Source: Dyella dinghuensis (GTDB taxonomy: Bacteria; Pseudomonadota; Gammaproteobacteria; Xanthomonadales; Rhodanobacteraceae). From it: 64,000 bases of DNA. This document shows, one piece after another, positions 1 through 64,000 of this stretch. Each line of letters begins with the position of its first letter. The first letter of the stretch is position 1. A model generated the notes under the pieces. It ran no database searches. It saw nothing but the letters and a program-made list of their open reading frames with translations, and was not told where the DNA came from. Made by a program: the position numbers and the translations under genes. The stretch spans positions 434,001-498,000 of the forward strand of contig NZ_RYZR01000005.1 of the NCBI RefSeq assembly GCF_003977615.1, in the 5' to 3' direction.

Positions 1-1083
1 CTGCGTATTGACATCGATCTTGTGCTTGATCGACGTGATACGCGCATTGACGGTGCGTGTGCCGATCTTCAGCAAGTAACCGCGATTGGGTAGCAGTGCC
101 TCGTCGCCCATCCACAGCACGTGCGCCGCGAATTGGTCTGCCTCGGGTGCTGGATGCATGGCCTCGGCGATCACATCGCCGCGACTGATGTCCACTTCGC
201 GATCCAATGTCAGCGTGACCGCCTGCCCTGTTCGGGCTTGAGGTAAATCACCGTCGGCCGTGACGATACGTGCGACACGCGCCTGATGCGTGCCGGGTTG
301 GACGACAATCGAGTCACCGACTTTGACCAGTCCACCGCATACCGTGCCGGCGTATCCGCGAAATGTCTGATCCGGGCGATTCACCCATTGCACAGGCATA
401 CGGAATTTGTCTGCCTGCGCCGGCGTGACGGAGATGGTTTCCAGCACATCCAATAACGTTGGGCCTTTGTACCAAGGCATGTTTGACGACGATGCACCAA
501 CGTTATCGCCCGTCAACGCGGCTACGGGAAGCGCACGTACAGCATGGATCCCCAACGTTTGTGCAAGCTCGGCATATGCCTCGCGAATAGCCTCATAAAC
601 ATCTTGCTGAAAGTCGACAAGATCCATCTTGTTGACTGCAAGCACCACATGTCGAATGCCCAGCAGTGCACAGATGTAGGTATGCCGACGGGTTTGGGTA
701 AGCAACCCCTTGCGCGCATCCACCAGCACGACAGCGACATCCGCATGCGATGCGCCGGTCGCCATGTTGCGCGTGTATTGCTCGTGCCCCGGGCAATCGG
801 CCACGACGAAGTTGCGGTGCGTACTGTGGAAATAACGGTAAGCGACATCAATCGTTATGCCCTGCTGGCGCTCGGCGTCAAGACCGTCGGTCAGGAGCGA
901 AAAATCCAGCACGTCGTCATCGGCATGTTGAAGGCGGCTCTCACGCTTCAATGCTTCGATCTGGTCATCAGGAAGCATACCGGCGTCGTAAAGCAAGCGG
1001 CCAAGCAACGTGCTCTTGCCGTCATCGACGCTTCCGCAGGTAATGAAACGCAGCAGACTGCGCTTGGAGTGATCACCCGACAT
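1..1083 (-). CDS. cysN: Sulfate adenylyltransferase subunit 1 (CysN), 3' end outside the window
   Basis: GTPase subunit of ATP sulfurylase, which with CysD makes APS from sulfate and ATP; some homologues carry a fused APS kinase (CysNC), which cannot be judged here. Reading the minus strand from an ATG at 1083 gives 361 codons open to the window edge. Visible GTP-binding motifs are the P-loop GSVDDGKST near residue 17, DCPGHEQY in the switch II region and NKMDLVD. The ATG overlaps the cysD stop by one base (TGATG), so the two are translationally coupled. The family is about 470 residues, or about 630 when fused, so at least a quarter is missing. Family call is secure. Confidence 0.95.
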
Positions 1084-1979
1084 CAGAAGTAACCTTCCTG
1101 TTTCTTGCGCTCCATGGATGCAGAAGGGTCTTGGTCAATGACACGCCCCTGCCGCTCGGAGCTACGCGATTGGATCATTTCGTCGATGATCTCGTCGAGC
1201 GAGGATGCTGCAGACTCGACTGCCCCCGTGAGGGGATAGCAACCGAGCGTGCGGAAACGCACCATACGTTTTTCGATCTTCTCACCTTCGCGCAAGGTAA
1301 AACGATCATCGTCGACCATGATCAACGCACCGTCGCGCTTTACTACCGGACGTTCTTTGGCGAAATACAAAGGCACAACGGGAATATTTTCACGTCGGAT
1401 GTATTGCCATACATCGAGCTCCGTCCAGTTCGACAACGGAAAGACACGTACGCTCTCTCCCTTATGAATATTCGTGTTGTAGAGGTTCCACAATTCCGGA
1501 CGCTGCCGCTTGGGATCCCAACGGTGCTGTGCATTGCGAAACGAGAAAACGCGCTCTTTCGCTCGCGATTTTTCTTCATCGCGGCGTGCGCCGCCAATGG
1601 CAGCGTCGAACGCATGTTTATCCAGCGCCTGCCGCAACGCGACTGTTTTCATGATATCGGTGTGTACCGTCGCACCATGGACGAGCGGCGAGATGCCCTG
1701 ACGAACACCATCTTCGTTGATGTGAACAAGCACCTGGACATCGCCTGCCTTCGCCACGTCATCACGAAACGCGATCATCTCGCGAAACTTCCATGTGGTG
1801 TCGACATGAAGCAGCGGAATGGGCGGTCGCGCTGGAAAAAATGCCTTACGCAGCAGATGCAGCAAGACCGAAGAATCCTTACCAATCGAATACAGCATGA
1901 CTGGCCGCTGAAAGTTGGCAGCGACCTCACGGAAGATATGGATGCTCTCGGCTTCCAGGGAGTCTAAGTAGTCGGACAC
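1083..1979 (-). CDS. cysD: Sulfate adenylyltransferase subunit 2 (CysD)
   Basis: Catalytic subunit of ATP sulfurylase, a cytosolic enzyme of the PAPS-reductase-like superfamily. The 298-residue product is full length for the family. It has the PP-loop-type nucleotide site [13 protein letters not shown] near residue 31 and the conserved blocks [27 protein letters not shown] and [14 protein letters not shown]. The start appears to be GTG (reads as [19 protein letters not shown]) with only a weak ribosome site in front. It is the first gene of a cysD-cysN operon and is divergent from the HAD-UbiA gene at 2197. The pathway product PAPS is also the donor for sulfotransferases such as the one at 14264-15955. 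Confidence 0.95.
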
Positions 1980-2196
1980 GTCGACGGGCGGCCTATGGGC
2001 GAATCAAGCCATCATTTTGGCATGAAGTCCGCGTAGATTGCCTCAGGGAGGCTCCTCCGATCCCTGAATCAGGCCATTTTTTAGGGATATGGCTGTTTTG
2101 GCCCGCATGATAAAATCGCAGAGAAATGCGGCCATGGGTCATGGGGACTCGCAGCCTAGGCACACTACCGTTTAACGATAGTGAGAAGGGGAACCA
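1980..2196. promoter_or_regulatory. Divergent control region with a dyad
   Basis: The 217 bp between cysD (minus) and the HAD-UbiA gene (plus) must hold both promoters. An imperfect inverted repeat lies at 2163-2183 (cactaccg / cgatagtg, 7 of 8 positions paired), just before the ribosome site gagaagggg of the plus-strand operon. It could be an operator or a leader hairpin. I could not assign a CysB site or clear -35/-10 boxes. Confidence 0.35.
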
Positions 2197-3654
2197 ATGA
2201 CGTCGCTGGAAACGGCTCCAAGTCGAAACGCAGAGACCCATGCGTCTGTGCCTCTCTGCGTCGACCTTGACGGCACGCTCATTCGTAGCGACCTGCTTGT
2301 GGAGTCCGCTCTCGCGCTCCTGGCGAAGCAACCGCTGATGGCATTTGCGATGCCTGTGTGGCTACTGCGTGGCAAGGCCTATCTCAAGCAACAGATTGCG
2401 CAACGGGTCGAGCTCAATCCCGCAGCACTTCCTTATAACGAAGATGTCGTTGCATGGGTGCGCGATCAGCAGTCTTCACGCACCACCATTCTGTGCAGTG
2501 CTGCCGATGCCAAGCTGGCCACCCTCGTCGCTGATCATGTTGGCGGCTTTGATGCCGTGATAGCGAGCGATGGTGAACACAATCTTTCCGGCGCCAACAA
2601 AGCGAAAGTTCTTGTCGAACGCTTTGGCGAGCGTCGCTTCGATTATGTCGGCAACGCAAAAGTCGATCTGCACGTCTGGAAGTCCGCCAATGCGGCCATC
2701 GTCGTGGAGTCGGGCTCGCAGCTGTCCAGCGCCGCCGCCGGTGTTACGCTGCTTGAGCGTACCTTCACGCATGGCAGGGCATCGCCAAAGCACTGGCTCA
2801 AAGCCCTGCGCGTGCATCAGTGGATCAAGAATGTTTTAGTGTTTTTGCCATTGCTCGCAGCGCACCGCGTGTTCGAGCCGCACGCGCTGATATCTGCTGC
2901 GCTTGCTTTCATATGCTTTGGGCTTTGCGCTTCCAGTGTCTATGTCACGAACGATCTTCTCGATCTTGCCGCAGACAGACAACATCGCCGGAAAAAGCAC
3001 CGCCCCTTTGCGGCAGGCATCATTCCGCTCTATCTGGGTCCTGTGGTGGCGTTGCTGTTGCTGGTCATCAGCTTTTCGCTTGCGTGGTTTCTCACACCTA
3101 CGTTCGTCCTGGTACTGCTTGGCTACTACGTTCTGACTACAGCGTATTCACTGAAGTTCAAACGCATGGTCATGCTGGATGTAATCGTGCTTGCAGTGCT
3201 TTATACGACGCGCATTCTCGCGGGTGCCGCGGCAATTCAATCCAGACCCTCTTTCTGGCTGCTGGCCTTTTCCATGTTCATCTTCCTCAGCCTGGCCATG
3301 GTCAAGCGCTATACCGAGCTGCTGGCCGCGCAAAAATCATCGAGCATCAAGGCGGCTGGCCGTGGTTACGTCGTTGAGGATTTGTCGCTGATCCAATCGC
3401 TGGGCGGTTCCAGTGGATACCTCTCCGTGCTGGTGCTGGCGCTGTACATCGACAGCACCGCCAGCCAGTCGTTGTATCGGCATCCACATTATCTTTGGCT
3501 GCTGTGCCCGTTGTTGCTGTATTGGATCAGCCGCACATGGGCGATCGCACATCGCGGTGTCATGCATGATGACCCGGTGGTGTTTGCTGTGATGGATAAC
3601 GTCAGCCGCGGTTTGCTAGTGCTGGCCGCGATCATCGTGATTGCGTCCATCTGA
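2197..3654 (+). CDS. HAD-phosphatase / UbiA prenyltransferase fusion (polyprenyl-phosphate phosphoribosyltransferase type)
   Basis: A 485-residue two-domain protein. Residues about 18-185 are HAD-like: VDLDGTL (Asp23, Asp25), a Ser101 motif, Lys135/137 and GNAKVD near 152-157, where Asn replaces the usual first acid of motif IV. Residues about 200-485 are a polytopic UbiA-family transferase with NDLLDLAAD (252-260), then KKHRP, and a second motif YSLKFKRMVMLD. The UbiA part resembles mycobacterial Rv3806c, which moves phosphoribose from PRPP to decaprenyl phosphate at the inner membrane. My inference is that the HAD part removes the 5-phosphate, the job of Rv3807c in mycobacteria. A strong ribosome site (agaagggg) precedes the ATG. 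It is first in the operon, and its stop overlaps the next ATG by one base. Confidence 0.85.
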   Translation: MTSLETAPSRNAETHASVPLCVDLDGTLIRSDLLVESALALLAKQPLMAFAMPVWLLRGKAYLKQQIAQRVELNPAALPYNEDVVAWVRDQQSSRTTILCSAADAKLATLVADHVGGFDAVIASDGEHNLSGANKAKVLVERFGERRFDYVGNAKVDLHVWKSANAAIVVESGSQLSSAAAGVTLLERTFTHGRASPKHWLKALRVHQWIKNVLVFLPLLAAHRVFEPHALISAALAFICFGLCASSVYVTNDLLDLAADRQHRRKKHRPFAAGIIPLYLGPVVALLLLVISFSLAWFLTPTFVLVLLGYYVLTTAYSLKFKRMVMLDVIVLAVLYTTRILAGAAAIQSRPSFWLLAFSMFIFLSLAMVKRYTELLAAQKSSSIKAAGRGYVVEDLSLIQSLGGSSGYLSVLVLALYIDSTASQSLYRHPHYLWLLCPLLLYWISRTWAIAHRGVMHDDPVVFAVMDNVSRGLLVLAAIIVIASI

Positions 3655-4958
3655 TGAGTAGCGTGGGCCAATCATGGGGGCGGTATCCCGTCGCCGCACA
3701 GACGATCATTGATATCACTGATCGCCACCGCCCGCTGCCCACCGTCAATGGCGTCGTGCTGCCCTACGGTAATGGCCGCAGTTACGGCGACAGTTGTCTC
3801 AACGATGGCGGCACCTTGCTGCGCGCGCGCGGCATGGATCGCTATATCCGCTTTGACCCCTTTACCGGTCAACTGGAGTGCGAAGCCGGCCTGCTGCTTT
3901 CGGACATATTGGATCTCGTTGTCCCGCAAGGGTGGTTTCCGCCAGTAACGCCCGGCACTCGTTTCGTTACGGTGGGCGGCGCCATCGCCAACGACGTGCA
4001 TGGCAAAAACCATCATGTGACCGGAACCTTCGGCCAACACGTACTCAATCTCGAACTGCTTCGCTCCGATGGCAGCCGCATGGTCTGCAGCCCCGAGCTT
4101 CATCCGGACTGGTTCGCTGCCACGGTGGGTGGCTTGGGATTGACCGGCCTTATCACACGCGCGACGTTGCAACTTCGCCGAATTGCCGGACCGTGGATGA
4201 GCTGCGAAACACGCCGATTCCGGAATCTCGATGGTTTCTTTCATCTTTCCGAAAGCGTGGCTGCCAGGCACGAATACACGGTGGCATGGGTCGATTGTGT
4301 AAGTACGGGCGATGGCCTGGGCCGAGGCCTTTTTACATGCGCCAATCACGCCCCCGCGTCTCCCGATGTAAAACCGGGCGCACCGAATCGGCACCTGTCG
4401 ATGCCTTTCACGCCACCGGTTTCTCTCATCAATCCGCTCAGCCTGAGGGCGTTCAACAGCCTCTACTTCCACCGCCAGCGCGAAGACATAGCCCACGCCA
4501 CGACCCATTACGTGCCGTATTTCTACCCGCTGGACGGTGTGGGCAACTGGAACCGCATCTACGGCCCGCACGGGTTCATGCAATACCAGTGTGTCGTTCC
4601 TCCCACGGCCGCGCAGGAAGGGATCAAGCAGTTGCTTGAAGTTGTCGCCCGGGGCGGTGATGGCTCCTTCTTGGCTGTCCTGAAACAGTTTGGCAACCAA
4701 CCGTCGCCCGGAATGCTTTCGTTCCCCCGCCCGGGCACTACGCTCGCCCTGGATTTCCCCAATCAGGGCGAACGCACGTTACGCTTGCTGGATAAGCTGG
4801 ACGATATCGTAGCGGCAGCCGGTGGCGCGGTTTATCCGGCCAAGGACGCCCGGATGAACGGGCAACGGTTCCGTCAGTATTTTCCGGCGTGGGAAGCCTT
4901 CAGCCATTTCATTGATCCCCGGTTTTCGTCCAGTTTCTGGCGCCGGGTCGCGGAGTAA
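3654..4958 (+). CDS. FAD-linked oxidoreductase, DprE1-like
   Basis: A 434-residue flavoprotein resembling decaprenylphosphoryl-beta-D-ribose 2'-oxidase (DprE1, Rv3790), which oxidises the lipid-linked ribose at C2 as the first half of epimerisation to arabinose. Visible are the FAD-binding block YGNGRSYGDSCL (38-49), the signature GTRFVTVGGA followed by HGKNHH (116-121), and C-terminal YPAKDARM, whose Lys397 matches the catalytic Lys418 of DprE1. By my alignment from memory, Ala365 (TLALDFP) sits where mycobacterial DprE1 has Cys387, the benzothiazinone target. The ATG overlaps the upstream stop (TGATG), and the next gene starts two bases after its stop, so it is coupled with its DprE2-like partner. 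Confidence 0.88.
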   Translation: MSSVGQSWGRYPVAAQTIIDITDRHRPLPTVNGVVLPYGNGRSYGDSCLNDGGTLLRARGMDRYIRFDPFTGQLECEAGLLLSDILDLVVPQGWFPPVTPGTRFVTVGGAIANDVHGKNHHVTGTFGQHVLNLELLRSDGSRMVCSPELHPDWFAATVGGLGLTGLITRATLQLRRIAGPWMSCETRRFRNLDGFFHLSESVAARHEYTVAWVDCVSTGDGLGRGLFTCANHAPASPDVKPGAPNRHLSMPFTPPVSLINPLSLRAFNSLYFHRQREDIAHATTHYVPYFYPLDGVGNWNRIYGPHGFMQYQCVVPPTAAQEGIKQLLEVVARGGDGSFLAVLKQFGNQPSPGMLSFPRPGTTLALDFPNQGERTLRLLDKLDDIVAAAGGAVYPAKDARMNGQRFRQYFPAWEAFSHFIDPRFSSSFWRRVAE

Positions 4959-4960
4959 GC

Positions 4961-5698
4961 ATGCTCAGGATCTTAATCGTCGGCGCTTCATCGGCCATCG
5001 CCGAGGCCACCGCACGCTGTTATGCAGCGCGTGGTGCACGCCTTTTTCTCATCGCCCGTCAATCGCAGCGGCTTGAAGATATGGCGTCGGATTTGAAAGT
5101 GAGGGGCGCTGCTGATGTCGCTTTCGCAACACTGGATGTCAACCAGCTCGACGCGCATGGCGACGTGCTATCGCAAGCGTGGACGTGGCTGGGTGAAGTC
5201 GACGCGATGCTTGTTGCCCACGGCACGCTGCCCGACCAGAACGCCTGCGAAGCATCAGCCGAGCTTGCCGTGAAAGAATTCAACACCAACGGCACGTCAA
5301 CCATCGCATTGATGACCCTCGCGGCCAATCGATTTGAAGCGCAGAGACACGGCACATTAGCGGTCATTTCGTCTGTAGCCGGGGATAGAGGGCGCCAAAG
5401 CAACTATCTCTACGGTTCCGCCAAAGCAGCGGTCACTGCGTTCGCCAGCGGATTGCGCCAACGCCTGACCAAGGTTGGTGTCAACGTATTGACCATCAAG
5501 CCTGGTTTTGTGGATACACCCATGACGCGCGATTTCAAGAAGAGTGCACTTTGGGCCAAGCCAGAAAGTATTGCGCGCAGCATTGTCCGCGCCGTCGATC
5601 GTGGCCGCAGCGTGGTCTATCTGCCCTGGTTCTGGCTGCCCATCATGCTCATCATTCGCCACGTTCCTGAATTCGTTTTCAAACGCATAAAGCTCTAA
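4961..5698 (+). CDS. Short-chain dehydrogenase, DprE2-like
   Basis: A 245-residue classical SDR resembling DprE2 (Rv3791), which reduces the 2-keto lipid-linked pentose to the arabinose epimer. It has the N-terminal nucleotide motif GASSAIAEA (8-16), a Ser138 in ISSVAG, and the catalytic pair Tyr151/Lys155 in YGSAKAAV. The C-terminus (LPWFWLPIMLIIRHVPEFVFKRI) is hydrophobic and basic, as expected for a membrane-attached enzyme acting on a polyprenyl substrate. The start is two bases after the DprE1-like stop. SDRs are diverse, so the specific role rests mainly on the neighbours and the N-terminal motif form. Confidence 0.85.
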   Translation: MLRILIVGASSAIAEATARCYAARGARLFLIARQSQRLEDMASDLKVRGAADVAFATLDVNQLDAHGDVLSQAWTWLGEVDAMLVAHGTLPDQNACEASAELAVKEFNTNGTSTIALMTLAANRFEAQRHGTLAVISSVAGDRGRQSNYLYGSAKAAVTAFASGLRQRLTKVGVNVLTIKPGFVDTPMTRDFKKSALWAKPESIARSIVRAVDRGRSVVYLPWFWLPIMLIIRHVPEFVFKRIKL

Positions 5699-5703
5699 AG
5701 CCC

Positions 5704-6654
5704 ATGGACAAGATTGCAAAGCACTCCAAGCTTGTGCTGACCGGAGCCGCAGGCTTGGTCGGGCAAAATCTCATCGTCGAACTTAAGGCACAGGGCTACA
5801 CTCATCTGGTCGCCATCGACAAGCACGAATACAACCTCGGTATTCTTCGCCATCTACATCCAGACGTCCAAACGATCCTCGCCGACCTTGCCGAGGATGG
5901 CGAATGGACCGAGGCATTTGCCGGGGCCGCCTGTGTGGTGCAATTGCATGCGCAAATTACCGGCAAGTACACGGAGCTGTTCACGCGAAACAACATTAGC
6001 GCCACTCATCGAGTACTCGATGCCATGCGCATTCATAAGACCCCCTACCTGGTGCACATCAGCTCCTCCGTTGTCGTATCTGTAGCCAACGATGACTACA
6101 CCAACACGAAGAAAGCGCAGGAAAAGCTAGTTGTCGAAAGCGGTATCCCTCATTGCGTGTTGCGCCCGACACTTATGTTTGGCTGGTTCGACCCCAAGCA
6201 CTTGGGCTGGCTTTCACGCTTCATGGCGAAGACGCCAGTTTTTCCAATCCCTGGCGATGGCCGTTACATGCGTCAACCACTGTATGAGCGCGACTTTTGC
6301 CGCTGTATCGCACGCTGTATCGAAACACAGCCAGATGGTGACACCTACGACGTTGTCGGAGATGTCCGTATCGATTACGTCGATATTATTAAGACGATTA
6401 AGCAGGCAAAAAAACTGCGCACGCTGATCGTACACATTCCCTATGGCCTGTTCCAATTTTTGTTGCGCTTATACGCACTCTTCAGCAACAGACCCCCATT
6501 CACCGCTGATCAGTTGAAAGCATTGACCGCAGGCGATGATTTCAAAGGCATCGATACTGAAAAAGTATTTGGCTTTCGACAAACACCATTTGCCGATGCG
6601 GTGCGCGAAAGTTACTGCGACCCACGTTACTCCGCCATTGTCCTGAAGCGCTGA
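5704..6654 (+). CDS. NAD-dependent epimerase/dehydratase-family protein
   Basis: A 316-residue extended SDR. It has the Rossmann motif TGAAGLVG (14-21), SSSVVV in the catalytic-serine region and a YTNTKKAQEK segment giving a YxxxK catalytic pair. No substrate can be read from the sequence. It starts five bases after the DprE2-like gene and precedes the flavoprotein gene, so it belongs to the lipid-linked pentose operon. The mycobacterial ribose-to-arabinose route needs no such enzyme; it may modify the sugar further, or supply or alter a precursor. Family secure, function unknown. Confidence 0.8.
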   Translation: MDKIAKHSKLVLTGAAGLVGQNLIVELKAQGYTHLVAIDKHEYNLGILRHLHPDVQTILADLAEDGEWTEAFAGAACVVQLHAQITGKYTELFTRNNISATHRVLDAMRIHKTPYLVHISSSVVVSVANDDYTNTKKAQEKLVVESGIPHCVLRPTLMFGWFDPKHLGWLSRFMAKTPVFPIPGDGRYMRQPLYERDFCRCIARCIETQPDGDTYDVVGDVRIDYVDIIKTIKQAKKLRTLIVHIPYGLFQFLLRLYALFSNRPPFTADQLKALTAGDDFKGIDTEKVFGFRQTPFADAVRESYCDPRYSAIVLKR

Positions 6655-6679
6655 TGCGCGACTAGCCGGATATCAATCC

Positions 6680-7969
6680 ATGACACAAGCACAACGCATT
6701 GCCATTCTGGGTGCTGGACCGATGGGGCTCGCCGTAGCCTACCAGCTGGCGCGCGACGGATATCGTCCCGTTGTTTTCGAAGCGGATGATCGTGTGGGAG
6801 GCATGACAGCGAGCTTTGACTTCTCGGGACTCAGCATCGAGCGTTACTATCACTTTCATTGCATCTCCGACAGCGGTTTTCTGAAGATGCTTGAGGAACT
6901 TGGTCTGGCCGACCGCATGCGGTGGACCGAGACAAAGATGGGTTACTGGTACGGCAAACGTCTGCAGCCTTGGGGCAATCCCGTCGCCCTGTTGAAGTTC
7001 AAAGGACTCAGTTTATTTGCCAAGGTGCGATATGGCCTGCATGCATTCCTCTCGACAAAACGTAAAGATTGGCGCCCCCTAGATCATGTAGAAGCTACAG
7101 GATGGATCCGTCGCTGGGTGGGCGACGAGGCATGGCGTGTACTTTGGAAGCGCCTCTTCGATTACAAGTTCTACGACTACAGTGACAATCTCTCGGCAGC
7201 CTGGATATGGAGTCGAATTCGTCGCATTGGAAATTCGCGCTACGACCTGTTTCGAGAGAAGCTTGGCTACCTTGAAGGTGGCTCAGACACTCTTCTGACA
7301 GCGCTAAAGGCATCCATCGAACAGCACGGCGGCGAGATACGACTATCCACGCCCGTGCGCAAGATCGTGATTGAAGACGGCGCCGTCAAAGGTGTCGAGA
7401 CGGCCCAAGGCATAGAAGATTTCGAAAAAGTCGTCAGTACAGTGCCGCTGCCATTCCTCCCGCGTCTGATGCCAGATTTGCCATCCGACATTCTTTCGAA
7501 GTTCTCTGCACTCAAGAACGTGGCGGTCGTCTGCGTGATCGCAAAGTTGAAACGACCGGTCACCGAAAACTTCTGGCTCAACACTAATGATGACGACATG
7601 GACATCCCCGGCCTGGTCGAGTATACGAATTTGCGCCCGTTGGACCAGCACGTCGTCTATGTACCCTTTTACATGCCGGGCGAGCATCCCAAATATGGCG
7701 ATGCCGATGATGTCTTTACCAATAAGGTGCGCCGCTATCTGAAGATGATCAACCCGTCATTGACCGATGACGACTTCATCGATATCAGGGCAAATCGCTA
7801 CCGGTTTGCTCAACCGATCTGCCCTCCTGGATATCTGGATTCGATTCCTCCGCGAAAACTTCCGGTTCACGGCTTGTGGGCTGCAGATACGTCCCATTAT
7901 TACCCCGAGGATCGGGGAATTTCCGAAAGTATCGACTTCGGTCGTATGCTGGCTAAGGAAGTAGAATGA
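6680..7969 (+). CDS. FAD-dependent oxidoreductase, protoporphyrinogen-oxidase/amine-oxidase superfamily
   Basis: A 429-residue flavoprotein. The N-terminus has the dinucleotide motif GAGPMGLAVAYQLA followed by FEADDRVGG, and the C-terminus has the second FAD block GLWAADTSHYYPEDRG, typical of the HemY/amine-oxidase/UDP-galactopyranose-mutase superfamily. It has no obvious membrane segment. It overlaps the gtrA-like gene by four bases (ATGA) and follows the epimerase gene by 25 bases, so it is part of the same operon. A role on a lipid-linked sugar, such as oxidation or ring rearrangement, is speculation based on context; a haem role is unlikely here. Confidence 0.78.
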   Translation: MTQAQRIAILGAGPMGLAVAYQLARDGYRPVVFEADDRVGGMTASFDFSGLSIERYYHFHCISDSGFLKMLEELGLADRMRWTETKMGYWYGKRLQPWGNPVALLKFKGLSLFAKVRYGLHAFLSTKRKDWRPLDHVEATGWIRRWVGDEAWRVLWKRLFDYKFYDYSDNLSAAWIWSRIRRIGNSRYDLFREKLGYLEGGSDTLLTALKASIEQHGGEIRLSTPVRKIVIEDGAVKGVETAQGIEDFEKVVSTVPLPFLPRLMPDLPSDILSKFSALKNVAVVCVIAKLKRPVTENFWLNTNDDDMDIPGLVEYTNLRPLDQHVVYVPFYMPGEHPKYGDADDVFTNKVRRYLKMINPSLTDDDFIDIRANRYRFAQPICPPGYLDSIPPRKLPVHGLWAADTSHYYPEDRGISESIDFGRMLAKEVE

Positions 7970-8367
7970 TCCGGCAGCTTGTTTCGTCGCAGTTCATGCG
8001 TTTTTTATTCACTGGCGGTCTCGCTGCCTTAGTGAACTTCGGCAGTCGCATTCTCTACAACCGGTGGATGGGATTTTCCGCGGCAGTGTGCGTTGCCTAC
8101 GTGACCGGCATGATCACAGCCTTCGTGCTTGCTCGCTGGCTCGTCTTCGGCAAAGGCGGGCAATCGACGCACCGGTCCGCCGCGATCTTCCTGCTCGTCA
8201 ATATTTTCGCGATTGCCCAGACCTGGGCGGTCAGCATTTTATTGGCCGACTATCTTCTTCCTGCCATGGGCGTTCGACGATTCGTGCACGAGATCGCACA
8301 TGCGGTAGGCGTTATGATCCCCGTATTTACCAGCTATATCGGGCACAAACGCTATTCATTTCGGTAA
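7966..8367 (+). CDS. GtrA-family membrane protein
   Basis: A 133-residue protein with four predicted membrane segments, matching the GtrA family in length and in the opening FLFTGGLAALVNFGSRILYN and the closing YIGHKRYSF. GtrA proteins are linked to movement of polyprenyl-phosphate sugars across the inner membrane. The mycobacterial member Rv3789 lies beside the dprE1/dprE2 genes. It is last in the operon and overlaps the flavoprotein gene by four bases. It most likely flips or anchors the lipid-linked pentose for use in the periplasm. It is convergent with the gene at 8383-9654, with a 15-bp gap. Confidence 0.88.
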   Translation: MIRQLVSSQFMRFLFTGGLAALVNFGSRILYNRWMGFSAAVCVAYVTGMITAFVLARWLVFGKGGQSTHRSAAIFLLVNIFAIAQTWAVSILLADYLLPAMGVRRFVHEIAHAVGVMIPVFTSYIGHKRYSFR

Positions 8368-8382
8368 TGCATTCCACCCCTA

Positions 8383-9654
8383 TCATTTGAAAATACTTCG
8401 ATCGACAAGCTGCTGACACTGGGTTCCCTTGAGAGCCACGTGCCAGGCTATCGTTTTAGGGCCCGCGAACTGTATAGGTAGCTGATAAATGTCGCTACCC
8501 GCGTTAATGCAGCGACCCAGTTCTGCACGCCATCTAAACGTGTCGTACTCCTGCCTGCCGTGCATCAAAAATTGAACAAAGGCGCATACAAATACGACGC
8601 CGATGAAAGCTCGCACTCTGGAACCGGCCTCGCCATAAATGTAGAGCAGAAGCCACGTCAGGAAAATGTACGGATAAAAGAAGTAGCGCGGGCCGCCAAG
8701 CACAGGATGCAGCTGATCGATCGCAACTCGACTGATCGATGCAATGATCGCAGCGCATAATGCGCCGAGCAGCATAACGAAGTACTTGTCGTGCCACTTT
8801 TGCCGACCGATTGCGAACCCAAAAATGACTCCGAGAATCGCGAGTCCTATGACACAAAGCAGTGCGATGGGGGGGCGTTCAGTCGAAATCACATAGTGAC
8901 CAAAAAAGCGTACTACGATCTGTACCGCGTCAAAGTATCGCTTACCGAATCCCATTGGCACGGTTGCAGTTACCACCGAGATGCACTGGATCACTGCAAC
9001 AAGTGCAGCCACAGCAAACACCTCCTTATCTCCGCGCTGTGGCTGCTTGAATGCTCGATAACCCAATAGGGCGGCGGCTGGTACTGCCATGGGGGAAGAA
9101 AGCCCACCAACCACTGTCAACACGCATCGCCAGATCGTCCTTGGCCGCTCGTCTACGCGCCAGAAAACCACAACGAAAGACCACAAAGCGCCCCACCAGA
9201 AAGCATATTCCGATACCGCAAATACCTCTGGTTGCGTAGGAATCAACGCTACAGCAACCGCCGCCAGCTTGGGAAAACGCAAATGAGTGGGACTGTACGC
9301 GATGAGCGCGATCGTCCCGATCTCGAAGATTAGCGTGAGCGCATACGCGATCGCAGGATAATGCGAGGCGGATAAGCTAATTGAAGTCAAGAAGATCAGC
9401 TTCGCGGGCAACACTAGATACCCTGCGACGGGAGCCCACAACGAGTGCCAACCTTGCTCAAGATAGGCAGGTAGAGTGATCGTGCCTTCTTCCACCCACA
9501 CGTAGGGATGGTGCCACTCGACGGGCCGTCTCCATACGAAAACAATAAGCAGCAAAATGAGAATCCCGGGTACGGACGACATCCAGTCTCGGATCCGCGG
9601 AAAAATACTTTTCATCATGTTGGTGTCAGTCACTTCGATTAATGTACTCAACAT
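8383..9654 (-). CDS. Polytopic membrane protein, possible GT-C-type glycosyltransferase
   Basis: A 423-residue protein with roughly ten hydrophobic segments and a short N-terminal cytosolic part. I do not recognise the family with certainty. After the first membrane segment there is a loop with acidic residues (YVWVEEGTITLPAYLEQGW), the kind of place where GT-C enzymes keep their catalytic acid. It is convergent with the lipid-linked pentose operon and would be a natural user of the flipped donor, but this is inference from position. The ATG at 9654 has no clear ribosome site; ATG codons at 9618 and 9615 are alternatives. Base use is more AT-rich than in the housekeeping genes of the window. 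Confidence 0.6.
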   Translation of the reverse strand: MLSTLIEVTDTNMMKSIFPRIRDWMSSVPGILILLLIVFVWRRPVEWHHPYVWVEEGTITLPAYLEQGWHSLWAPVAGYLVLPAKLIFLTSISLSASHYPAIAYALTLIFEIGTIALIAYSPTHLRFPKLAAVAVALIPTQPEVFAVSEYAFWWGALWSFVVVFWRVDERPRTIWRCVLTVVGGLSSPMAVPAAALLGYRAFKQPQRGDKEVFAVAALVAVIQCISVVTATVPMGFGKRYFDAVQIVVRFFGHYVISTERPPIALLCVIGLAILGVIFGFAIGRQKWHDKYFVMLLGALCAAIIASISRVAIDQLHPVLGGPRYFFYPYIFLTWLLLYIYGEAGSRVRAFIGVVFVCAFVQFLMHGRQEYDTFRWRAELGRCINAGSDIYQLPIQFAGPKTIAWHVALKGTQCQQLVDRSIFK

Positions 9655-10051
9655 TTGATTTTATCGAGATCTGCTGATCCGGACGTTTGATAGTCACAGC
9701 GCCGATCCTTTTAAACACTCACTCTATGTGGGACGAATACAAGCTGCTGACGGACAATTGATTGCCGTAACTACTGCGTCGTGCACACCAAGCTGAAGGC
9801 TGCGTAGATGCACCGGCACGATGATTAATATGCCGCACGCAAATGTGTAAACCATGCCAAGCTAGCCAAATGGCAAAAAAATGAGCTTTGACGCATAGCT
9901 GTCCCCGTTCGACACGTCACCGACTGACATGCCCCCTTTTTAGTACTCCGCGCCCTGCAATATACCGTCCCTGGTATATCTCCGTCGGAAAAACGCACAC
10001 CCCACACGGACACCACAAGTCGACCGACTATTACAGTGCAACGATATAGCC
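9655..10051. other. AT-rich intergenic stretch with a short dyad
   Basis: 397 bp between two minus-strand genes. I see no convincing ORF or RNA gene. A perfect 7-bp inverted repeat with a 6-base spacer lies at 9960-9979 (atatacc / ggtatat) and could be an operator or hairpin. The region should hold the promoter of the membrane-protein gene at 8383-9654 and the 3' end of the O-antigen transcript. Confidence 0.4.
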
Positions 10052-10705
10052 TTAGACCGCCCGCGTCGGCACGGACTCAACATCCACCAGAGGAGCGCGC
10101 CCAGCGACAGAGTATTCTCGAAGCGGGTACTGGAGACCGGGCGCTCGTGGTGAATCCTTTTTCACTCGCAGAAACACACCCCATTCAAGCGCGACGTTGA
10201 ACATGTGTGTCAGGGCGAAGTTGAGTGGGATGTGCATGCCGCGAAGCTCTTCGAGGATCCCCGGATAAAGATTGTAATGGGTCCGCTCCCACAGAAAATA
10301 TCCGTGCGAGTCGCCCAGATAGAAACGGTCGTACTCATAGCAAATGTGCTTAAACGACGTTTCACTAAAGAACGTGTAGTGGCCAAAGAGCAGACCATCG
10401 TCGCTCTTGCCGTATGGCGTCCAAATCTCAATAGTTGCATCGTGTCTGCATACTCGAAGCAACTCCCGGAATACCTCGGGATGGCGCTTGATATGTTCGA
10501 ACGAGTGGCTTGAGTAAACGTAGTCGATGGAATCGTCTTCGAATGGAAGCCGATTATTTTCGTAATCCATAACCAAATCGACGCAAGGAGTCGAAAGGAT
10601 ATCGATACCGAAGAATCCATCTCGCTTGTTGCTCCCACAACCAAGCTCAAGTTGTCGGATGGTGGTGCTCGATTGCTGGCTTGCATGCATCTTCATCGAC
10701 TCCAC
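10052..10705 (-). CDS. Class I SAM-dependent methyltransferase
   Basis: A 217-residue protein with motif I as LELGCGSNKRDGFFGID, then DYENNRLPFEDDSIDYVYSSHSFEH, the usual layout of small methyltransferases found in polysaccharide clusters. It is the last gene of the O-antigen operon, with a gap of about 77 bp behind the GT4 gene. It probably methylates a sugar, a glycan intermediate or a nucleotide sugar. The first possible start is GTG at 10705; the ATG at 10690 has a better-spaced GGAG ribosome site. The acceptor cannot be told from sequence. Confidence 0.8.
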   Translation of the reverse strand: MESMKMHASQQSSTTIRQLELGCGSNKRDGFFGIDILSTPCVDLVMDYENNRLPFEDDSIDYVYSSHSFEHIKRHPEVFRELLRVCRHDATIEIWTPYGKSDDGLLFGHYTFFSETSFKHICYEYDRFYLGDSHGYFLWERTHYNLYPGILEELRGMHIPLNFALTHMFNVALEWGVFLRVKKDSPRAPGLQYPLREYSVAGRAPLVDVESVPTRAV

Positions 10706-10782
10706 ATTCAGACCGGGCGTACAGACGACGATATCGAACCAGTCGTTAACAGTACATAGAGCGCGGTGCCGTCACACTCCTG

Positions 10783-12060
10783 TCACACATTGCCGCGAGA
10801 CACCACTCCTAATTTGTGCGCGGCCGCCGCTGCCAAGGGTCCAAACGCCTGCTCCGCCAGGAATGCGTGGTTTTCGGGCATGATCCAGGCGGGCACCATC
10901 GCCCGCTCATCCCAAGCGTCACATGCCGCAGAAAGGGCCTGCGCTATAGCTTCAGGCGTCATATCGAAGGTGGAGCGAATCACCGGCGCAAAGGTGGATA
11001 GATCTTTGTTCGCGTAGCTATTCGTCACGACTTCCATTCCGAAGGCCGCCATCTCGAGCGGCGGATAACTCGGATGTGGTGACACCATGAGTGACAAACC
11101 GATCGCTGATGTGCGCAGAAGCTCCGCGTAGTTGTCGATATCCAACTTGCCTAATGCCTTCAATTGGACCGGCCCAAGGTCGAGATCAGAAATGAGTTCG
11201 CCCGGGGTCACAATCTCCCACTGATTGGATCGAGGGTCATTCCACCCCCAAATCCGTAACGCTTCACATATCAGCGAAAACGCATTGCGCGGCGTCGACG
11301 GGCGCCCATACACGACGATGCGCCGTGACCTCGGTGACGTGGAAACACGTGCATGCGTCAATGCCGATCGTAGGCCGTCGTTGATCGTCGGTTCGAAAAC
11401 GACTCTTCGAACATAATCGAGGCCTTGAGAAGCGAAATAGTCGGCCAGCAACGACGTATTGAAGATGCCCAGATCCTGCTTCGGACGATAGGTTGCAAGC
11501 GCGAGCGCCGACTGGCTCGACCAGGGATAGAAACCCGGCTCGAAGTCCTGAATCATGTACGCCAGTTTGCCCGGAGCGCCATAAGAGCTCTCCTGCCAAG
11601 CAGCAACCCGTTGCGCGGCGTAGGCTGTCCACCACGCGGTAGCCAGCCAATGATCGCCGGGGGCCACTGGCAGCGTCTTGCCATACCTATCGCTAAAGGA
11701 GACAACCTGCGCGTCGGCTATCGAGTCCTGCGCCGAAGCCACCGGCGAATACCGCGCAAAGCGTGCCAGTGCCGCATCGTCAGGCGGTGAATCGGTGAGG
11801 ATGATGCGACTGGCCTCGAAATGCGTAGCCATCGCCTCAAACACCTGCACGGCAGTATGGATGCCACCAAAATAGTGCTGCGAATTGATCGACGGAACGA
11901 GCAGGTTCAGTCGACGCTTCTTGAACACCGACGTCCGTGGAGTCAAGGGTGTCGTTTCGTGGACATGCGTAGACGGCGCCTGAGCGTCTACCTGCCGATC
12001 GGCAAACCGGGTCAGATGTCTCGCAGCATAGCGAGCCGTGCGTCTCAGCAAATCACTCAC
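10783..12060 (-). CDS. Glycosyltransferase, WsaF-like (GT4 type)
   Basis: A 425-residue cytosolic glycosyltransferase. The segment YMIQDFEPGFYPWSSQSALA and the C-terminal part with RIVVYGRPSTPRNAFSL and LSLMVSPHPSYPPLEMAAFG match the WsaF rhamnosyltransferase fold, in which a C-terminal GT-B half binds the dTDP-sugar donor. With dTDP-L-rhamnose made by the rml genes at 19826-23245, rhamnose transfer into the O-antigen repeat is likely. The start is GTG at 12060 with GGGAG six bases upstream. It lies between the double-GT2 gene (141-bp gap) and the methyltransferase. Confidence 0.8.
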   Translation of the reverse strand: MSDLLRRTARYAARHLTRFADRQVDAQAPSTHVHETTPLTPRTSVFKKRRLNLLVPSINSQHYFGGIHTAVQVFEAMATHFEASRIILTDSPPDDAALARFARYSPVASAQDSIADAQVVSFSDRYGKTLPVAPGDHWLATAWWTAYAAQRVAAWQESSYGAPGKLAYMIQDFEPGFYPWSSQSALALATYRPKQDLGIFNTSLLADYFASQGLDYVRRVVFEPTINDGLRSALTHARVSTSPRSRRIVVYGRPSTPRNAFSLICEALRIWGWNDPRSNQWEIVTPGELISDLDLGPVQLKALGKLDIDNYAELLRTSAIGLSLMVSPHPSYPPLEMAAFGMEVVTNSYANKDLSTFAPVIRSTFDMTPEAIAQALSAACDAWDERAMVPAWIMPENHAFLAEQAFGPLAAAAAHKLGVVSRGNV

Positions 12061-12201
12061 GCATTTCTCCCGAGCACTGGCACGAGTGACATGCTGTTAA
12101 GGCTGCAGCTGAATTAAAAATCGCCGTCGCGCCGTGCCCCCGAGCGTATATCGCCTCCGCCAATGTCATAGGAAAGACCCACGCAAAAACACAGAGCGTA
12201 T

Positions 12202-14085
12202 TCAATGCTGTTTCCTCAATTGAGGAACACAACTCAGATAGTCGAGGTTTTCATTGTAATAAGGGTCGCCTTCTGTCCTAAAAGGCGCATAAGCACGCTC
12301 AGATTGTTCAAAATCTCCGGCGGGGATATCTCGAGGATCTCTCGTCTTCGACTCGTGATGTATGAGCCTCGCTTCCGGAACATAAACATTCAACAGTCCA
12401 CGCCGATAAGCGCGCAGGCAAAGCTCAACATCGCTGCCGCACACTTGAAAGCTTTCATCAAAACCTCCAAGCGCGTCGAATTTCTTTGCCTCAATTGCCA
12501 TGCATGCGCCAGTAACCGCCAGCACGTTGCGCCGCATGATCGGAGAGACGTAGTTACTCTGTATGTGCAAAGGCTGCATACCCTTGAAGACATGATCAGC
12601 CCATCCACCCAGCCCCAGCACGACACCTGCGTGCTGAATAGTCATGTCACCATAAAGTAAAAGTGGGCCGCAAACTCCGACATCTGTGCGCAGGGCGTGC
12701 TCCACCAATCGACTTAACCACTCTGGGTCAATAATTTCGATGTCATTATTCAAAAAAACGAGCACATCACCCCTCGCCTGTTCAGCCGCGAGGTTATTTA
12801 GATAAGACCAGTTGAAAGGAACGTCGGCACGAATGAGTTTAATGACCCCACTTCCAGCCATGTCCTCCAGCCATCTCAACGTGGCGATCTCCTTCGACCC
12901 GTTGTCCACAACGATCAACTCATAGCGCGCGGCATCTGTCACCTTTTTAAGGCTACTTATGCACGTACGCAGCAAATCCAAACCATCTCGCGTTGGAATG
13001 ATTATGCTGGAGTCTATCCCGCGGCTGTCTTGCGGTACCGGGTAACGCACGTCGTAGCAAAAGCTGTTGACTCCATCGCGCGCGATCGCCCCCGGATACA
13101 CTTTGTCGAGGTATCTTTGCAATGCCGCGCGACCCGCATGATGCGCGTAAGGCTTCGAGTCCGCATTACCTGCCGTCGAGCCAGCATGCTGTCGCCAGTG
13201 ATAAAGCACTCTCGAAATATGGTGCACTTCGGCACCACCAGCGATACACCTAAGTATCAAATCGTAGTCCTGCGCACCATCCATCGATGAGTCAAAAAGA
13301 CCGACTTCATGTATAAGGTCGCGCCGGATAGCCACCAAATGCCCTAAGTACATTTGCGACAAAAATAGGTCCGGACTCCAGTCGGGCTTAAAAAAAGGAA
13401 ATTTCCGACGACTGCTCTCATCGATACAGTCATGATCCGAGTAGATAATGTCGGTTTTGTCGCCATCCATAGCGGCCATTACTGCCGCCAACGCATCCGG
13501 ATGCAGCAAATCATCGTGATCCAGCAACACGACGAACTTCCCCCGCGCAATCTTGAGAGCCTCATTAGAGGCTGCAGAAATTCCTCCACGCGCCCCCCCT
13601 TTCATGACGATTATCCGAGGGTCGGCCGCGGCTTCCTCTTGCAAGATATCATGTACGTGCTGCGCGCTTGATGCATCATCATAAATGCACAGTTCCCAAT
13701 TAGAGTAACTTTGAGCACGCACACTAGCAATCGCCTCACGCAGAAACTCCTGCGGAGTTTCGCATGTCGGCATTAATACACTGATTAACTCGCCGTGTTC
13801 GCGCAACGCGACCCTCGGCTCCTGCGTAACAGTCCAAGAGCGATAAGCCTCGAAGCCATCGAGCCCTTTCTGAATTGGCGTACCACTTGGATTTGCGGCC
13901 AGCTTTGCCTGGTCGAATGCCATGACACGGCGGGAAAAAAAACGCGGACCCCGCATCACGTTTCGCAAGACGCGAACCATGATTTGCCACCTGCTCAGAC
14001 CATCGGCTCTGGCCTGGTAGTAGCTTCTTCGCCCGGCTGATTGCAGCGCGCGAAGTTTTTTTAATAAGCTAATTCTCTGATTCAT
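12202..14085 (-). CDS. Two-domain GT2 glycosyltransferase
   Basis: A 627-residue protein with two GT2 modules. The first, about residues 100-310, has LISVLMPTCETPQEFLREAI, the metal-binding LLDHDDLLHPDAL and a following DYDLILR. The second, about 355-600, has SIIIPTRDGLDLLRTCISSL, LVFLNNDIEIIDPEWL and CGSDVELCLRAYRRG. Such double GT2 proteins build repeat units with two linkages, typically rhamnans, in ABC-transporter O-antigen clusters. A short basic N-terminal region precedes module one. It follows the sulfotransferase gene by about 178 bp. The donor sugar cannot be read directly. Confidence 0.85.
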   Translation of the reverse strand: MNQRISLLKKLRALQSAGRRSYYQARADGLSRWQIMVRVLRNVMRGPRFFSRRVMAFDQAKLAANPSGTPIQKGLDGFEAYRSWTVTQEPRVALREHGELISVLMPTCETPQEFLREAIASVRAQSYSNWELCIYDDASSAQHVHDILQEEAAADPRIIVMKGGARGGISAASNEALKIARGKFVVLLDHDDLLHPDALAAVMAAMDGDKTDIIYSDHDCIDESSRRKFPFFKPDWSPDLFLSQMYLGHLVAIRRDLIHEVGLFDSSMDGAQDYDLILRCIAGGAEVHHISRVLYHWRQHAGSTAGNADSKPYAHHAGRAALQRYLDKVYPGAIARDGVNSFCYDVRYPVPQDSRGIDSSIIIPTRDGLDLLRTCISSLKKVTDAARYELIVVDNGSKEIATLRWLEDMAGSGVIKLIRADVPFNWSYLNNLAAEQARGDVLVFLNNDIEIIDPEWLSRLVEHALRTDVGVCGPLLLYGDMTIQHAGVVLGLGGWADHVFKGMQPLHIQSNYVSPIMRRNVLAVTGACMAIEAKKFDALGGFDESFQVCGSDVELCLRAYRRGLLNVYVPEARLIHHESKTRDPRDIPAGDFEQSERAYAPFRTEGDPYYNENLDYLSCVPQLRKQH

Positions 14086-14263
14086 TTTCTCAATCTTGGC
14101 CAGCGTGCTTCAAAACCGCGTAGCCCGCGTGTGTATTTGCGATCAATGCACAACTGATGCGTCACCCCCATGATGAAACGAGTCGTCGTTGAGCACGCAT
14201 TAACCGAACCATTTTAATTGACTAACGCTTCCGAAAAACGCAGCTGCCTTCGCCATAAGTGCG

Positions 14264-15955
14264 TCATTTTCTTATACGAAGTCGCCGCAAAATTCTAAAA
14301 CCGATACTTCGTTGCAGTTCTTCGATCTGCAACTTCTGCTGTTGCAGGGCCGTCGTCAGACTTTCGATCTCCTGCAGCGACTTTGCATGTTCCACCCGTG
14401 TCTTCTGTAAATCTGCAGACGAACGCTCTTCGCTTCGCTGAATATCGTTCTGAAAATGCGTAGTCAGCTCAAGCCGCTCCCTAGCACGCGTCAAATCCTT
14501 GACTACATTCTCGTATTCAACCCGCTTGAGCTCCATTGCCATCGTGGCCAGCTGCCCACTGGCATCATCATTGGCATCGACAAGTTTCTTGCATTGGCTA
14601 TTAGATTCGGCCAATTGTTCGCTCAACGACGAGTTTTTAGCGATCAGCTCATCGACGATGTCCAATGTGGAAAGCAATTCGATATCCAGTCGCAGAACAC
14701 GCCCTCGGCGAAGAATGTCTTCAGGCCAAGTGAAAAGCACCTGCGGGTCGCTGTCGGTACGGACGAACCTCTTCTCAATTAAATCGGCTTCATATTTAGT
14801 AAAACCAATGAGCGAGAAATGCTTCCCCTGAGAAAAATTCCAAATAACCTGACTGTCATCATCCAGAAGAACAAGCGAATGGATGACGCAGTGAGCCGCA
14901 CTATCCACAGGATCCAGTCGATACCGTGTACTAAAAGTTTCCGAATGGCTGTAATTGAGAAGCGGAAAATCAAGCTGGCACCGCCCCCCTTCCGTTAGCT
15001 CCATACGAGACTGACGCGTCTCATCAAAAGGCTGCCCTTCTTGAGCATAATAGAGCCGCGCACTGCTTTTCGATTTAGGTGACCCTCCGGACTTCTCCAC
15101 CTGCTCCAAGCTACCCAGCAGCTCACTGAAGTCGACAACTTCATCAGCCAAATTGGATAATTTTTTCCAGCTCTCCGATGAATTGCCTGACGAGATGATC
15201 TGATCCACAGTCTCAACCATCCGCCGAGGCAATGAAGGAAGACTTTCGTTTGCCGTGTCCTGCTTCTGAGTGCGAAGCCCGTCGTCAAGAAATGAGCTGA
15301 GTGCATCTTTCCGCTCAATGATCGGAACCGACCAGTGAATACCCAGCGCATCCCCTAAACGCGTCAACGTGGACACCGGATCTCGCAAAAGCTGGTCATA
15401 GGCAACCATGTAACGAGGTGTGTCGCGCGTCGCAACTTCTGCTTCTGCCAAATGCTGCATCCACGACACAACACCGAAGGAACGACTGAAATGATGAACG
15501 CGCTCAAGCGACGCGGCCACTTCTATGGGTGACCGAGTCACAAATACGGTTGCCACCGGTATATCCAGTTCATGTAGCACGTCCAGCCACAAAGGCGCCA
15601 GGCGACACAAACGCGGATCCTTGATTCCCCAGAGAGGCACATCGGAAAAATCGCGCTTAATGAGCGCCTTGATATTCGCTCTTGCTTCCTGTGCGGCACT
15701 GCTCTTTAGCCAATCTTGTGGTAAAGGTTCCAGGCTGTGCCAAAAAGTCTTCATGGAATGCAGAAGCTGATCGTTGATTCGAACCGCATCCGCGTGTTCC
15801 CAGAACCCCTTCGCATTCATGTTTTCAGGGCTGAGCAGATGCGAACCAAGATCCATGCCCAGCAAGTTCAAGCATCGCGTCATGGCCGAGGTGCCGCTGC
15901 GATGCATACCGAGCACCAGAACACAGAGACGACTGGATTTAGATGACGCATTCAT
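14264..15955 (-). CDS. Sulfotransferase-like protein with C-terminal coiled coil
   Basis: A 563-residue protein. Residues about 10-300 form a sulfotransferase domain: the PAPS 5'-phosphosulfate loop is VLGMHRSGTSAM (14-25) and the 3'-phosphate site is VTRSPIEVAASLE (139-151). Residues about 300-430 look beta-rich. From about 440 to 550 there is a long heptad-rich helix starting near LDIVDELIAKNSSLSEQL, ending in a basic tail (RILRRLRIRK) suited to membrane contact. The ATG at 15955 has AAGGA in front and starts five bases after the wzt stop; a TTG at 15964 is the alternative. Position behind wzt plus the coiled coil resemble WbdD-type chain terminators, but with a sulfotransferase instead of a kinase/methyltransferase. 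Confidence 0.8.
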   Translation of the reverse strand: MNASSKSSRLCVLVLGMHRSGTSAMTRCLNLLGMDLGSHLLSPENMNAKGFWEHADAVRINDQLLHSMKTFWHSLEPLPQDWLKSSAAQEARANIKALIKRDFSDVPLWGIKDPRLCRLAPLWLDVLHELDIPVATVFVTRSPIEVAASLERVHHFSRSFGVVSWMQHLAEAEVATRDTPRYMVAYDQLLRDPVSTLTRLGDALGIHWSVPIIERKDALSSFLDDGLRTQKQDTANESLPSLPRRMVETVDQIISSGNSSESWKKLSNLADEVVDFSELLGSLEQVEKSGGSPKSKSSARLYYAQEGQPFDETRQSRMELTEGGRCQLDFPLLNYSHSETFSTRYRLDPVDSAAHCVIHSLVLLDDDSQVIWNFSQGKHFSLIGFTKYEADLIEKRFVRTDSDPQVLFTWPEDILRRGRVLRLDIELLSTLDIVDELIAKNSSLSEQLAESNSQCKKLVDANDDASGQLATMAMELKRVEYENVVKDLTRARERLELTTHFQNDIQRSEERSSADLQKTRVEHAKSLQEIESLTTALQQQKLQIEELQRSIGFRILRRLRIRK

Positions 15956-15960
15956 GGTTA

Positions 15961-17319
15961 TCAAGTTCCTTCAAGTGCCTCAAGCGTCACACCATCGACT
16001 AGATTTACCCAGCCGGTCGACAAACGATCGGATGAAGCCATCACCTTGAACATCAGCACGTCGATTCGGCGATCAAGGTAAGTTTCCTCCTCACCGATAC
16101 GCCCCAGCACTCCAGCATTCATGAAGTAAGCGCCTCCGGCCAGATCACAATCAAAACCGTAGCGCAAAGAGTACGTTTTACCGGCATCAACTATTTCGAT
16201 CGCATTTTGACTAGCCGCACTGACGGCGCCGGCAATTTCTATGCCCGTAATAGACTTGATCATCATGCCAAACCGCACGCCTACTATGGTCTGTTCAAAC
16301 TTGACCTGATAAACGTAAAAGTAGCGCTCACCAGCATTTAGAACGTTGACTCGCCGTCCATCCATGGTCTCCAGATGAGGGTCATGGATCACAGCTCCCT
16401 GGCTCGAGTATATGACTTCACTCTGCGACTTCAGATTTTCGTCGTAATACGCCTCGATTACATCGTGTTTCTTTACCTGAGATGGTTCAGGCGCATTGCT
16501 CGTGGCGCTAGTTACCGTGAGCGCAGGAGCGCCGCCCTTATATTCTTGCCGCATAGCCAAGCGGAGCTCCATAGCCCGCTCCTCTGGCGCATAAAGCATT
16601 CGCTGATATCGGGAAATGACCGCCTTAGGTAACCCATCTGCAAGAACTTCACCTCGATCCAAAAGGATCGCACGATCGCAAAGCTCCACCACAATGCCTG
16701 CGGAATGTGAGACGAACAGAACGGTGCACCCGGCATCGCGCAATTTGTCTATTCGCGCAAAACACTTCCGCTGGAACGCTTCATCGCCCACAGATAAAGC
16801 CTCGTCCACTACCAGTAAGTCGGGCTCGACGTGAATGGCGACCGCAAATGCCAAACGCACATACATGCCGCTGGAGTACGTTTTTACTGGCCGGTCTATA
16901 AATTCCCCAATTTCAGCAAAGGCAAGAATTTTGTCCAGGCGCTCCGTAATCTGAGCGCGCGTCAATCCCAGCACGGTGCCATTGAGATAAACGTTTTCAA
17001 GGCCAGTGAACTCCGGATTAAAACCTGCTCCCAACTCCAGTAGCGCAGCAACCCTGCCTCGTACATGCACGTCGCCGAATGTTGGCGCAAGCGTGCCACA
17101 GAGAATTTGCAGCAATGTGGACTTTCCGGAACCATTGCGGCCGACGATTCCCACTGTTTCGCCGCGTCGGATGGAAAAGTTAACGTCGGAAAGCGCGCAG
17201 AACTCACGATGCCATTTGCTTCCGCCAAAGATCATCTGCATCAGACGATAGTGAGGCTTGTCATAAATGGGGAATACCTTTGCAACCCCTTTAGCCTCAA
17301 CGATCAGTTCAGAGGACAT
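15961..17319 (-). CDS. wzt: O-antigen ABC transporter ATPase (Wzt) with C-terminal glycan-binding domain
   Basis: ATP-binding subunit of the exporter that moves finished O-antigen across the inner membrane. The 452-residue product has Walker A GRNGSGKS (60-67), signature YSSGM, and Walker B LLVVDEAL. Residues about 290-452 form an extra beta-rich domain (NVLNAGERYFYVYQVKF onward) like the Wzt domain that recognises the modified chain end. The ATG at 17319 has a good AAAGGGG site and overlaps the wzm stop by 11 bases; a longer frame up to 17355 is less likely. An extended Wzt usually goes with a dedicated chain terminator, which fits the next gene. Confidence 0.93.
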   Translation of the reverse strand: MSSELIVEAKGVAKVFPIYDKPHYRLMQMIFGGSKWHREFCALSDVNFSIRRGETVGIVGRNGSGKSTLLQILCGTLAPTFGDVHVRGRVAALLELGAGFNPEFTGLENVYLNGTVLGLTRAQITERLDKILAFAEIGEFIDRPVKTYSSGMYVRLAFAVAIHVEPDLLVVDEALSVGDEAFQRKCFARIDKLRDAGCTVLFVSHSAGIVVELCDRAILLDRGEVLADGLPKAVISRYQRMLYAPEERAMELRLAMRQEYKGGAPALTVTSATSNAPEPSQVKKHDVIEAYYDENLKSQSEVIYSSQGAVIHDPHLETMDGRRVNVLNAGERYFYVYQVKFEQTIVGVRFGMMIKSITGIEIAGAVSAASQNAIEIVDAGKTYSLRYGFDCDLAGGAYFMNAGVLGRIGEEETYLDRRIDVLMFKVMASSDRLSTGWVNLVDGVTLEALEGT

Positions 17320-18166
17320 CGGCGAAGCCCCTTTGCGTGGCCATAAACCATGCATGACCTAGCCAAGCGACAAAAAAACCAATCGCAGTCGCCAGGGCAA
17401 GCTCGGACCAATCGGGCATCGCTCCAACCAAAGCAACCGTACGCGCCTGATCGATGAAGAACGTCAGTGGATTCAAGTAAAACAACCTCTGCAAAGCGTT
17501 CGGCAGAATATTCACTGGAACGATGGCCGAGGACAGAAAGAGTAAGGCCGTAGCCAGAACCGGCATGACCTGACTTATATCCCTGAGATACACACCAAGG
17601 GATGCCAAAAACCACGAGACGCCAAGGGTCACAAGCATCAACGGTATGAAAATGATGGGCACTATCACAATGGTCGCGTGCAACCTTTGCTCAGTAGCAA
17701 GCATCAACAAGGCCAATACACATGTATTGATCAGCGCATGGAAAATTGCTGAAAAGATCATTGGCCAAGGAAGAATATCCAGCGGGAAAACTACTCGCTT
17801 GACGAAGTTGGGATTGGCCACAATCAGTGTGGCAGCACGAGTTATGCACTCCGAAAAAAATCCATGCACAATCAAGCCCACGAATAAAATGACTGCGTAA
17901 GAATGGTTGCCTCCAGCACTTTGCGGCCAACGACTCTTCAACACCTCGCCAAAAGCAAAAGCATAAACACCCAACATCAGAAACGGGCTAATTACCGACC
18001 ATGCCAACCCGAAGCTGGCACCGCGATATCGCCCCAGAACTTCACGCTTACTGAGCTCCCACACCAACGATTTATGCCGGGTCAAAGACGCAAATGGCCA
18101 CTCCCATCTCCTGCGCTCTTGCAGTTCCGTGACGTCACTCCGGCCACCCTGAGTGGATTTACTCAA
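17309..18166 (-). CDS. wzm: O-antigen ABC transporter permease (Wzm)
   Basis: A 285-residue ABC-2 type membrane subunit with six hydrophobic segments and the conserved N-terminal interface helix KSLVWELSKREVLGRYRGASFGLAWSVISP. It forms the channel for the polymer together with Wzt. The stop overlaps the wzt start by 11 bases. It is the first gene of the O-antigen operon. The 131 bp upstream, between it and the metB-type gene, should hold the promoter. The order metB-wzm-wzt is the arrangement known for the Xanthomonas lipopolysaccharide locus. Confidence 0.93.
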   Translation of the reverse strand: MSKSTQGGRSDVTELQERRRWEWPFASLTRHKSLVWELSKREVLGRYRGASFGLAWSVISPFLMLGVYAFAFGEVLKSRWPQSAGGNHSYAVILFVGLIVHGFFSECITRAATLIVANPNFVKRVVFPLDILPWPMIFSAIFHALINTCVLALLMLATEQRLHATIVIVPIIFIPLMLVTLGVSWFLASLGVYLRDISQVMPVLATALLFLSSAIVPVNILPNALQRLFYLNPLTFFIDQARTVALVGAMPDWSELALATAIGFFVAWLGHAWFMATQRGFADVL

Positions 18167-18297
18167 TTTACTTTCTCCCGAACGTGCAATTCACGGCACC
18201 GATTGAAAAGTTGGCGCATCTACTTGCCCTTGTACGTACCGTACGCGCGACCAGCATGGACCAACACAGACTTCATCGATGCTCTGCAGACACCAAA

Positions 18298-19467
18298 CTA
18301 ATTGGACAATGCAACTGACAGTTCACGCTGCAAATCCAGAATATCCTCTACTCCCACCGACAGCCTTACCAGGCCATCGCTAATGCCTAACCGCTTGCGA
18401 TTGGCTGCGGGCACGGAAGCGTGCGTCATGATCGCGGGATGCTCTATCAAGCTCTCTACTCCACCAAGCGATTCAGCCAGCGCAAAGAGCTCGCAACGTT
18501 CCAACATGCGCCGAGCCTTTTTCAAACCGCCCTTGATTTCTACGCTAATGATCCCGCCGAAACCGTCCATCTGCCGCTTGGCCAATGCATGCTGGGGATG
18601 GCTCTTAAGGCCCGGGTAAATCACCTTTTCTACGGCGGGGTGCTTTTCCAGCCAGCGCGCCAGGTCCGACGCTCCTTCGCAATGCGCCTTCATGCGCAGA
18701 TGCAGGGTCTTGAGTCCGCGCATGGCAAGGAATGCATCAAACGGACCGCCCACAGCGCCGACGGAGTTCTGCAGAAAGCCCATCTGCTCGGCCAGTTCGC
18801 GGGTGCCTGCGACCACAATGCCGCCCACCATGTCGGAGTGACCATTTAAATATTTGGTTGCCGAGTGCAGCACTAGATCAGCCCCGTGTTCCAGCGGGCG
18901 CTGCAGCATGGGAGAGCAGAACGTGTTGTCGACCACCAGGATCAAGCCGTGCTTTTTGGCGAAGCGGGCGACCTTGGACAGATCCACCAGCTTCAGCATC
19001 GGATTGGTCGGTGTCTCGGCCCAGATCATGCGCGTATTGGGCTTCAAGGCCGCTTTGAGCGCGTCGCCGTCGTTAAGGTCGATGAAGCTGAAATCCAGCC
19101 CAGCCGAACGTCGGCGCACTCGTTCGAATAGCCGGTAGCTGCCACCGTAGAGGTCGTCCATAGCGATGACGTGGCTACCGGAATCAAGCATATCCAGCAC
19201 CGTCGCCGCCGCGGCCAGGCCCGATGCGAAGGCGAAACCGGCGGCGCCGCCCTCCAGGTCTGCTACGCAGCGCTCATACGCCATTCGCGTAGGATTTTGC
19301 GTTCGCGAGTACTCGTAGCCTTTGTGCTTGCCCGGGCTCTCCTGCACGTAGGTGGAGGTGGCGTAGATGGGCGTCATGATGGCGCCGGTGCTCGGATCAG
19401 GATGCTGGCCGGCGTGAATGGCGCGGGTTCCCAAACCTAGCGGATTGTTCTTCTTGGACTTTTTCAT
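18298..19467 (-). CDS. Cystathionine gamma-lyase/gamma-synthase family PLP enzyme
   Basis: A 389-residue fold-type I PLP enzyme of the trans-sulfuration family. The PLP lysine is in SATKYLNGHSDMVGG, and DLYGG, ETPTNPML and VDNTFCSPMLQRP are conserved blocks. It closely resembles the Xanthomonas protein annotated metB/metC (cystathionine gamma-lyase type), which cleaves or forms cystathionine; the direction cannot be decided by eye. I chose the ATG at 19467 (MKKSKKNNPLGLGTRAIHAG) over the longer frame to 19593, since family members begin just before the LGTRAIHAGQ block. It marks the edge of the O-antigen locus. A cystathionine beta-synthase lies at 44235. Confidence 0.9.
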   Translation of the reverse strand: MKKSKKNNPLGLGTRAIHAGQHPDPSTGAIMTPIYATSTYVQESPGKHKGYEYSRTQNPTRMAYERCVADLEGGAAGFAFASGLAAAATVLDMLDSGSHVIAMDDLYGGSYRLFERVRRRSAGLDFSFIDLNDGDALKAALKPNTRMIWAETPTNPMLKLVDLSKVARFAKKHGLILVVDNTFCSPMLQRPLEHGADLVLHSATKYLNGHSDMVGGIVVAGTRELAEQMGFLQNSVGAVGGPFDAFLAMRGLKTLHLRMKAHCEGASDLARWLEKHPAVEKVIYPGLKSHPQHALAKRQMDGFGGIISVEIKGGLKKARRMLERCELFALAESLGGVESLIEHPAIMTHASVPAANRKRLGISDGLVRLSVGVEDILDLQRELSVALSN

Positions 19468-19825
19468 GGTATTGGCGGCCCCGTCTTGCCATGGAAATCG
19501 GTAACAAACGAGCCATATTACCGTTTCACGCTGAACAGCTGAAATAAACGGCGCAAACCGCCAAAGGCTTACTGCTCGGCGCAGCGTCTCCATGACTCGA
19601 TCCCAGACCGCCGCCGATAGTCGCCTCTGCGCACCGAAAGCCTAGTTTTTTGACGGGTAAATCTAGCTCCCCCACTTACGGGAGATGGAGCTGCCAGGGC
19701 CAGATGAACAACCATACTCCGGCGTCCGACTACACAGATATGAATGCGCTCTAGCCCTGTGCTTCACAGGGCAGTCCGACGAAACCCGCTCTATGACAAA
19801 ATGTGCGGCCACCTCGGAGGGTCAG
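19468..19825. promoter_or_regulatory. Divergent promoter region metB-type gene / rmlB
   Basis: 358 bp between the divergent metB-type and rmlB genes. It must contain both promoters. The only local structure I noted is a short dyad ctccc / gggag near 19667-19685. A strong ribosome site, ggaggg, lies five bases before the rmlB ATG. No small gene is supported. Confidence 0.4.
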
Positions 19826-20875
19826 ATGAAAACTTTGCTCGTTACCGGCGGAGCCGGTTTTATTGGCGCCAACTTCGTGCTTCAAGCTGTGGCGGATGGC
19901 TTGCGCGTAGTGAATCTGGACATGCTCACCTACGCGGGCAACCTCGACACGCTGGAGCCCTTGGCAGATAACGACCGTCACGTTTTCGTGCAAGGCGATA
20001 TCGGCGACCGCAACCTGATCACCCGTTTGCTGGCCGAACACAAGCCGAGCGCCGTAGTGAACTTTGCCGCCGAATCCCACGTCGATCGTTCGATCGACGG
20101 CCCCGCGGCGTTCATCCATACGAACGTGGTGGGCACCCTGGGTCTGCTGGAATCCACTCGCGACTACTGGCGCGAGCTGGAAGGCAAAGCGAAAGACGAA
20201 TTCCGCTTTCTGCACGTTTCGACCGATGAGGTTTACGGCTCGCTCGGCGCAGAAGGCAAGTTCACCGAAACGACGCCTTATGCGCCCAACTCGCCGTACT
20301 CGGCCTCCAAGGCAGCCTCCGATCACCTGGTGCGCGCGTTCCATCACACGTATGGCTTGCCAACGCTCACCACCAACTGCTCGAACAACTACGGTCCGTA
20401 TCAGTTCCCTGAAAAACTGATTCCGCTGGTCATCCAGAAAGCACTCGCTGGCGAGTCGCTGCCGGTATACGGCGATGGCATGAACATTCGCGACTGGTTG
20501 TTCGTGGGCGATCATTGCTCCGCCATTCGCCGCGTGCTCGACGCGGGCAAGGTGAGCGAAACCTATAACGTGGGCGGTAACGCCGAACGCACCAACATCA
20601 CTGTGGTGAAGACCATTTGCGCACTGCTGGACGCGCACCATCCGCTTCCCGATGGCCGCGCACGGGAATCGTTGATTACCCACGTGAAAGATCGCCCCGG
20701 TCACGATCGCCGCTATGCGATCGACTCCAGCAAATTGCAGCGCGAGCTCGGCTGGCAGCCATCGCAGTCGTTCGAAAGCGGAATAAAGCAAACGGTAGAG
20801 TGGTATCTCACTCATCAACCCTGGGTACAACGTGTACTCGATGGCAGCTACCGGATGGAGCGGCTGGGCGTATGA
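19826..20875 (+). CDS. rmlB: dTDP-glucose 4,6-dehydratase
   Basis: Second step of dTDP-L-rhamnose synthesis. The 349-residue product has the NAD motif [11 protein letters not shown], the active-site STDEVYG and the catalytic YSASKAASD. The ATG at 19826 follows a strong GGAGGG site; the frame upstream to 19685 is not family-like. Its stop overlaps the rmlA ATG by four bases. It opens a five-gene operon rmlB-rmlA-rmlC-rmlD-xanB with overlaps or tiny gaps throughout, feeding the neighbouring O-antigen locus. Confidence 0.96.
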
Positions 20876-21759
20876 GCAAGCGCAAGGGCATCATTCTCGC
20901 CGGCGGTTCCGGCACGCGTCTTTATCCCATCACCCAGGCCGTCAGCAAACAGCTGTTGCCGGTCTACGACAAGCCGATGATTTTTTATCCGCTGTCGATG
21001 CTGATGCTCGCGGGCATCAAAGATGTGCTGGTGATCAACACGCCGCATGAGCAAGCGCTCTTTCAGCGCCTGCTGGGTGACGGATCGCAGTGGGGCATCA
21101 ATATCCAGTACGCCGTGCAGCCTTCTCCGGATGGGTTGGCGCAGGCGTTTGTCATCGGCCGCGATTTCATCGGCAGCGATCCAAGCTGTCTGGTGCTGGG
21201 TGACAACATTTTCTACGGCGTGGGTCTTACCGAGCGTCTGAAGCGGGCGGATTCGCGCGATCATGGTGCCACGGTGTTCGGTTATTGGGTCCGCGATCCG
21301 GAGCGTTACGGTGTCGCTGAATTCGACGCCAGCGGGCGTGTTGTAGGGCTGGAAGAAAAGCCGTCCAAACCCAAATCGCACTACGCGGTGACGGGTCTGT
21401 ACTTCTACGATTCGCGCGTCTGCGATTTCGCAGCCGATCTGAAGCCGTCGCCACGCGGCGAATTGGAGATCACGGATCTCAACCGTCGTTATCTCGAAGA
21501 CGGCTCGCTGCATCTGGAACAACTCGGCCGCGGTTACGCATGGCTCGATACCGGCACGCACGAATCGTTAATGGAAGCCGGCAATTACATCGAGACCATC
21601 GAAAACCGTCAGGGCCTGAAAGTGTGCTGCCCTGAAGAGATTGCGTACATCAATGGCTGGATCGATGCCGAGCAGGTGAAGCGACTTGCCGCGCCGCTGG
21701 CCAAAACCGGTTACGGCCAATACCTGCTCAATCTGATCGAACAAGGACACGTGGGATGA
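20872..21759 (+). CDS. rmlA: Glucose-1-phosphate thymidylyltransferase
   Basis: First step of dTDP-L-rhamnose synthesis, joining dTTP and glucose-1-phosphate. The 295-residue protein begins [18 protein letters not shown], the nucleotidyltransferase signature, with [27 protein letters not shown] and EEKPSKPKS following. The ATG at 20872 lies in the ATGA overlap with the rmlB stop, and its stop overlaps rmlC in the same way. Full length for the RmlA family. Confidence 0.96.
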
Positions 21760-22313
21760 AAATCGTCCAGACCTCACTCCCTGGCGCGGTCGTCATCGAA
21801 CCCCAAGTGTTTGGCGATGCACGCGGCTTCTTTTACGAAAGCTATAACAAGGCCAAGTATGTCGCGGCCGGCATCACGGCTGATTTCGTTCAGAGCAATG
21901 TCTCGCGTTCGAGCAAAGGCGTATTGCGCGGACTGCATTATCAGTGGCCCAACCCGCAAGGCAAACTGGTCAGTGTGCTTGAGGGTGAGGTCTACGACGT
22001 TGCCGTCGATATCCGTCGCGGCTCGCCCACGTTCGGTCAATGGGCCGGCGTGATGCTTACTGCGGAGAATCACCGTCATTTCTGGATACCGGAAGGTTTT
22101 GCACACGGCTTTTGTGTGCTTTCCGACAACGCCACGTTCTCGTATCAGTGCTCGGCGCTTTACGACGCCAAGGCCGACGCGAGCGTGCTCTGGAACGATG
22201 CGAGCCTCGGCATCGATTGGCCGATCAGTGCGCCACAGCTTTCCGAGAAAGATCTCAAGGCACCGCTGCTCGCCGACATTCCTGCGGACCGACTGCCTGT
22301 GTTTGCCGAATGA
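21756..22313 (+). CDS. rmlC: dTDP-4-dehydrorhamnose 3,5-epimerase
   Basis: Third step of dTDP-L-rhamnose synthesis. The 185-residue cupin protein has the conserved [20 protein letters not shown], with the catalytic His in GLHYQ, then [11 protein letters not shown]. The C-terminus lacks any addition. It overlaps rmlA by four bases at its start and rmlD by four bases at its end, showing tight coupling. Confidence 0.96.
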
Positions 22314-23245
22314 ATATTCTCCTGCTTGGCGCGAACGGTCAGCTTGGCCGCAGTTTTCTCGAACAAGGTGGCTTGTCTGCACTGGGTGACGTCACCGCCG
22401 CGAGCCGCGACGGTAAGCGTGTCGATGGTGGCGCGGCTGAAGTGGCCGATCTCTCTGCACCGGAAACATTGACGACACTGTTGGACAAACTGCGTCCCGG
22501 CATCATCGTCAACGCCGCCGCTTATACGGCGGTGGATCGCGCCGAGCAGGAAGAAGATCTGGCCACGCGCGTCAACGGTGAAGCCGTCGGCGTGCTCGCC
22601 AACTGGGCTGCCACCAACCATGCGTTGGTGGTGCACTACTCCACCGATTACGTTTTCGACGGTAGCGCGACGTATCCTTATCCGGTCAATGCATCGACCG
22701 GCCCACTTGGTGCATACGGTCGTAGCAAGCTCGCGGGCGAGCGCGCACTGGAAGCGAGCGGCTGCGATTACTTCGTGCTGCGCACGGCATGGGTTTACGC
22801 CGCACACGGTCAGAATTTCTTGCGCACGATGTTGCGATTGGGCGCGGACCGCGACGAGCTGCGTGTGGTTGCCGATCAGCAAGGCGCGCCTACCAGCACC
22901 GATCTGATCGTTCGCGCCACGCTCGCCGCCATCACCGCCTGGCAACAAGCCGATGCCTCTCAGCGCACTACGATGCGTGGCGTCCATCATCTCGTCGCCA
23001 GCGGCCATACCAGCTGGCACGGCTTTGCCAGCGCCATTTTCCAGAAAGCCCATGCCCGCGGATTGATCGAACGCGTTCCGCGCGTCCTGCCCATCACGAC
23101 GGCAGAATTCCCTACACCAGCCAAGCGTCCCCCCTGGTCGGTGCTGGACAATACGGGATTCCAGCAGCGATTTGGTTATGCTCTGCCGGACTGGCAGGAT
23201 GGCCTTAACGAAGTGATCGAAACCCTTTCCAACCAGGCTCGCTGA
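22310..23245 (+). CDS. rmlD: dTDP-4-dehydrorhamnose reductase
   Basis: Last step of dTDP-L-rhamnose synthesis. The 311-residue SDR starts [15 protein letters not shown] and has NAAAYTAVDRAE, YSTDYVFDG and the YGRSKLAGE catalytic segment. The ATG at 22310 lies in the ATGA overlap with rmlC; the longer frame from 22040 is an artefact of the overlap. The stop is three bases before xanB. Confidence 0.96.
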   Translation: MNILLLGANGQLGRSFLEQGGLSALGDVTAASRDGKRVDGGAAEVADLSAPETLTTLLDKLRPGIIVNAAAYTAVDRAEQEEDLATRVNGEAVGVLANWAATNHALVVHYSTDYVFDGSATYPYPVNASTGPLGAYGRSKLAGERALEASGCDYFVLRTAWVYAAHGQNFLRTMLRLGADRDELRVVADQQGAPTSTDLIVRATLAAITAWQQADASQRTTMRGVHHLVASGHTSWHGFASAIFQKAHARGLIERVPRVLPITTAEFPTPAKRPPWSVLDNTGFQQRFGYALPDWQDGLNEVIETLSNQAR

Positions 23246-23248
23246 ATC

Positions 23249-24661
23249 ATGTTGATTCCTTTGATCCTTAGCGGCGGCAGCGGCACGCGCCTATGGCCCG
23301 TGTCTCGCCGGAACCTGCCAAAGCAGTTCCTGTCGCTGAGCGGCGACGGCACCCTCTTCCAGCAAACCGTGGCGCGCACGCAGCGCCTGCCCGATGTGCG
23401 GGCACCCATTGTGGTGGCCAGTGAGGATCATCGCTTTCTGGCTGCCGACCAGTTGCTGGAAAGCGGCGTCACAGGCGCCAGCATCGTGCTTGAGCCGGTG
23501 GCTCGCAACACAGCTCCGGCGATTGCGCTCGGCGCGCTGAAGGCCATGGAGCAAGACGCCGATGCGCTGCTGCTCGTGCTGCCCGCCGATCATCTGATCG
23601 GCGACACGAAAAGCTTCACCGACGCGGTGAGGCAAGCGTTACCCGCGGCAAAACAAGGCTGGCTGGTGACGTTCGGCATTCACCCAGACCGTCCGGAAAC
23701 AGGCTTTGGCTACATCCGGCGTGCCGAATCGATCGGCGACAATGCCTATCGCGTTGGAAAGTTTGTCGAGAAGCCGGATTTGTCCACGGCCGAGTCGTAT
23801 CTGAAAGACGGCGGCTACGACTGGAACTCCGGCATGTTCCTGTTCAAGGCATCGCGTTATCTGGAAGAACTGGGAACGCACGCACCCGCCATGCTTGCCG
23901 CGGTACGCCAAGCCTACGCAACCGGTCACAAGGATCTGGATTTCGTGCGCGTGGATGGCGATGCCTTCGCCAAGGTTCCGGATAACTCGATCGATTACGC
24001 GGTAATGGAAAAAACGTCCCACGCTGCGGTGATTCCGGTCGATTGCGCGTGGAGCGATATCGGCTCGTGGTCGGCGCTGTGGATGTCCGGCGAGCACGAC
24101 GCGCAGGGCAATCAGCGCGAAGGCGACACGATGGCGATCGACACGCGCAATTCGCTTTTGCGTTCGCACGACCGCCACATGATCGCCACCGTCGGCGTGG
24201 AAGATCTGGTCATCGTCAGCACGCCCGATGCCACGCTGGTCGCACATCGCAATGCGGCGCAGGACGTGAAGAAAGTGGTCGATCAGCTGAAAGCATCCGG
24301 CCGCACCGAACACTCCTTCCATCGTGTGGTTCATCGCCCGTGGGGCAGCTACGACTCGCTCGAAGCGGGCGGCCGGTTCCAGGTCAAGCGCATTGTCGTC
24401 AAGCCCGGCGCGAGCCTGAGCCTGCAAAAGCATCATCATCGTGCGGAGCACTGGATCGTGGTGTCCGGTACTGCGGAAGTCACCTGCGACGAGAATGTAT
24501 TCCTGCTCGGTGAAAATCAGAGCACGTACATCCCGCTCGGCAGCGTTCACCGCCTGCGCAATCCGGGCAAGATGCCGCTCGAGCTGATCGAGGTGCAATC
24601 CGGCAGCTACCTCGGCGAAGACGACATCGTCCGCTTCGACGACGTCTACGGACGCGCTTGA
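23249..24661 (+). CDS. xanB: Mannose-1-phosphate guanylyltransferase / mannose-6-phosphate isomerase, XanB type
   Basis: A bifunctional 470-residue enzyme making GDP-mannose. The N-terminal pyrophosphorylase has LILSGGSGTRLWPVSRRNLPK, the type II signature, and FVEKPD. The C-terminal cupin, about residues 350-470, carries the isomerase site with RPWGSYDSL, KHHHRAEHW and YIPLGSVHRL. It starts three bases after rmlD. No phosphomannomutase (XanA) gene follows, so that step must be encoded elsewhere. The product supplies mannose-derived sugars, presumably to the O-antigen locus. Confidence 0.94.
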   Translation: MLIPLILSGGSGTRLWPVSRRNLPKQFLSLSGDGTLFQQTVARTQRLPDVRAPIVVASEDHRFLAADQLLESGVTGASIVLEPVARNTAPAIALGALKAMEQDADALLLVLPADHLIGDTKSFTDAVRQALPAAKQGWLVTFGIHPDRPETGFGYIRRAESIGDNAYRVGKFVEKPDLSTAESYLKDGGYDWNSGMFLFKASRYLEELGTHAPAMLAAVRQAYATGHKDLDFVRVDGDAFAKVPDNSIDYAVMEKTSHAAVIPVDCAWSDIGSWSALWMSGEHDAQGNQREGDTMAIDTRNSLLRSHDRHMIATVGVEDLVIVSTPDATLVAHRNAAQDVKKVVDQLKASGRTEHSFHRVVHRPWGSYDSLEAGGRFQVKRIVVKPGASLSLQKHHHRAEHWIVVSGTAEVTCDENVFLLGENQSTYIPLGSVHRLRNPGKMPLELIEVQSGSYLGEDDIVRFDDVYGRA

Positions 24662-24795
24662 TAGAAGCGCTCTGACACCAGCGCGACTTGATACTGTCGC
24701 GTCTTGGCGCTGCAATAGCCTTGTTGCCTGCCTGCTTATGCAGACAGGCTGTCAGTAGCAGCGGTGCTTCGCTGCATCCATCAAGGAACTTGCAG

Positions 24796-25959
24796 ATGTT
24801 TCGTTACGCATCGTCTGGCTTCGGCATGCACCGTGTGTTCATGCGAAAGCTTGCCAGCCTCGCCACACTGATCGCCGTGCTGGGCACCTCCACCGCCTGC
24901 CTCGCGGCAAAGAATGCGGCATCCCCCATGCCGCCAGTGCGCCATGTTTTCATCATCATGCTGGAGAACGAGTCCTACGCGGTGACGTTCGGCCAGAACT
25001 CGCTGGCACCGTATCTGGCTAACGACCTGCCCAAGCAAGGCGCGCTGCTCCCCAATTTCTACGGCATCGGCCACAACAGCCTGGACAATTACATCGCGAT
25101 GATCAGCGGCCAGGCACCCAACCCGGCCACGCAGGACGACTGCACGACCTTCAGCGAATTTGTGCCGTCCGCGGCGAAGCCCGACGCGAATGGCCAACTA
25201 CCGGGCATCGGCTGCATTTATCCGAAACATGTCGACACGCTTCCCAATCAGCTCAGCGCGGCGGGTTTAACCTGGAAAGCGTACATGGAAGACATGGGTG
25301 CGGATCCTTCACGTGAAGCCGCCACATGCGGACATGTTGCTATTGGTGCAGATGATCCAACGCGTCACGCGACACCGAACGACCAGTACGCCGCCAAGCA
25401 CAATCCGTTCGTCTACTTTCACTCGATCATCGACGACAAGTCTTACTGCGACACGCACGTCGTCAACTTGAATGCGCTGACGAACGATCTGGCCCACGTT
25501 GCAACAACTCCCAATTTCGCTTACATCACGCCAAACCTTTGCAACGATGGGCACGATGCACCGTGCAAGAACGGCGATCCAGGCGGCCTGATTTCCGCCA
25601 ACGCATTTCTGAAGACGTGGGTGCCGCGCATTCTCAACTCGCCCGCGTTCAAGAAAGACGGCCTGCTGATCGTCACCTTCGACGAAGGTACCGATGGTAC
25701 GGCCTGCTGCAATGAGCAGCCGCTACCGGGCGGCCCGCAACCCGGACAGTTTGGTCCGGGCGGCGGACAAATCGGCGCAGTGTTGCTGTCGCCTTTCATC
25801 AAACCTGGCACAACGTCCACGACGCCGTATAACCACTACAGCTTGTTGCGCACGCTCGAAGACATCTTTGGCGTGAAGCATCTCGGTTATGCCGCCGCCG
25901 ACTCGTTGCAGCCCTTTGGCAGCGACGTGTTCACCGCACATCCTGCATCACAAAAATAG
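24796..25959 (+). CDS. Secreted phosphoesterase (acid phosphatase / phospholipase C family)
   Basis: A 387-residue protein of the phosphoesterase family that includes AcpA-type acid phosphatases and bacterial phospholipase C. It has a signal-like N-terminus (MRKLASLATLIAVLGTSTACLAA), the first metal-site block HVFIIMLENESY, GIGHNSLDNYIAMISGQ and a late block LLIVTFDEGTDG. I chose the ATG at 24796 for its AAGGAA site; ATG codons at 24826 and 24841 also give a signal peptide. It stands alone, 134 bp after xanB. The substrate is a phosphomonoester or phosphodiester, not resolvable here. Confidence 0.85.
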   Translation: MFRYASSGFGMHRVFMRKLASLATLIAVLGTSTACLAAKNAASPMPPVRHVFIIMLENESYAVTFGQNSLAPYLANDLPKQGALLPNFYGIGHNSLDNYIAMISGQAPNPATQDDCTTFSEFVPSAAKPDANGQLPGIGCIYPKHVDTLPNQLSAAGLTWKAYMEDMGADPSREAATCGHVAIGADDPTRHATPNDQYAAKHNPFVYFHSIIDDKSYCDTHVVNLNALTNDLAHVATTPNFAYITPNLCNDGHDAPCKNGDPGGLISANAFLKTWVPRILNSPAFKKDGLLIVTFDEGTDGTACCNEQPLPGGPQPGQFGPGGGQIGAVLLSPFIKPGTTSTTPYNHYSLLRTLEDIFGVKHLGYAAADSLQPFGSDVFTAHPASQK

Positions 25960-25992
25960 ATCGTCCAGACACTTTTCCAGGTTGAAAAAAGA

Positions 25993-26016
25993 CGCCTCCT
26001 GATTGCTCAGGAGGCG
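25993..26016 (-). terminator. Intrinsic terminator of the S53 peptidase gene
   Basis: A perfect 10-bp stem (cgcctcctga / tcaggaggcg) with a 4-base loop (ttgc). Read on the minus strand it is followed by a TCTTTTTTC run, so it ends the peptidase transcript about 36 bp after its stop. It may also weakly stop the plus-strand phosphoesterase transcript, but there is no T-run on that side. Confidence 0.85.
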
Positions 26017-26051
26017 CTGGAAGGAACTACAACATCGTTAACGACTAATAC

Positions 26052-28220
26052 TTACCAAGCCGACGCATAGACCAGGTTGTAGGCGTTCACCGAGCCGATA
26101 CCGGTGGCGAAATCCCAACCCGTGCCCGTGCCATAGGCCTTGTCATAGGCGGACGTGGACGTCGACAGCACACCGTACGTGCCCGAGGGCTTGTAGCAGC
26201 TGTGCGTGCCGGTGCAGTTCACATCCATATCGCCCTGGGTGATGTCGTAGAAGATGCACGACGTACCCACAGCGTTGCCGTTGCTGGAGTTGCAGGTGCT
26301 GCTGCCGGATGCGCCGTACTCCGTGTTAGCCAGGGAGTAGTACACAGAGTCCGGATTGCCTGCGCCGGTGGTGAAGCCGTTGTGCTGATCAACCAGTGCC
26401 TGGATACCGGCCATGATCGGCGAAGCGAACGACGTGCCACCTGCGCCGGACCAGCCGCTTGGAGCGCCCGTGCAAGGCTCGGATCCGTCGTTTTTGCCGG
26501 CGGTGCTGGAGTTGCTATAGCAGTAGACGTAGTAGTGACCCCACAGACCATTCGCCGCGAACAGCGAGACGTCCGGGATATCGCGCACGCCGTCAGACGG
26601 ATTGCCGACCAGACCAGACTGCCACGACGGCTTGGGCCAGCCCGCACACGTGCCGCTGACGACACCGCTGGTGCTGGCTTTGCCGGTCGCACAACCGCTG
26701 GGGCCACCGCTGCCGGAACCCGTCGTCAGGAAGTCCGCTTTACCGGTGCTGCTATTGCAGAAGCCAGTCGAGCCGTAGGGCGTGCTGTAGCCTTCTTTCG
26801 AGGACAGCAGTACGCCCGCGCAGGAGTCGTTCCACGGAATTTCATTGATGTACGACAGTGCCGACTCGTAGGTCGAGCTGTTGGTCGAGCTCCAGTACGT
26901 GCTGTTGGTGCCGGCATAGGTATCGCCGAAGTCGGTACCACCCACCGCCACGTTGTACGGTGTGGAAGCAAAACCGCTTACCGCGATGCCGTGCGTTGCA
27001 TTGGCCTGGTCCGCATCGCAGCTGGCCGCGCCTTCGTCACCCGAAGAGACGAACACCGAGATACCTTCCGCCGCCGCACTCTCGTACGTCGAGCTGTAGG
27101 CCGCATTCTGCGTGGCGCCGTTTTCCGCTTCGCACTCACCGTAGCTCACACTCCAGATCGTCGGCGCAGAACCTGCTTCAAGCAGATCTTCCATCGCGAT
27201 CAGGCCACCAAACGTGGTCGACGTGTCTTTGCACGACACGAGTTCGAGTGTCGCACCCGGTGCAGCAGCGCCCGCGTACTCCACGTCCAGCTCGGCTTCG
27301 CCGTCGTTACCGACAACGTCACCCGGGTTGGTGCAGCTTTCCGGATGAACCTGGCTGAAGGTGGCGGTCGGCAGGCCGAAGGTCGAGCGGAAAGTGGTGA
27401 TGTCACTGGTCGAATACACGTTGGTGTCTTCGATCAACGCAATCGTTTCGCCGGTGCCGGTGACACCCGCGTTGAACACGGAGGTCAGATTGTAGATCTT
27501 CGCCAAGTCCGCCGGCGTCACCGCTTGAAAGGTGGAACCGCTTTCGGTGAACGTGTAATCCACATGCTCCTTCTTGTTGGTGTGCGGACGGAAGTCGTTG
27601 AGCGACACCACGCCATCGACCACACCTGCGAATGCCGCCGGAATCTGCGGATCGCTCATGTTGCCGATGTGGCTTTCGCCCTTCACGTTCAGATGGTGGA
27701 TTTCGGTGGCGAACGCCTGACGCACCTGCCCGGCCGTACCGGAGAAGTCGATCGTCATGCCGTTGCCGTACACGCGATTGACGGTGAAACCCTGTGCGGT
27801 CAGCCAACTGGTAATCGCATCGACGTCCATCTGCGACGGACCGTATTCCGCACCGAGCTGGGCATTGGTCAGCCATTGATGATAGTTCGGCGAACCCTTC
27901 GTGACCTGCTGCTGCATCAGTGCCTGCAGCGCCTGCTCACGATCTGCAGGGCGCTTCAGTTGCAGCAACATGTGATCCATCGTGGTCGTGTCGGCAACGC
28001 GACCCTGATCGTTGCTGGCCGTTGCAAAAGGCGATGTATTGCCCGCAAGCATGGTGCGATCATTATTGTTCGGCGATTGCGTAATTTGCGGCTTCGACAG
28101 CATGCCGAGCGTGCCGGCATGACTGCTGTTGGCATACATCGACGCCACACTCATGGCTAAAACGGTCAACACAAACTTGGCAGCACGATGGCCGCCATGA
28201 CGTACGGATCCAAATCTCAC
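26052..28220 (-). CDS. S53 (sedolisin/xanthomonalisin-type) serine-carboxyl peptidase precursor
   Basis: A secreted acid peptidase of about 722 residues. A signal peptide (AKFVLTVLAMSVASMYANSSHA) precedes a pro-kumamolisin activation domain, with LKRPADREQALQALM and YHQWLTNAQLGAEYG. The catalytic domain carries Glu and Asp in NDGEAELDVEYAG and the catalytic Ser in GGTSFASPIMAG. It ends soon after the catalytic domain, with no extra C-terminal domain. The GTG at 28220 has GGGGAG eight bases upstream and leads directly into the signal peptide; the longer frame to 28331 lacks both. Expected to be active in acidic surroundings outside the cell. Confidence 0.9.
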   Translation of the reverse strand: MRFGSVRHGGHRAAKFVLTVLAMSVASMYANSSHAGTLGMLSKPQITQSPNNNDRTMLAGNTSPFATASNDQGRVADTTTMDHMLLQLKRPADREQALQALMQQQVTKGSPNYHQWLTNAQLGAEYGPSQMDVDAITSWLTAQGFTVNRVYGNGMTIDFSGTAGQVRQAFATEIHHLNVKGESHIGNMSDPQIPAAFAGVVDGVVSLNDFRPHTNKKEHVDYTFTESGSTFQAVTPADLAKIYNLTSVFNAGVTGTGETIALIEDTNVYSTSDITTFRSTFGLPTATFSQVHPESCTNPGDVVGNDGEAELDVEYAGAAAPGATLELVSCKDTSTTFGGLIAMEDLLEAGSAPTIWSVSYGECEAENGATQNAAYSSTYESAAAEGISVFVSSGDEGAASCDADQANATHGIAVSGFASTPYNVAVGGTDFGDTYAGTNSTYWSSTNSSTYESALSYINEIPWNDSCAGVLLSSKEGYSTPYGSTGFCNSSTGKADFLTTGSGSGGPSGCATGKASTSGVVSGTCAGWPKPSWQSGLVGNPSDGVRDIPDVSLFAANGLWGHYYVYCYSNSSTAGKNDGSEPCTGAPSGWSGAGGTSFASPIMAGIQALVDQHNGFTTGAGNPDSVYYSLANTEYGASGSSTCNSSNGNAVGTSCIFYDITQGDMDVNCTGTHSCYKPSGTYGVLSTSTSAYDKAYGTGTGWDFATGIGSVNAYNLVYASAW

Positions 28221-28949
28221 GTGTGTTTCTCCCCAAGGAGTATTTGTAAGAAGTGGTGTTCGCAGATCTGTGATGCGTCCCAAAACAAGCGGCGACATGG
28301 CAGAGCCACGATGCACCAAACGCAAATCCAAAACGTGTCTTGCTGATTGCTTGTCTTACGTGCTGCCACGTTCCCCCGTTGCATGGCAGCGATGACACTT
28401 TCGCGACTCTTGTGTGCTCTGGGTCGCTCTTTTCTCCCCGTGTTCATTTCTATCATGCACTTCACATGATCGAAATATGACAGCAGCATGAAACAGATCA
28501 CATTCTGATGTAGGCGCAAAATGTTTCGTTTTTTTCGCGCACTCACGTTGCACATGTCGGCAACGACACACGCAAACGATTACATCACCCAATGATTTTT
28601 TTGATGCGCGCGCAACATGGTATCGGCATGACACACCAACATTGCGGCATAAAATCCGTATGCCGATGTTTGATGCAATGCAATCGAATGCACAGAAAAG
28701 AACCAACGCATTAGTCGATTAGCAATGTGAGTTCGCATGGGAATATCGATCAAAACGATAGAGCGTTAGCACGCAAAGGCCATAACGCTTTCAGGTCTGA
28801 AAAATCGCAGCTAAGTGTTTGAGGTCATTGGCAGCTTTAGTGATATCTTGAGCATCAGCGAAACGATTCCTGGACTGGGGAGTCCATCAGACGCTTAGCG
28901 TCTAGGAATTTTTCGTAGTTCGCGCTCACCGCCTATAAGGAAAACGAAC
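28221..28949. other. Long AT-rich divergent control region
   Basis: 729 bp between the divergent S53 peptidase and FadL-type genes. Short reading frames here have no family features and I do not call them. An inverted repeat atcggcat / atgccgat lies at 28622-28629 and 28660-28667. A possible promoter near 28820-28856 (TTGAGG, then a TATC-type -10) points at the FadL-type gene, whose leader holds a compact folded element listed separately. Confidence 0.45.
28865..28910 (+). promoter_or_regulatory. Three-way-junction leader element
   Basis: Three perfect short helices in 46 bases. The outer helix is 28866-28870 with 28905-28909, plus a wobble pair. Hairpin one is tggact / agtcca with a GGGG loop (28871-28886). 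Hairpin two is agacgc / gcgtct with a TTA loop (28889-28903). Linkers are 0, 2 and 1 bases. A T-run (28909-28913) follows directly, and the FadL-type ATG is 40 bases downstream. It could be a cis-regulatory RNA or an attenuator. I do not match it to a known riboswitch. Confidence 0.4.
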
Positions 28950-30308
28950 ATGACTCTTCGCCCCATGGTCCGCCATGGTTCGCTTGCCGTGGCTTTGCTT
29001 ACCGCGCTGACATTGCCTGTTATCGCCCATGCCGGTGCATTCCAATTACCGACTGACAATGCCGCAGGCTGGGCGCGTGCCGATGCAGGCGGCTCGCTTT
29101 TTCCGGACGATCCCACGGCTGCCTACAACAATCCCGCAGCGATGGCGTTTTTTACCGGCCCGATGTTTCAGCTCACCGGCATCCAGATCCGGCCCAGCGC
29201 CGTTTTTCACGGACAGACCGAAGACGTAGACGGCAATCCGACCACCGGCGGCAATCCCAACGGCTTTGGCAAGTTCGTTCCGTTTCCGAACTTCGCATGG
29301 GCGTTGCCAGTGAACGATCGTCTTACGCTAGGCGGCGCACTCACCGTGCCGTTCGGGCTGGAAAGCCAATACAACTCGTCGTGGCGCGGCCGCTACTTCG
29401 GCACCGAAACCTACCTTGAAACGGCTAACTTGAGTTTCTCGGCGAGCTTCAAGGTCAACGATCAATTTTCGCTCGGCCTGGGAGTACTCGGTCAGTACAC
29501 CAAGGCCTCGCTCGATACCGTGGCCGATGCTTACGGTGCAGCACAAGCGTTGTTTGGTATTCCGCTCCCACCGCAGCAGGCGGACGTGCAACTCAACGTC
29601 AATGCACGACGGAAGTTTTCCTTCGGTTATCTCGGCGGCTTGGTCTACAAACCCACCGACCGCGATACGTTCGGCATGAGTTATCACTCGCGCATCGATC
29701 AGACGCTGAGCGGTTCCTACAATCTTTACGGAAGTGCTGCCGGCAAACAGTTACTGGCCGAAGCGCCGTTGCTCGATCCGGCGTTGCCATCGATCAATCC
29801 GAATGGCGGCCCAGTCAGCGCCGTATTCGATACACCGGCCTTTGCCAGCACAGACTGGTTGCACGTATTCACCGATCGACTGTCCATCGCCGGCACCATC
29901 AAATGGACGCAATGGTCCAGCTTCCAGGACCTCGTGCTGACATCGAAGGGCCAGACAATTTTCGCGCTGCCGGAACATTTCAAGAACAGCATGATGTATG
30001 CCGTCGGTGGCGACTACAAACTCAACGATGCATGGACCTTGCATGCAGGCGTTGGCTTTGACGAAACCCCGACCAACGCCACCGACCGTGATCCTCGTGT
30101 GCCAGATGCCGATCGCAAACTGCTTGGCTTCGGCGTGGGATACAAGGTCAGTGAAAAACTCAGCTTCGATGTCGGCTATCAGCACGAGTTCGTCAACAAC
30201 GCACAGGTGCATATGACCAATCAGCCGATTCTTGGTGCAAGCTCGATCAACGGTTATTTCGTTGATACCGGCGATATCCTGAGCCTGACTGGCACGTATC
30301 GCTTCTGA
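28950..30308 (+). CDS. OmpP1/FadL-family outer-membrane transporter
   Basis: A 452-residue outer-membrane beta barrel that takes up long-chain fatty acids or other hydrophobic compounds. A signal peptide ends at VIAHAG. The mature start GAFQLPTDNAAGWARADAG and the NNPAAMAFF motif are the FadL hallmarks (hatch region with the NPA triplet). The last residues, LTGTYRF, end in Phe as barrels do. A ribosome site (aagga) precedes the ATG. It is preceded by the structured leader and is convergent with the TonB-dependent receptor, with only 7 bp between stops. Confidence 0.92.
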   Translation: MTLRPMVRHGSLAVALLTALTLPVIAHAGAFQLPTDNAAGWARADAGGSLFPDDPTAAYNNPAAMAFFTGPMFQLTGIQIRPSAVFHGQTEDVDGNPTTGGNPNGFGKFVPFPNFAWALPVNDRLTLGGALTVPFGLESQYNSSWRGRYFGTETYLETANLSFSASFKVNDQFSLGLGVLGQYTKASLDTVADAYGAAQALFGIPLPPQQADVQLNVNARRKFSFGYLGGLVYKPTDRDTFGMSYHSRIDQTLSGSYNLYGSAAGKQLLAEAPLLDPALPSINPNGGPVSAVFDTPAFASTDWLHVFTDRLSIAGTIKWTQWSSFQDLVLTSKGQTIFALPEHFKNSMMYAVGGDYKLNDAWTLHAGVGFDETPTNATDRDPRVPDADRKLLGFGVGYKVSEKLSFDVGYQHEFVNNAQVHMTNQPILGASSINGYFVDTGDILSLTGTYRF

Positions 30309-30315
30309 GATTGCG

Positions 30316-32757
30316 TCAGAATGCCCACGCACCACTCAACAAATAGGTGCGTCGATTGTGTAGCGGCACAAACGTTTCATTGAAATACGTGCCGTAGAGA
30401 TTACGATCAAAAAGATTCTTCACGCCCAATGTCACACTCCAGCGTTGCGTGCGATAAGACACATTCGCCGCAACGCTGGCTTGGCCAGGGATCTGAATGT
30501 AGTTGAGGTAATCCACGGTCTCTCCAAGGCTGCGACTGCGCGCCAATACACCGGCTGCCACTCCCCACCCTTGGAGTGGGGCATTCTGAAAGGAATAGCT
30601 ACCCCACACGCTGAAAAGCTGTCGCGGAGCTGCACTCGCAGGCGTTCCGTCATGATTCTGGATCAATGCATTGGTGTAGCTCGAACTGATTTCCAAGCCG
30701 CGCGTCACCTGTCCGTTGAATTCAACCTCGACGCCTTTGTCAGTCTGACCGGGCCCAGGCATTACATAAAACGGTTCGAACGCTAGGATGTCGTAACTGT
30801 GATCAAGCATGATGCGATACGCAGCAACGGTGAGACGTGCACGGTTATCGAATAAATCGAACTTGCTTCCCACTTCTATTTGACGCGACAAAATGACAGG
30901 TAGCGGCCGCCCATCCTTGCCGAGATAGGTATTGGGCGCAAAACCATTGGATGTACTTGCGTAAAGCGAGATGTTCGGCTTGATTCTGTATACGAGACCG
31001 AAGCTTGGCACCCACTGTACCTTCTCCTGATTCCACGGCGCACCATCCGGGTACTCCGTTTGCAACTCATAGACCGACCGCCGCCACGCCAATAAAAGTT
31101 GCCACTGCGTTCCCAGCGAGACTTGATCTTGAATGAAGAAGCCACTCTGTGTCGTCCATGGATAGCCCGACTGATAACCCAGTGCATAGTCGCCGGGTGA
31201 AAGTACCGACGCAGGTGGCGGTAGCGCACCGCCAGTAAAAATGTTGTACGGGATGCTATTGCTCAACACATCCGTAATACCGCCTACCTGTACACGCGAA
31301 TAGTCGTAGCCAAGCGTCACGGTATGCTGCATCCATCCGTGTCCAAAGGCTCCGACAACATCATTCTGCAGGGCGTAATAGGCGTCCTTGTACCAATAGT
31401 CCTCGGCTATTGCCGTTGTGTCGCCGTTCGGTTCGGTGCCATACAACTGCCAATCCTGCTCGTTGGACGATTCGCGGACATATTGTGCACGGCTGCGAAA
31501 TGTCCAGACATCGTTGAAGCGATGCTCGTACAAGTAATACAGGCGCCGCGAATTGATCTCGTTGTGATCACCTGGATTGTCCAGAAGAATACCTGGCGGC
31601 GACGCCGAGGAGACGCTGCCGTTAAACAGCAGCACATGATCCGGGATCGGCAAGCGATCCATCATCAAGGAAAAACCAGCGACAAAGGTGGTGTTTGCCG
31701 TCGCCCATCCGATTGATGGCGCAACGTAACGCTCGCGCTGCCCACGCATCCCTTGCGGCGTGTGATCGGCAACATCGCCATTGAGGATCAGGCGATAGCT
31801 CCATGTCTTGCTGTTATTCAATGCTCCAGCCAGATCAAGACCAAGTTGCTTTTGGCCATCCTGGCCGATGGAAAATGTCAGCACATGGATCGGATCAGCC
31901 TGCGGCTTTTTAAGCACGACGTTGACCAAGCCACCGAAATCGTTGCTGTCATTGTCATCGCCAAGAATTTGCTGCGGCCCTTTGAGCACCTCGACTCGCT
32001 CCACGCCTATCAATGGCGGGAATTCACCGACACCAGAAACGCTATTCGGCAAACCGTCGGTCATACCGTTGCCTGTCACGAAACCGCGCACATCGAAAGT
32101 GGGCAGCCCATTTGAGGTGTCGTAATACAACACGCCTGAGACGTTCTGTACGGCATCGGCAACGGTTTGCAATTGCTGCGATTGAAGCAGCCCTTGCGTG
32201 ACGATTCCCACGGATTGCGCTATGTCGAGCGGATCGGAAAGCGTGCGCGCGGGGCCGCTAATCACATCGCCCATGTAGCTCACATCTTTGTTGATGACAC
32301 CGATAGCTTGAACGGGAGGAAGCAATGTCGCCGCTGTTGATCCGTTGGCCGACCTGGACGTTGCGTCTGTCGCTTTTGCAGACACGGTCATCGTCGGCTT
32401 GATGACCACCGTGCGTGCATCCACAAAATCAAACGTCAGGTCGGTACCTTTCAACAATTGCGTCAATGCCGCTCGCACATCCAACGTACCCGACACCGTT
32501 TGCGAACGCATGCCAGCCACGGTTTCACCGGCCGTGAGCACCTGCATATCGGCTTGTTTACCAAAGGCGATCAAGGCCGTGGAGAGCGATTGCGCAGGTA
32601 TCAAAAAGCGCACACCAACAGGCTGCACAGCCGCGGCAGGCGGTGCAGCGAGGGCGCTCATCGAGGCAAGCAACATTGTCAGGCAGCCGTAAGCCGGCAG
32701 CCAGGCAAACCGGCTCATGACATACACAAATCTTTGACGATGTCTTGAGTCTGACAT
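30316..32757 (-). CDS. TonB-dependent siderophore receptor with N-terminal signalling (STN) domain
   Basis: An 813-residue outer-membrane receptor of the FecA/FpvA type. After a signal peptide (LPAYGCLTMLLASMSALAAP) comes an STN domain (ALIAFGKQADMQVL to LTFDFVDARTVVIKP), then a plug (DAVQNVSGVLYYDTSNGL, FDVRGF) and a 22-strand barrel ending in SGAWAF. The STN domain passes the ligand signal to the FecR-like protein encoded just upstream. The start may be 32757 or an ATG at 32718. The ligand, probably a ferric siderophore, is unknown. Confidence 0.92.
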   Translation of the reverse strand: MSDSRHRQRFVYVMSRFAWLPAYGCLTMLLASMSALAAPPAAAVQPVGVRFLIPAQSLSTALIAFGKQADMQVLTAGETVAGMRSQTVSGTLDVRAALTQLLKGTDLTFDFVDARTVVIKPTMTVSAKATDATSRSANGSTAATLLPPVQAIGVINKDVSYMGDVISGPARTLSDPLDIAQSVGIVTQGLLQSQQLQTVADAVQNVSGVLYYDTSNGLPTFDVRGFVTGNGMTDGLPNSVSGVGEFPPLIGVERVEVLKGPQQILGDDNDSNDFGGLVNVVLKKPQADPIHVLTFSIGQDGQKQLGLDLAGALNNSKTWSYRLILNGDVADHTPQGMRGQRERYVAPSIGWATANTTFVAGFSLMMDRLPIPDHVLLFNGSVSSASPPGILLDNPGDHNEINSRRLYYLYEHRFNDVWTFRSRAQYVRESSNEQDWQLYGTEPNGDTTAIAEDYWYKDAYYALQNDVVGAFGHGWMQHTVTLGYDYSRVQVGGITDVLSNSIPYNIFTGGALPPPASVLSPGDYALGYQSGYPWTTQSGFFIQDQVSLGTQWQLLLAWRRSVYELQTEYPDGAPWNQEKVQWVPSFGLVYRIKPNISLYASTSNGFAPNTYLGKDGRPLPVILSRQIEVGSKFDLFDNRARLTVAAYRIMLDHSYDILAFEPFYVMPGPGQTDKGVEVEFNGQVTRGLEISSSYTNALIQNHDGTPASAAPRQLFSVWGSYSFQNAPLQGWGVAAGVLARSRSLGETVDYLNYIQIPGQASVAANVSYRTQRWSVTLGVKNLFDRNLYGTYFNETFVPLHNRRTYLLSGAWAF

Positions 32758-32809
32758 GCCGCGCGCAAGTTTTCACGCGCGGCGAGATGCCGCATATCGC
32801 TATGGCATA

Positions 32810-33808
32810 TCAACGATGCGCAGCGGGATGCTCGTCGGACAGGATGACCTGATTTCCATGCGTATCGACGCGCAACGGATACAGCTTTGGCAGCGCATCG
32901 AGCCAGCTGTCGATGGCATCCGTACGAATCAGGCCGGTGTAGGTGAGCGTGTCCAGATCCGTATCGGCGATCTGCACGGGTTGCCGGCTGTAGCGATTCA
33001 AGTTCGCGATGACCACGCTCAACGGTTCGTCGACAAATTCCAGCCGATGGTCCTGCCAGCCCGTCGCCTGTTCGGCCGTCATGCTGCCCATGCTCATCGC
33101 CGACGTATTGGGGTCATAGGACACCAGCTGGCCTGCCGTCACTTCCAGCGTACCGCCCTGGCTCGCACCGGGTTTCTGGCTGATGTTGGAAACCTGCACG
33201 CGACCCTGCGTGACAGCAATCGTCACGCGATCACCCGTGCGGCGCACGTCGAAAGCCGTCCCGATATCGCGAACAGAGATGTCACCCGCGCCCACGACAA
33301 ATGGACGGCTATTGTCGTGCACCACCGTGAAGAAGGCTTCACCGCTGGTCAAATCAATCTGACGCTGCCCGCGACTGAAGTGTGTCGTCATGGTCGATGC
33401 CGCACCCAAGGCGACTTGCGTGCCATCCGGCAAAGTAAAGTCGCGGTTTTGCGCGACCGCGCTGTTGTAGACCTCGATGTTGACGCGGTTGAGCGAGATC
33501 CATGTGATATACGCACCACCCAACACGACGGCGACAAACGAGGCCGCCGCTGCAAGCGGCATCCATCGACGCTGTGGCGCAACCGTACGGCCAAATGCTT
33601 TGATCAAGCCCTGCCGCGTCACGCTATCCAGCGAACCGAGCTGACTGGCCAACTGGTTCACGCGCTCGAACGCTTCCAGATGGCGTCGGTCTTCGCCGGT
33701 CCATGCAAGCCACTGTTCGATCGTTTCGCCTTCGGCATCGGGCGCACGTAATCGCACCCACCAATCGGCGGCGGCATGCAAGATAGGGTCTTGCTTGCTC
33801 TTGGCCAT
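32810..33808 (-). CDS. FecR-family anti-sigma regulator
   Basis: A 332-residue single-span inner-membrane protein. The cytosolic N-terminus has the DUF4880-type block HAAADWWVRLRAPDAEGE and GEDRRHLEAFERV. A membrane helix (MPLAAAASFVAVVLGGAYITWI) is followed by the periplasmic FecR domain (YNSAVAQNRDFTLPDGTQVALGA, then GEAFFTVVHDNSRPFVVGAG). It senses the STN domain of the receptor and controls the sigma factor. The ATG at 33808 overlaps the sigma-factor stop (TAATG); the longer frame to 33844 is out of family register. Confidence 0.92.
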   Translation of the reverse strand: MAKSKQDPILHAAADWWVRLRAPDAEGETIEQWLAWTGEDRRHLEAFERVNQLASQLGSLDSVTRQGLIKAFGRTVAPQRRWMPLAAAASFVAVVLGGAYITWISLNRVNIEVYNSAVAQNRDFTLPDGTQVALGAASTMTTHFSRGQRQIDLTSGEAFFTVVHDNSRPFVVGAGDISVRDIGTAFDVRRTGDRVTIAVTQGRVQVSNISQKPGASQGGTLEVTAGQLVSYDPNTSAMSMGSMTAEQATGWQDHRLEFVDEPLSVVIANLNRYSRQPVQIADTDLDTLTYTGLIRTDAIDSWLDALPKLYPLRVDTHGNQVILSDEHPAAHR

Positions 33809-34332
33809 TACGGCATCTCCTGTTCGTCGACCATCGCGCGGCAATGCGCCAAGGCGTTGGTGACGTGATAGCGCACCATGCGCTCACTCAGATTCATAGT
33901 CTGCGCGACAGATCCAAAGTCGCGCCCCTCGATAACGTGCAATACGAATGCCTGACTCGTCTTGGGCGGCAACTCACTCAATGCTTTGCGAAGACCGGCA
34001 ACCTGTTCCACCGCTATCGCATGATGAACCGGCGACTCCTCGGCCATCGGTTCGTCCTGCGATTGTCCAGCCACAAAATCACCGCGTACTTTTCGTTTGC
34101 GCAAACGATCGATGGCGAGGTTGCCTGCGATCCGGAACAGATAACTGCGCAGCGATTCCACGTCCTCGCGGTTGTCCAGCGTAAGCATGCGCAGATAGGC
34201 ATCCTGCGCGACTTCCTGCGCGTCGGAATGCGAATTCAGCCGGCACTGAAGGAACGCGATCAGCGCACGGTTATGCTCGCGGAACAGTTTTTCGATCTCT
34301 TCCACGTGCTCCGACAGCGTCACGGTCGTCAT
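33808..34332 (-). CDS. ECF RNA polymerase sigma factor, FecI-like
   Basis: A 174-residue sigma-70 family factor: region 2 with FLQCRLNSHSDAQEVAQDAYLRML and SYLFRIAGNLAIDRLRKRK, region 4 with LRKALSELPPKTSQAFVLHVIEGRDFGSVAQTMNLSERMVRYH. It would direct transcription of the receptor gene when iron-siderophore binds. I chose the ATG at 34332; a TTG at 34365 would add 11 residues and overlap the VirK-type gene. It is translationally coupled to the FecR gene. Confidence 0.9.
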   Translation of the reverse strand: MTTVTLSEHVEEIEKLFREHNRALIAFLQCRLNSHSDAQEVAQDAYLRMLTLDNREDVESLRSYLFRIAGNLAIDRLRKRKVRGDFVAGQSQDEPMAEESPVHHAIAVEQVAGLRKALSELPPKTSQAFVLHVIEGRDFGSVAQTMNLSERMVRYHVTNALAHCRAMVDEQEMP

Positions 34333-34352
34333 ACCTTCGAAGGCCAAGGCAC

Positions 34353-35501
34353 TCAGCTTACCCAAGATGATTCCGGAAGGAAGTTATGTAACGGTTGGTT
34401 GGCCGCAGGCTGCTCCTTTACCAAGGCGATCGCCCGTGGCACGGGTTGCCCCAGGGCCTCCGTCACCAGGTTTTCGGCCTGCAGACGAAGCGCCTCGCGG
34501 CGGCGGAAAGCGGAACGATGATTGCTGGGTACCTCGGCCTCCGACTTGTGTGGCATGGACCGTGGCAGCGCATACCAGCCGCCATGCATCACGCGTCCGT
34601 GCTGCTCTTCCCAGAAGGCGTCGTAATCGGCATGGAGCGGGCGGCCGGCCCGGCGCAGCGGATGCGCATCGTTGCTGATCGCGTCGATCTCCTTGATGCC
34701 GTAGTGGCGCGCAAAGGCATACACCAGCGACAGCATCAGCTGCTTCGGGCGCATGCCGTGCAAATTGCGCGTCAGCGTGCGCACAACGTCTTTGGCGTTT
34801 TCACCATGTGGACCTTGCAGGCACCCAATGACGATGCGTGGCCGCTCGCCAACGATGGAGAACACGATCCGATAGAGCGGATGACCATGAACATCGTTGA
34901 GCTGCAGGCACAGTTCACCCTCGCAACCCTTGAAGATCGGCGGGCGCAGGCACACACCCAGCAAGGAGCCATCCTTGGCGACCAACATTCCCAAACTTGC
35001 GTGGCCTTTGGCGTAAATCGCGTCAAACAACTCGCGCGGGAATTGCGACAAGGTGAAGCGATAGTGCTGCGAGATGCTATCGATGCGCTCTCGGCGATGC
35101 CATTGCACGTTCACATAACGATGCATGTGACGTTCCAGCAAACGCGGATCGCGGCGACGGTAAGCGCGCATCTGCGGAGTCGCCTGGATAAAAGCGAGAA
35201 ACTGCGCCTGACGAAACGGCATGCACGCCATGCGCACGACATACTTCAGGCCTGTCACCACACGCTTGTACCAGGCGCCGCTCCAATCCTTGCGATGACG
35301 CATCGAGTGCAGCAGGTTCACGAACGTGCCCGAATGCGCCCGATCCGTGGCACTCGCCATGGCGGCGCAATAATCCTCGACGAGAAGCTTCGTCTGGCCG
35401 CCGCGCTGCGATTCGGGCGCGGAAGCACCAGGGGGAAGAAAAGCTTCGATGCCGACACCCAGAACTCCGGCGGGTGGTTGGTTGTGCTTGTTCAAGGCCA
35501 T
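34353..35501 (-). CDS. VirK/YbjX-family protein (DUF535)
   Basis: A 382-residue protein with the DUF535 core: QYHRFTLSQFPRE-like region at IDSISQHYRFTLSQFP, YRIVFSIV, IVIGCLQGPHGENAKDVVR and GMRPKQLMLSLVYAFARHYGI, ending with ADYDAFWEEQHG. Family members are tied to virulence and peptide resistance in enterobacteria, but the biochemical role is unknown. It lies 20 bp upstream of the FecI-like gene in the same direction and is probably co-transcribed with it. No signal peptide or membrane segment is evident. Confidence 0.85.
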   Translation of the reverse strand: MALNKHNQPPAGVLGVGIEAFLPPGASAPESQRGGQTKLLVEDYCAAMASATDRAHSGTFVNLLHSMRHRKDWSGAWYKRVVTGLKYVVRMACMPFRQAQFLAFIQATPQMRAYRRRDPRLLERHMHRYVNVQWHRRERIDSISQHYRFTLSQFPRELFDAIYAKGHASLGMLVAKDGSLLGVCLRPPIFKGCEGELCLQLNDVHGHPLYRIVFSIVGERPRIVIGCLQGPHGENAKDVVRTLTRNLHGMRPKQLMLSLVYAFARHYGIKEIDAISNDAHPLRRAGRPLHADYDAFWEEQHGRVMHGGWYALPRSMPHKSEAEVPSNHRSAFRRREALRLQAENLVTEALGQPVPRAIALVKEQPAANQPLHNFLPESSWVS

Positions 35502-35577
35502 CGTCTCGGGAAACCGTTGCAGTCCTCCTAAGACGTTTCAGGGCGCGGATTTTGAAATGCGGGGAAAGGACCGGAAA

Positions 35578-36357
35578 TTACAGGGTTTGGGGGTGGCGAA
35601 GCCGGTATTCCCCGTAACCGACATAAACGCTCCCTGCCAGCACCATCAGCGCCAGCAGGTACCAGGTGATCAAATAGCTGAGATGATTATTCGGGAAGTT
35701 GATGACGGTCAGGCCGCCTTCGGGCCAGGACGGATGATCGGCATCGTGTGGTGTCGCATCGGCATCGACGAAATACGGTGCGACATCCTTCAATCCGCGC
35801 GCCGTAGCGATAGCGGGAACATCGCGGGTGTACCAACTGTTTTTCGCCGGATCGTTATGGCGCATGAATGCGGACGGCTCGCTCATGCGCAGTAAACCGG
35901 TGATCGTCACCTCGTCGCTTGGCCCCACTGCGCAATGCCCATCGCGGCCGCACCAATCAGCCGGAGCGAAACCGCGATTGATCAGGACGATGGAGCCATC
36001 GGCCATGCGCAACGGCGTGACGACCCAGAAACCGCTGCCTTCATCCGTGGCCGTCCACACCAGCGTCTGACGATCGTTCAGAAGCGTGCCGGAGAGGCTG
36101 ACGTGCCTGTATTCGTCGTCTTCGGCATTCACGCTGGCCCATTGATTCGAACCTGGCGCGGCAACGGGTGGTGCGTGCACGCGCTGATTTACATGCGCGA
36201 TCAGCTCACGCTTCCACGCAAGCCGTCGGACCTGCCAATTGCCCAGCAAAATAAAACCGGTAAAAAGTGCCAGACCGAACATGGCAAGCAACGTCAAAGC
36301 AAACGGACCACGCGGGCCACGCACGACATCTTCGGCGGGAACAGTTTGTTGAGGCAT
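35578..36357 (-). CDS. SURF1-family cytochrome oxidase biogenesis protein
   Basis: A 259-residue inner-membrane protein with the SURF1 layout: an N-terminal membrane helix (LTLLAMFGLALFTGFILLGNWQVRRLAWKREL), a periplasmic domain containing GSGFWVVTPLRMADGSIVLINRGF, and a C-terminal helix (YLITWYLLALMVLAGSVYVGY). SURF1 helps insert haem into haem-copper oxidases. It sits about 70 bp behind cyoD and likely belongs to the oxidase operon. Confidence 0.9.
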   Translation of the reverse strand: MPQQTVPAEDVVRGPRGPFALTLLAMFGLALFTGFILLGNWQVRRLAWKRELIAHVNQRVHAPPVAAPGSNQWASVNAEDDEYRHVSLSGTLLNDRQTLVWTATDEGSGFWVVTPLRMADGSIVLINRGFAPADWCGRDGHCAVGPSDEVTITGLLRMSEPSAFMRHNDPAKNSWYTRDVPAIATARGLKDVAPYFVDADATPHDADHPSWPEGGLTVINFPNNHLSYLITWYLLALMVLAGSVYVGYGEYRLRHPQTL

Positions 36358-36426
36358 ACAGCAATGATCGCATGAGCCGCATGCGATGTCCCTGCCGGCG
36401 GTTTTAGCGCGACATGTTGCCGCCTG

Positions 36427-36828
36427 TCACGGCTCGTTTCGTGCGTTCTGCATGGTCCAGGGCATCATGTTGTCGTTGAGGTGATACATGATCCAGATCG
36501 AACCGCTCAGCGTGATCACCACCAGCACCACCGTAAACACGAACGCCAGCATGTTCCAGCCGCCTTCGGACTTCGTGCTCATATGCAGGAAGTAGATCAT
36601 GTGCACCACGATCTGAATGCCTGCAAGAAGAAGTATCAGCGCATCGGCCGGCCCCGATTTTGCAAACGCACCGCTCATCACCAGAAAAAACGGAATGAAG
36701 GTGAGAATCGCCGCCAGCCCAAAACCCGTCATGTAACCTTTCAGCGTGACGTGAATCGCTTCCACGCCATCGTGTTCGGTGTCGTGTTCGTCATGATGAT
36801 CGTGCGGCGAGTCGGTGGGCGCACTCAT
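36427..36828 (-). CDS. cyoD: Cytochrome bo ubiquinol oxidase subunit IV
   Basis: A 133-residue protein with a His/Asp-rich N-terminus and three membrane helices (YMTGFGLAAILTFIPFFLVM, ILLLAGIQIVVHMIYFLHM, LAFVFTVVLVVITLSGSIWIMYHL), matching CyoD. The ATG at 36828 overlaps the cyoC stop by four bases; longer frames read through cyoC. It assists assembly of the oxidase core. Confidence 0.93.
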   Translation of the reverse strand: MSAPTDSPHDHHDEHDTEHDGVEAIHVTLKGYMTGFGLAAILTFIPFFLVMSGAFAKSGPADALILLLAGIQIVVHMIYFLHMSTKSEGGWNMLAFVFTVVLVVITLSGSIWIMYHLNDNMMPWTMQNARNEP

Positions 36829-37463
36829 GGCAACACTCCCATCAGATAGACGAAGCTGAAAACGCCCACCCAGATCAGATCCAGGAAGTGCCAGAACATA
36901 GACAGGCACATCAACCGGCGTTTGTTCGCGGGAATAAGGCCTTTCTTGCTCACCTGCACCATCAGGGTAACCAGCCAGATCAAGCCGCACGTCACGTGCA
37001 ATCCGTGCGTGCCGACCAGGGTGAAGAACGAGGACAGGAAGGCACTGCGTTGCGGACCGGCACCGATCGAGATGAGGTGCGCGAACTCCGTCAGCTCCAG
37101 CCCGATAAAGCCCGCGCCGAGGAGCCCAGTGATGGCGAGCCACATCATCATCAGGCCCTGCCGGTTCGCCCTCATCTCAAGCACCGCAAAACCGTAGGTG
37201 ATCGAGGAGAACAACAGCAACGTCGTGTTGAGCGCGACGATCGGCAACTCCAGCACCTGGGCTGCTGTTGGCCCTCCCGCATATTCGCGCCCCAGCACAC
37301 CGAACGTGGCGAACAGGCACGCGAAGATGAGGCAGTCGCTCATCAGGTAGATCCAGAACCCGAGCAGCGTGCCGTTGGGCGCGTGATAGTCGCCGCTCGC
37401 GTGGAAATCCAGCGTCTGCGACGCGCCGTTATCCGCAGTCATGGTGGTCGACATATCAGACAT
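36825..37463 (-). CDS. cyoC: Cytochrome bo ubiquinol oxidase subunit III
   Basis: A 212-residue membrane subunit with five helices. [21 protein letters not shown] and [19 protein letters not shown] are typical of CyoC. The ATG at 37463 overlaps the cyoB stop by eight bases; an ATG at 37454 is also possible. It lies between cyoB and cyoD in an overlapping gene string. Confidence 0.93.
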
Positions 37464-39462
37464 GGCTGGCCAGGAGCTCCGTGCGTGATGCTTCGACGCG
37501 GGCGACTTCGTCGGCCGGGATGTAGTAATCGCGGTGATAGTTGAACGTGTGCCCGATGCCAGTCGCCAACAACGCGACAAACGAGATGATCGCGAGCGGC
37601 CACATGTACCAGATCATCGCGAAGCCGAAAACCGTCGCGAGCCCCGCAAGGATGATTCCCGCGCCGGTGTTCTTGGGCATGTGGATCGGCGTGAAGCCTT
37701 GCAGCGGCCGCTGATAATGATGCTGCTTCATCTGCCACCACGCATCCGCGTCATGAATCTGCGGCGTGAAGGCGAAATTGTATTTGGGTGGCGGCGACGA
37801 CGTAGACCACTCCAGCGTGCGTCCACCCCAGGGATCGCCCGTGACATCGCGCAATTTTTCGCGACGCATGAAGCTCACCGCAAACTGGATCAACATGCTG
37901 ACGATGCCGAGCAGAATCAGGAACGCGCCAAACGCTGCGATTTCAAACCAGATCTGCAACGACGGATCGTCAAAGTGATTGAGTCTGCGCGTGACGCCCA
38001 TCAGGCCCAGCACATATAGCGGCATGAAGGCGAAGTAAAAACCAATCAGCCAGAACCAGAACGAACACTTGCCCCAGAACGGATCAAGACGAAAACCAAA
38101 GGCCTTCGGAAACCAGTAATTGATGCCCGCGAACAAGCCGAACAGCACACCGCCGATAATGACGTTATGGAAATGCGCCACGAGGAAAAGGCTGTTATGC
38201 AGCGAGAAGTCAGCGGGCGGCACGGCCAGCAAGACACCCGTCATGCCGCCGATGGCGAAGGTGACGATGAATCCGACCGTCCACAGCATTGGCACTTCGA
38301 ATTCGATACGCCCGCGATACATGGTGAACAACCAGTTGAAGATCTTCGCACCCGTTGGAATCGAGATGATCATCGTGGTGATGCCGAAGAACGAATTGAC
38401 GCTCGCGCCCGATCCCATCGTGAAGAAGTGGTGTAGCCAGACCAGGTACGCGAGCACGGTGATCACCACGGTCGCGTACACCATCGACGCATAGCCGAAC
38501 AAACGCTTGCGACAGAAGGTCGCTGTGACTTCCGAGAAAATGCCGAATGCAGGAAGGATCAGGATGTACACCTCGGGGTGTCCCCAGATCCAGATCAGAT
38601 TCACATACATCATGGCGTTGCCGCCAAGCACCGTATCGAAGAAATTGGTGCCCGCGTAGCGATCAAGCGCAAGCATCGCGAGAACAGCAGTGAGTACCGG
38701 GAAGGCCGCCACGATCAGGATATTCGTGCACAGCGCGGTCCACGTGAAGATCGGCATGCGCATCAGCGTCATGCCAGGCGCGCGCATCTTGATGATGGTC
38801 GTAAGCAGATTTACGCCCGATAACAGCGTTCCGACACCTGCTATCTGCAAGGACCAGATGAAGTAATCCACGCCCGCGTCAGGACTTGAAACGATGTCGG
38901 AAAGCGGCGGATAAGCCAGCCAACCGGTGCGCGCAAATTCGCCGACGAACAGCGAGATCATCACCAGCACCGCACCGGAGACCGTCATCCAGAAACTGAA
39001 GTTATTGAGGAACGGAAACGCGACGTCACGCGCGCCGATCTGCAAAGGCATCACGAAATTCATCACGCCGGTGACCAGCGGCATGGCGACGAAGAAAATC
39101 ATGATCACGCCGTGCGCCGTAAAAATCTGGTCGTAATGATCCGGTGGCAGATAACCGGCGTTATGACCGAAGGCTATCGCTTGCTGTGCACGCATCATCA
39201 CCGCGTCGGAGAAGCCGCGCAGTAGCATCACCAGACCGAGAATGATGTACATCACACCGATTTTCTTGTGATCGATACTGGTAAACCATTCGCGCCAGAG
39301 ATAACCCCACAGGCGGTAGTACGTGATCACACCGAGCAGTGCGATCGCACCCAGTGCCACCACCGCAAACGTTCCCACCACAATCGGTTCTTTCAGCGGA
39401 AGCTGATCGATCGTCAAGCGACCGAAGATCAGTTTGGCGAGGTCGGGATGGTTAGACATCAT
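37456..39462 (-). CDS. cyoB: Cytochrome bo ubiquinol oxidase subunit I
   Basis: The catalytic haem-copper subunit of about 668 residues that oxidises ubiquinol and pumps protons. Visible are [15 protein letters not shown] (low-spin haem ligand region), [15 protein letters not shown] with the Cu-B histidine and the cross-linked Tyr, HHFFTMG, and [11 protein letters not shown] with haem ligands. Length matches CyoB, including the extra N- and C-terminal helices. ATG codons at 39462 and 39459 and a GTG at 39468 are candidate starts; GGAACGG favours the ATG pair. Confidence 0.95.
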
Positions 39463-39483
39463 GAGCACCGTTCCGTATTCGCA

Positions 39484-40440
39484 TTAGGGGTGAGAAGCAG
39501 CCATTTCGGCCATGCCACTGGAATCTTTGCGAGCATTCATCGCACCGCTTTCCGCCGACGATTTCATGTTCCGCGTGCACGTCTCATCGTTGTGCACGCA
39601 GTGGGTGAGAATGTCCTGATACAGACCGGGCGCGACCGACGCGTAGTAACTCACTGGAACGTTTTCGCTGGGCGCCTCGAGCTTCACATAAGCTTCACGA
39701 CTCAGCGCGCTGCCGTTCGATTTCGCCTGCTGGACCCATTGCGCGAAATCGCTGTCGCTCATGCCGTGAAAAGTGAAACGCATATGCGAGAAACCGTCGC
39801 CGCTGAAGTTGGCGGAGAAGCCCTCGTAATCGCCGGGCTTGTTGATCACAGCCTGCAGCTGGGTTTCCATGCCTGGCATGGCGTAGATCTGACCGGCTAG
39901 CGACGGGATAAAGAACGAGTTCATCACTGACGTAGCAGTTATCTTGAACTGAATCGGCCGGTCGACCGGCGCTGCCACCTCATTCACGGTGGCAATGCCT
40001 TGTTCGGGGTAGATAAACAGCCATTTCCAGTCGAGTGCGACCACATCGACGACAAGTGGCTTCACATCCGCAGGCATGGGCTTGCCCTCGGCGATGCGGT
40101 CCAGCGGCCGGAAAGGATCGAGCTTGTGCGCACTGACCCACGTCAGCGCACCGAGCGCAATGATGATGAGCAGCGGCGCCGACCAGATCAGCAGCTCCAG
40201 CATCGTGGAATGATCCCAATCGGGCTCGTATTCGGCCTTCTTGTTCGATGAACGGTAATGCCATGCGAACGCGAGCGCCATGATGATCACGGGCACCACG
40301 ATCAGCAGCATAAGAATCAAGGCATCGATGATCAGATCGCGTTGCTGTACCGCCAGATCGCCCGACGGCGACATGAGTACGGTATGGCACCCCGATAGCA
40401 GGGCAACGCAAGGCAGTAGCAGTCTTCGGAGAGCCTTCAT
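39484..40440 (-). CDS. cyoA: Cytochrome bo ubiquinol oxidase subunit II
   Basis: A 318-residue lipoprotein subunit. The signal ends in the lipobox LLSGC, followed by two membrane helices (ILMLLIVVPVIIMALAFAWHY, LIWSAPLLIIIALGALTWV) and a cupredoxin-fold domain without Cu-A ligands, as in quinol oxidases (VALDWKWLFIYPEQGIATVNE, FFIPSLAGQIYAMPGM). It opens the cyoABCD-SURF1 operon. No haem O synthase gene (cyoE) is found in the window. The C-terminus is Ala/Ser/Met-rich. Confidence 0.95.
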   Translation of the reverse strand: MKALRRLLLPCVALLSGCHTVLMSPSGDLAVQQRDLIIDALILMLLIVVPVIIMALAFAWHYRSSNKKAEYEPDWDHSTMLELLIWSAPLLIIIALGALTWVSAHKLDPFRPLDRIAEGKPMPADVKPLVVDVVALDWKWLFIYPEQGIATVNEVAAPVDRPIQFKITATSVMNSFFIPSLAGQIYAMPGMETQLQAVINKPGDYEGFSANFSGDGFSHMRFTFHGMSDSDFAQWVQQAKSNGSALSREAYVKLEAPSENVPVSYYASVAPGLYQDILTHCVHNDETCTRNMKSSAESGAMNARKDSSGMAEMAASHP

Positions 40441-40818
40441 GGACGTAACCGGCGACTTCTAGAAAGGGGGAAAGGTGTGCTGCACCGAAAAGGTACGCCG
40501 ATCCGCGGGTCACAAGCAAATCGTACGGACGTTTTGTTCAATTCTGTGCAGCTCCGTACAAACATTTGCGCTGTAAATGCCCCAGGCAACGCCCTGGAAC
40601 AATGCGAACTATCCTAGTCAATCGAAACGTTGTGACAAGGTGATGCTGGAAAGACTACTTATTACTCCCGGATGTACCATCACCCAAACTGGGGTTGACG
40701 GCAGCGAGCCCTGACGGCTTCATACACGCTGCAAGAAATTGAACGCTCATCCCTAGCCTTGGCGCGAAGACGGTGCCATGCTGTAGGCGCCAATTCTCCC
40801 CATATCCGAGTAACGACG
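40441..40818. promoter_or_regulatory. Divergent control region cyoA / MFS gene
   Basis: 378 bp between the divergent cyoA and MFS transporter genes. An inverted repeat gtacgga / tccgtac lies at 40523-40529 and 40553-40559 with a 23-base AT-rich spacer, a plausible operator for cyoA. A small hairpin ccagg / cctgg occurs near 40584-40598. No gene is supported. Confidence 0.4.
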
Positions 40819-42150
40819 ATGTCAAGTACGTTTCAGGAACATGGTGATCCCTCGAACAGTTCGGCCGCCCATATCGGTCGACTGCAAGTCCACGCGAAAG
40901 TCGCGCCAGGCGAAATCGCTATTGGCGTGGTGATTGGACGGACGTCCGAATACTTCGACTTCTTTGTATTCGGTATCGCTTGCGTACTGGTTTTTCCTTC
41001 GGTGTTTTTCCCGTTCGAAAGCCTGCTCGACGGCATTCTCTGGTCGTTCGTGATTTTCTCGCTCGCGTTTGTCGCGCGTCCGATCGGCACGACCATCTTC
41101 ATGACGCTGCAGCGGCGTTGGAGCCGCGGCACCAAGCTCACGATTGCATTGTTCCTGCTTGGCAGCGCGACAGCGGGCATGGCGTTCTTGCCAAGCTACA
41201 CGGTGATCGGCAACTGGGCCATCGCATTGCTGGCATTTTTCCGATTACTGCAAGGTGTTGCGTTAGGTGGATCATGGGATGGCCTGCCATCCTTGCTCGC
41301 ACTCAACACGCCGCCGCAGCGACGTGGCTGGTACGCGATGCTTGGCCAGTTGAGCGCACCCATCGGTTTCTTGATTGCAAGCGCATTGTTCCTGTTCCTG
41401 CACGCCAGTCTTTCCCATGACGACTTCATCGACTGGGGTTGGCGGTATCCGTTCTTCGTCGCGTTTGCCATCAACGTCGTGGCGCTGTTCGCGCGCCTGC
41501 GTCTGGTCGTGACCGAGGAATACACACACGCGATGGAAGAGCGCGACCTGGAACCGATCGGCATCGTCAGCATGCTGCGTGCACAGGGTTACAACATCTT
41601 CATCGGCGCATTCGCGGCGCTGGCCAGTTATGCGTTATTCCATCTGGTCACGATTTTCCCGCTGTCGTGGATCGTACTCGGCACGACACAGACGGTGAAT
41701 TCCGTGCTGATCGTTCAAATCATCGGCGCGTTCGTGGGCATTCTGGGCATCATCAGTTCGGGCATCATTGCCGACCGCATCGGTCGACGTACCACACTGG
41801 GAACGTGTGCCGCATTGATTGGCGTCTTCAGCCTTTTTGCACCGTGGCTGCTCGGTGGCAGCGAATTCGCGCAAGACACGTTCATTATCGTCGGATTCTT
41901 TCTACTTGGCCTTTCGTACGGCCAGGCAGCGGGCAGCGTGACGTCGAACTTTGAAACACGCTTGCGCTATACCGGCGCAGCGCTCACATCCGACTTCGCG
42001 TGGCTGATCGGCGCTGCTTTTGCACCGCTCGTTGCCCTTGGCCTGTCAACACGCTTCGGCCTGGCGGCCGTCACCGTCTACTTGCTCTCAGGCGTTGCAT
42101 GCACACTGATCGCGTTGCGCGTGAATCGGGCATTGGCGGCGCGCGAGTAA
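40819..42150 (+). CDS. Major facilitator superfamily transporter
   Basis: A 443-residue, 12-helix inner-membrane transporter resembling the metabolite:proton symporter group. It has GRTSEYFDFFVFGIACVLVFP in helix 1, FVARPIGTTIF, the loop motif ADRIGRRTTLG between helices 8 and 9, and RLLQGVALGGSWDG in helix 4. The ATG at 40819 fits family starts; a frame from 40759 adds 20 unlikely residues. It is divergent from cyoA and convergent with glmS. The substrate is unknown. Confidence 0.85.
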   Translation: MSSTFQEHGDPSNSSAAHIGRLQVHAKVAPGEIAIGVVIGRTSEYFDFFVFGIACVLVFPSVFFPFESLLDGILWSFVIFSLAFVARPIGTTIFMTLQRRWSRGTKLTIALFLLGSATAGMAFLPSYTVIGNWAIALLAFFRLLQGVALGGSWDGLPSLLALNTPPQRRGWYAMLGQLSAPIGFLIASALFLFLHASLSHDDFIDWGWRYPFFVAFAINVVALFARLRLVVTEEYTHAMEERDLEPIGIVSMLRAQGYNIFIGAFAALASYALFHLVTIFPLSWIVLGTTQTVNSVLIVQIIGAFVGILGIISSGIIADRIGRRTTLGTCAALIGVFSLFAPWLLGGSEFAQDTFIIVGFFLLGLSYGQAAGSVTSNFETRLRYTGAALTSDFAWLIGAAFAPLVALGLSTRFGLAAVTVYLLSGVACTLIALRVNRALAARE

Positions 42151-42160
42151 GCTCGCGCGC
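42139..42160. terminator. Shared hairpin at the convergent MFS and glmS ends
   Basis: A perfect 9-bp GC-rich stem (gcgcgcgag / ctcgcgcgc) whose 4-base loop contains the TAA stop of the MFS gene; the glmS stop begins at its right edge. It may slow or end both convergent transcripts. There is no T-run on either side, so intrinsic termination is uncertain. Confidence 0.4.
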
Positions 42161-43989
42161 TACTCAACCGTGACGGACTTCGCGAGGTTGCGCGGCTGAT
42201 CCACGTCCGTGCCTCGCAAAACGGCGACGTGGTAGGCAAGCAACTGCAATGGCACGGTAAAGACGGCGGGCGCAATGAATTCGCCGCCCGCATCGATGCG
42301 CAGAATGCTGCCGCGCGTGGCGTTGCCGTCGATATGTGCGGCGGTATCGGCAAAGACGATCAGTTCACCGCCGCGCGCACGCACTTCCTGCAGGTTGGAT
42401 TTGAGTTTGTCGAGTAGAGGACCGTTCGGCGCCACCGCGACGACCGGCATGTCTTCATCCACCAATGCCAGCGGACCGTGCTTGAGCTCGCCTGCTGGAT
42501 AAGCCTCGGCGTGGATGTACGAAATTTCCTTGAGCTTGAGCGAGCCTTCCAACGCCACCGGATAATGCGCACCGCGACCAAGGAACAAGGCGTGATGGCG
42601 AAGAATGAAACGTCCTGCCAATTCCACGATTTCAGGCTCGAACTTCAACGCATCTTCGATCGCGCGTGGCAAATGTTGAAGTTGGCTGCAAAGGTCGTTG
42701 TAACGCTTGCTGTCCAGACCTTGCTGTTTGGCGAGATGCAGCGTGAGTAGCGCCAGCGCTGTCAGCTGCGTGGTGAAGGCTTTGGTCGACGCAACACCGA
42801 TTTCCGGACCGGCGCGCGTCATCAGCTTTACATCGGCCTCGCGCACCACCGATGACTCGGGCACGTTACAGATAGCGAGCGTGCCGATATAACCACGGCG
42901 CCGCGATTCGCGCATCGCGGCGAGCGTATCCGCCGTTTCGCCCGATTGCGAAATAGCGGTGAAGAGTGTGCCTTCTGGCACGACGGCTTCGCGATAGCGG
43001 TATTCGCTGGCCACCTCAACGCTGACGGGCAAACGTGCGTACTCTTCGATCCAGTACTTGGCGACCATGCCGGCGTGATAGCTCGTGCCACACGCAATGA
43101 TGTGGATGCCTTTCACCTTCGCCAGCAATTCTTCGCCGCCGGCACCAAAGATATTCGGCAGGATGCCATTCGGACCGATGCGCGCTTCGAGCGTATCCGC
43201 CACGGCGCGCGGCTGCTCGAAGATTTCCTTCTGCATGTAATGGCGATATTCGCCGCGTTCGACAGCGTCGGCAGAAAGCTCGCTCTCGTGCAGGGTGCGT
43301 TCGGCCGGTTTTCCGTCGAGCGTGTAGATCTGCAGGCTGTCTCGCGTGATCTCCACAACGTCGTCTTCGTCGAGGTAGATGATCTTGTTGGTGACCTGGA
43401 TCAACGCCTGTGCGTCGGAGCCAAGGAAGTTTTCGCCGATGCCAACACCGACCAACAACGGTGCGCCGCGTCGTGCACCGACGACCCGGCCGGGTTCGTC
43501 GCGACTGATCACCGCAATAGCGTACGCGCCTTCCAGCCCGCGCACGGTCGCCAGCACCGCATCGCGCAGAGGCATGCCTTTGGAAATGTGATGGTCGACC
43601 AACGCGGCGATCACTTCGGTATCGGTTTCCGAGGTGAAGACGTGACCGTTCTTCTGCAACTGTGCACGCAGGGCTGCGTAGTTCTCGATGATGCCGTTGT
43701 GCACGAGTGCGACACGGCCCGCGACATGCGGATGCGCGTTGGCTTCGTTGGGCACGCCATGCGTTGCCCAACGCGTATGTGCAATGCCGGTGCCGCCCGG
43801 AAAGGGGTTGGCCTGGTACAGCGCTTCCATCTCGCGCACCTTGCCCTTGGCGCGTACGCGATGGACTTCACCGCCTTCCAGAACCGCCAAGCCGGCCGAA
43901 TCGTAACCGCGGTATTCCAGCGCCTTCAGGCCGACGATGAGGAGAGGCGCGACATCTCGTTGGGCGGCAGCGGCGACGATTCCACACAT
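42160..43989 (-). CDS. glmS: Glutamine--fructose-6-phosphate aminotransferase
   Basis: First enzyme of UDP-GlcNAc synthesis, making glucosamine-6-phosphate. The 609-residue protein starts MCGIVAA, with Cys2 as the glutaminase nucleophile, then LEYRGYDSAG, HTRWATHG and LVHNGIIENY. Two SIS sugar-isomerase domains follow (CGTSYHAGM, SQSGETADT; GRGAHYPVALEGSLKLKEISYIHAEAY), and the C-terminus ends KSVTVE. No ribozyme or glmU is seen next to it. Upstream lies palindromic repeat copy 1. Confidence 0.97.
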   Translation of the reverse strand: MCGIVAAAAQRDVAPLLIVGLKALEYRGYDSAGLAVLEGGEVHRVRAKGKVREMEALYQANPFPGGTGIAHTRWATHGVPNEANAHPHVAGRVALVHNGIIENYAALRAQLQKNGHVFTSETDTEVIAALVDHHISKGMPLRDAVLATVRGLEGAYAIAVISRDEPGRVVGARRGAPLLVGVGIGENFLGSDAQALIQVTNKIIYLDEDDVVEITRDSLQIYTLDGKPAERTLHESELSADAVERGEYRHYMQKEIFEQPRAVADTLEARIGPNGILPNIFGAGGEELLAKVKGIHIIACGTSYHAGMVAKYWIEEYARLPVSVEVASEYRYREAVVPEGTLFTAISQSGETADTLAAMRESRRRGYIGTLAICNVPESSVVREADVKLMTRAGPEIGVASTKAFTTQLTALALLTLHLAKQQGLDSKRYNDLCSQLQHLPRAIEDALKFEPEIVELAGRFILRHHALFLGRGAHYPVALEGSLKLKEISYIHAEAYPAGELKHGPLALVDEDMPVVAVAPNGPLLDKLKSNLQEVRARGGELIVFADTAAHIDGNATRGSILRIDAGGEFIAPAVFTVPLQLLAYHVAVLRGTDVDQPRNLAKSVTVE

Positions 43990-44063
43990 GGACGTGTCAG
44001 TTCCTGGTCAAAATGAGCGGGCACATTAAGACGAATGCCGTTTCGGCTGGCTTTCCTATGACC

Positions 44064-44171
44064 CACCGTCATTCCGGCGAAGGCCGGAATCCAGTGACGA
44101 GAACCTACGGAAGTGTGGGCACGTATGCGGCTTTTCGCCACTGGATTCCGGCCTTCGCCGGAATGACGGTG
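44064..44171. repeat. Long palindromic repeat, copy 1
   Basis: Two perfectly complementary 33-bp arms (44064-44096 and 44139-44171), built on the core attccggcgaaggccggaat, around a 42-bp middle. The arm core is itself palindromic. A near-identical element lies at 52313-52414. It encodes no protein. It resembles small non-autonomous mobile or NIME/REP-like units. Here it lies upstream of glmS and behind the cystathionine beta-synthase gene. Confidence 0.85.
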
Positions 44172-44234
44172 AGGGGGCACGGTTCGTGATGAAGTTAAAG
44201 CTAACCGCCTCTTCTTTTCGCAAGTGGTTCGCGC

Positions 44235-45605
44235 TTAGTGCACCCTGCGACGCAAATAGTTCAGCAGATCGATACGCGTGATGAGGCCAAGGAACTGTTG
44301 CCCATCGACAACGATGGCCACGTGACCGCGCTCAAACACCGGCAACAACGACTGGATGGGCGAGCGCACATCGAGCATCTGCAAATCGCTGATCATCGCG
44401 GTGGCAACGGAATCGCGGAAGCGTGCTTCCTCGGCATGCACATGCATCAGCACATCCGACTCGTCGAGGATGCCGACGATGCGGCTACCGTCCATCACCG
44501 GCAGCTGCGAGACGTCGTAAAGCTTCATGCGCGTGTACGCGGTCATCAGCAATTCGTTCGGTCCCACGACAACGGTGTCACGGCGTGAAAACGGACGCAG
44601 CAACAAATCGCGCAGATCGCCGTGTTGTTCGCGGTCGATGAAACCGTTGTCGAGCATCCAGTAGTCGTTGTACATCTTCGACAGGTACTTGTTGCCGGTG
44701 TCGCAGACAAGCGTGACGACGCGTTTTGGCGTTGTCTGCTCACGGCAGTACTTCAGCGCAGCGGCGAGCAGCGTTCCGGTGGACGAACCGCCCAGCACAC
44801 CTTCTTTCGCCAGCAATTCGCGCGCAGCAACAAAGCTTTCCTTGTCGGAGATCGCGTAAGCTTTTTTCACGCGCGAAAAATCGCTGATGCTCGGCAGAAA
44901 ATCTTCGCCGATGCCTTCCACCATCCAGCTGCCCGATTTGGTGGAGAGCACACCTTCGTTGATGTATTGCGCAAGGATGGAACCGACCGGATCGGCCAGC
45001 ACCATTTCCGTGTTCGGCGATGCTTCGGCGAAGAACTTCGACAAGCCGCTCAGGGTGCCGGACGAGCCACAACCGACAACGATGGCATCGACCTTGCCAT
45101 CCATCTGCTTGAGGATTTCCGGTCCCGTCGTTTCGATGTGCGCTTTCGGGTTGTCCGGATTGCCGAACTGGTTGATGAAGTAGGCGCCGGGCGTTTCGCG
45201 CGCGATACGTTCGGCCATGTCCTGGTAATACTCCGGATGGCCTTTGGCGACATCCGAACGCGTGAGCACCACTTCGGCGCCCATCGCCTTGAGGTTGAAG
45301 ATTTTCTCGCGGCTCATCTTGTCGGGCACGACCAGAATCAGGCGATAGCCTTTCTGCTGTGCGACCAGCGCAAGACCAAGGCCGGTATTGCCCGCGGTGC
45401 CTTCCACGAGAGTCGCGCCTGGCTTGATCTTGCCGGCCTTTTCGGCGCCTTCGATCATCGACAGGCCGATACGGTCCTTGACCGAACCGCCCGGATTGGC
45501 GCTTTCCAGCTTCAGGAACAGCTCGCAAGGCCCGGTATCCAGGCGCTGGGCACGCACCATAGGGGTGTTCCCGATGAGTTCGAGGACGCTTGCGTTGACC
45601 GTCAT
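44235..45605 (-). CDS. Cystathionine beta-synthase
   Basis: A 456-residue PLP enzyme. Residues 1-320 are the cysteine-synthase fold with the PLP lysine in GGSVKDRIG (Lys43), the substrate loop EGTAGNTGLGLA and the phosphate loop GCGSSGTLSG. Residues about 335-456 are a pair of CBS domains (TVVVGPNELLMTAYTRM, VRSPIQSLLPVFE). The length and the CBS domains favour cystathionine beta-synthase over CysK/CysM. With the gamma-lyase-type enzyme at 18298 it could run the reverse trans-sulfuration path from homocysteine to cysteine. Confidence 0.9.
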   Translation of the reverse strand: MTVNASVLELIGNTPMVRAQRLDTGPCELFLKLESANPGGSVKDRIGLSMIEGAEKAGKIKPGATLVEGTAGNTGLGLALVAQQKGYRLILVVPDKMSREKIFNLKAMGAEVVLTRSDVAKGHPEYYQDMAERIARETPGAYFINQFGNPDNPKAHIETTGPEILKQMDGKVDAIVVGCGSSGTLSGLSKFFAEASPNTEMVLADPVGSILAQYINEGVLSTKSGSWMVEGIGEDFLPSISDFSRVKKAYAISDKESFVAARELLAKEGVLGGSSTGTLLAAALKYCREQTTPKRVVTLVCDTGNKYLSKMYNDYWMLDNGFIDREQHGDLRDLLLRPFSRRDTVVVGPNELLMTAYTRMKLYDVSQLPVMDGSRIVGILDESDVLMHVHAEEARFRDSVATAMISDLQMLDVRSPIQSLLPVFERGHVAIVVDGQQFLGLITRIDLLNYLRRRVH

Positions 45606-45717
45606 GAAAACTCCATTACCTGGCGATGGTGGAACGCACGATTCATCTCGTGCCGGCCTTGAATGATAACCGAGGCGCGCGCTGGCCCGGCGTCAGTCCA
45701 TCCGGACGAAAACACAA

Positions 45718-46209
45718 CTACTTGATGGTGACGGTCAGGTGATACGTTGCGCCGCCTCGGCTGGGCTGGATGGTCAGTGTGTATTTGCCGCTGACGGGCA
45801 ACCGGCCCGTCCAATGAGTAGCGCGGCCGTGTCGCCCTGCGTTGGGCAAGGTGGGGCCGCTCACGTCGTAACCGCCATCGTCTTTCGAAACCGTCGCGCC
45901 GGGCATGTAGAAGATGAACGACGCGTTGTCTTCTTCGGTTGTCAGTTGGATGTCAGCGTGCTGACCTTCCCTGGCGACAAAGGTGTACGTCGCACTGGCG
46001 CCACGTTCGACGCTGTCGTTGATCGTGGCCGTGGTTTTGCCCGAGGAAAAACGAATTGGCGTGATCGGGTAGTCGCCGTATTGATAGATTTGACCCGACG
46101 CGCTGCTCACCCCGCCTGTCAACAGCACTGCAAGCAACGCAGAGAAAAAGCACACGCGTTTTGTCGAGATAACGCCACTGCCACTCCGTGTTGCGCCGAT
46201 CGCCGACAT
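45718..46209 (-). CDS. Small secreted protein with PPC-like C-terminus
   Basis: A 163-residue protein of unknown role. The N-terminus is basic then hydrophobic (VCFFSALLAVLLTGGVSSASG), a signal peptide. The remainder is beta-rich; the end (TGRLPVSGKYTLTIQPSRGGATYHLTVTIK) resembles bacterial pre-peptidase C-terminal domains, which bind or shield surfaces. The ribosome site AGGGGGA is good, and it begins nine bases after the stop of the next secreted protein, so the two form an operon. Confidence 0.7.
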   Translation of the reverse strand: MSAIGATRSGSGVISTKRVCFFSALLAVLLTGGVSSASGQIYQYGDYPITPIRFSSGKTTATINDSVERGASATYTFVAREGQHADIQLTTEEDNASFIFYMPGATVSKDDGGYDVSGPTLPNAGRHGRATHWTGRLPVSGKYTLTIQPSRGGATYHLTVTIK

Positions 46210-46218
46210 GGCGTCCCC

Positions 46219-46860
46219 CTAGTCGCTGGTGACCTGTGTAATTGCGACACCGGTTATGACATTTTTCTTCGTCGTGTACACGAGTGTTTGCGTTACGGTG
46301 AAATCTTTCGATGAATGCGATGGATATGACGCTGCGTAATGGAAGTGTCCGTCAGCATCGGGTTTTGCGGTGCCGACATGCGATGACACATCGCCCAGTG
46401 TCGCGCCGACGCCAGGAATGCCGAATTCGATATGGGTCAATTCGTGCGGTGCAATCGCGCAACCATCCGGCAACTTGCCACCAGGATTGGGTTGTTGCGC
46501 AACACTGAGGATGCTTTCTTCCGCACCGCCCATTTCGCCCGATGAAAACCAGAACAGCGTTGGTTCTCCGCGCGCGTCGAGGCCGGCGTAACAGAGCCAT
46601 TCCGTCGCTTCGCCCGCATCGCCTTCGTGCTGAAGCGTACCGCCAAAAGCACGCTGCACATCGAACAAACTGGTTTTCTCCAGCACGATGTCCAGCAAAC
46701 CTGCATGGACATCGTTGAACAAGGCCGTGCTTCTCGTCTGCACGATGTCGCCCGCCGAAGGAACCGCCTGATTGGGGCTGAGATGTTGCGCAAAAACACT
46801 GGAAACGGGTGCGATGAAAAGGGTTGCAGCGAGGGCATAGCGCAACGTCGTCGATCGCAT
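46219..46860 (-). CDS. Secreted protein of unknown function
   Basis: A 213-residue protein with a signal peptide (RYALAATLFIAPVSSVFAQ). I do not recognise the family. The mature part contains two Cys (EWLCYAGL and PDGCAIAPHEL) that could form a disulfide. The ATG at 46860 has AAAGGA six bases upstream; the longer frame to 47013 starts without a signal. It is followed after nine bases by the PPC-like gene, suggesting joint action in the periplasm. Confidence 0.65.
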   Translation of the reverse strand: MRSTTLRYALAATLFIAPVSSVFAQHLSPNQAVPSAGDIVQTRSTALFNDVHAGLLDIVLEKTSLFDVQRAFGGTLQHEGDAGEATEWLCYAGLDARGEPTLFWFSSGEMGGAEESILSVAQQPNPGGKLPDGCAIAPHELTHIEFGIPGVGATLGDVSSHVGTAKPDADGHFHYAASYPSHSSKDFTVTQTLVYTTKKNVITGVAITQVTSD

Positions 46861-46960
46861 GTCCATTCCTTTTGAAAACGAGAATTCCGATACGAATCGG
46901 CCCCGGCAGCGCTTCCCAGCGGGAAGGCTCCGAGGCCGCATGTCATGTGAAAACGCTGGG

Positions 46961-47185
46961 TCAGTTGACGGGGTGCTGGCTGTCCCACATGCGTTGCAGT
47001 CGTTCCTTGGCATAGAGCTTTTCTTTCTTCATGCCGCTAAGGGTGACATCGTCTATGGGTAAAACGCCGATTTCGGCATCGTGCACCTTGCTGTCGAGTT
47101 CCCTGTGGTACTGGTATAGCCGACGAAACTCCGCGTCGGCTTTCATCAAGGCTTCGACATCGTCACGCTGCTGGTTTTCAAACAT
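46961..47185 (-). CDS. YdcH-family (DUF465) small protein
   Basis: A 74-residue protein, mostly one helical hairpin rich in charged residues (RRLYQYHRELDSKVHDAE, LSGMKKEKLYAKERLQRM), typical of DUF465. The role is unknown. The ATG at 47185 has a strong GAGGAGG site. The longer frame to 47395 has no family similarity and overlaps the candidate small RNA. Confidence 0.85.
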   Translation of the reverse strand: MFENQQRDDVEALMKADAEFRRLYQYHRELDSKVHDAEIGVLPIDDVTLSGMKKEKLYAKERLQRMWDSQHPVN

Positions 47186-47325
47186 GATCCAACCTCCTCG
47201 CGATAAGACTGCGGGCAAACAATTGCTACAGCCGGGAACAAAATCGAAACACGCGCATGACCACGCCCCACATCCTTCAAAAAGGATACGGGTGAGGGAA
47301 AAGTGGCGGGTTTGCGCATAATTTC

Positions 47326-47500
47326 GGGTCGGTAAACCGCGGAGGCACAATGTCCGCGGTAACTTCGACCCTACTCCCCACCGGCGGGGGCACACAAGGC
47401 CCCCATGGGAAGGCGCATCAGAGCGCGGGCGGAAGTCAAAAACCCGTAAATCCGCCGATCAAAAACCAGAAGGGCCGGCTTTGAATGCCGGCCCTTCTTT
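47326..47500 (+). ncRNA. Candidate structured small RNA
   Basis: About 175 bases with strong ordered folding. An extended -10 box (TGCGCATAAT, hexamer 47317-47322) would place the start near 47328. Helices are gggtcg / cgaccc enclosing accgcgga / tccgcggt, then gggggc / gccccc, gcgc / gcgc and ggcgga / tccgcc, then a 10-bp terminator stem (aagggccggc / gccggccctt, 47470-47496). A C-rich stretch, ctactccccacc, looks complementary to ribosome sites. It matches no riboswitch, SRP, tmRNA, RNase P or 6S pattern that I know. The minus strand could also fold, so the strand is inferred from promoter and terminator. Confidence 0.45.
47470..47496. terminator. Strong terminator hairpin
   Basis: A perfect 10-bp stem aagggccggc / gccggccctt with a 7-base loop. 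On the minus strand it is followed by CTGGTTTTTG and would end the DUF4398-pair transcript about 45 bp after its stop. On the plus strand CTTCTTTG follows, so it may be bidirectional and also end the candidate small RNA. Confidence 0.75.
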
Positions 47501-47540
47501 GTGCTGCAGCCCCTCAAACCGCGAGGGGCGAATCAGTCGA

Positions 47541-48167
47541 TCAGTTGCCGCCGTTACCGCTGGGCTGCGACTGGTTTTCCTGCAGCGCCCTGGCCGCCTG
47601 GGCGGCCTTGGTGGCAAGCGCTGCCTGGCGTTTGGCAGCCTGCGCCACCTTGGCCTGTGCGGCCGCCAGCTTGCGCGCCTGGTCGGCTTCCGCCTGAGCC
47701 TGGGCGGCCTGCGCGGCCGCTTGCTGGCCCTGGGCCTGCAGGCGTGCGGTTTCCTGTTGCGCGATCTGGAACTGCATCCGCTGGATATCCAGCTGCTGCT
47801 GTGCGGAGTTGGCATCGATGCGACTGCGATCAAGCTGCAGCTGCGCGTTTTCCTGATCGAGCTGGTTGAGCTGGCGCTGCGACATCTGCAACTGCGCCTC
47901 GGCCTTGGCCTGATCCACACGGCGTTCGGCGATGTACAGCGCATGCGGACGGTCGTGCGAACTGGCCTGCGAGAGCTGATTGACCGCTTCGCGCGCGAGC
48001 GACTGATCGGCCTGCGCATAGCTGCCTAGCGTGGGATCCGACGCGAGCTGGTTGAGGCTGTCGTTCAAGCGGGCGACATCCATATCGTCCTTTTTCGCCT
48101 GTACGGCGGTGCTGGCAAGAAGACCCAGCACCATCGCGGCGATGATCGAAGTCATGCGCTTATTCAT
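47541..48167 (-). CDS. Exported DUF4398-type coiled-coil protein
   Basis: A 208-residue protein with a signal peptide (IIAAMVLGLLASTAVQA) and then an almost continuous helix, very rich in Gln and Ala (RRVDQAKAEAQLQMSQRQLNQL to AAKRQAALATKAAQAARALQ). The N-terminal half resembles DUF4398 proteins. It lacks an OmpA domain. It overlaps the upstream lipoprotein gene by four bases (ATGA). A structural or scaffold role in the envelope is likely, but unproven. Confidence 0.75.
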   Translation of the reverse strand: MNKRMTSIIAAMVLGLLASTAVQAKKDDMDVARLNDSLNQLASDPTLGSYAQADQSLAREAVNQLSQASSHDRPHALYIAERRVDQAKAEAQLQMSQRQLNQLDQENAQLQLDRSRIDANSAQQQLDIQRMQFQIAQQETARLQAQGQQAAAQAAQAQAEADQARKLAAAQAKVAQAAKRQAALATKAAQAARALQENQSQPSGNGGN

Positions 48168-48886
48168 GGCTGGCCTCCCTGATTTTGCTGGCCAGGAGCA
48201 GGTGTCGGCTGGAAGCCTTGCGCCGGTTGCTGCTGCGGTTGTGCCGGAGCACCGTTGAGCACCGACGAGGACGGTGCCGGCATGTCCTGCTGCATCGGCG
48301 CCTGCTGCGGAAGCGGGGCGCTGCTGGTCGGCGGTGCCGGCGTGGTCGAGGACGAAGCGGGATTGCCACCGTTGTCCTGACCATTGTCCTGGTCGTTACC
48401 CTGCCCATTGTCAGCCTGCTGCATGGCGGCCATCTGGGCTGCTAGCTGGGTCTTCTGCTGCTGGTAGTGCTGATCGTTCTCGGACTGCGCTTCATCGTTC
48501 TGCGCGCGCAACTGACGGTTTGCGTCCGTTTTTGACTGAATTTGACCACGCGCCTGCCCCAACAGCGCCTTCGTGCGGGCCAGTGTGGCATCCGCGCGCG
48601 ACTCATCGGCTAGGTCCGAAGCCTGGGCATATTTGCCATTGGCCATCGCTACCTGAGCCTGCTGGAATTTATCCTGCGCAAACCCGAAATCCACCGGATC
48701 GTAGTCTTGCGCACCGGCATCGCGTGCGGACTGAATCTGCGATTGTGCCTGTGTCATAGCGCCATCTGGCGGTGGCACGCTTGCGCAACCGCCTAAAATT
48801 AGGGCTAAAGTCAGGGTTAGAACGGGTACCACCGCTGAGAAACGCTTGTCGCGCTTCTGTAACGGGGAAAATGTGTGGACCATCAC
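48164..48886 (-). CDS. DUF4398-type lipoprotein
   Basis: A 240-residue lipoprotein with lipobox LGGC after VLTLTLALI. A helical DUF4398-like region follows (DFGFAQDKFQQAQVAMANGKYAQASDLADESRADA), then a Gln-rich coil, and a low-complexity Pro/Gln/Ser tail with DNGQDNGG repeats. It is coupled to the next coiled-coil gene by an ATGA overlap. It probably anchors the pair to a membrane, with the tail spanning the periplasm or cell wall. Divergent from pilU. Confidence 0.78.
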   Translation of the reverse strand: MMVHTFSPLQKRDKRFSAVVPVLTLTLALILGGCASVPPPDGAMTQAQSQIQSARDAGAQDYDPVDFGFAQDKFQQAQVAMANGKYAQASDLADESRADATLARTKALLGQARGQIQSKTDANRQLRAQNDEAQSENDQHYQQQKTQLAAQMAAMQQADNGQGNDQDNGQDNGGNPASSSTTPAPPTSSAPLPQQAPMQQDMPAPSSSVLNGAPAQPQQQPAQGFQPTPAPGQQNQGGQP

Positions 48887-48967
48887 TCATTCCTCTCCGA
48901 GGATCACAGCGTATTGTGAGCGGGCACAATCCTTGAATGCAATGTGTAAAAACTTGGGGTCTTTACG

Positions 48968-50089
48968 GTGGATATCGGTTACTTCCTCAAATTGATGGTG
49001 GATAAGGGCGCGTCGGACATGTTTCTGACGACCGGCGCCCCGGTGAACATCAAGGTCGAGGGCAAGTTGTACCCGCTCGGCAACACCGGGCTGCCCAGCG
49101 GCATGGTGAAAAAGATCGCTTATTCGCTCATGGACGAGGGCCAGGTTCCGCAATTCGAGCGCGATCTGGAATTGAACATGGCGCTGGCGGTGAAAGAAGC
49201 CGGCCGTTTCCGTATCAACGTTTTCAAACAGCGCGGCGAAGTGGGCATGGTAATCCGCGCGATCAAGAGCGAGATTCCCAGCGTCGAGCAACTGCAGCTG
49301 CCAACGATTTTCCGCGATCTGATCATGGAACCGCGCGGCCTGATCCTGGTGGTCGGCGCGACAGGTTCGGGTAAGTCGACCACGCTTGCGGCGATGCTCG
49401 ATCATCGCAATACGAATACGCCCGGCCACATTCTGACGATTGAAGATCCGATCGAATACCTGCACCGCCACAAGAAATCGATCGTCAATCAGCGCGAAGT
49501 GGGCCTGGACACGCACACGTATCACGAAGCCTTGCGCAACGCGATGCGTGAAGCGCCGGACGTCATCATGATCGGTGAGATTCGCGACACCGACACGATG
49601 GAAGCGGCGATCGCGTTCTCCGAAACCGGTCACTTGTGTCTGGCAACGTTGCACTCGAACAACGCCGACCAGACGCTGGAACGCATTCTCAACTTCTTCC
49701 CCGAATCGGCGCACAAGAACGTGCTGATGAACCTCGCGCTGAACCTGCGCGCGGTGATCAGCCAGCGTCTTGTCACCGGCAAGGACGGGCGCCGTCTACC
49801 CGCGGTGGAAGTGCTGCTCAACACGCCATTCATTCGCGACATGATTCGCCGCGGTCAAATCCATGAAGTAAAAGAAGCCATGGACCGCAGCCTGCAGGAA
49901 GGTATGCAGACGTTCGATCAGTCGCTGTATCGGCTGTACAGATCTGGCCGTATCGAGCTGGAAGAAGCGCTGGCCAAAGCCGACTCGCGCGATGGGTTGG
50001 CGCTCAAGATTCGTCTTTCGGAAGGTGGCGGTAATAACACCGAAAACGCGGAGCTGGCGGGCAACGATCCGTACGGGTTGGGTTTTTAA
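48968..50089 (+). CDS. pilU: Type IV pilus retraction ATPase PilU
   Basis: A 373-residue hexameric ATPase of the PilT/PilU group that helps retract type IV pili. It has the start MDIGYFLKLMVDKGASDMFLT, Walker A VGATGSGKSTT, the Asp box with ILTIEDPIEYLH, Walker B VIMIGEIRDTDTM and the AIRNAMREAPD-type segment ALRNAMREAPD. Wording and length match Xanthomonas PilU rather than PilT. The start is GTG at 48968. pilT is not in front of it in this window. Confidence 0.92.
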   Translation: MDIGYFLKLMVDKGASDMFLTTGAPVNIKVEGKLYPLGNTGLPSGMVKKIAYSLMDEGQVPQFERDLELNMALAVKEAGRFRINVFKQRGEVGMVIRAIKSEIPSVEQLQLPTIFRDLIMEPRGLILVVGATGSGKSTTLAAMLDHRNTNTPGHILTIEDPIEYLHRHKKSIVNQREVGLDTHTYHEALRNAMREAPDVIMIGEIRDTDTMEAAIAFSETGHLCLATLHSNNADQTLERILNFFPESAHKNVLMNLALNLRAVISQRLVTGKDGRRLPAVEVLLNTPFIRDMIRRGQIHEVKEAMDRSLQEGMQTFDQSLYRLYRSGRIELEEALAKADSRDGLALKIRLSEGGGNNTENAELAGNDPYGLGF

Positions 50090-50118
50090 AGGCGCAGCCA
50101 AAGGCTGCTCTGATTATC

Positions 50119-50166
50119 TTCTCCCCTTCGGGGAGAAGGTGGCCCGCAGGGTCGGATGAGGGGTCA
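50119..50166 (+). repeat. REP-like palindromic repeat, unit A
   Basis: A palindrome tctccccttcggggaga followed by a conserved tail (ggtggcccgcagggtcggat, then gagggg). It lies just after the pilU stop and is inverted relative to unit B at 50239-50281, forming a BIME-like pair. It may also act as the pilU terminator. Confidence 0.75.
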
Positions 50167-50238
50167 GACTCGCGAGGAGCTCATTCGATGTGAGGATATG
50201 TGAGTACATCTCTTCAATTAAGAAGAGTTATCGCAAGA

Positions 50239-50281
50239 TGCGCCCCTCACCCCAACCCTCTCCCCGAAGGGGAGAGGGAGA
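50239..50281 (-). repeat. REP-like palindromic repeat, unit B
   Basis: The inverse-oriented partner of unit A: cctctccccgaaggggagagg with the tail gcccctcaccccaa. It overlaps the 3' end of the maleylacetoacetate isomerase frame (stop at 50247), so its bases encode that protein's last residues. Confidence 0.75.
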
Positions 50282-50957
50282 AAGCTGAGGGCTCACTGCT
50301 ATGTGGCGCATCCGGCTGCCTTTCAGGCGTCGCCTCGTGGAATGCATCAAGCCCCGCACACACCGCATCGATGCGCAGAATCGTCGGGTAATCACCCAAC
50401 GGCACTTTCCAGCGCCGCGCGTTGTACACCTGTGGCACCAGACACGCATCAGCCATGGTCGGCGTATTGCCATGACAGAAATGGCCGGTGTCCTTGCTAT
50501 GGGCAAGCATGGTTTCCAGCGCCTGGAATCCGGCAACGACCCAGTGACGCATCCACTCCGCTTTCTGCGCATCGTCCGCACCAAACTGACTGCCGATTTG
50601 TTGCAACACACGCAGATTGCCAATGGGATGGATATCGCAAGCGATCAGCTGCGATAACGCACGTACGCGTGCCCGCCCCGCCGCATCGGCAGGAAGAAGT
50701 GGCGGCTGTGGGTGCTTCTCGTCGAGGTATTCGATGATCGCCATCGACTGCGGCAGCACCACATGCCCATCCACCAGTGTCGGCACCAGCTCCTGCGGGT
50801 TGACCGCCACGTACGCCGCACCATGCTGTTCGCCGCCATCGCGCACCAGATGCACTGCCCGCGTTTCGTAACGTAATCCCTTTAGATTCAGCGCAATGCG
50901 CACGCGGAACGCGGCGCTCGAGCGCCAATAGCTGTACAGGACGAGGCCGGATGCCAT
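50247..50957 (-). CDS. maiA: Maleylacetoacetate isomerase (zeta-class GST)
   Basis: A 236-residue glutathione-dependent isomerase of tyrosine/homogentisate breakdown. It has the zeta-GST N-terminus LYSYWRSSAAFRVRIALNLKG with the SSAxR active site, then NPQELVPTLVDG and QSMAIIEYLDEKHP, and C-terminal MADACLVPQVYNARRWKV. Family members end near PERQPDA; here about 18 more residues (HSSEPSAFSLSPSGRGLG) follow, encoded by the REP-like unit. Substrate assignment follows from the family; other zeta-GST activities are possible. Confidence 0.88.
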   Translation of the reverse strand: MASGLVLYSYWRSSAAFRVRIALNLKGLRYETRAVHLVRDGGEQHGAAYVAVNPQELVPTLVDGHVVLPQSMAIIEYLDEKHPQPPLLPADAAGRARVRALSQLIACDIHPIGNLRVLQQIGSQFGADDAQKAEWMRHWVVAGFQALETMLAHSKDTGHFCHGNTPTMADACLVPQVYNARRWKVPLGDYPTILRIDAVCAGLDAFHEATPERQPDAPHSSEPSAFSLSPSGRGLG

Positions 50958-51084
50958 AGGACCACTCCATGGAAGGTCGATGGAGACAGTGTAAACCCCG
51001 CCGTTTGCATCGACGCGGTGAGGGCGGGAAAATAACGGGTTCCGGCCTTCCGGCCGACTTCCTCAGCTATGCCAGGAGTTCCAC

Positions 51085-52263
51085 GTGACCGTCACCCGCA
51101 TGAGCGACCTCGACCTGCGCGGCAAGCGCGTGCTGATCCGCGAAGACTTGAACGTGCCGATCGAGAATGGCCACATTACGTCCACGCAGCGCCTAGATGC
51201 CTCGCTGCCCACCATCAAGGCCGCACGCGATGCCGGCGCGAAGGTGATGGTGATGTCGCACCTCGGGCGCCCGAAGGAAGGCCAGTTCGATGCAGAGGAC
51301 TCGCTCGCGCCGGTGGCAACCTGGCTCAGCGAACATCTTGGCCAGCCGGTGCGCTTGGTCGCCGACTATCTCAACGGCGTCGATGTCGCCGACGGCGAAG
51401 TTGTCGTACTCGAAAACTGCCGCATGAATGTCGGCGAAGGCAAAGACGACGAGGCGCTCTCGAAGAAATACGCTGCGCTGTGCGATGTGTTCGTGATGGA
51501 TGCATTCGGCACCGCACACCGTGCACAAGCATCGACGCATGGTGTGATCAAGTTCGCACCGATTGCTGCAGCAGGCCCGCTGCTTTGCAATGAGCTGGAT
51601 GCGCTCGGCAAAGCGCTTGAGCATCCCGCCCACCCACTGCTCGCCATCGTGGCGGGCTCGAAGGTTTCCACCAAGCTCATGCTGCTGGAAAACCTGATTG
51701 GCAAGGTTGATCAGCTGATCGTCGGTGGCGGTATCGCCAACACCTTTATCGCAGCCGCCGGTCACTCGGTCGGTAACTCGCTGTACGAACCGGATCTTCT
51801 GCAAGCTGCCAAGAAAGTGATTGCCGATGCGAAACGTCGCGGCGCCGAAGTGCCGATGCCGGTCGACGTGGTCGTTGCACCGGAGTTCTCCGCGCACGCA
51901 CCGGCCTCGGTCAAACCGGTCGATCAGGTGAAGGATGGCGAGATGATCCTCGACATCGGCCCGGAAACGGCCAAGCGTTACGCCGAACTGATCGCAAAGG
52001 CCGGCACTGTCGTGTGGAATGGTCCGGTCGGCGTGTTCGAGTTCGATGCCTTCGGCAAGGGCACGGAAGTGCTCGCGCATGCCATCGCCGATTCGAAGGC
52101 GTTCTCTATTGCAGGCGGTGGCGACACGCTTGCTGCAGTCGACAAGTACGGTATTGCCGATCGCGTTTCCTACATTTCCACTGGCGGTGGTGCGTTCCTG
52201 GAATTCCTGGAAGGCCGGGAATTGCCCGCTGTGACGGCGCTGAGGGCGCGCGCTGCGAAGTAA
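51085..52263 (+). CDS. pgk: Phosphoglycerate kinase
   Basis: A 392-residue glycolytic enzyme. It has the substrate motif [39 protein letters not shown] and the nucleotide loop [13 protein letters not shown] with [13 protein letters not shown] at the end. The GTG at 51085 has AGGAG six bases upstream; an ATG at 51100 is the alternative. It stands alone without gap or pyk in view. A strong hairpin follows at 52271-52309. Confidence 0.97.
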
Positions 52264-52270
52264 TTGATCA

Positions 52271-52309
52271 TATGGATACGGGCGCCCGATTTACACGGCG
52301 CCCTCCATA
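52271..52309 (+). terminator. Hairpin behind pgk
   Basis: A 13-bp interrupted stem (tatgga, 3-base bulge, gggcgcc / ggcgccc, tccata) around a 10-base loop, eight bases after the pgk stop. It is likely to end or protect the transcript, though no T-run follows; palindromic repeat copy 2 begins four bases later. Confidence 0.55.
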
Positions 52310-52312
52310 CCT

Positions 52313-52414
52313 CGTCATTCCGGCGAAGGCCGGAATCCAGTAACGAGAGCCTATGGAAGTGCGGGCACGTATGCAGCTTTTCGTCACTGGATTCCGGCCT
52401 TCGCCGGAATGACG
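52313..52414. repeat. Long palindromic repeat, copy 2
   Basis: Arms 52313-52341 and 52386-52414 (29 bp, perfectly complementary) and a middle segment that differs from copy 1 (44064-44171) at only a few positions. It sits between the convergent pgk and alkB genes, ending 10 bp from the alkB stop. Confidence 0.85.
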
Positions 52415-52423
52415 GGATGAAAC

Positions 52424-53026
52424 TCATCGCGTGCCCCAAGTCTCGCTTTGAATGTCAGACCGCACGCGAAACGCCACGCTGATTCTCGGTCCAACGGGAT
52501 ACCGAAGCTTCGGTATCCCATGATCGTAATGCAGCTGCGCATTCCACCCCATCAACAACAAACTCCCTGCCTCAAGCTCCAGCTCCGTCTTCAAATGCGG
52601 CGGCTCCTTGCGGCGTATCGTCATAGTGCGCGTAGCACCTAACGACAACAAGACGATGGGCTGATGCGCAACCAACTCATGCAGCGTGTCGCTATGCGGC
52701 GCCACGCTATCGTGCTCGTCGCGATAAAGATTCAACCCGATGCTGTTGAACGGCGCATCGACGTGTTGCTTCACGACGCTCAATGCCGCGAGTAGCACTG
52801 GCGGTATCGCAGGATCCTCTACCGCGTAATGACCATGCAGGCGCGGCACACCCACCATACGCTCATACATCATCCGCATGCCCGATCGCCAATCGGCTTG
52901 CGCACGAATCGCGTTGAACCATTTTTCCGCCAGCTCGCGCGAGATCACCTCAGGCTCATACGTAATCGGCCCGGTGACTTCATCGGCAATCCTTTGCACG
53001 CCTGGATCAAAAAGTAACGATTGCAT
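52424..53026 (-). CDS. alkB: AlkB-type 2-oxoglutarate/Fe(II) DNA repair dioxygenase
   Basis: A 200-residue oxygenase that removes alkyl groups from DNA bases. Iron ligands are His and Asp in VAPHSDTLHE and the distal His in the QLHYDHGIPK segment; the 2-oxoglutarate arginines are in GPRISVAFR. The fold block FNSIGLNLYRDEHDSV is family-typical. The ATG at 53026 is the likely start; TTG at 53044 or GTG at 53038 would overlap the dnaE2 stop region. It is the last gene of the lexA-imuA-imuB-dnaE2 string, tying alkylation repair to the SOS mutagenesis operon. Confidence 0.85.
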   Translation of the reverse strand: MQSLLFDPGVQRIADEVTGPITYEPEVISRELAEKWFNAIRAQADWRSGMRMMYERMVGVPRLHGHYAVEDPAIPPVLLAALSVVKQHVDAPFNSIGLNLYRDEHDSVAPHSDTLHELVAHQPIVLLSLGATRTMTIRRKEPPHLKTELELEAGSLLLMGWNAQLHYDHGIPKLRYPVGPRISVAFRVRSDIQSETWGTR

Positions 53027-53040
53027 GGCTGCCAGCACCC

Positions 53041-56000
53041 TCAATGAAAATCACGCGAGCGTGCATCCAGCTCACCGAGCATGCCGCTCATATCGTGCAA
53101 GCGCCGCGCAATGAGATGACTGACGCCATCCACGGCTTCCCATCGCCCCTCGATGGCGAGCAGCGTTGCCTCCAGATACGGACGACGCTGGCTTTGTGCA
53201 ACGTGATTCCACACCACCACATTTACGTAACCGAATTCGTCTTCGATGGTGATGAAGGTGACGCCACTGGCCGTCTGCGGTTGCTGGCGTTGCGTCACGA
53301 GACCCACGGTGCGTACCTGCGTTTCGTGCGGCTGCGCACGCAAGCTGCGCGAATCGATAAAACGCGCAGCACGCAATCGATGCCGCAAAAGCTTGAGCGG
53401 ATGCGGACCGAGACTCAGCCCGCTGTGGGCATAGTCGGCCACCATGTTTTCCGCCACGGTCGGCAACGGCAGCACGATATCGCTCTCGCGCGGGCTTTCG
53501 CGCCCGAACAACGGCAACTGCGATTCCACGCCAGCCGATAACCACAGCGCGCGATGACGATGCCCGGCCAGACCGCGCAACGCGCCCGCATCGGCCAGCA
53601 GGTCCTGATGACGCCGATCCAATTGTGCGCGCGTGCATAGGTCGACGATATCGCCAAAAGCCTGCTGCTCTCGTGCAGCCGAAATACGTAAAGCCACATC
53701 CTCGCGGCAGCCGCGTAACTGCCGCAGACCAAGCCGCAGTGCCAAACCGCCATGGCTGCGCGAATCGCTTTCCAGCGTGCAATCCCAATCGCTGTAGCGC
53801 GCATCCACCGGCAACACGCTGATGCCGCCACGCTGCATATCCTGCACGATCTGACTCGGCCCGTAGAAACCCATGGGCTGCGCATTGAGCAATGCACACC
53901 CGAAAGCGGCAGGCTCATGGCACTTCAGCCAACTGCTTACGTAAGCGAGATTGGCGAAGCTGGCCGCGTGACTTTCGGGAAATCCATAACTGCCGAAACC
54001 TTTGATCTGCTCGAAGATCTGCTCGGCAAACGCTTGGGTGTAGCCGTTCTTGAGCATGCCCTGAGTGATGCGTTCGTGATGCACTTCCATGTCGCCATGA
54101 CGCCGCCACGCGGCCATCGAGCGACGCAATTGATCCGCCTGCCCTGCCGTATAGCCAGCCGCCACCATCGCCAGCTTCATCACCTGCTCTTGAAACAGCG
54201 GTACACCCATGGTGCGTTCAAGCACCGGTTTTAGCGCTTCTGACGGATAGTCGATCGGCTCCTCGCCTTTGCGTCGGCGCAGATAGGGATGAACCATGCC
54301 GCCCTGAATCGGACCAGGGCGCACGATGGCGATCTGCACAACCAGGTCGTAGTAACCGGCAGGTTTTAGCCGTGGCAGCATCGACATCTGCGCGCGGCTC
54401 TCGATCTGAAAGACGCCGATCGTGTCGGCACGCTGGATCATTTCATAGGTTTTCTTGTCGTCGTGCTCGATCGTCGCAATGCTCAATGCCTTGCCGCGAT
54501 GTTGTTGAACGATATCGAAGCATTTGCGCAAGCACGTCAGCATACCCAGTGCCAGGCAATCGACTTTGAGCAAGCCCATGGTGTCCAGGTCATCCTTGTC
54601 CCACTGGATGATGGTTCGATTCGCCATCGTTGCGTTTTCCACCGGAACGAGTTCATGCAGCGGCGCATCGTGGATGACGAAGCCACCCACGTGCTGACTT
54701 AGGTGGCGTGGTTTACCGCGCAATTGGGCTGTCAACGCAAGAAGCTTGCGCATGACAGGCGCTTCGGGGTCGAAGCCTTGTTCACGCAGGCGCCCGTCCA
54801 GCGAAGCGTCGCCAAGGCGGAAAAAGCTTCGGCTGAGCTTTTCTATTTGATCCTCTGGCAAACCAAGCGCCTTGGCTACGTCACGCACCGCGCTTTTGGT
54901 GCGATAACTGATAACCGTCGCTGCAAGCGCAGCGCGTTCACGTCCGTATTTTTTATAGACGTATTGGATGACTTCCTCACGACGCTCATGCTCGAAGTCG
55001 ACATCGATATCGGGTGGTTCGTCGCGCTCGATGGAAATGAATCGTTCTACCAGCAAATCGACTTTCCTGGGGTCGGCATCCGTGACGCCCAAGGCAAAGC
55101 ACACGATGGAGTTGGCAGCCGATCCGCGCCCCTGGCAGAGAATCTTCTGGCTCCGCGCATAACGCACGATGTCGTGCACCGTAAGGAAAAATGCCTCATA
55201 ACGTTTTTTCTCGATCAAGCACAGTTCGTGCTCGATCTTCGATTGAAACTCACTTGGCACACCATTCGGCCAACGCCATGCAGCACCTTCGGCCACCAGA
55301 TGACGCAGCCACTGTATGGCCGAGTAACCGTCAGGAACCAACTCTTTCGGATATTGATAGTGCAAGTCTTTTTTCAACGAAAACGTGCATCGCTTTGCAA
55401 TGCGCACGCTCTCATCCAACAATGCTTTCGGATAAATCTTTTCCAGTGTCGAACGCCTACGCAGGTGCCGCTCCCCATTTCGGAATAACACGGCGCCCGC
55501 TTTGGCGATGGTCAGGTGATGACGAATCGCGGTCATCGTATGCTGCAATGGCAGGCATCGACGGATATGCATGTGCACATCGCCGCTTGCGACGCGTGGT
55601 AACTGCAAGGATTCACCCAATGCTTCGAGTTCGGCCAGACGCGCATCGTCGTCGACATCGCGATGCAGCTCCACCGCCAGCCATGCACGGTCATCGAAAA
55701 GATGCTTCACCCATGCGGCATGCTCGCGATCCGGTTCACGCTCGGGAATCCATAGCGCCAACGTTCCCGGTGCACCTTCGGCCATGTCGGCCCGGGTCAA
55801 GTGATAGTCGCCTTTTTCGGAAGCCCTGCGCCCTTGCGTGATCAAACGGCACAACGAGACATAGCCTTGCTTGGTTTCTGCAAGCAGTACCAACTTAGGG
55901 CCATCGGCGAGCTGGATTTCCGTGCCGACGATAAGCGGCACTCCCGTATCGCGCGAAGCCTCCCAGGCGCGCACGATACCGGCCAGCGAACATTCGTCGG

Positions 56001-56118
56001 TGATCGCCAACGCGGTATAACCGCATTCCGATGCGCGCTCGAACAATTCACGTGCGCTGGAAGCACCGCGTTGAAACGAGAAATCGGAAAGGCAATGCAG
56101 TTCGGCGTAGTCCGTCAT
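53041..56118 (-). CDS. dnaE2: Error-prone DNA polymerase DnaE2 (ImuC)
   Basis: A 1025-residue C-family polymerase for lesion bypass. The PHP region begins [20 protein letters not shown]. The palm shows [18 protein letters not shown] and catalytic [25 protein letters not shown] and [19 protein letters not shown] are also typical. A QLPLF sequence ([11 protein letters not shown]) resembles a beta-clamp motif. The C-terminal OB domain has [20 protein letters not shown]. The ATG at 56118 overlaps the imuB stop by four bases; the frame continues to 56406 only as shadow. Confidence 0.95.
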
Positions 56119-57515
56119 GCGAACCACCCGTGCAGCATCCAGCCCGATTGTTCGCCCGGCGCGCAGAACGCCCACGCGCGCTGGCCCATGTCGGTTTCGA
56201 TGATGTAGTAGTCGCGGCGCGTATCGCCGCCGTCCCACCAGCCGGTTTCCAAGCGCTCGGGGCCGGAAACGATGTGCAATGCACCGCGCCATGGAATCGG
56301 CCGTTCCAGCAACCATGTGGGGCGCGGACGCGGCTCCAACGGGCCTTCGTCTTCGGTGGCGACATGTTGTGAGTGTTCCGGGCGTGGATCGATGGTGGTG
56401 CCCCACTGATGCACCGCGCTATCGCCCAGCCGCGCGCGCAAACGTTCGCGCAATTGCTCGAAAGGCAATGCGTTGGCAGGGCGTTCGTCAAACAGATCGC
56501 GGCCAGCAGGAACGAAACTGGGCAGATCCTCGGCGATCAATCGCAACGCAAGTACCGGTGCGGGCAATTGCACTTGCTCAAGGCGGCCGCGTGCGGCGTC
56601 GAACAACACATCGGCGCTGCGTTCGGGCGAAAGCATGCCCACGGGCACATCGGTGACGATGCGATCGCGATGTTCCAATCGTAAAAGGAATCGCTGCACA
56701 CCGCCGTCGCGGCCGGACAGATACGCAGCAAGATCGCCGGTCATGCGCCGCAACGGAAAAACCAGGGCAGCGATATTTTCGACTTCGTGCGACAACTCGA
56801 CATACCAGTCGATGCCATCAGGCGGGATGTAGAGATCGAGCCCTGCAGGTGCATCGCCCATCAAGCGATCCATGGCCTGCAATAACGCAACGCCGAAGCG
56901 CCGTTGCAGGCCATCGCGCGGCATGCGCAGCAGTTGTCCGAGCCGACGCACACCCATGCTTGGCAACGTATCCATCGCCTGCGTTGGCAAACGGCTTTTG
57001 CTCAAAGGCACATCGTCGAGAAGACGTTGCATGCCTTCATGGCTCAACGCCGTCTGTCCATCGCTGACGCCGGCCAATACATACGCGCCATGTGGCGTCG
57101 GCGCGGCGGTTACGCGATGGCGAAAACCGAGTGCGGTGATATCGCTACGCAACCGGCGCTCCATCACCGCCCACGATCCGAACAGGCTTTGGCTCTTGCT
57201 GACTTCGAGCACGATCGCGTGCGGCAACAACGCGACTTGCGAGCTGTAGCGATACGCCACGCCAGCGAGAAACTGCTGCCAGCGTTCGACCTCGTCAGCG
57301 TCGTAGGGAATCGCATCGAATCGCGCCAGCAATGCTTGCGCAGCCGTCAATCGTTGTCCGATATAAAGTCCCGCTGCGCGTGCGCGCGCATTGACAGCTA
57401 CGATGGTGCGCGCGTTGATGGGTCCATCCACCAACACCAACGGTGTGTCATCGGTGCGGTGACGGAGGACTCCATCCAGCGCCAGCTGAGGCAGCAACAG
57501 GCAGGCCCACAACAT
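56115..57515 (-). CDS. imuB: ImuB, Y-family polymerase-like adaptor
   Basis: A 466-residue protein of the mutasome that links DnaE2 to the clamp and to ImuA. It is Y-family-like but starts [18 protein letters not shown], without the catalytic acid of active Y polymerases. [23 protein letters not shown], then PHGAYVLAG and [20 protein letters not shown] (helix-hairpin-helix-like) follow. The C-terminal tail has [20 protein letters not shown]. It lies nine bases after imuA and overlaps dnaE2. Confidence 0.93.
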
Positions 57516-57524
57516 AAGCCGGCC

Positions 57525-58193
57525 TCACGCGCTTTGCTTCTTTCGTTCGTGAATCCGGCAAAGGCTGGAAAGACGTTGAACGGAATCGAAGGGAATAGCC
57601 TGCGAGGGTGCATTGCCGCCACGGCATTTGCGTACCCAGATGGCAGTGCTCGGTGTGGTTGTAAGTTCGAGGCGCAACGAGGCCGGCGATGCATTGGTCA
57701 GATGCTTGCGGTCGCGAAATACGAACGCCAATGCACGGCCCGTATCCGCCGCCACCTGCAAACGGCGCAGACTGCGATCGTCCGCCTGATGCGGCCACGC
57801 CAGCACGGCTGCGCAGCTGCCCGAACGCAGACACTGCTCGGCGGCCCACAACACCTGTTTCTCTTCCGCATCGACAATGCTCAGACGATGCAGATTCACG
57901 CCTTGTTGGCGCCAGCCCATCGCACACGGCAGATACGGTGGCGCGATCAGCACGACCGGACGTTGGCCTTGCGTCAAACGGGCGAGTGTCGGCAATACCA
58001 GACGCAATTCGCCGACGCCGTCGGCCGGCATCAAAATCTCCGTCAGCGCGGCTTCCGGCCACCCGCGTGCAGGCAGCGCGGCGTCGAGCATCGGCCAACC
58101 GGTCGGCTGTTCGCCTTCCACAATCGGCACCGCGCGACCGCGCCAGACCTGCCGCGCGTCCAGCAGATTCGACAGCGCTACCACGGCGCTCAT
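57525..58193 (-). CDS. imuA: ImuA, translesion synthesis accessory protein
   Basis: A 222-residue RecA-like/SulA-like protein of the ImuABC system. WPMLDAALPARGWPEAALTEI and GELRLVLPTLARLTQGQRPVVLIAPPYLP are family blocks; a clear Walker A is not visible. The ATG at 58193 shares one base with the lexA stop (TGATG). The basic C-terminus (CRIHERKKQSA) may contact ImuB or DNA. Confidence 0.9.
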   Translation of the reverse strand: MSAVVALSNLLDARQVWRGRAVPIVEGEQPTGWPMLDAALPARGWPEAALTEILMPADGVGELRLVLPTLARLTQGQRPVVLIAPPYLPCAMGWRQQGVNLHRLSIVDAEEKQVLWAAEQCLRSGSCAAVLAWPHQADDRSLRRLQVAADTGRALAFVFRDRKHLTNASPASLRLELTTTPSTAIWVRKCRGGNAPSQAIPFDSVQRLSSLCRIHERKKQSA

Positions 58194-58822
58194 CAGGCGC
58201 CCCTCACGAGACCTGCAAACAAGCCTTCGATGGCGAAGTCTTCGGTGGGATCGGGATCGATCGGCTCATAACCCGCGCTGTTCGGCAGCAGGCGAATCAC
58301 ATCGCCCTTCCAGTACAGGCGCTTGATGGTGAAGCGCTCGCCTTCCACGCGCGCCGCGACGATCTGCCCGTGACGCGCCACCGGCGTGGCGTGCACGGCC
58401 ACCAGATCGCCATCGAGAATGCCTTCGTCGCGCATGGAATCGCCGACGACGCGTACGAGGTAATCCGGACGCAAGCGGAACAAATCGCTCGACACACGCA
58501 TGCTGCGTTCCACGCGCGATTCGGAAAAGATCGGCTCGCCGGCGGCGATGCGGCCGATCAGCGGCAGCTCCATGGTGTCGGCGGCAAACGGATCGTTTTC
58601 CTGCACCAGCCGGATGCCGCGGGTGCGATTGGGTTCGATCACCAGCCGCCCTTTCGCCTCCAGCGAGCGCACATGCTTGAGCACGGCACTAACGTTGGGC
58701 AGGCCCATGGCGTTGCCGATTTCTTCCAGGGTGGGCGCCTCGCCGGCTTGGTCCAGGCGGGCCCGGATGAAGGCGAGGATGTTGGACTGGCGGCTGGTAA
58801 GCTGGATGCTCATGGGGCCCAT
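58193..58822 (-). CDS. lexA: LexA repressor (cassette type)
   Basis: A 209-residue SOS repressor. The winged-helix N-terminus has SRQSNILAFIRARLDQAGEAPTLEEIGNAMG. The cleavage site is Ala94-Gly95 in GRIAAGEPI, and the catalytic pair is Ser129 in VVGDSMRDEG and Lys167 in FTIKRLYW. The start at 58822 has AAGGTG in front, inside a perfect dyad that is probably its own operator; an ATG at 58813 is the alternative, and the frame to 58873 reads through the dyad. It heads lexA-imuA-imuB-dnaE2-alkB. Confidence 0.93.
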   Translation of the reverse strand: MGPMSIQLTSRQSNILAFIRARLDQAGEAPTLEEIGNAMGLPNVSAVLKHVRSLEAKGRLVIEPNRTRGIRLVQENDPFAADTMELPLIGRIAAGEPIFSESRVERSMRVSSDLFRLRPDYLVRVVGDSMRDEGILDGDLVAVHATPVARHGQIVAARVEGERFTIKRLYWKGDVIRLLPNSAGYEPIDPDPTEDFAIEGLFAGLVRGA

Positions 58823-58823
58823 C

Positions 58824-58845
58824 TTTTCACCTTTTTTGGTGAAAA
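58824..58845. promoter_or_regulatory. Putative LexA operator
   Basis: A perfect 8-bp dyad ttttcacc / ggtgaaaa with a 6-base spacer, directly before the lexA ATG and including its ribosome site. Binding would block both promoter clearance and translation start. It differs from CTG-N10-CAG, GAAC-N4-GTTC and GTAC-N4-GTGC type boxes. Confidence 0.6.
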
Positions 58846-58956
58846 TGAAGTGCGGCGACAAGCTGCCCGACAATCAATGACTTGCGGGCCACCTTTCCGC
58901 CGCAGCGGTGGATTTAGCCCCGAGCGTGCGCCTAAACCGTGTCAGGACCTGAGACC

Positions 58957-60288
58957 TCAGGCGGCCCGACGCCCCTGCCAATAGCGCCACAGCGCGTACA
59001 CCGGCAAACCGCAGGCGATGATCACCAGACTCATACCCGCATCGCCGGGCGTATCGATCGCCGTTGCGACGATCACGCCAAGCACCGTGCATACGAAAAC
59101 AAACGGCAATAGCGGATACAGCGGTACACGAAAAGGCGAAGGTTGATTCGCAAACTGGCGGCGATACCAGAACAGCGTGGCAATACCGAACGCATGACCG
59201 AGCCACTCGCCCACCGTGGTGTAGTTGAGCAATTGGCCGAAGGAACCGGAGAGCGTCAGCACGATCGCCCACACGCCCAGCACCGCCAGTGCCACCTGCG
59301 GCGCACGCCAACGCGAATCGATATGACCGACCGAACGGAAGAACATGCCATCCGCACCCATCGTCTGCAGCACGCGCGCACCACCGGCGATGGCAATGCT
59401 GCAATAACCGAAGGTGGAACACGCGATGCCGACTGCCATGATCGTCGCGCCGCTCGGGCCGAAAATGTGGCTCATCAGATCGGCCGCAGGCGCTTTGCTC
59501 GCTGCCAGACCTGCGTGCCCCAAACCCACCAGGTACGCGATATTGACTAGCACGTAGCAGACCACCACGCCGATCATGCCAAGCGCCAAAGCACGCGGCA
59601 GCGTGCGCTGCGGATCGCGCACTTCGCCTGCCATGTCATTGAGGTAATGAAAACCGCCGTAGGTAAACAGCACAGGCAGCAACGCACCAATCCATGCACC
59701 GCTGGGCACTTCGTGCGTCGTATCCACGGCAAACACATTGCCGAAGTGTCCATGCGCCAGCACCAGGCCCACGACCAGCAGCATCACAATCGCGGCGACT
59801 TTCAGCAGCGTAAACAGATTCTGCATCCACGCGCCCGCGCGAATGCCGAAAAAATTCACGCCGGCAATGAAAGCAATCGCACCGACCGCCACCGGTTTCA
59901 CCCAAACATTCGGCAAGCTCACGGCACGGCATGCGTAATCGGCAAACGTCGTCGCCACCGCAGCAACGCTGCCGGGATAGTTGATCAACGCCATCGTCCA
60001 GCCGAACAAAAACGCAGGTAACGGACCAAAGGCTTCGCGCAGATAGATGTAGATACCACCCGCCTGCGGCCGGCGTGCGCCGAGTTCGGCGTAACACAGC
60101 ACACCCGCCAGCGTCAGCAGACCGCCGATAGCCCACAGCGAAAGCAAGGGCAAACCCGAAGCCGTGCGCTCGGCGACCGTCGCGGGCGTTCGAAAAATAC
60201 CGGCACCGATAACGCCGCCAATAACAATGGCCGCGCCATCCCAAACGCCGAGGCGTCGCAGGTACGAGCTTGAAGAATCGTTGGTCAT
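58957..60288 (-). CDS. APC-superfamily amino acid permease
   Basis: A 443-residue, 12-helix inner-membrane transporter. Helix 1 has GAAIVIGGVIGAGIFRTPATVA, the APC substrate-binding Gly motif, and helix 3 region has YIYLREAFGPLPAFLFGW. FFGIRAGAWMQNLFTLLKVAAI is also typical of the L-amino-acid/polyamine group. The ATG at 60288 gives MTNDSSSSYLRRLGVWDG; the longer frame to 60342 is unlikely. The substrate is unknown. It precedes lexA in the same direction with a 134-bp gap. Confidence 0.88.
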   Translation of the reverse strand: MTNDSSSSYLRRLGVWDGAAIVIGGVIGAGIFRTPATVAERTASGLPLLSLWAIGGLLTLAGVLCYAELGARRPQAGGIYIYLREAFGPLPAFLFGWTMALINYPGSVAAVATTFADYACRAVSLPNVWVKPVAVGAIAFIAGVNFFGIRAGAWMQNLFTLLKVAAIVMLLVVGLVLAHGHFGNVFAVDTTHEVPSGAWIGALLPVLFTYGGFHYLNDMAGEVRDPQRTLPRALALGMIGVVVCYVLVNIAYLVGLGHAGLAASKAPAADLMSHIFGPSGATIMAVGIACSTFGYCSIAIAGGARVLQTMGADGMFFRSVGHIDSRWRAPQVALAVLGVWAIVLTLSGSFGQLLNYTTVGEWLGHAFGIATLFWYRRQFANQPSPFRVPLYPLLPFVFVCTVLGVIVATAIDTPGDAGMSLVIIACGLPVYALWRYWQGRRAA

Positions 60289-60564
60289 AGATGCCGACAA
60301 TAACCCGAGTCGGCACAAAATTTCTGGTGCCTTATGCCGCATGGGCTGTCATCGCTCGACGGCCAGATCAAAACGAATAGCCCGCAGACATGCCCTTGGT
60401 CACATTGACATCGCATTGGAGACGCCCAGATACTCGCCACGTCACGCGCCATGAGGTTTTGGCGCCTCGGCCCCGAGGGGTGCTGCGACGGACATGAGTC
60501 CGCCACGCTCGGTGTGCCGCCTCCCATGTTAAGGGCGCCCACCCCAGTGATTGGAGGTGTTCGC
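60289..60564. promoter_or_regulatory. Divergent intergenic region
   Basis: 276 bp between the divergent permease and ATP-grasp genes. It should hold two promoters. The only clear element is the ribosome site ggaggt seven bases before the ATP-grasp ATG. No RNA or small gene is evident. Confidence 0.35.
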
Positions 60565-61500
60565 ATGTCTGCGCCTGTTTCTGATTTTCGTATCGCCATT
60601 GCCACGTCCGAAGCGTTTCGCTCGGTGCATGTGGATGACGTGTATTTCGTGGCCGTGCTGGAATTGCTTGGTGTCCAGCCGACCGTGTGCGTGTGGAATG
60701 ATCCCGATGTGGATTGGGCATCGTTCGATGCCGTACTGATTCGCACCGTGTGGGATTATTTCCGGCATTACTCGGCATTTCTTGCGTGGCTGGATCGGCT
60801 TGACCAGCTCGGCGTGCCGACGATCAACGATACTAATCTCGTTCGCTGGAACAGCGAAAAACGCTATCTGCTCGATCTTGAGCAACAAGGTGTGCCGATT
60901 ATCCCGACGCACTTTGCGCGTGCAGGTTCATTGCTGGAAGTGCTGCGATCGGTTCCTTCGCGCGAGGTCGTCATCAAGCCGAGTGTCAGCGGCGGTGCAT
61001 GGCATACAGCGCGCGGCACGCTTGGCACGCCGGCATTCAAAGAAGCGATTACATCATTGCCATCGCATCTGGATTACCTGGTGCAGCCGTTTGTGCCCGA
61101 GATAGCCACGAATGGCGAATGGTCGCTGCTGTATTTCGCTGGCACGTACAGTCACGCGGTGCTCAAACATCCTGCTGCGGGCGATTATCGTGTGCAGGAA
61201 GAACATGGCGGCACGGCCATTCCTACGAAGCCTGATGCGTTCATTGTGCAAGCGGCGGATAACGCACTGGCGGCCGTTACAGCACTGGGTTATCGCGAGC
61301 AGGTTTATGCGCGTGTCGACGGCGTGGTGGTCGATGGCCAGTTCCGCATCATGGAGCTGGAGTTGATCGAGCCACTGCTGCATCTAGGAATACGGCCGGA
61401 CGCGGCGGAACGCTTCGCCAAGCATGTCGTCGAACGGCTCAAACAGCTCAAAGACGAAGGCCGTGACGTCACGGCTGCGAAGGCGGCCAGCACGCCCTAG
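60565..61500 (+). CDS. ATP-grasp family protein (glutathione-synthetase/RimK-like)
   Basis: A 311-residue ATP-grasp ligase-like protein. RTVWDYFRHYSAFLAWLD near residue 60 and VVIKPSVSGGAWHTARG (ATP-binding lysine and small loop) are clear. EHGGTAIPTKP and the metal-binding end YARVDGVVVDGQFRIMELELIEP complete the fold. It probably joins a carboxylate to an amine or thiol, but no substrate can be inferred. The ATG at 60565 has GGAGGT. dinB starts 32 bases after its stop in the same direction. Confidence 0.85.
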   Translation: MSAPVSDFRIAIATSEAFRSVHVDDVYFVAVLELLGVQPTVCVWNDPDVDWASFDAVLIRTVWDYFRHYSAFLAWLDRLDQLGVPTINDTNLVRWNSEKRYLLDLEQQGVPIIPTHFARAGSLLEVLRSVPSREVVIKPSVSGGAWHTARGTLGTPAFKEAITSLPSHLDYLVQPFVPEIATNGEWSLLYFAGTYSHAVLKHPAAGDYRVQEEHGGTAIPTKPDAFIVQAADNALAAVTALGYREQVYARVDGVVVDGQFRIMELELIEPLLHLGIRPDAAERFAKHVVERLKQLKDEGRDVTAAKAASTP

Positions 61501-61502
61501 AA

Positions 61503-61527
61503 TCGGGGACACTGACCCATTCCCCGA
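61503..61527 (+). promoter_or_regulatory. Hairpin between the ATP-grasp gene and dinB
   Basis: A 7-bp inverted repeat tcgggga / tccccga with an 11-base spacer, immediately before the TTG start of dinB. It could be a weak terminator, a translation-control hairpin or an operator. It does not match the dyad at lexA. Confidence 0.4.
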
Positions 61528-61532
61528 CAACC

Positions 61533-62633
61533 TTGTCCACACCACCGCCACGCAAGATTCTTCACGTCGACATGGACGCGTTCTACGCGTCGGTGGAGCA
61601 GCGTGACGATCCAACGCTACGCGGCAAACCCGTCGTCGTTGCGTGGCGTGGCGCGCGGTCGGTGGTGTGTGCGGCAAGTTACGAGGCACGCAAGTTTGGC
61701 GTGCGCTCGGCGATGCCGGCGGTACGTGCTGAGCGGCTATGTCCGCAAGCGATTTTCGTACCGCCGGACTTCGTGCGTTACAAGGCGGTATCTCGGCAGG
61801 TGCGCGAGATTTTTTCGCGGCACACGGATCTGATCGAACCGTTGTCGCTGGATGAAGCGTATCTGGACGTCACCGTCACCAAGACCGATCTGCCGTCCGC
61901 AACCGCCACCGCGGAGGCGATTCGTACGGCGATTCGCGAAGAAACCAGCCTCACGGCATCGGCAGGCGTTGCACCGAACAAGTTCCTCGCCAAGATCGCG
62001 TCGGACTGGAACAAGCCCGATGGCTTGTATGTCATTCGTCCGCATCAGATTGAAGCGTTTCTCGCGCCACTGGCGGTCAATCGGCTGCCTGGTGTCGGCA
62101 AGGTGATGGAAGCAAAGCTGGAAGCGCTCGGCATCAAGACTGTAAGTGATCTGCGCCGGATGACGCTTGCCGATCTGGAAATGCGTTTTGGCCGCTGGGG
62201 CCGGCGCCTGCACGAACTTTCGCTCGGCATCGACGAACATGCGGTGCAGCCGGACCGGCCGACGCTGCAAGTTTCTGCGGAGGACACGTTCGAACACGAC
62301 ATCACGCTCGACGAACTCGAGCCGCATATACGCCGCCTCGCTGAGAAAACGTGGGCGGCGCATCAGCGCGAGACGGGTCGCGTCGCACGCACCGTCGTGC
62401 TGAAACTCAAGACATCGGATTTTCATACGCTGACACGCAGTTTCTCACCTGCCGTGCTTCCGGGTTCTGCTACGGAACTCGCTGATCTGGCGTGTGCGCT
62501 ACGCGAGCGCGTGGAACGGCCGGCGGATAGCCGTTATCGTCTGGTTGGCGTGGGCCTGTCCGGCTTCGTGGATCAGGATAGTTTCATCGCGCAACGCGAT
62601 CTTTTCGACAACGCATCGGCACATCAGACATGA
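61533..62633 (+). CDS. dinB: DNA polymerase IV
   Basis: A 366-residue Y-family lesion-bypass polymerase. The catalytic motifs are [17 protein letters not shown] and [10 protein letters not shown], with [20 protein letters not shown] and the helix-hairpin-helix [17 protein letters not shown]. The little-finger domain ends near GLSGFVD; the tail RDLFDN resembles a clamp motif. The start is TTG at 61533 because the HVDMD block needs sequence before the first ATG; no good ribosome site is present and a hairpin lies just upstream. Its stop overlaps the next gene by four bases. Confidence 0.94.
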
Positions 62634-64000
62634 ATGCATTCATCCGTACACTCGGTTCGCTTGTATTCCTGATTGCCACGCTTCTGTGCGCAGCGCCAAC
62701 CCATGCCGAAGATGGATACGATCTATGGATGCGCTATCACCTGCTCGCACCCGAACAGGTGAAACGCTATGACAGCCATGCCTCGCAGTTGATCATCGGC
62801 TCCACCACACCGACACAGACGGCTACTCGCGACGAATTGCAGCGCGGGCTCAACGGATTGCTCGGCCACGCTCCGCTGCTTTCAAACGACATCAACCGCA
62901 ATGGCGCCATCATCGTCGGCACACCATCATCTTCGCCGCTCATCGCGCGATTGAAACTCGATACGACAAGTTTGGGAAATGAGGGCTATCTGATCCGTAG
63001 CGTCGCGGTAGACGGCCACACCGCAACAGTCATCGTCGCCAACACGGATGTGGGCGCACTGTATGGCGCGTTCCATTTCCTACGCCTGCTGCAAACCGAG
63101 CAATCCGTCGATCACCTCGATATACATGAATCGCCACGCTTGAAGTTACGCGTGCTCGAACACTGGGACTATCTCAATGGCCAGGTGGAACGCGGTTACG
63201 CCGGCGCATCGATCTGGGATTGGTGGAAGCTCCCGGATTGGCGCGCCCCGCGCTACACCGACTACGCGCGCGCGAACGCGTCGATCGGTATCAATGGAAC
63301 GGTGCTCAACGACGTCACCGATGGCGCCACCATTCTGACGCCCACGTACCTGCAAAAAGTCGCTGCGCTGGCCGACGTGTTTCGACCCTATGGTATTCGC
63401 GTCTATCTCAGTATTCGCTTCAGCGCGCCGATTGAAATCGGCGGATTGAAGACTGCCGATCCCCTTGATCCGCAGGTACAACGCTGGTGGCGCGAGAAAG
63501 CCGATGAGATCTACCGGATCATTCCAGACTTCGGCGGCTTTCTCGTGAAGGCCAATTCGGAAGGTCAACCCGGCCCGGAAGATTACGGCCGTACGCACGC
63601 CGATGGCGCGAACGTGCTCGCCGATGCAGTTGCGCCGCATGGCGGCATCGTTATGTGGCGCACATTCGTTTATTCGCAGAACAATCCGGATGATCGTGCG
63701 AAGCAGGCTTACGAAGAATTCAAACCACTCGACGGCCGCTTTCGCTCTAATGTGATCTTGCCGGTGAAGAACGGCCCTATCGATTTTCAGCCGCGCGAAC
63801 CGTTCCATCCGCTCTTCGGTGCGATGCCGAAAACGCCGCTGATGATGGAATTTGAAATCACCAAGGAATACCTCGGCTTCGCGACGCACCTTGTTTATCT
63901 GGGACCGCTCTATGAGGAAGTGCTCTCTGCCGACACCATGGTGCACGGGAAAGGCTCAATCGTAGCGAAAGTGATCGACGGTTCGCTGGAGGGCCATACG
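62630..64000 (+). CDS. Alpha-glucuronidase, GH67 family, 3' part outside the window
   Basis: The first 457 codons of a secreted GH67 enzyme that removes 4-O-methylglucuronic acid from xylo-oligosaccharides. A signal peptide ([20 protein letters not shown]) is followed by an N-terminal domain ([16 protein letters not shown]), then the catalytic barrel with [15 protein letters not shown], and the acid residue in [20 protein letters not shown]. Family length is about 700, so roughly a third is missing. The ATG at 62630 overlaps the dinB stop (ATGA), an odd pairing. It probably opens a xylan-use locus beyond the window. Confidence 0.93.

What the first reader, a model, noticed from the sequence alone, without database searches (positions are those of the whole stretch)
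14264..15955. Sulfotransferase/coiled-coil protein as a possible O-antigen chain terminator
WbdD-type terminators combine an end-capping enzyme with a coiled-coil ruler, are encoded next to wzt, and go with a Wzt that has a C-terminal recognition domain. All of that is present, but the enzyme domain has PAPS sites (HRSGTS and TRSPIEVAASLE), not kinase/methyltransferase or Kdo-transferase motifs. A sulfate cap read by Wzt would be a new termination chemistry as far as I know.
Basis: partly seen in the sequence, partly recalled or inferred. Interest (0 to 1): 0.7.

Follow-up and report, generated by a model that had tools for sequence, protein, structure and literature searches.

The report
Sulfotransferase likely caps exported sugar chains
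A bacterial gene for building surface sugar chains appears to end each chain with a sulfate group, using an enzyme on a long rod that may measure chain length, beside an exporter whose sugar-recognising pocket looks adapted to a charged end; distant bacteria have the same arrangement, but the sulfate has not been shown chemically.

Summary
On the minus strand, 14264-15955 encodes a 563-aa protein with a PAPS sulfotransferase domain (Pfam Sulfotransfer_3, residues 12-209), an uncharacterised middle domain and, in an AlphaFold model, one continuous 119-residue helix. It directly follows a wzt with a Wzt_C cap-binding domain. The terminator reading is well supported by inference. In the family, 36 of 76 tabulated sulfotransferase hits directly follow Wzt_C. 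In 80 sampled Wzt_C loci without this sulfotransferase, the next gene is a methyltransferase in 51, including a WbdD homologue. The middle domain lies behind both sulfotransferases and Methyltransf_24 enzymes, as if cap enzymes were swapped on one chassis. Wzt_C domains next to sulfotransferases cluster together across phyla, Gram-positives included. Where a Trp stacks on the methyl cap in Aquifex Wzt, 43 of 43 sulfotransferase-linked domains have Arg; slots with only a methyltransferase have Trp in 40 of 41. Wzt and the sulfotransferase may simply be co-inherited: the NBD tree does not reject the same grouping. No chain-end chemistry is available, and the main prior survey (Mann 2019) could not be read, so priority is unknown. 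Verdict: probable sulfate-capping variant of the capped ABC-transporter pathway.

The parts
14264..15955 (-). Sulfotransferase / middle domain / long-helix protein (P0001, 563 aa), the proposed sulfate-capping chain terminator
15329..15922 (-). Sulfotransfer_3 (PF13469) domain, residues 12-209
   Evidence: Pfam 29.9 bits, cut-off 27; Foldseek to sulfotransferases
15884..15910 (-). 5'-phosphosulfate-binding loop GMHRSGTSA, residues 16-24
   Evidence: G16, H18-S23 invariant in 28 of 28 rows; role recalled from the sulfotransferase family
15506..15538 (-). 3'-phosphate-binding motif TRSPIEVAASL, residues 140-150
   Evidence: R141 and S149 invariant in 28 of 28 rows; role recalled
14687..15058 (-). 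Middle (MID) domain, about residues 300-423, no Pfam family; shared with Methyltransf_24 slot proteins
   Evidence: iterated HMM search, 25 hits (its frame numbering is 5 higher); mostly pLDDT under 50
14309..14665 (-). Single 119-residue helix, residues 431-549, the putative coiled-coil ruler
   Evidence: AlphaFold model
14270..14305 (-). C-terminal basic helix, residues 551-562, possible membrane anchor
   Evidence: helix in the model; membrane role inferred by analogy with WbdD (passage)
15961..17355 (-). wzt, ABC-transporter ATPase with C-terminal cap-binding domain
   Evidence: PF00005 84.5 bits, PF14524 95.4 bits
16003..16413 (-). Wzt_C (carbohydrate-binding) domain, residues 315-451, with R361 and R429
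   Evidence: residue comparison; fold match to 2r5o, 5hno, 8dky
17309..18166 (-). wzm, ABC-transporter membrane protein
   Evidence: PF01061 87.1 bits
12202..14085 (-). Double GT2 glycosyltransferase, likely polymerase; its two modules are fused to the sulfotransferase in L031
   Evidence: PF00535, two stretches; fusion in L031
10783..12060 (-). WsaF-type glycosyltransferase
   Evidence: PF21374 169 bits, PF22772 159 bits
10052..10705 (-). 217-aa SAM methyltransferase without a long tail; decoration or rival cap enzyme
   Evidence: PF08241 36.1 bits
19685..23245 (+). rmlB, rmlA, rmlC, rmlD-like genes (dTDP-rhamnose supply)
   Evidence: read from the ORF translations; names recalled, not run against a family library
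1..1979 (-). cysD and the start of a cysN/C gene (PAPS supply)
   Evidence: CysD NF009214 529 bits; only cysD match in the genome; APS-kinase domain 228.8 bits in a 637-aa frame just left of the window, whose length fits the open cysN frame

Best explanation
P0001 is the chain terminator of an ABC-transporter-dependent, probably rhamnose-rich O-polysaccharide. Its N-terminal sulfotransferase moves sulfate from PAPS to the growing non-reducing end, blocking further elongation. The long C-terminal helix holds that active site away from the membrane-bound polymerase (GT2-GT2 and WsaF) and so sets the minimum chain length. The C-terminal domain of the adjacent Wzt then binds the sulfated end, through Arg429 and probably Arg361, and only capped chains are exported. 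Shown: domains, fold, rod in a model, gene order, slot exchange with methyltransferases, residue pattern in Wzt_C. Inferred: PAPS as donor, terminal position of the sulfate, ruler function, sulfate recognition, rhamnan backbone.
For: Motif residues invariant in 28 of 28 rows and sulfotransferase fold. Helix of 119 residues in the model. 36 of 76 tabulated family hits lie directly after a Wzt_C match, 35 of the 52 best-scoring. Slot exchange: in 51 of 80 sampled other Wzt_C loci the next gene falls in a methyltransferase cluster, incl. a WbdD homologue (L084, E 1e-45 to 4ax8). MID domain behind the sulfotransferase here and in L031, L035, L162, L170, L210, and behind Methyltransf_24 in 11 of 13 slot proteins of that cluster. 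Wzt_C tree of 129 rows: the sulfotransferase label needs 2 changes against at least 31 in 200 shuffles; 43 linked and 5 nearby rows sit in one 53-row branch, SH-aLRT 96, incl. Paenibacillus, Cohnella, a Bacillota MAG, a Phycisphaerales MAG and a Desulfocapsaceae MAG (unchanged at 2 with three left-out rows added). Position 429: R in 43 of 43 linked and 5 of 5 nearby. In the family set it is W in 27 of 27 FkbM/Methyltransf_24 slots and R in 10 of 10 slots with a methyltransferase plus a kinase-like domain. It aligns with Trp362 of A. aeolicus Wzt, which stacks on the methyl cap and whose change to Leu essentially abolishes LPS binding (PMC9445017, passages). Position 361 basic: 39 of 43 linked against 3 of 81 not linked.
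Against: No chemistry. The NBD tree also clusters the sulfotransferase loci (5 changes, shuffles at least 31) and does not reject one clade (p-AU 0.253), so co-inheritance of wzt with its neighbour explains the pattern without cap recognition. The W/R split is one change on the tree, hence not independent evidence. R429 is also found in 7 of 7 DUF4915 loci of unknown chemistry, 3 of them basic at 361 too. 17 of the 52 best family hits are not next to a listed Wzt_C; two that I looked at are sulfotransferase-GT fusions directly after metB with no wzt between (L043, L057). In genome contigs only 17 of 80 loci have the gene within 600 nt after wzt, 2 of them without a detected Wzt_C. Heptad scan not significant for this protein. 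A separate methyltransferase exists in the locus. The A. salmonicida O-antigen structure, with a sulfotransferase-domain gene after wzt, shows no such residue (PMC4483657).
Confidence: 0.7

Rival explanations
1. The sulfotransferase decorates internal sugars of the repeat (or a side chain) and has no role in termination; its place next to wzt is operon convenience.
For: Sulfated capsular polysaccharides and their gene clusters are published for marine bacteria (PMC11641403, PMC11766843; seen in search listings only). Related sulfotransferase-GT fusions occur without an adjacent wzt, one beside a second sulfotransferase, WcbI and GSCFA genes (L057).
Against: N-terminal place before a long helix, exchange with methyltransferases in one slot, shared MID domain with methyltransferase proteins, and Arg at the cap-contact position of Wzt_C are not expected. 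In A. salmonicida a sulfotransferase-domain gene sits between wzt and wbbB, yet the authors found no such residue in the O-antigen structure (PMC4483657, passages); homology of that protein to P0001 was not tested.
Confidence: 0.15
2. The 217-aa methyltransferase at 10052-10705 makes the cap, and P0001 is mainly a scaffold or adds a secondary group.
For: Methyl and methylphosphate ends dominate the candidate systems (passage in PMC10629545); a homologue of this methyltransferase (E 4e-69) also accompanies the sulfotransferase in L040.
Against: It is not in the slot after wzt and has no ruler; the 27 FkbM and Methyltransf_24 slots have W at position 429 and V or I at 361, while the window's Wzt has R at both. 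Motif residues of the sulfotransferase are kept.
Confidence: 0.06
3. The association is a frozen gene order: Wzt and the sulfotransferase are inherited together, and the Wzt_C residues reflect ancestry, not sulfate binding (the enzyme may still cap).
For: NBD and C-terminal trees both cluster by slot gene; W/R is a single change on the tree.
Against: The pairing persists from Gammaproteobacteria to Bacillota while the tail of the protein and the neighbouring genes change; several distinctive residues fall on aligned cap-pocket positions.
Confidence: 0.09

Closest known systems
WbdD of E. coli O9a / K. pneumoniae O3 (kinase-methyltransferase with coiled-coil ruler)
   Same: Cap enzyme at the N terminus, long helical tail, C-terminal helix, gene beside a wzt with a cap-binding domain; anionic cap. 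The solved Wzt C-terminal domain 2r5o (E. coli O9a, recalled) has Arg at the same position by alignment.
   Different: Sulfotransferase instead of methyltransferase and kinase; extra MID domain; no WbdD hit for P0001 in the PDB sequence search at E up to 1.
WsaE/WsaF of Geobacillus stearothermophilus S-layer glycan
   Same: WsaF homologue and double GT present; in L031 the sulfotransferase is fused to two GT modules. In X. oryzae BXO8 and X. citri 306 the first five genes on the metB side have homologues in the same order in the Geobacillus cluster (PMC2238763, passages).
   Different: The methyltransferase of WsaE (recalled) is replaced by a sulfotransferase; in the window it is split from the GTs.
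K. pneumoniae O4, O7 and O12 terminators
   Same: Cap enzyme at the far end of a coiled coil; Wzt with a cap-binding module (PMC11231755, abstract and passages).
   Different: Kdo or methylphosphate caps, no sulfotransferase (words beginning 'sulf' occur 0 times in its main text).
A. salmonicida wbsalmo ORF19
   Same: Sulfotransferase-domain gene directly after wzt (PMC4483657, passages).
   Different: 216 aa, too short for such a rod; function unassigned; GTs in the separate WbbB.

Membership tests
PAPS-dependent sulfotransferase (Sulfotransfer_3) | Family profile over the curated cut-off | tested here: met
   29.9 bits, cut-off 27; modest margin
PAPS-dependent sulfotransferase (Sulfotransfer_3) | 5' and 3' phosphate-binding motifs conserved, sulfotransferase fold | tested here: met
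PAPS-dependent sulfotransferase (Sulfotransfer_3) | Transfers sulfate from PAPS | not testable with these tools
   needs an assay; PAPS-forming genes exist in the genome
Ruler-type chain terminator of capped ABC-transporter glycans | Cap enzyme N-terminal to a long coiled coil | tested here: inconclusive
   119-residue helix in the model, but heptad scan 39 of 200 shuffles as good
Ruler-type chain terminator of capped ABC-transporter glycans | Gene paired with a wzt that has a cap-binding domain | tested here: met
Ruler-type chain terminator of capped ABC-transporter glycans | Membrane-associated C-terminal helix that recruits the polymerase | tested here: inconclusive
   basic helix 551-562 in the model; no binding test
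Ruler-type chain terminator of capped ABC-transporter glycans | Cap present at chain ends and needed for length control and export | not testable with these tools
   needs chemistry and mutants
WbdD proper | Methyltransferase and kinase domains | tested here: not met
   Only Sulfotransfer_3 at E up to 0.01 in Pfam; no WbdD hit at E up to 1 in the PDB search
Wzt with cap-binding module | Wzt_C domain with the solved-structure fold | tested here: met
   95.4 bits; model matches 2r5o, 5hno, 8dky

The most novel reading that the evidence does not exclude
Sulfate is a further, cross-phylum class of glycan export cap. Gram-negative O-antigens and Gram-positive surface glycans use one sulfotransferase family, partly on an exchangeable MID-plus-rod chassis, and the Wzt cap-binding domain encodes the charge of the cap: Trp at the Trp362 position for methyl, Arg for methylphosphate or sulfate, with a second Arg (361) marking sulfate. 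If so, cap chemistry can be read from wzt sequence alone.
Probability: 0.45. Interest if true: 0.78.

Novelty: new variant of a known kind. Interest (0 to 1): 0.64.

Why it matters
In the passages I saw, the caps shown to control chain length and export are methyl, methylphosphate and Kdo; pyruvate is a candidate. A sulfate cap would add a charged chemistry that links sulfur metabolism to surface-glycan length. Such a cap is easy to miss because it would occur once per chain. The Wzt_C residue rule would let cap chemistry be predicted for uncharacterised loci and tested with one purified domain.

Tried and rejected
Coiled-coil support by a home-made heptad scan: not significant for the window protein, although 11 of 14 other short sulfotransferase slot proteins of the family set had at most 10 of 200 shuffles as good. 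I do not rest the ruler on it.

Separate co-evolution of the Wzt C-terminal domain: it needed 2 changes against 5 for the NBD (2 against 6 with three more rows), but the AU test did not reject one sulfotransferase clade on NBD data (p 0.253), so I dropped the claim that the binding domain tracks the sulfotransferase better than the rest of Wzt.

MID domain structure: the model has pLDDT under 50 for residues 290-386 and 396-431, so no fold is claimed. A PDB sequence search of P0001 found four weak hits at E 0.26 or more.

cysD-cysN/C beside the cluster as a dedicated PAPS supply: rejected, since it is the only cysD match in the genome and so likely housekeeping.

Rows dropped before counts. 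The 76 sulfotransferase hits are those I copied down to E 2.2e-18; its weaker hits were not used. The Wzt_C list was cut short by the tool; I used the 150 listed. Six of the 36 directly following loci were not used in the slot analysis. Of the 114 Wzt_C loci without this sulfotransferase I fetched 80 (79 random plus the window genome's second locus); in 2 of them (L074, L095) my script found no wzt. In one search I left out ten rows: six duplicates of genomes already in the set or of the window (L151, L153, L154, L192, L253, L255), a fused frame (L257), L226 (sulfotransferase upstream of wzt), and L201 and L237, which were not shown to be duplicates; one search puts L201, L237 and L226 back and the C-terminal result stays at 2 changes (R429 44 of 44 linked, basic 361 40 of 44 linked against 3 of 82). 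The five nearby rows were counted as neither state. L199 and L230, adjacent to wzt without a detected Wzt_C, are not in the trees.

Full report
What is there. The window lies on contig C8 of a 4.2-Mb genome. Minus-strand genes run metB, wzm, wzt, P0001, a double GT2, a WsaF-type transferase and a small methyltransferase (metB named by recall); rml-like genes lie on the other strand (read). The ATG of P0001 is 5 nt after the end of wzt; a TTG start would overlap it by 4 nt. Pfam gives Sulfotransfer_3 for residues 12-209 and nothing else at E up to 0.01. AlphaFold with 27 relatives gives a confident sulfotransferase domain, an unmodelled middle, and one helix 431-549, about 178 angstrom if straight at 1.5 angstrom per residue. 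The eight best solved matches are sulfotransferases; PFKFB-type kinases follow.

The slot. I surveyed 197 genomes of the family with P0001 (91 with a match at E up to 1e-10) and with Wzt_C (167 with a match at E up to 1e-5). 36 of the 76 sulfotransferase hits that I tabulated start 45-93 nt after a listed Wzt_C match on the same strand; among the 52 best-scoring hits, 35 do and 17 do not. Four of those 17 are a short stand-alone form in another locus (L053, L055, L058, L068). The order metB-wzm-wzt-sulfotransferase recurs across genera, and the sulfotransferase often heads proteins of 1000-1700 aa, in several of which GT2 modules were detected. L031 joins sulfotransferase, MID and the two GT modules that are separate genes in the window.

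What else fills the slot. Of the 114 listed Wzt_C loci without this sulfotransferase I fetched 80. I clustered the next gene on the strand within 700 nt and scanned members with Pfam. Clusters: class I methyltransferases 21 (20 scanned), FkbM methyltransferases 14 (1 scanned), Methyltransf_24 13 (1 scanned; two of the 13 start over 500 nt from wzt), DUF4214-methyltransferases 3 (3 scanned): together 51 of 80. Then DUF4915 7 (2 scanned), a group of 3 without Pfam family (1 scanned), one distant Sulfotransfer_3 (L129), 16 with another or no clear slot gene, and 2 without a detected wzt. Among the 16, L111 has a Sulfotransfer_2-type gene 136 nt on (22.1 bits, cut-off 22), and L071, the second Wzt_C locus of this same genome, is followed by two TPR-sulfotransferases. 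L084 is a WbdD homologue over methyltransferase and kinase (E 1e-45 to 4ax8). So the slot holds cap-type enzymes, and the sulfotransferase is one option among them.

One chassis, two cap enzymes. An iterated profile of the middle domain (25 hits in the last round) finds it in P0001, in sulfotransferase proteins from Paenibacillus (L170) and Cohnella (L210, E 4e-4), in L031, L035 and L162 among others, and in 11 of 13 proteins of the Methyltransf_24 cluster. In those measured it is followed by a proline-free charged tail. Most sulfotransferase slot proteins lack a detected MID. This is still the best structural argument that sulfotransferase and methyltransferase do the same job.

Beyond the family. 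In 17 of 80 the sulfotransferase domain begins within 600 nt after wzt, 15 with a detected Wzt_C; in four more a Wzt_C-bearing wzt ends 0.8-1.1 kb upstream (L165, L183, L193, L208). Six loci had under 1.5 kb of upstream sequence. The 17 include Dyella, Rhodanobacter, Stenotrophomonas, Sulfuricella, Lamprocystis, a Desulfocapsaceae MAG, a Phycisphaerales MAG, Paenibacillus, Cohnella and a Bacillota MAG; some repeat genomes of the family set. In a phylum draw, 39 of 299 genomes had Wzt_C at E up to 1e-10. Of the 30 loci given, two outside the family (L246, L250) have the sulfotransferase next to wzt, one (L258) has it 663 nt on, and L260 has a different sulfotransferase-like protein judged by eye.

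Co-variation with Wzt. On a tree of 129 Wzt C-terminal domains the sulfotransferase label needs 2 changes (200 shuffles: minimum 31, mean 35.9). All 43 linked and 5 nearby rows lie in one 53-row branch with 5 others (L252, L256 and three DUF4915 loci). The NBD tree needs 5 changes and does not reject a single clade. With three left-out rows restored the counts are 2 and 6. The whole Wzt therefore goes with the slot gene, and co-inheritance cannot be separated from selection by these trees.

Residues. Sulfotransferase-linked domains differ from the rest at many positions. Aligned to A. aeolicus Wzt, R429 sits where Trp362 stacks on the methyl cap, and N413, G415 and M365 sit at pocket residues Thr346, Ala348 and Leu300 (PMC9445017, passages; mapping by hand). 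R429 is present in 43 of 43 linked rows. Non-linked rows: W 55, R 23, V 2, Y 1 of 81. In the family set, W is found in 27 of 27 FkbM and Methyltransf_24 slots and in 13 of 24 other methyltransferase slots, R in 10 and Y in 1. The 10 R cases are three with Pkinase hits below Pfam's cut-off (L084, L092, L138; L084 confirmed as WbdD-like) and seven that all carry an N...DLEW motif in a second domain, which I read as kinase-like (by eye, no Pfam support). So W stands in 40 of 41 slots with a methyltransferase and no kinase-like domain seen. The solved domain 2r5o (E. coli O9a, methylphosphate cap; both recalled, and PMC11231755 gives phospho-methyl for K. pneumoniae O3) also has Arg there by alignment. 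A second basic residue at 361 marks sulfotransferase-linked domains: 39 of 43 against 3 of 81. By strand alternation it should face the pocket, which is inference. W/R is a single change on the tree, so this is a consistent pattern, not repeated evolution.

Sugar and donor. WsaF and double-GT homologues with rml-like genes suggest a rhamnan (inference). PAPS can be made: cysD and a CysN/C with an APS-kinase domain lie at the window's left edge, with another strong APS-kinase match elsewhere.

Literature. In the A. salmonicida O-antigen cluster a sulfotransferase-domain gene follows wzt and the authors found no such residue in the known structure (PMC4483657, passages). That fits a once-per-chain cap, or an inactive gene. 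In searches for sulfotransferase terminators no listed title or abstract start, and no passage I opened, describes one; the library lacks most subscription journals. Of the 2019 census I saw only citations. Its abstract, as I recall it, speaks of predicted new chemistries, so sulfate may already be on its list.

Verdict. A capped-glycan pathway of known kind with an unusual cap enzyme. The terminator role is likely (0.7); sulfate at the chain end follows from the enzyme class and the Arg pattern but is not shown.

Noticed in passing
window 2197-9654: UbiA-HAD fusion (PRK08238, 660 bits), FAD oxidase, and by reading a short-chain dehydrogenase, epimerase, small GtrA-like membrane protein and a large membrane protein: resembles the three-component pentofuranose system of PMC11127046 (passages), with DprE1/DprE2-like genes that would suggest an arabinofuranose side chain.
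   Followed up: partly
L071 (window genome, contig C6:1428-11844): Second Wzt_C-bearing wzt of the same genome, followed by two TPR-sulfotransferases of another Sulfotransfer_3 subfamily.
   Followed up: partly
L075, L076, L094, L101, L106, L109, L115: DUF4915 cluster in the terminator slot (2 of 7 scanned with Pfam); Wzt_C has Arg at the cap-contact position in 7 of 7. Possibly an unknown anionic cap.
   Followed up: no
L103, L113, L150: About 280-aa protein with a VIGHPGHE motif directly after wzt, no Pfam family in the one scanned (L103); possible further cap enzyme.
   Followed up: no
L057:3174-6730: A sulfotransferase-GT fusion lies beside another Sulfotransfer_3 gene, WcbI and GSCFA genes, with no wzt between it and metB; another use of the module.
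   Followed up: partly
window 26052-28331: Large secreted protease-like ORF that by eye looks like a pro-kumamolisin peptidase; a similar ORF lies near the second wzt (L071:7854-10229).
   Followed up: no
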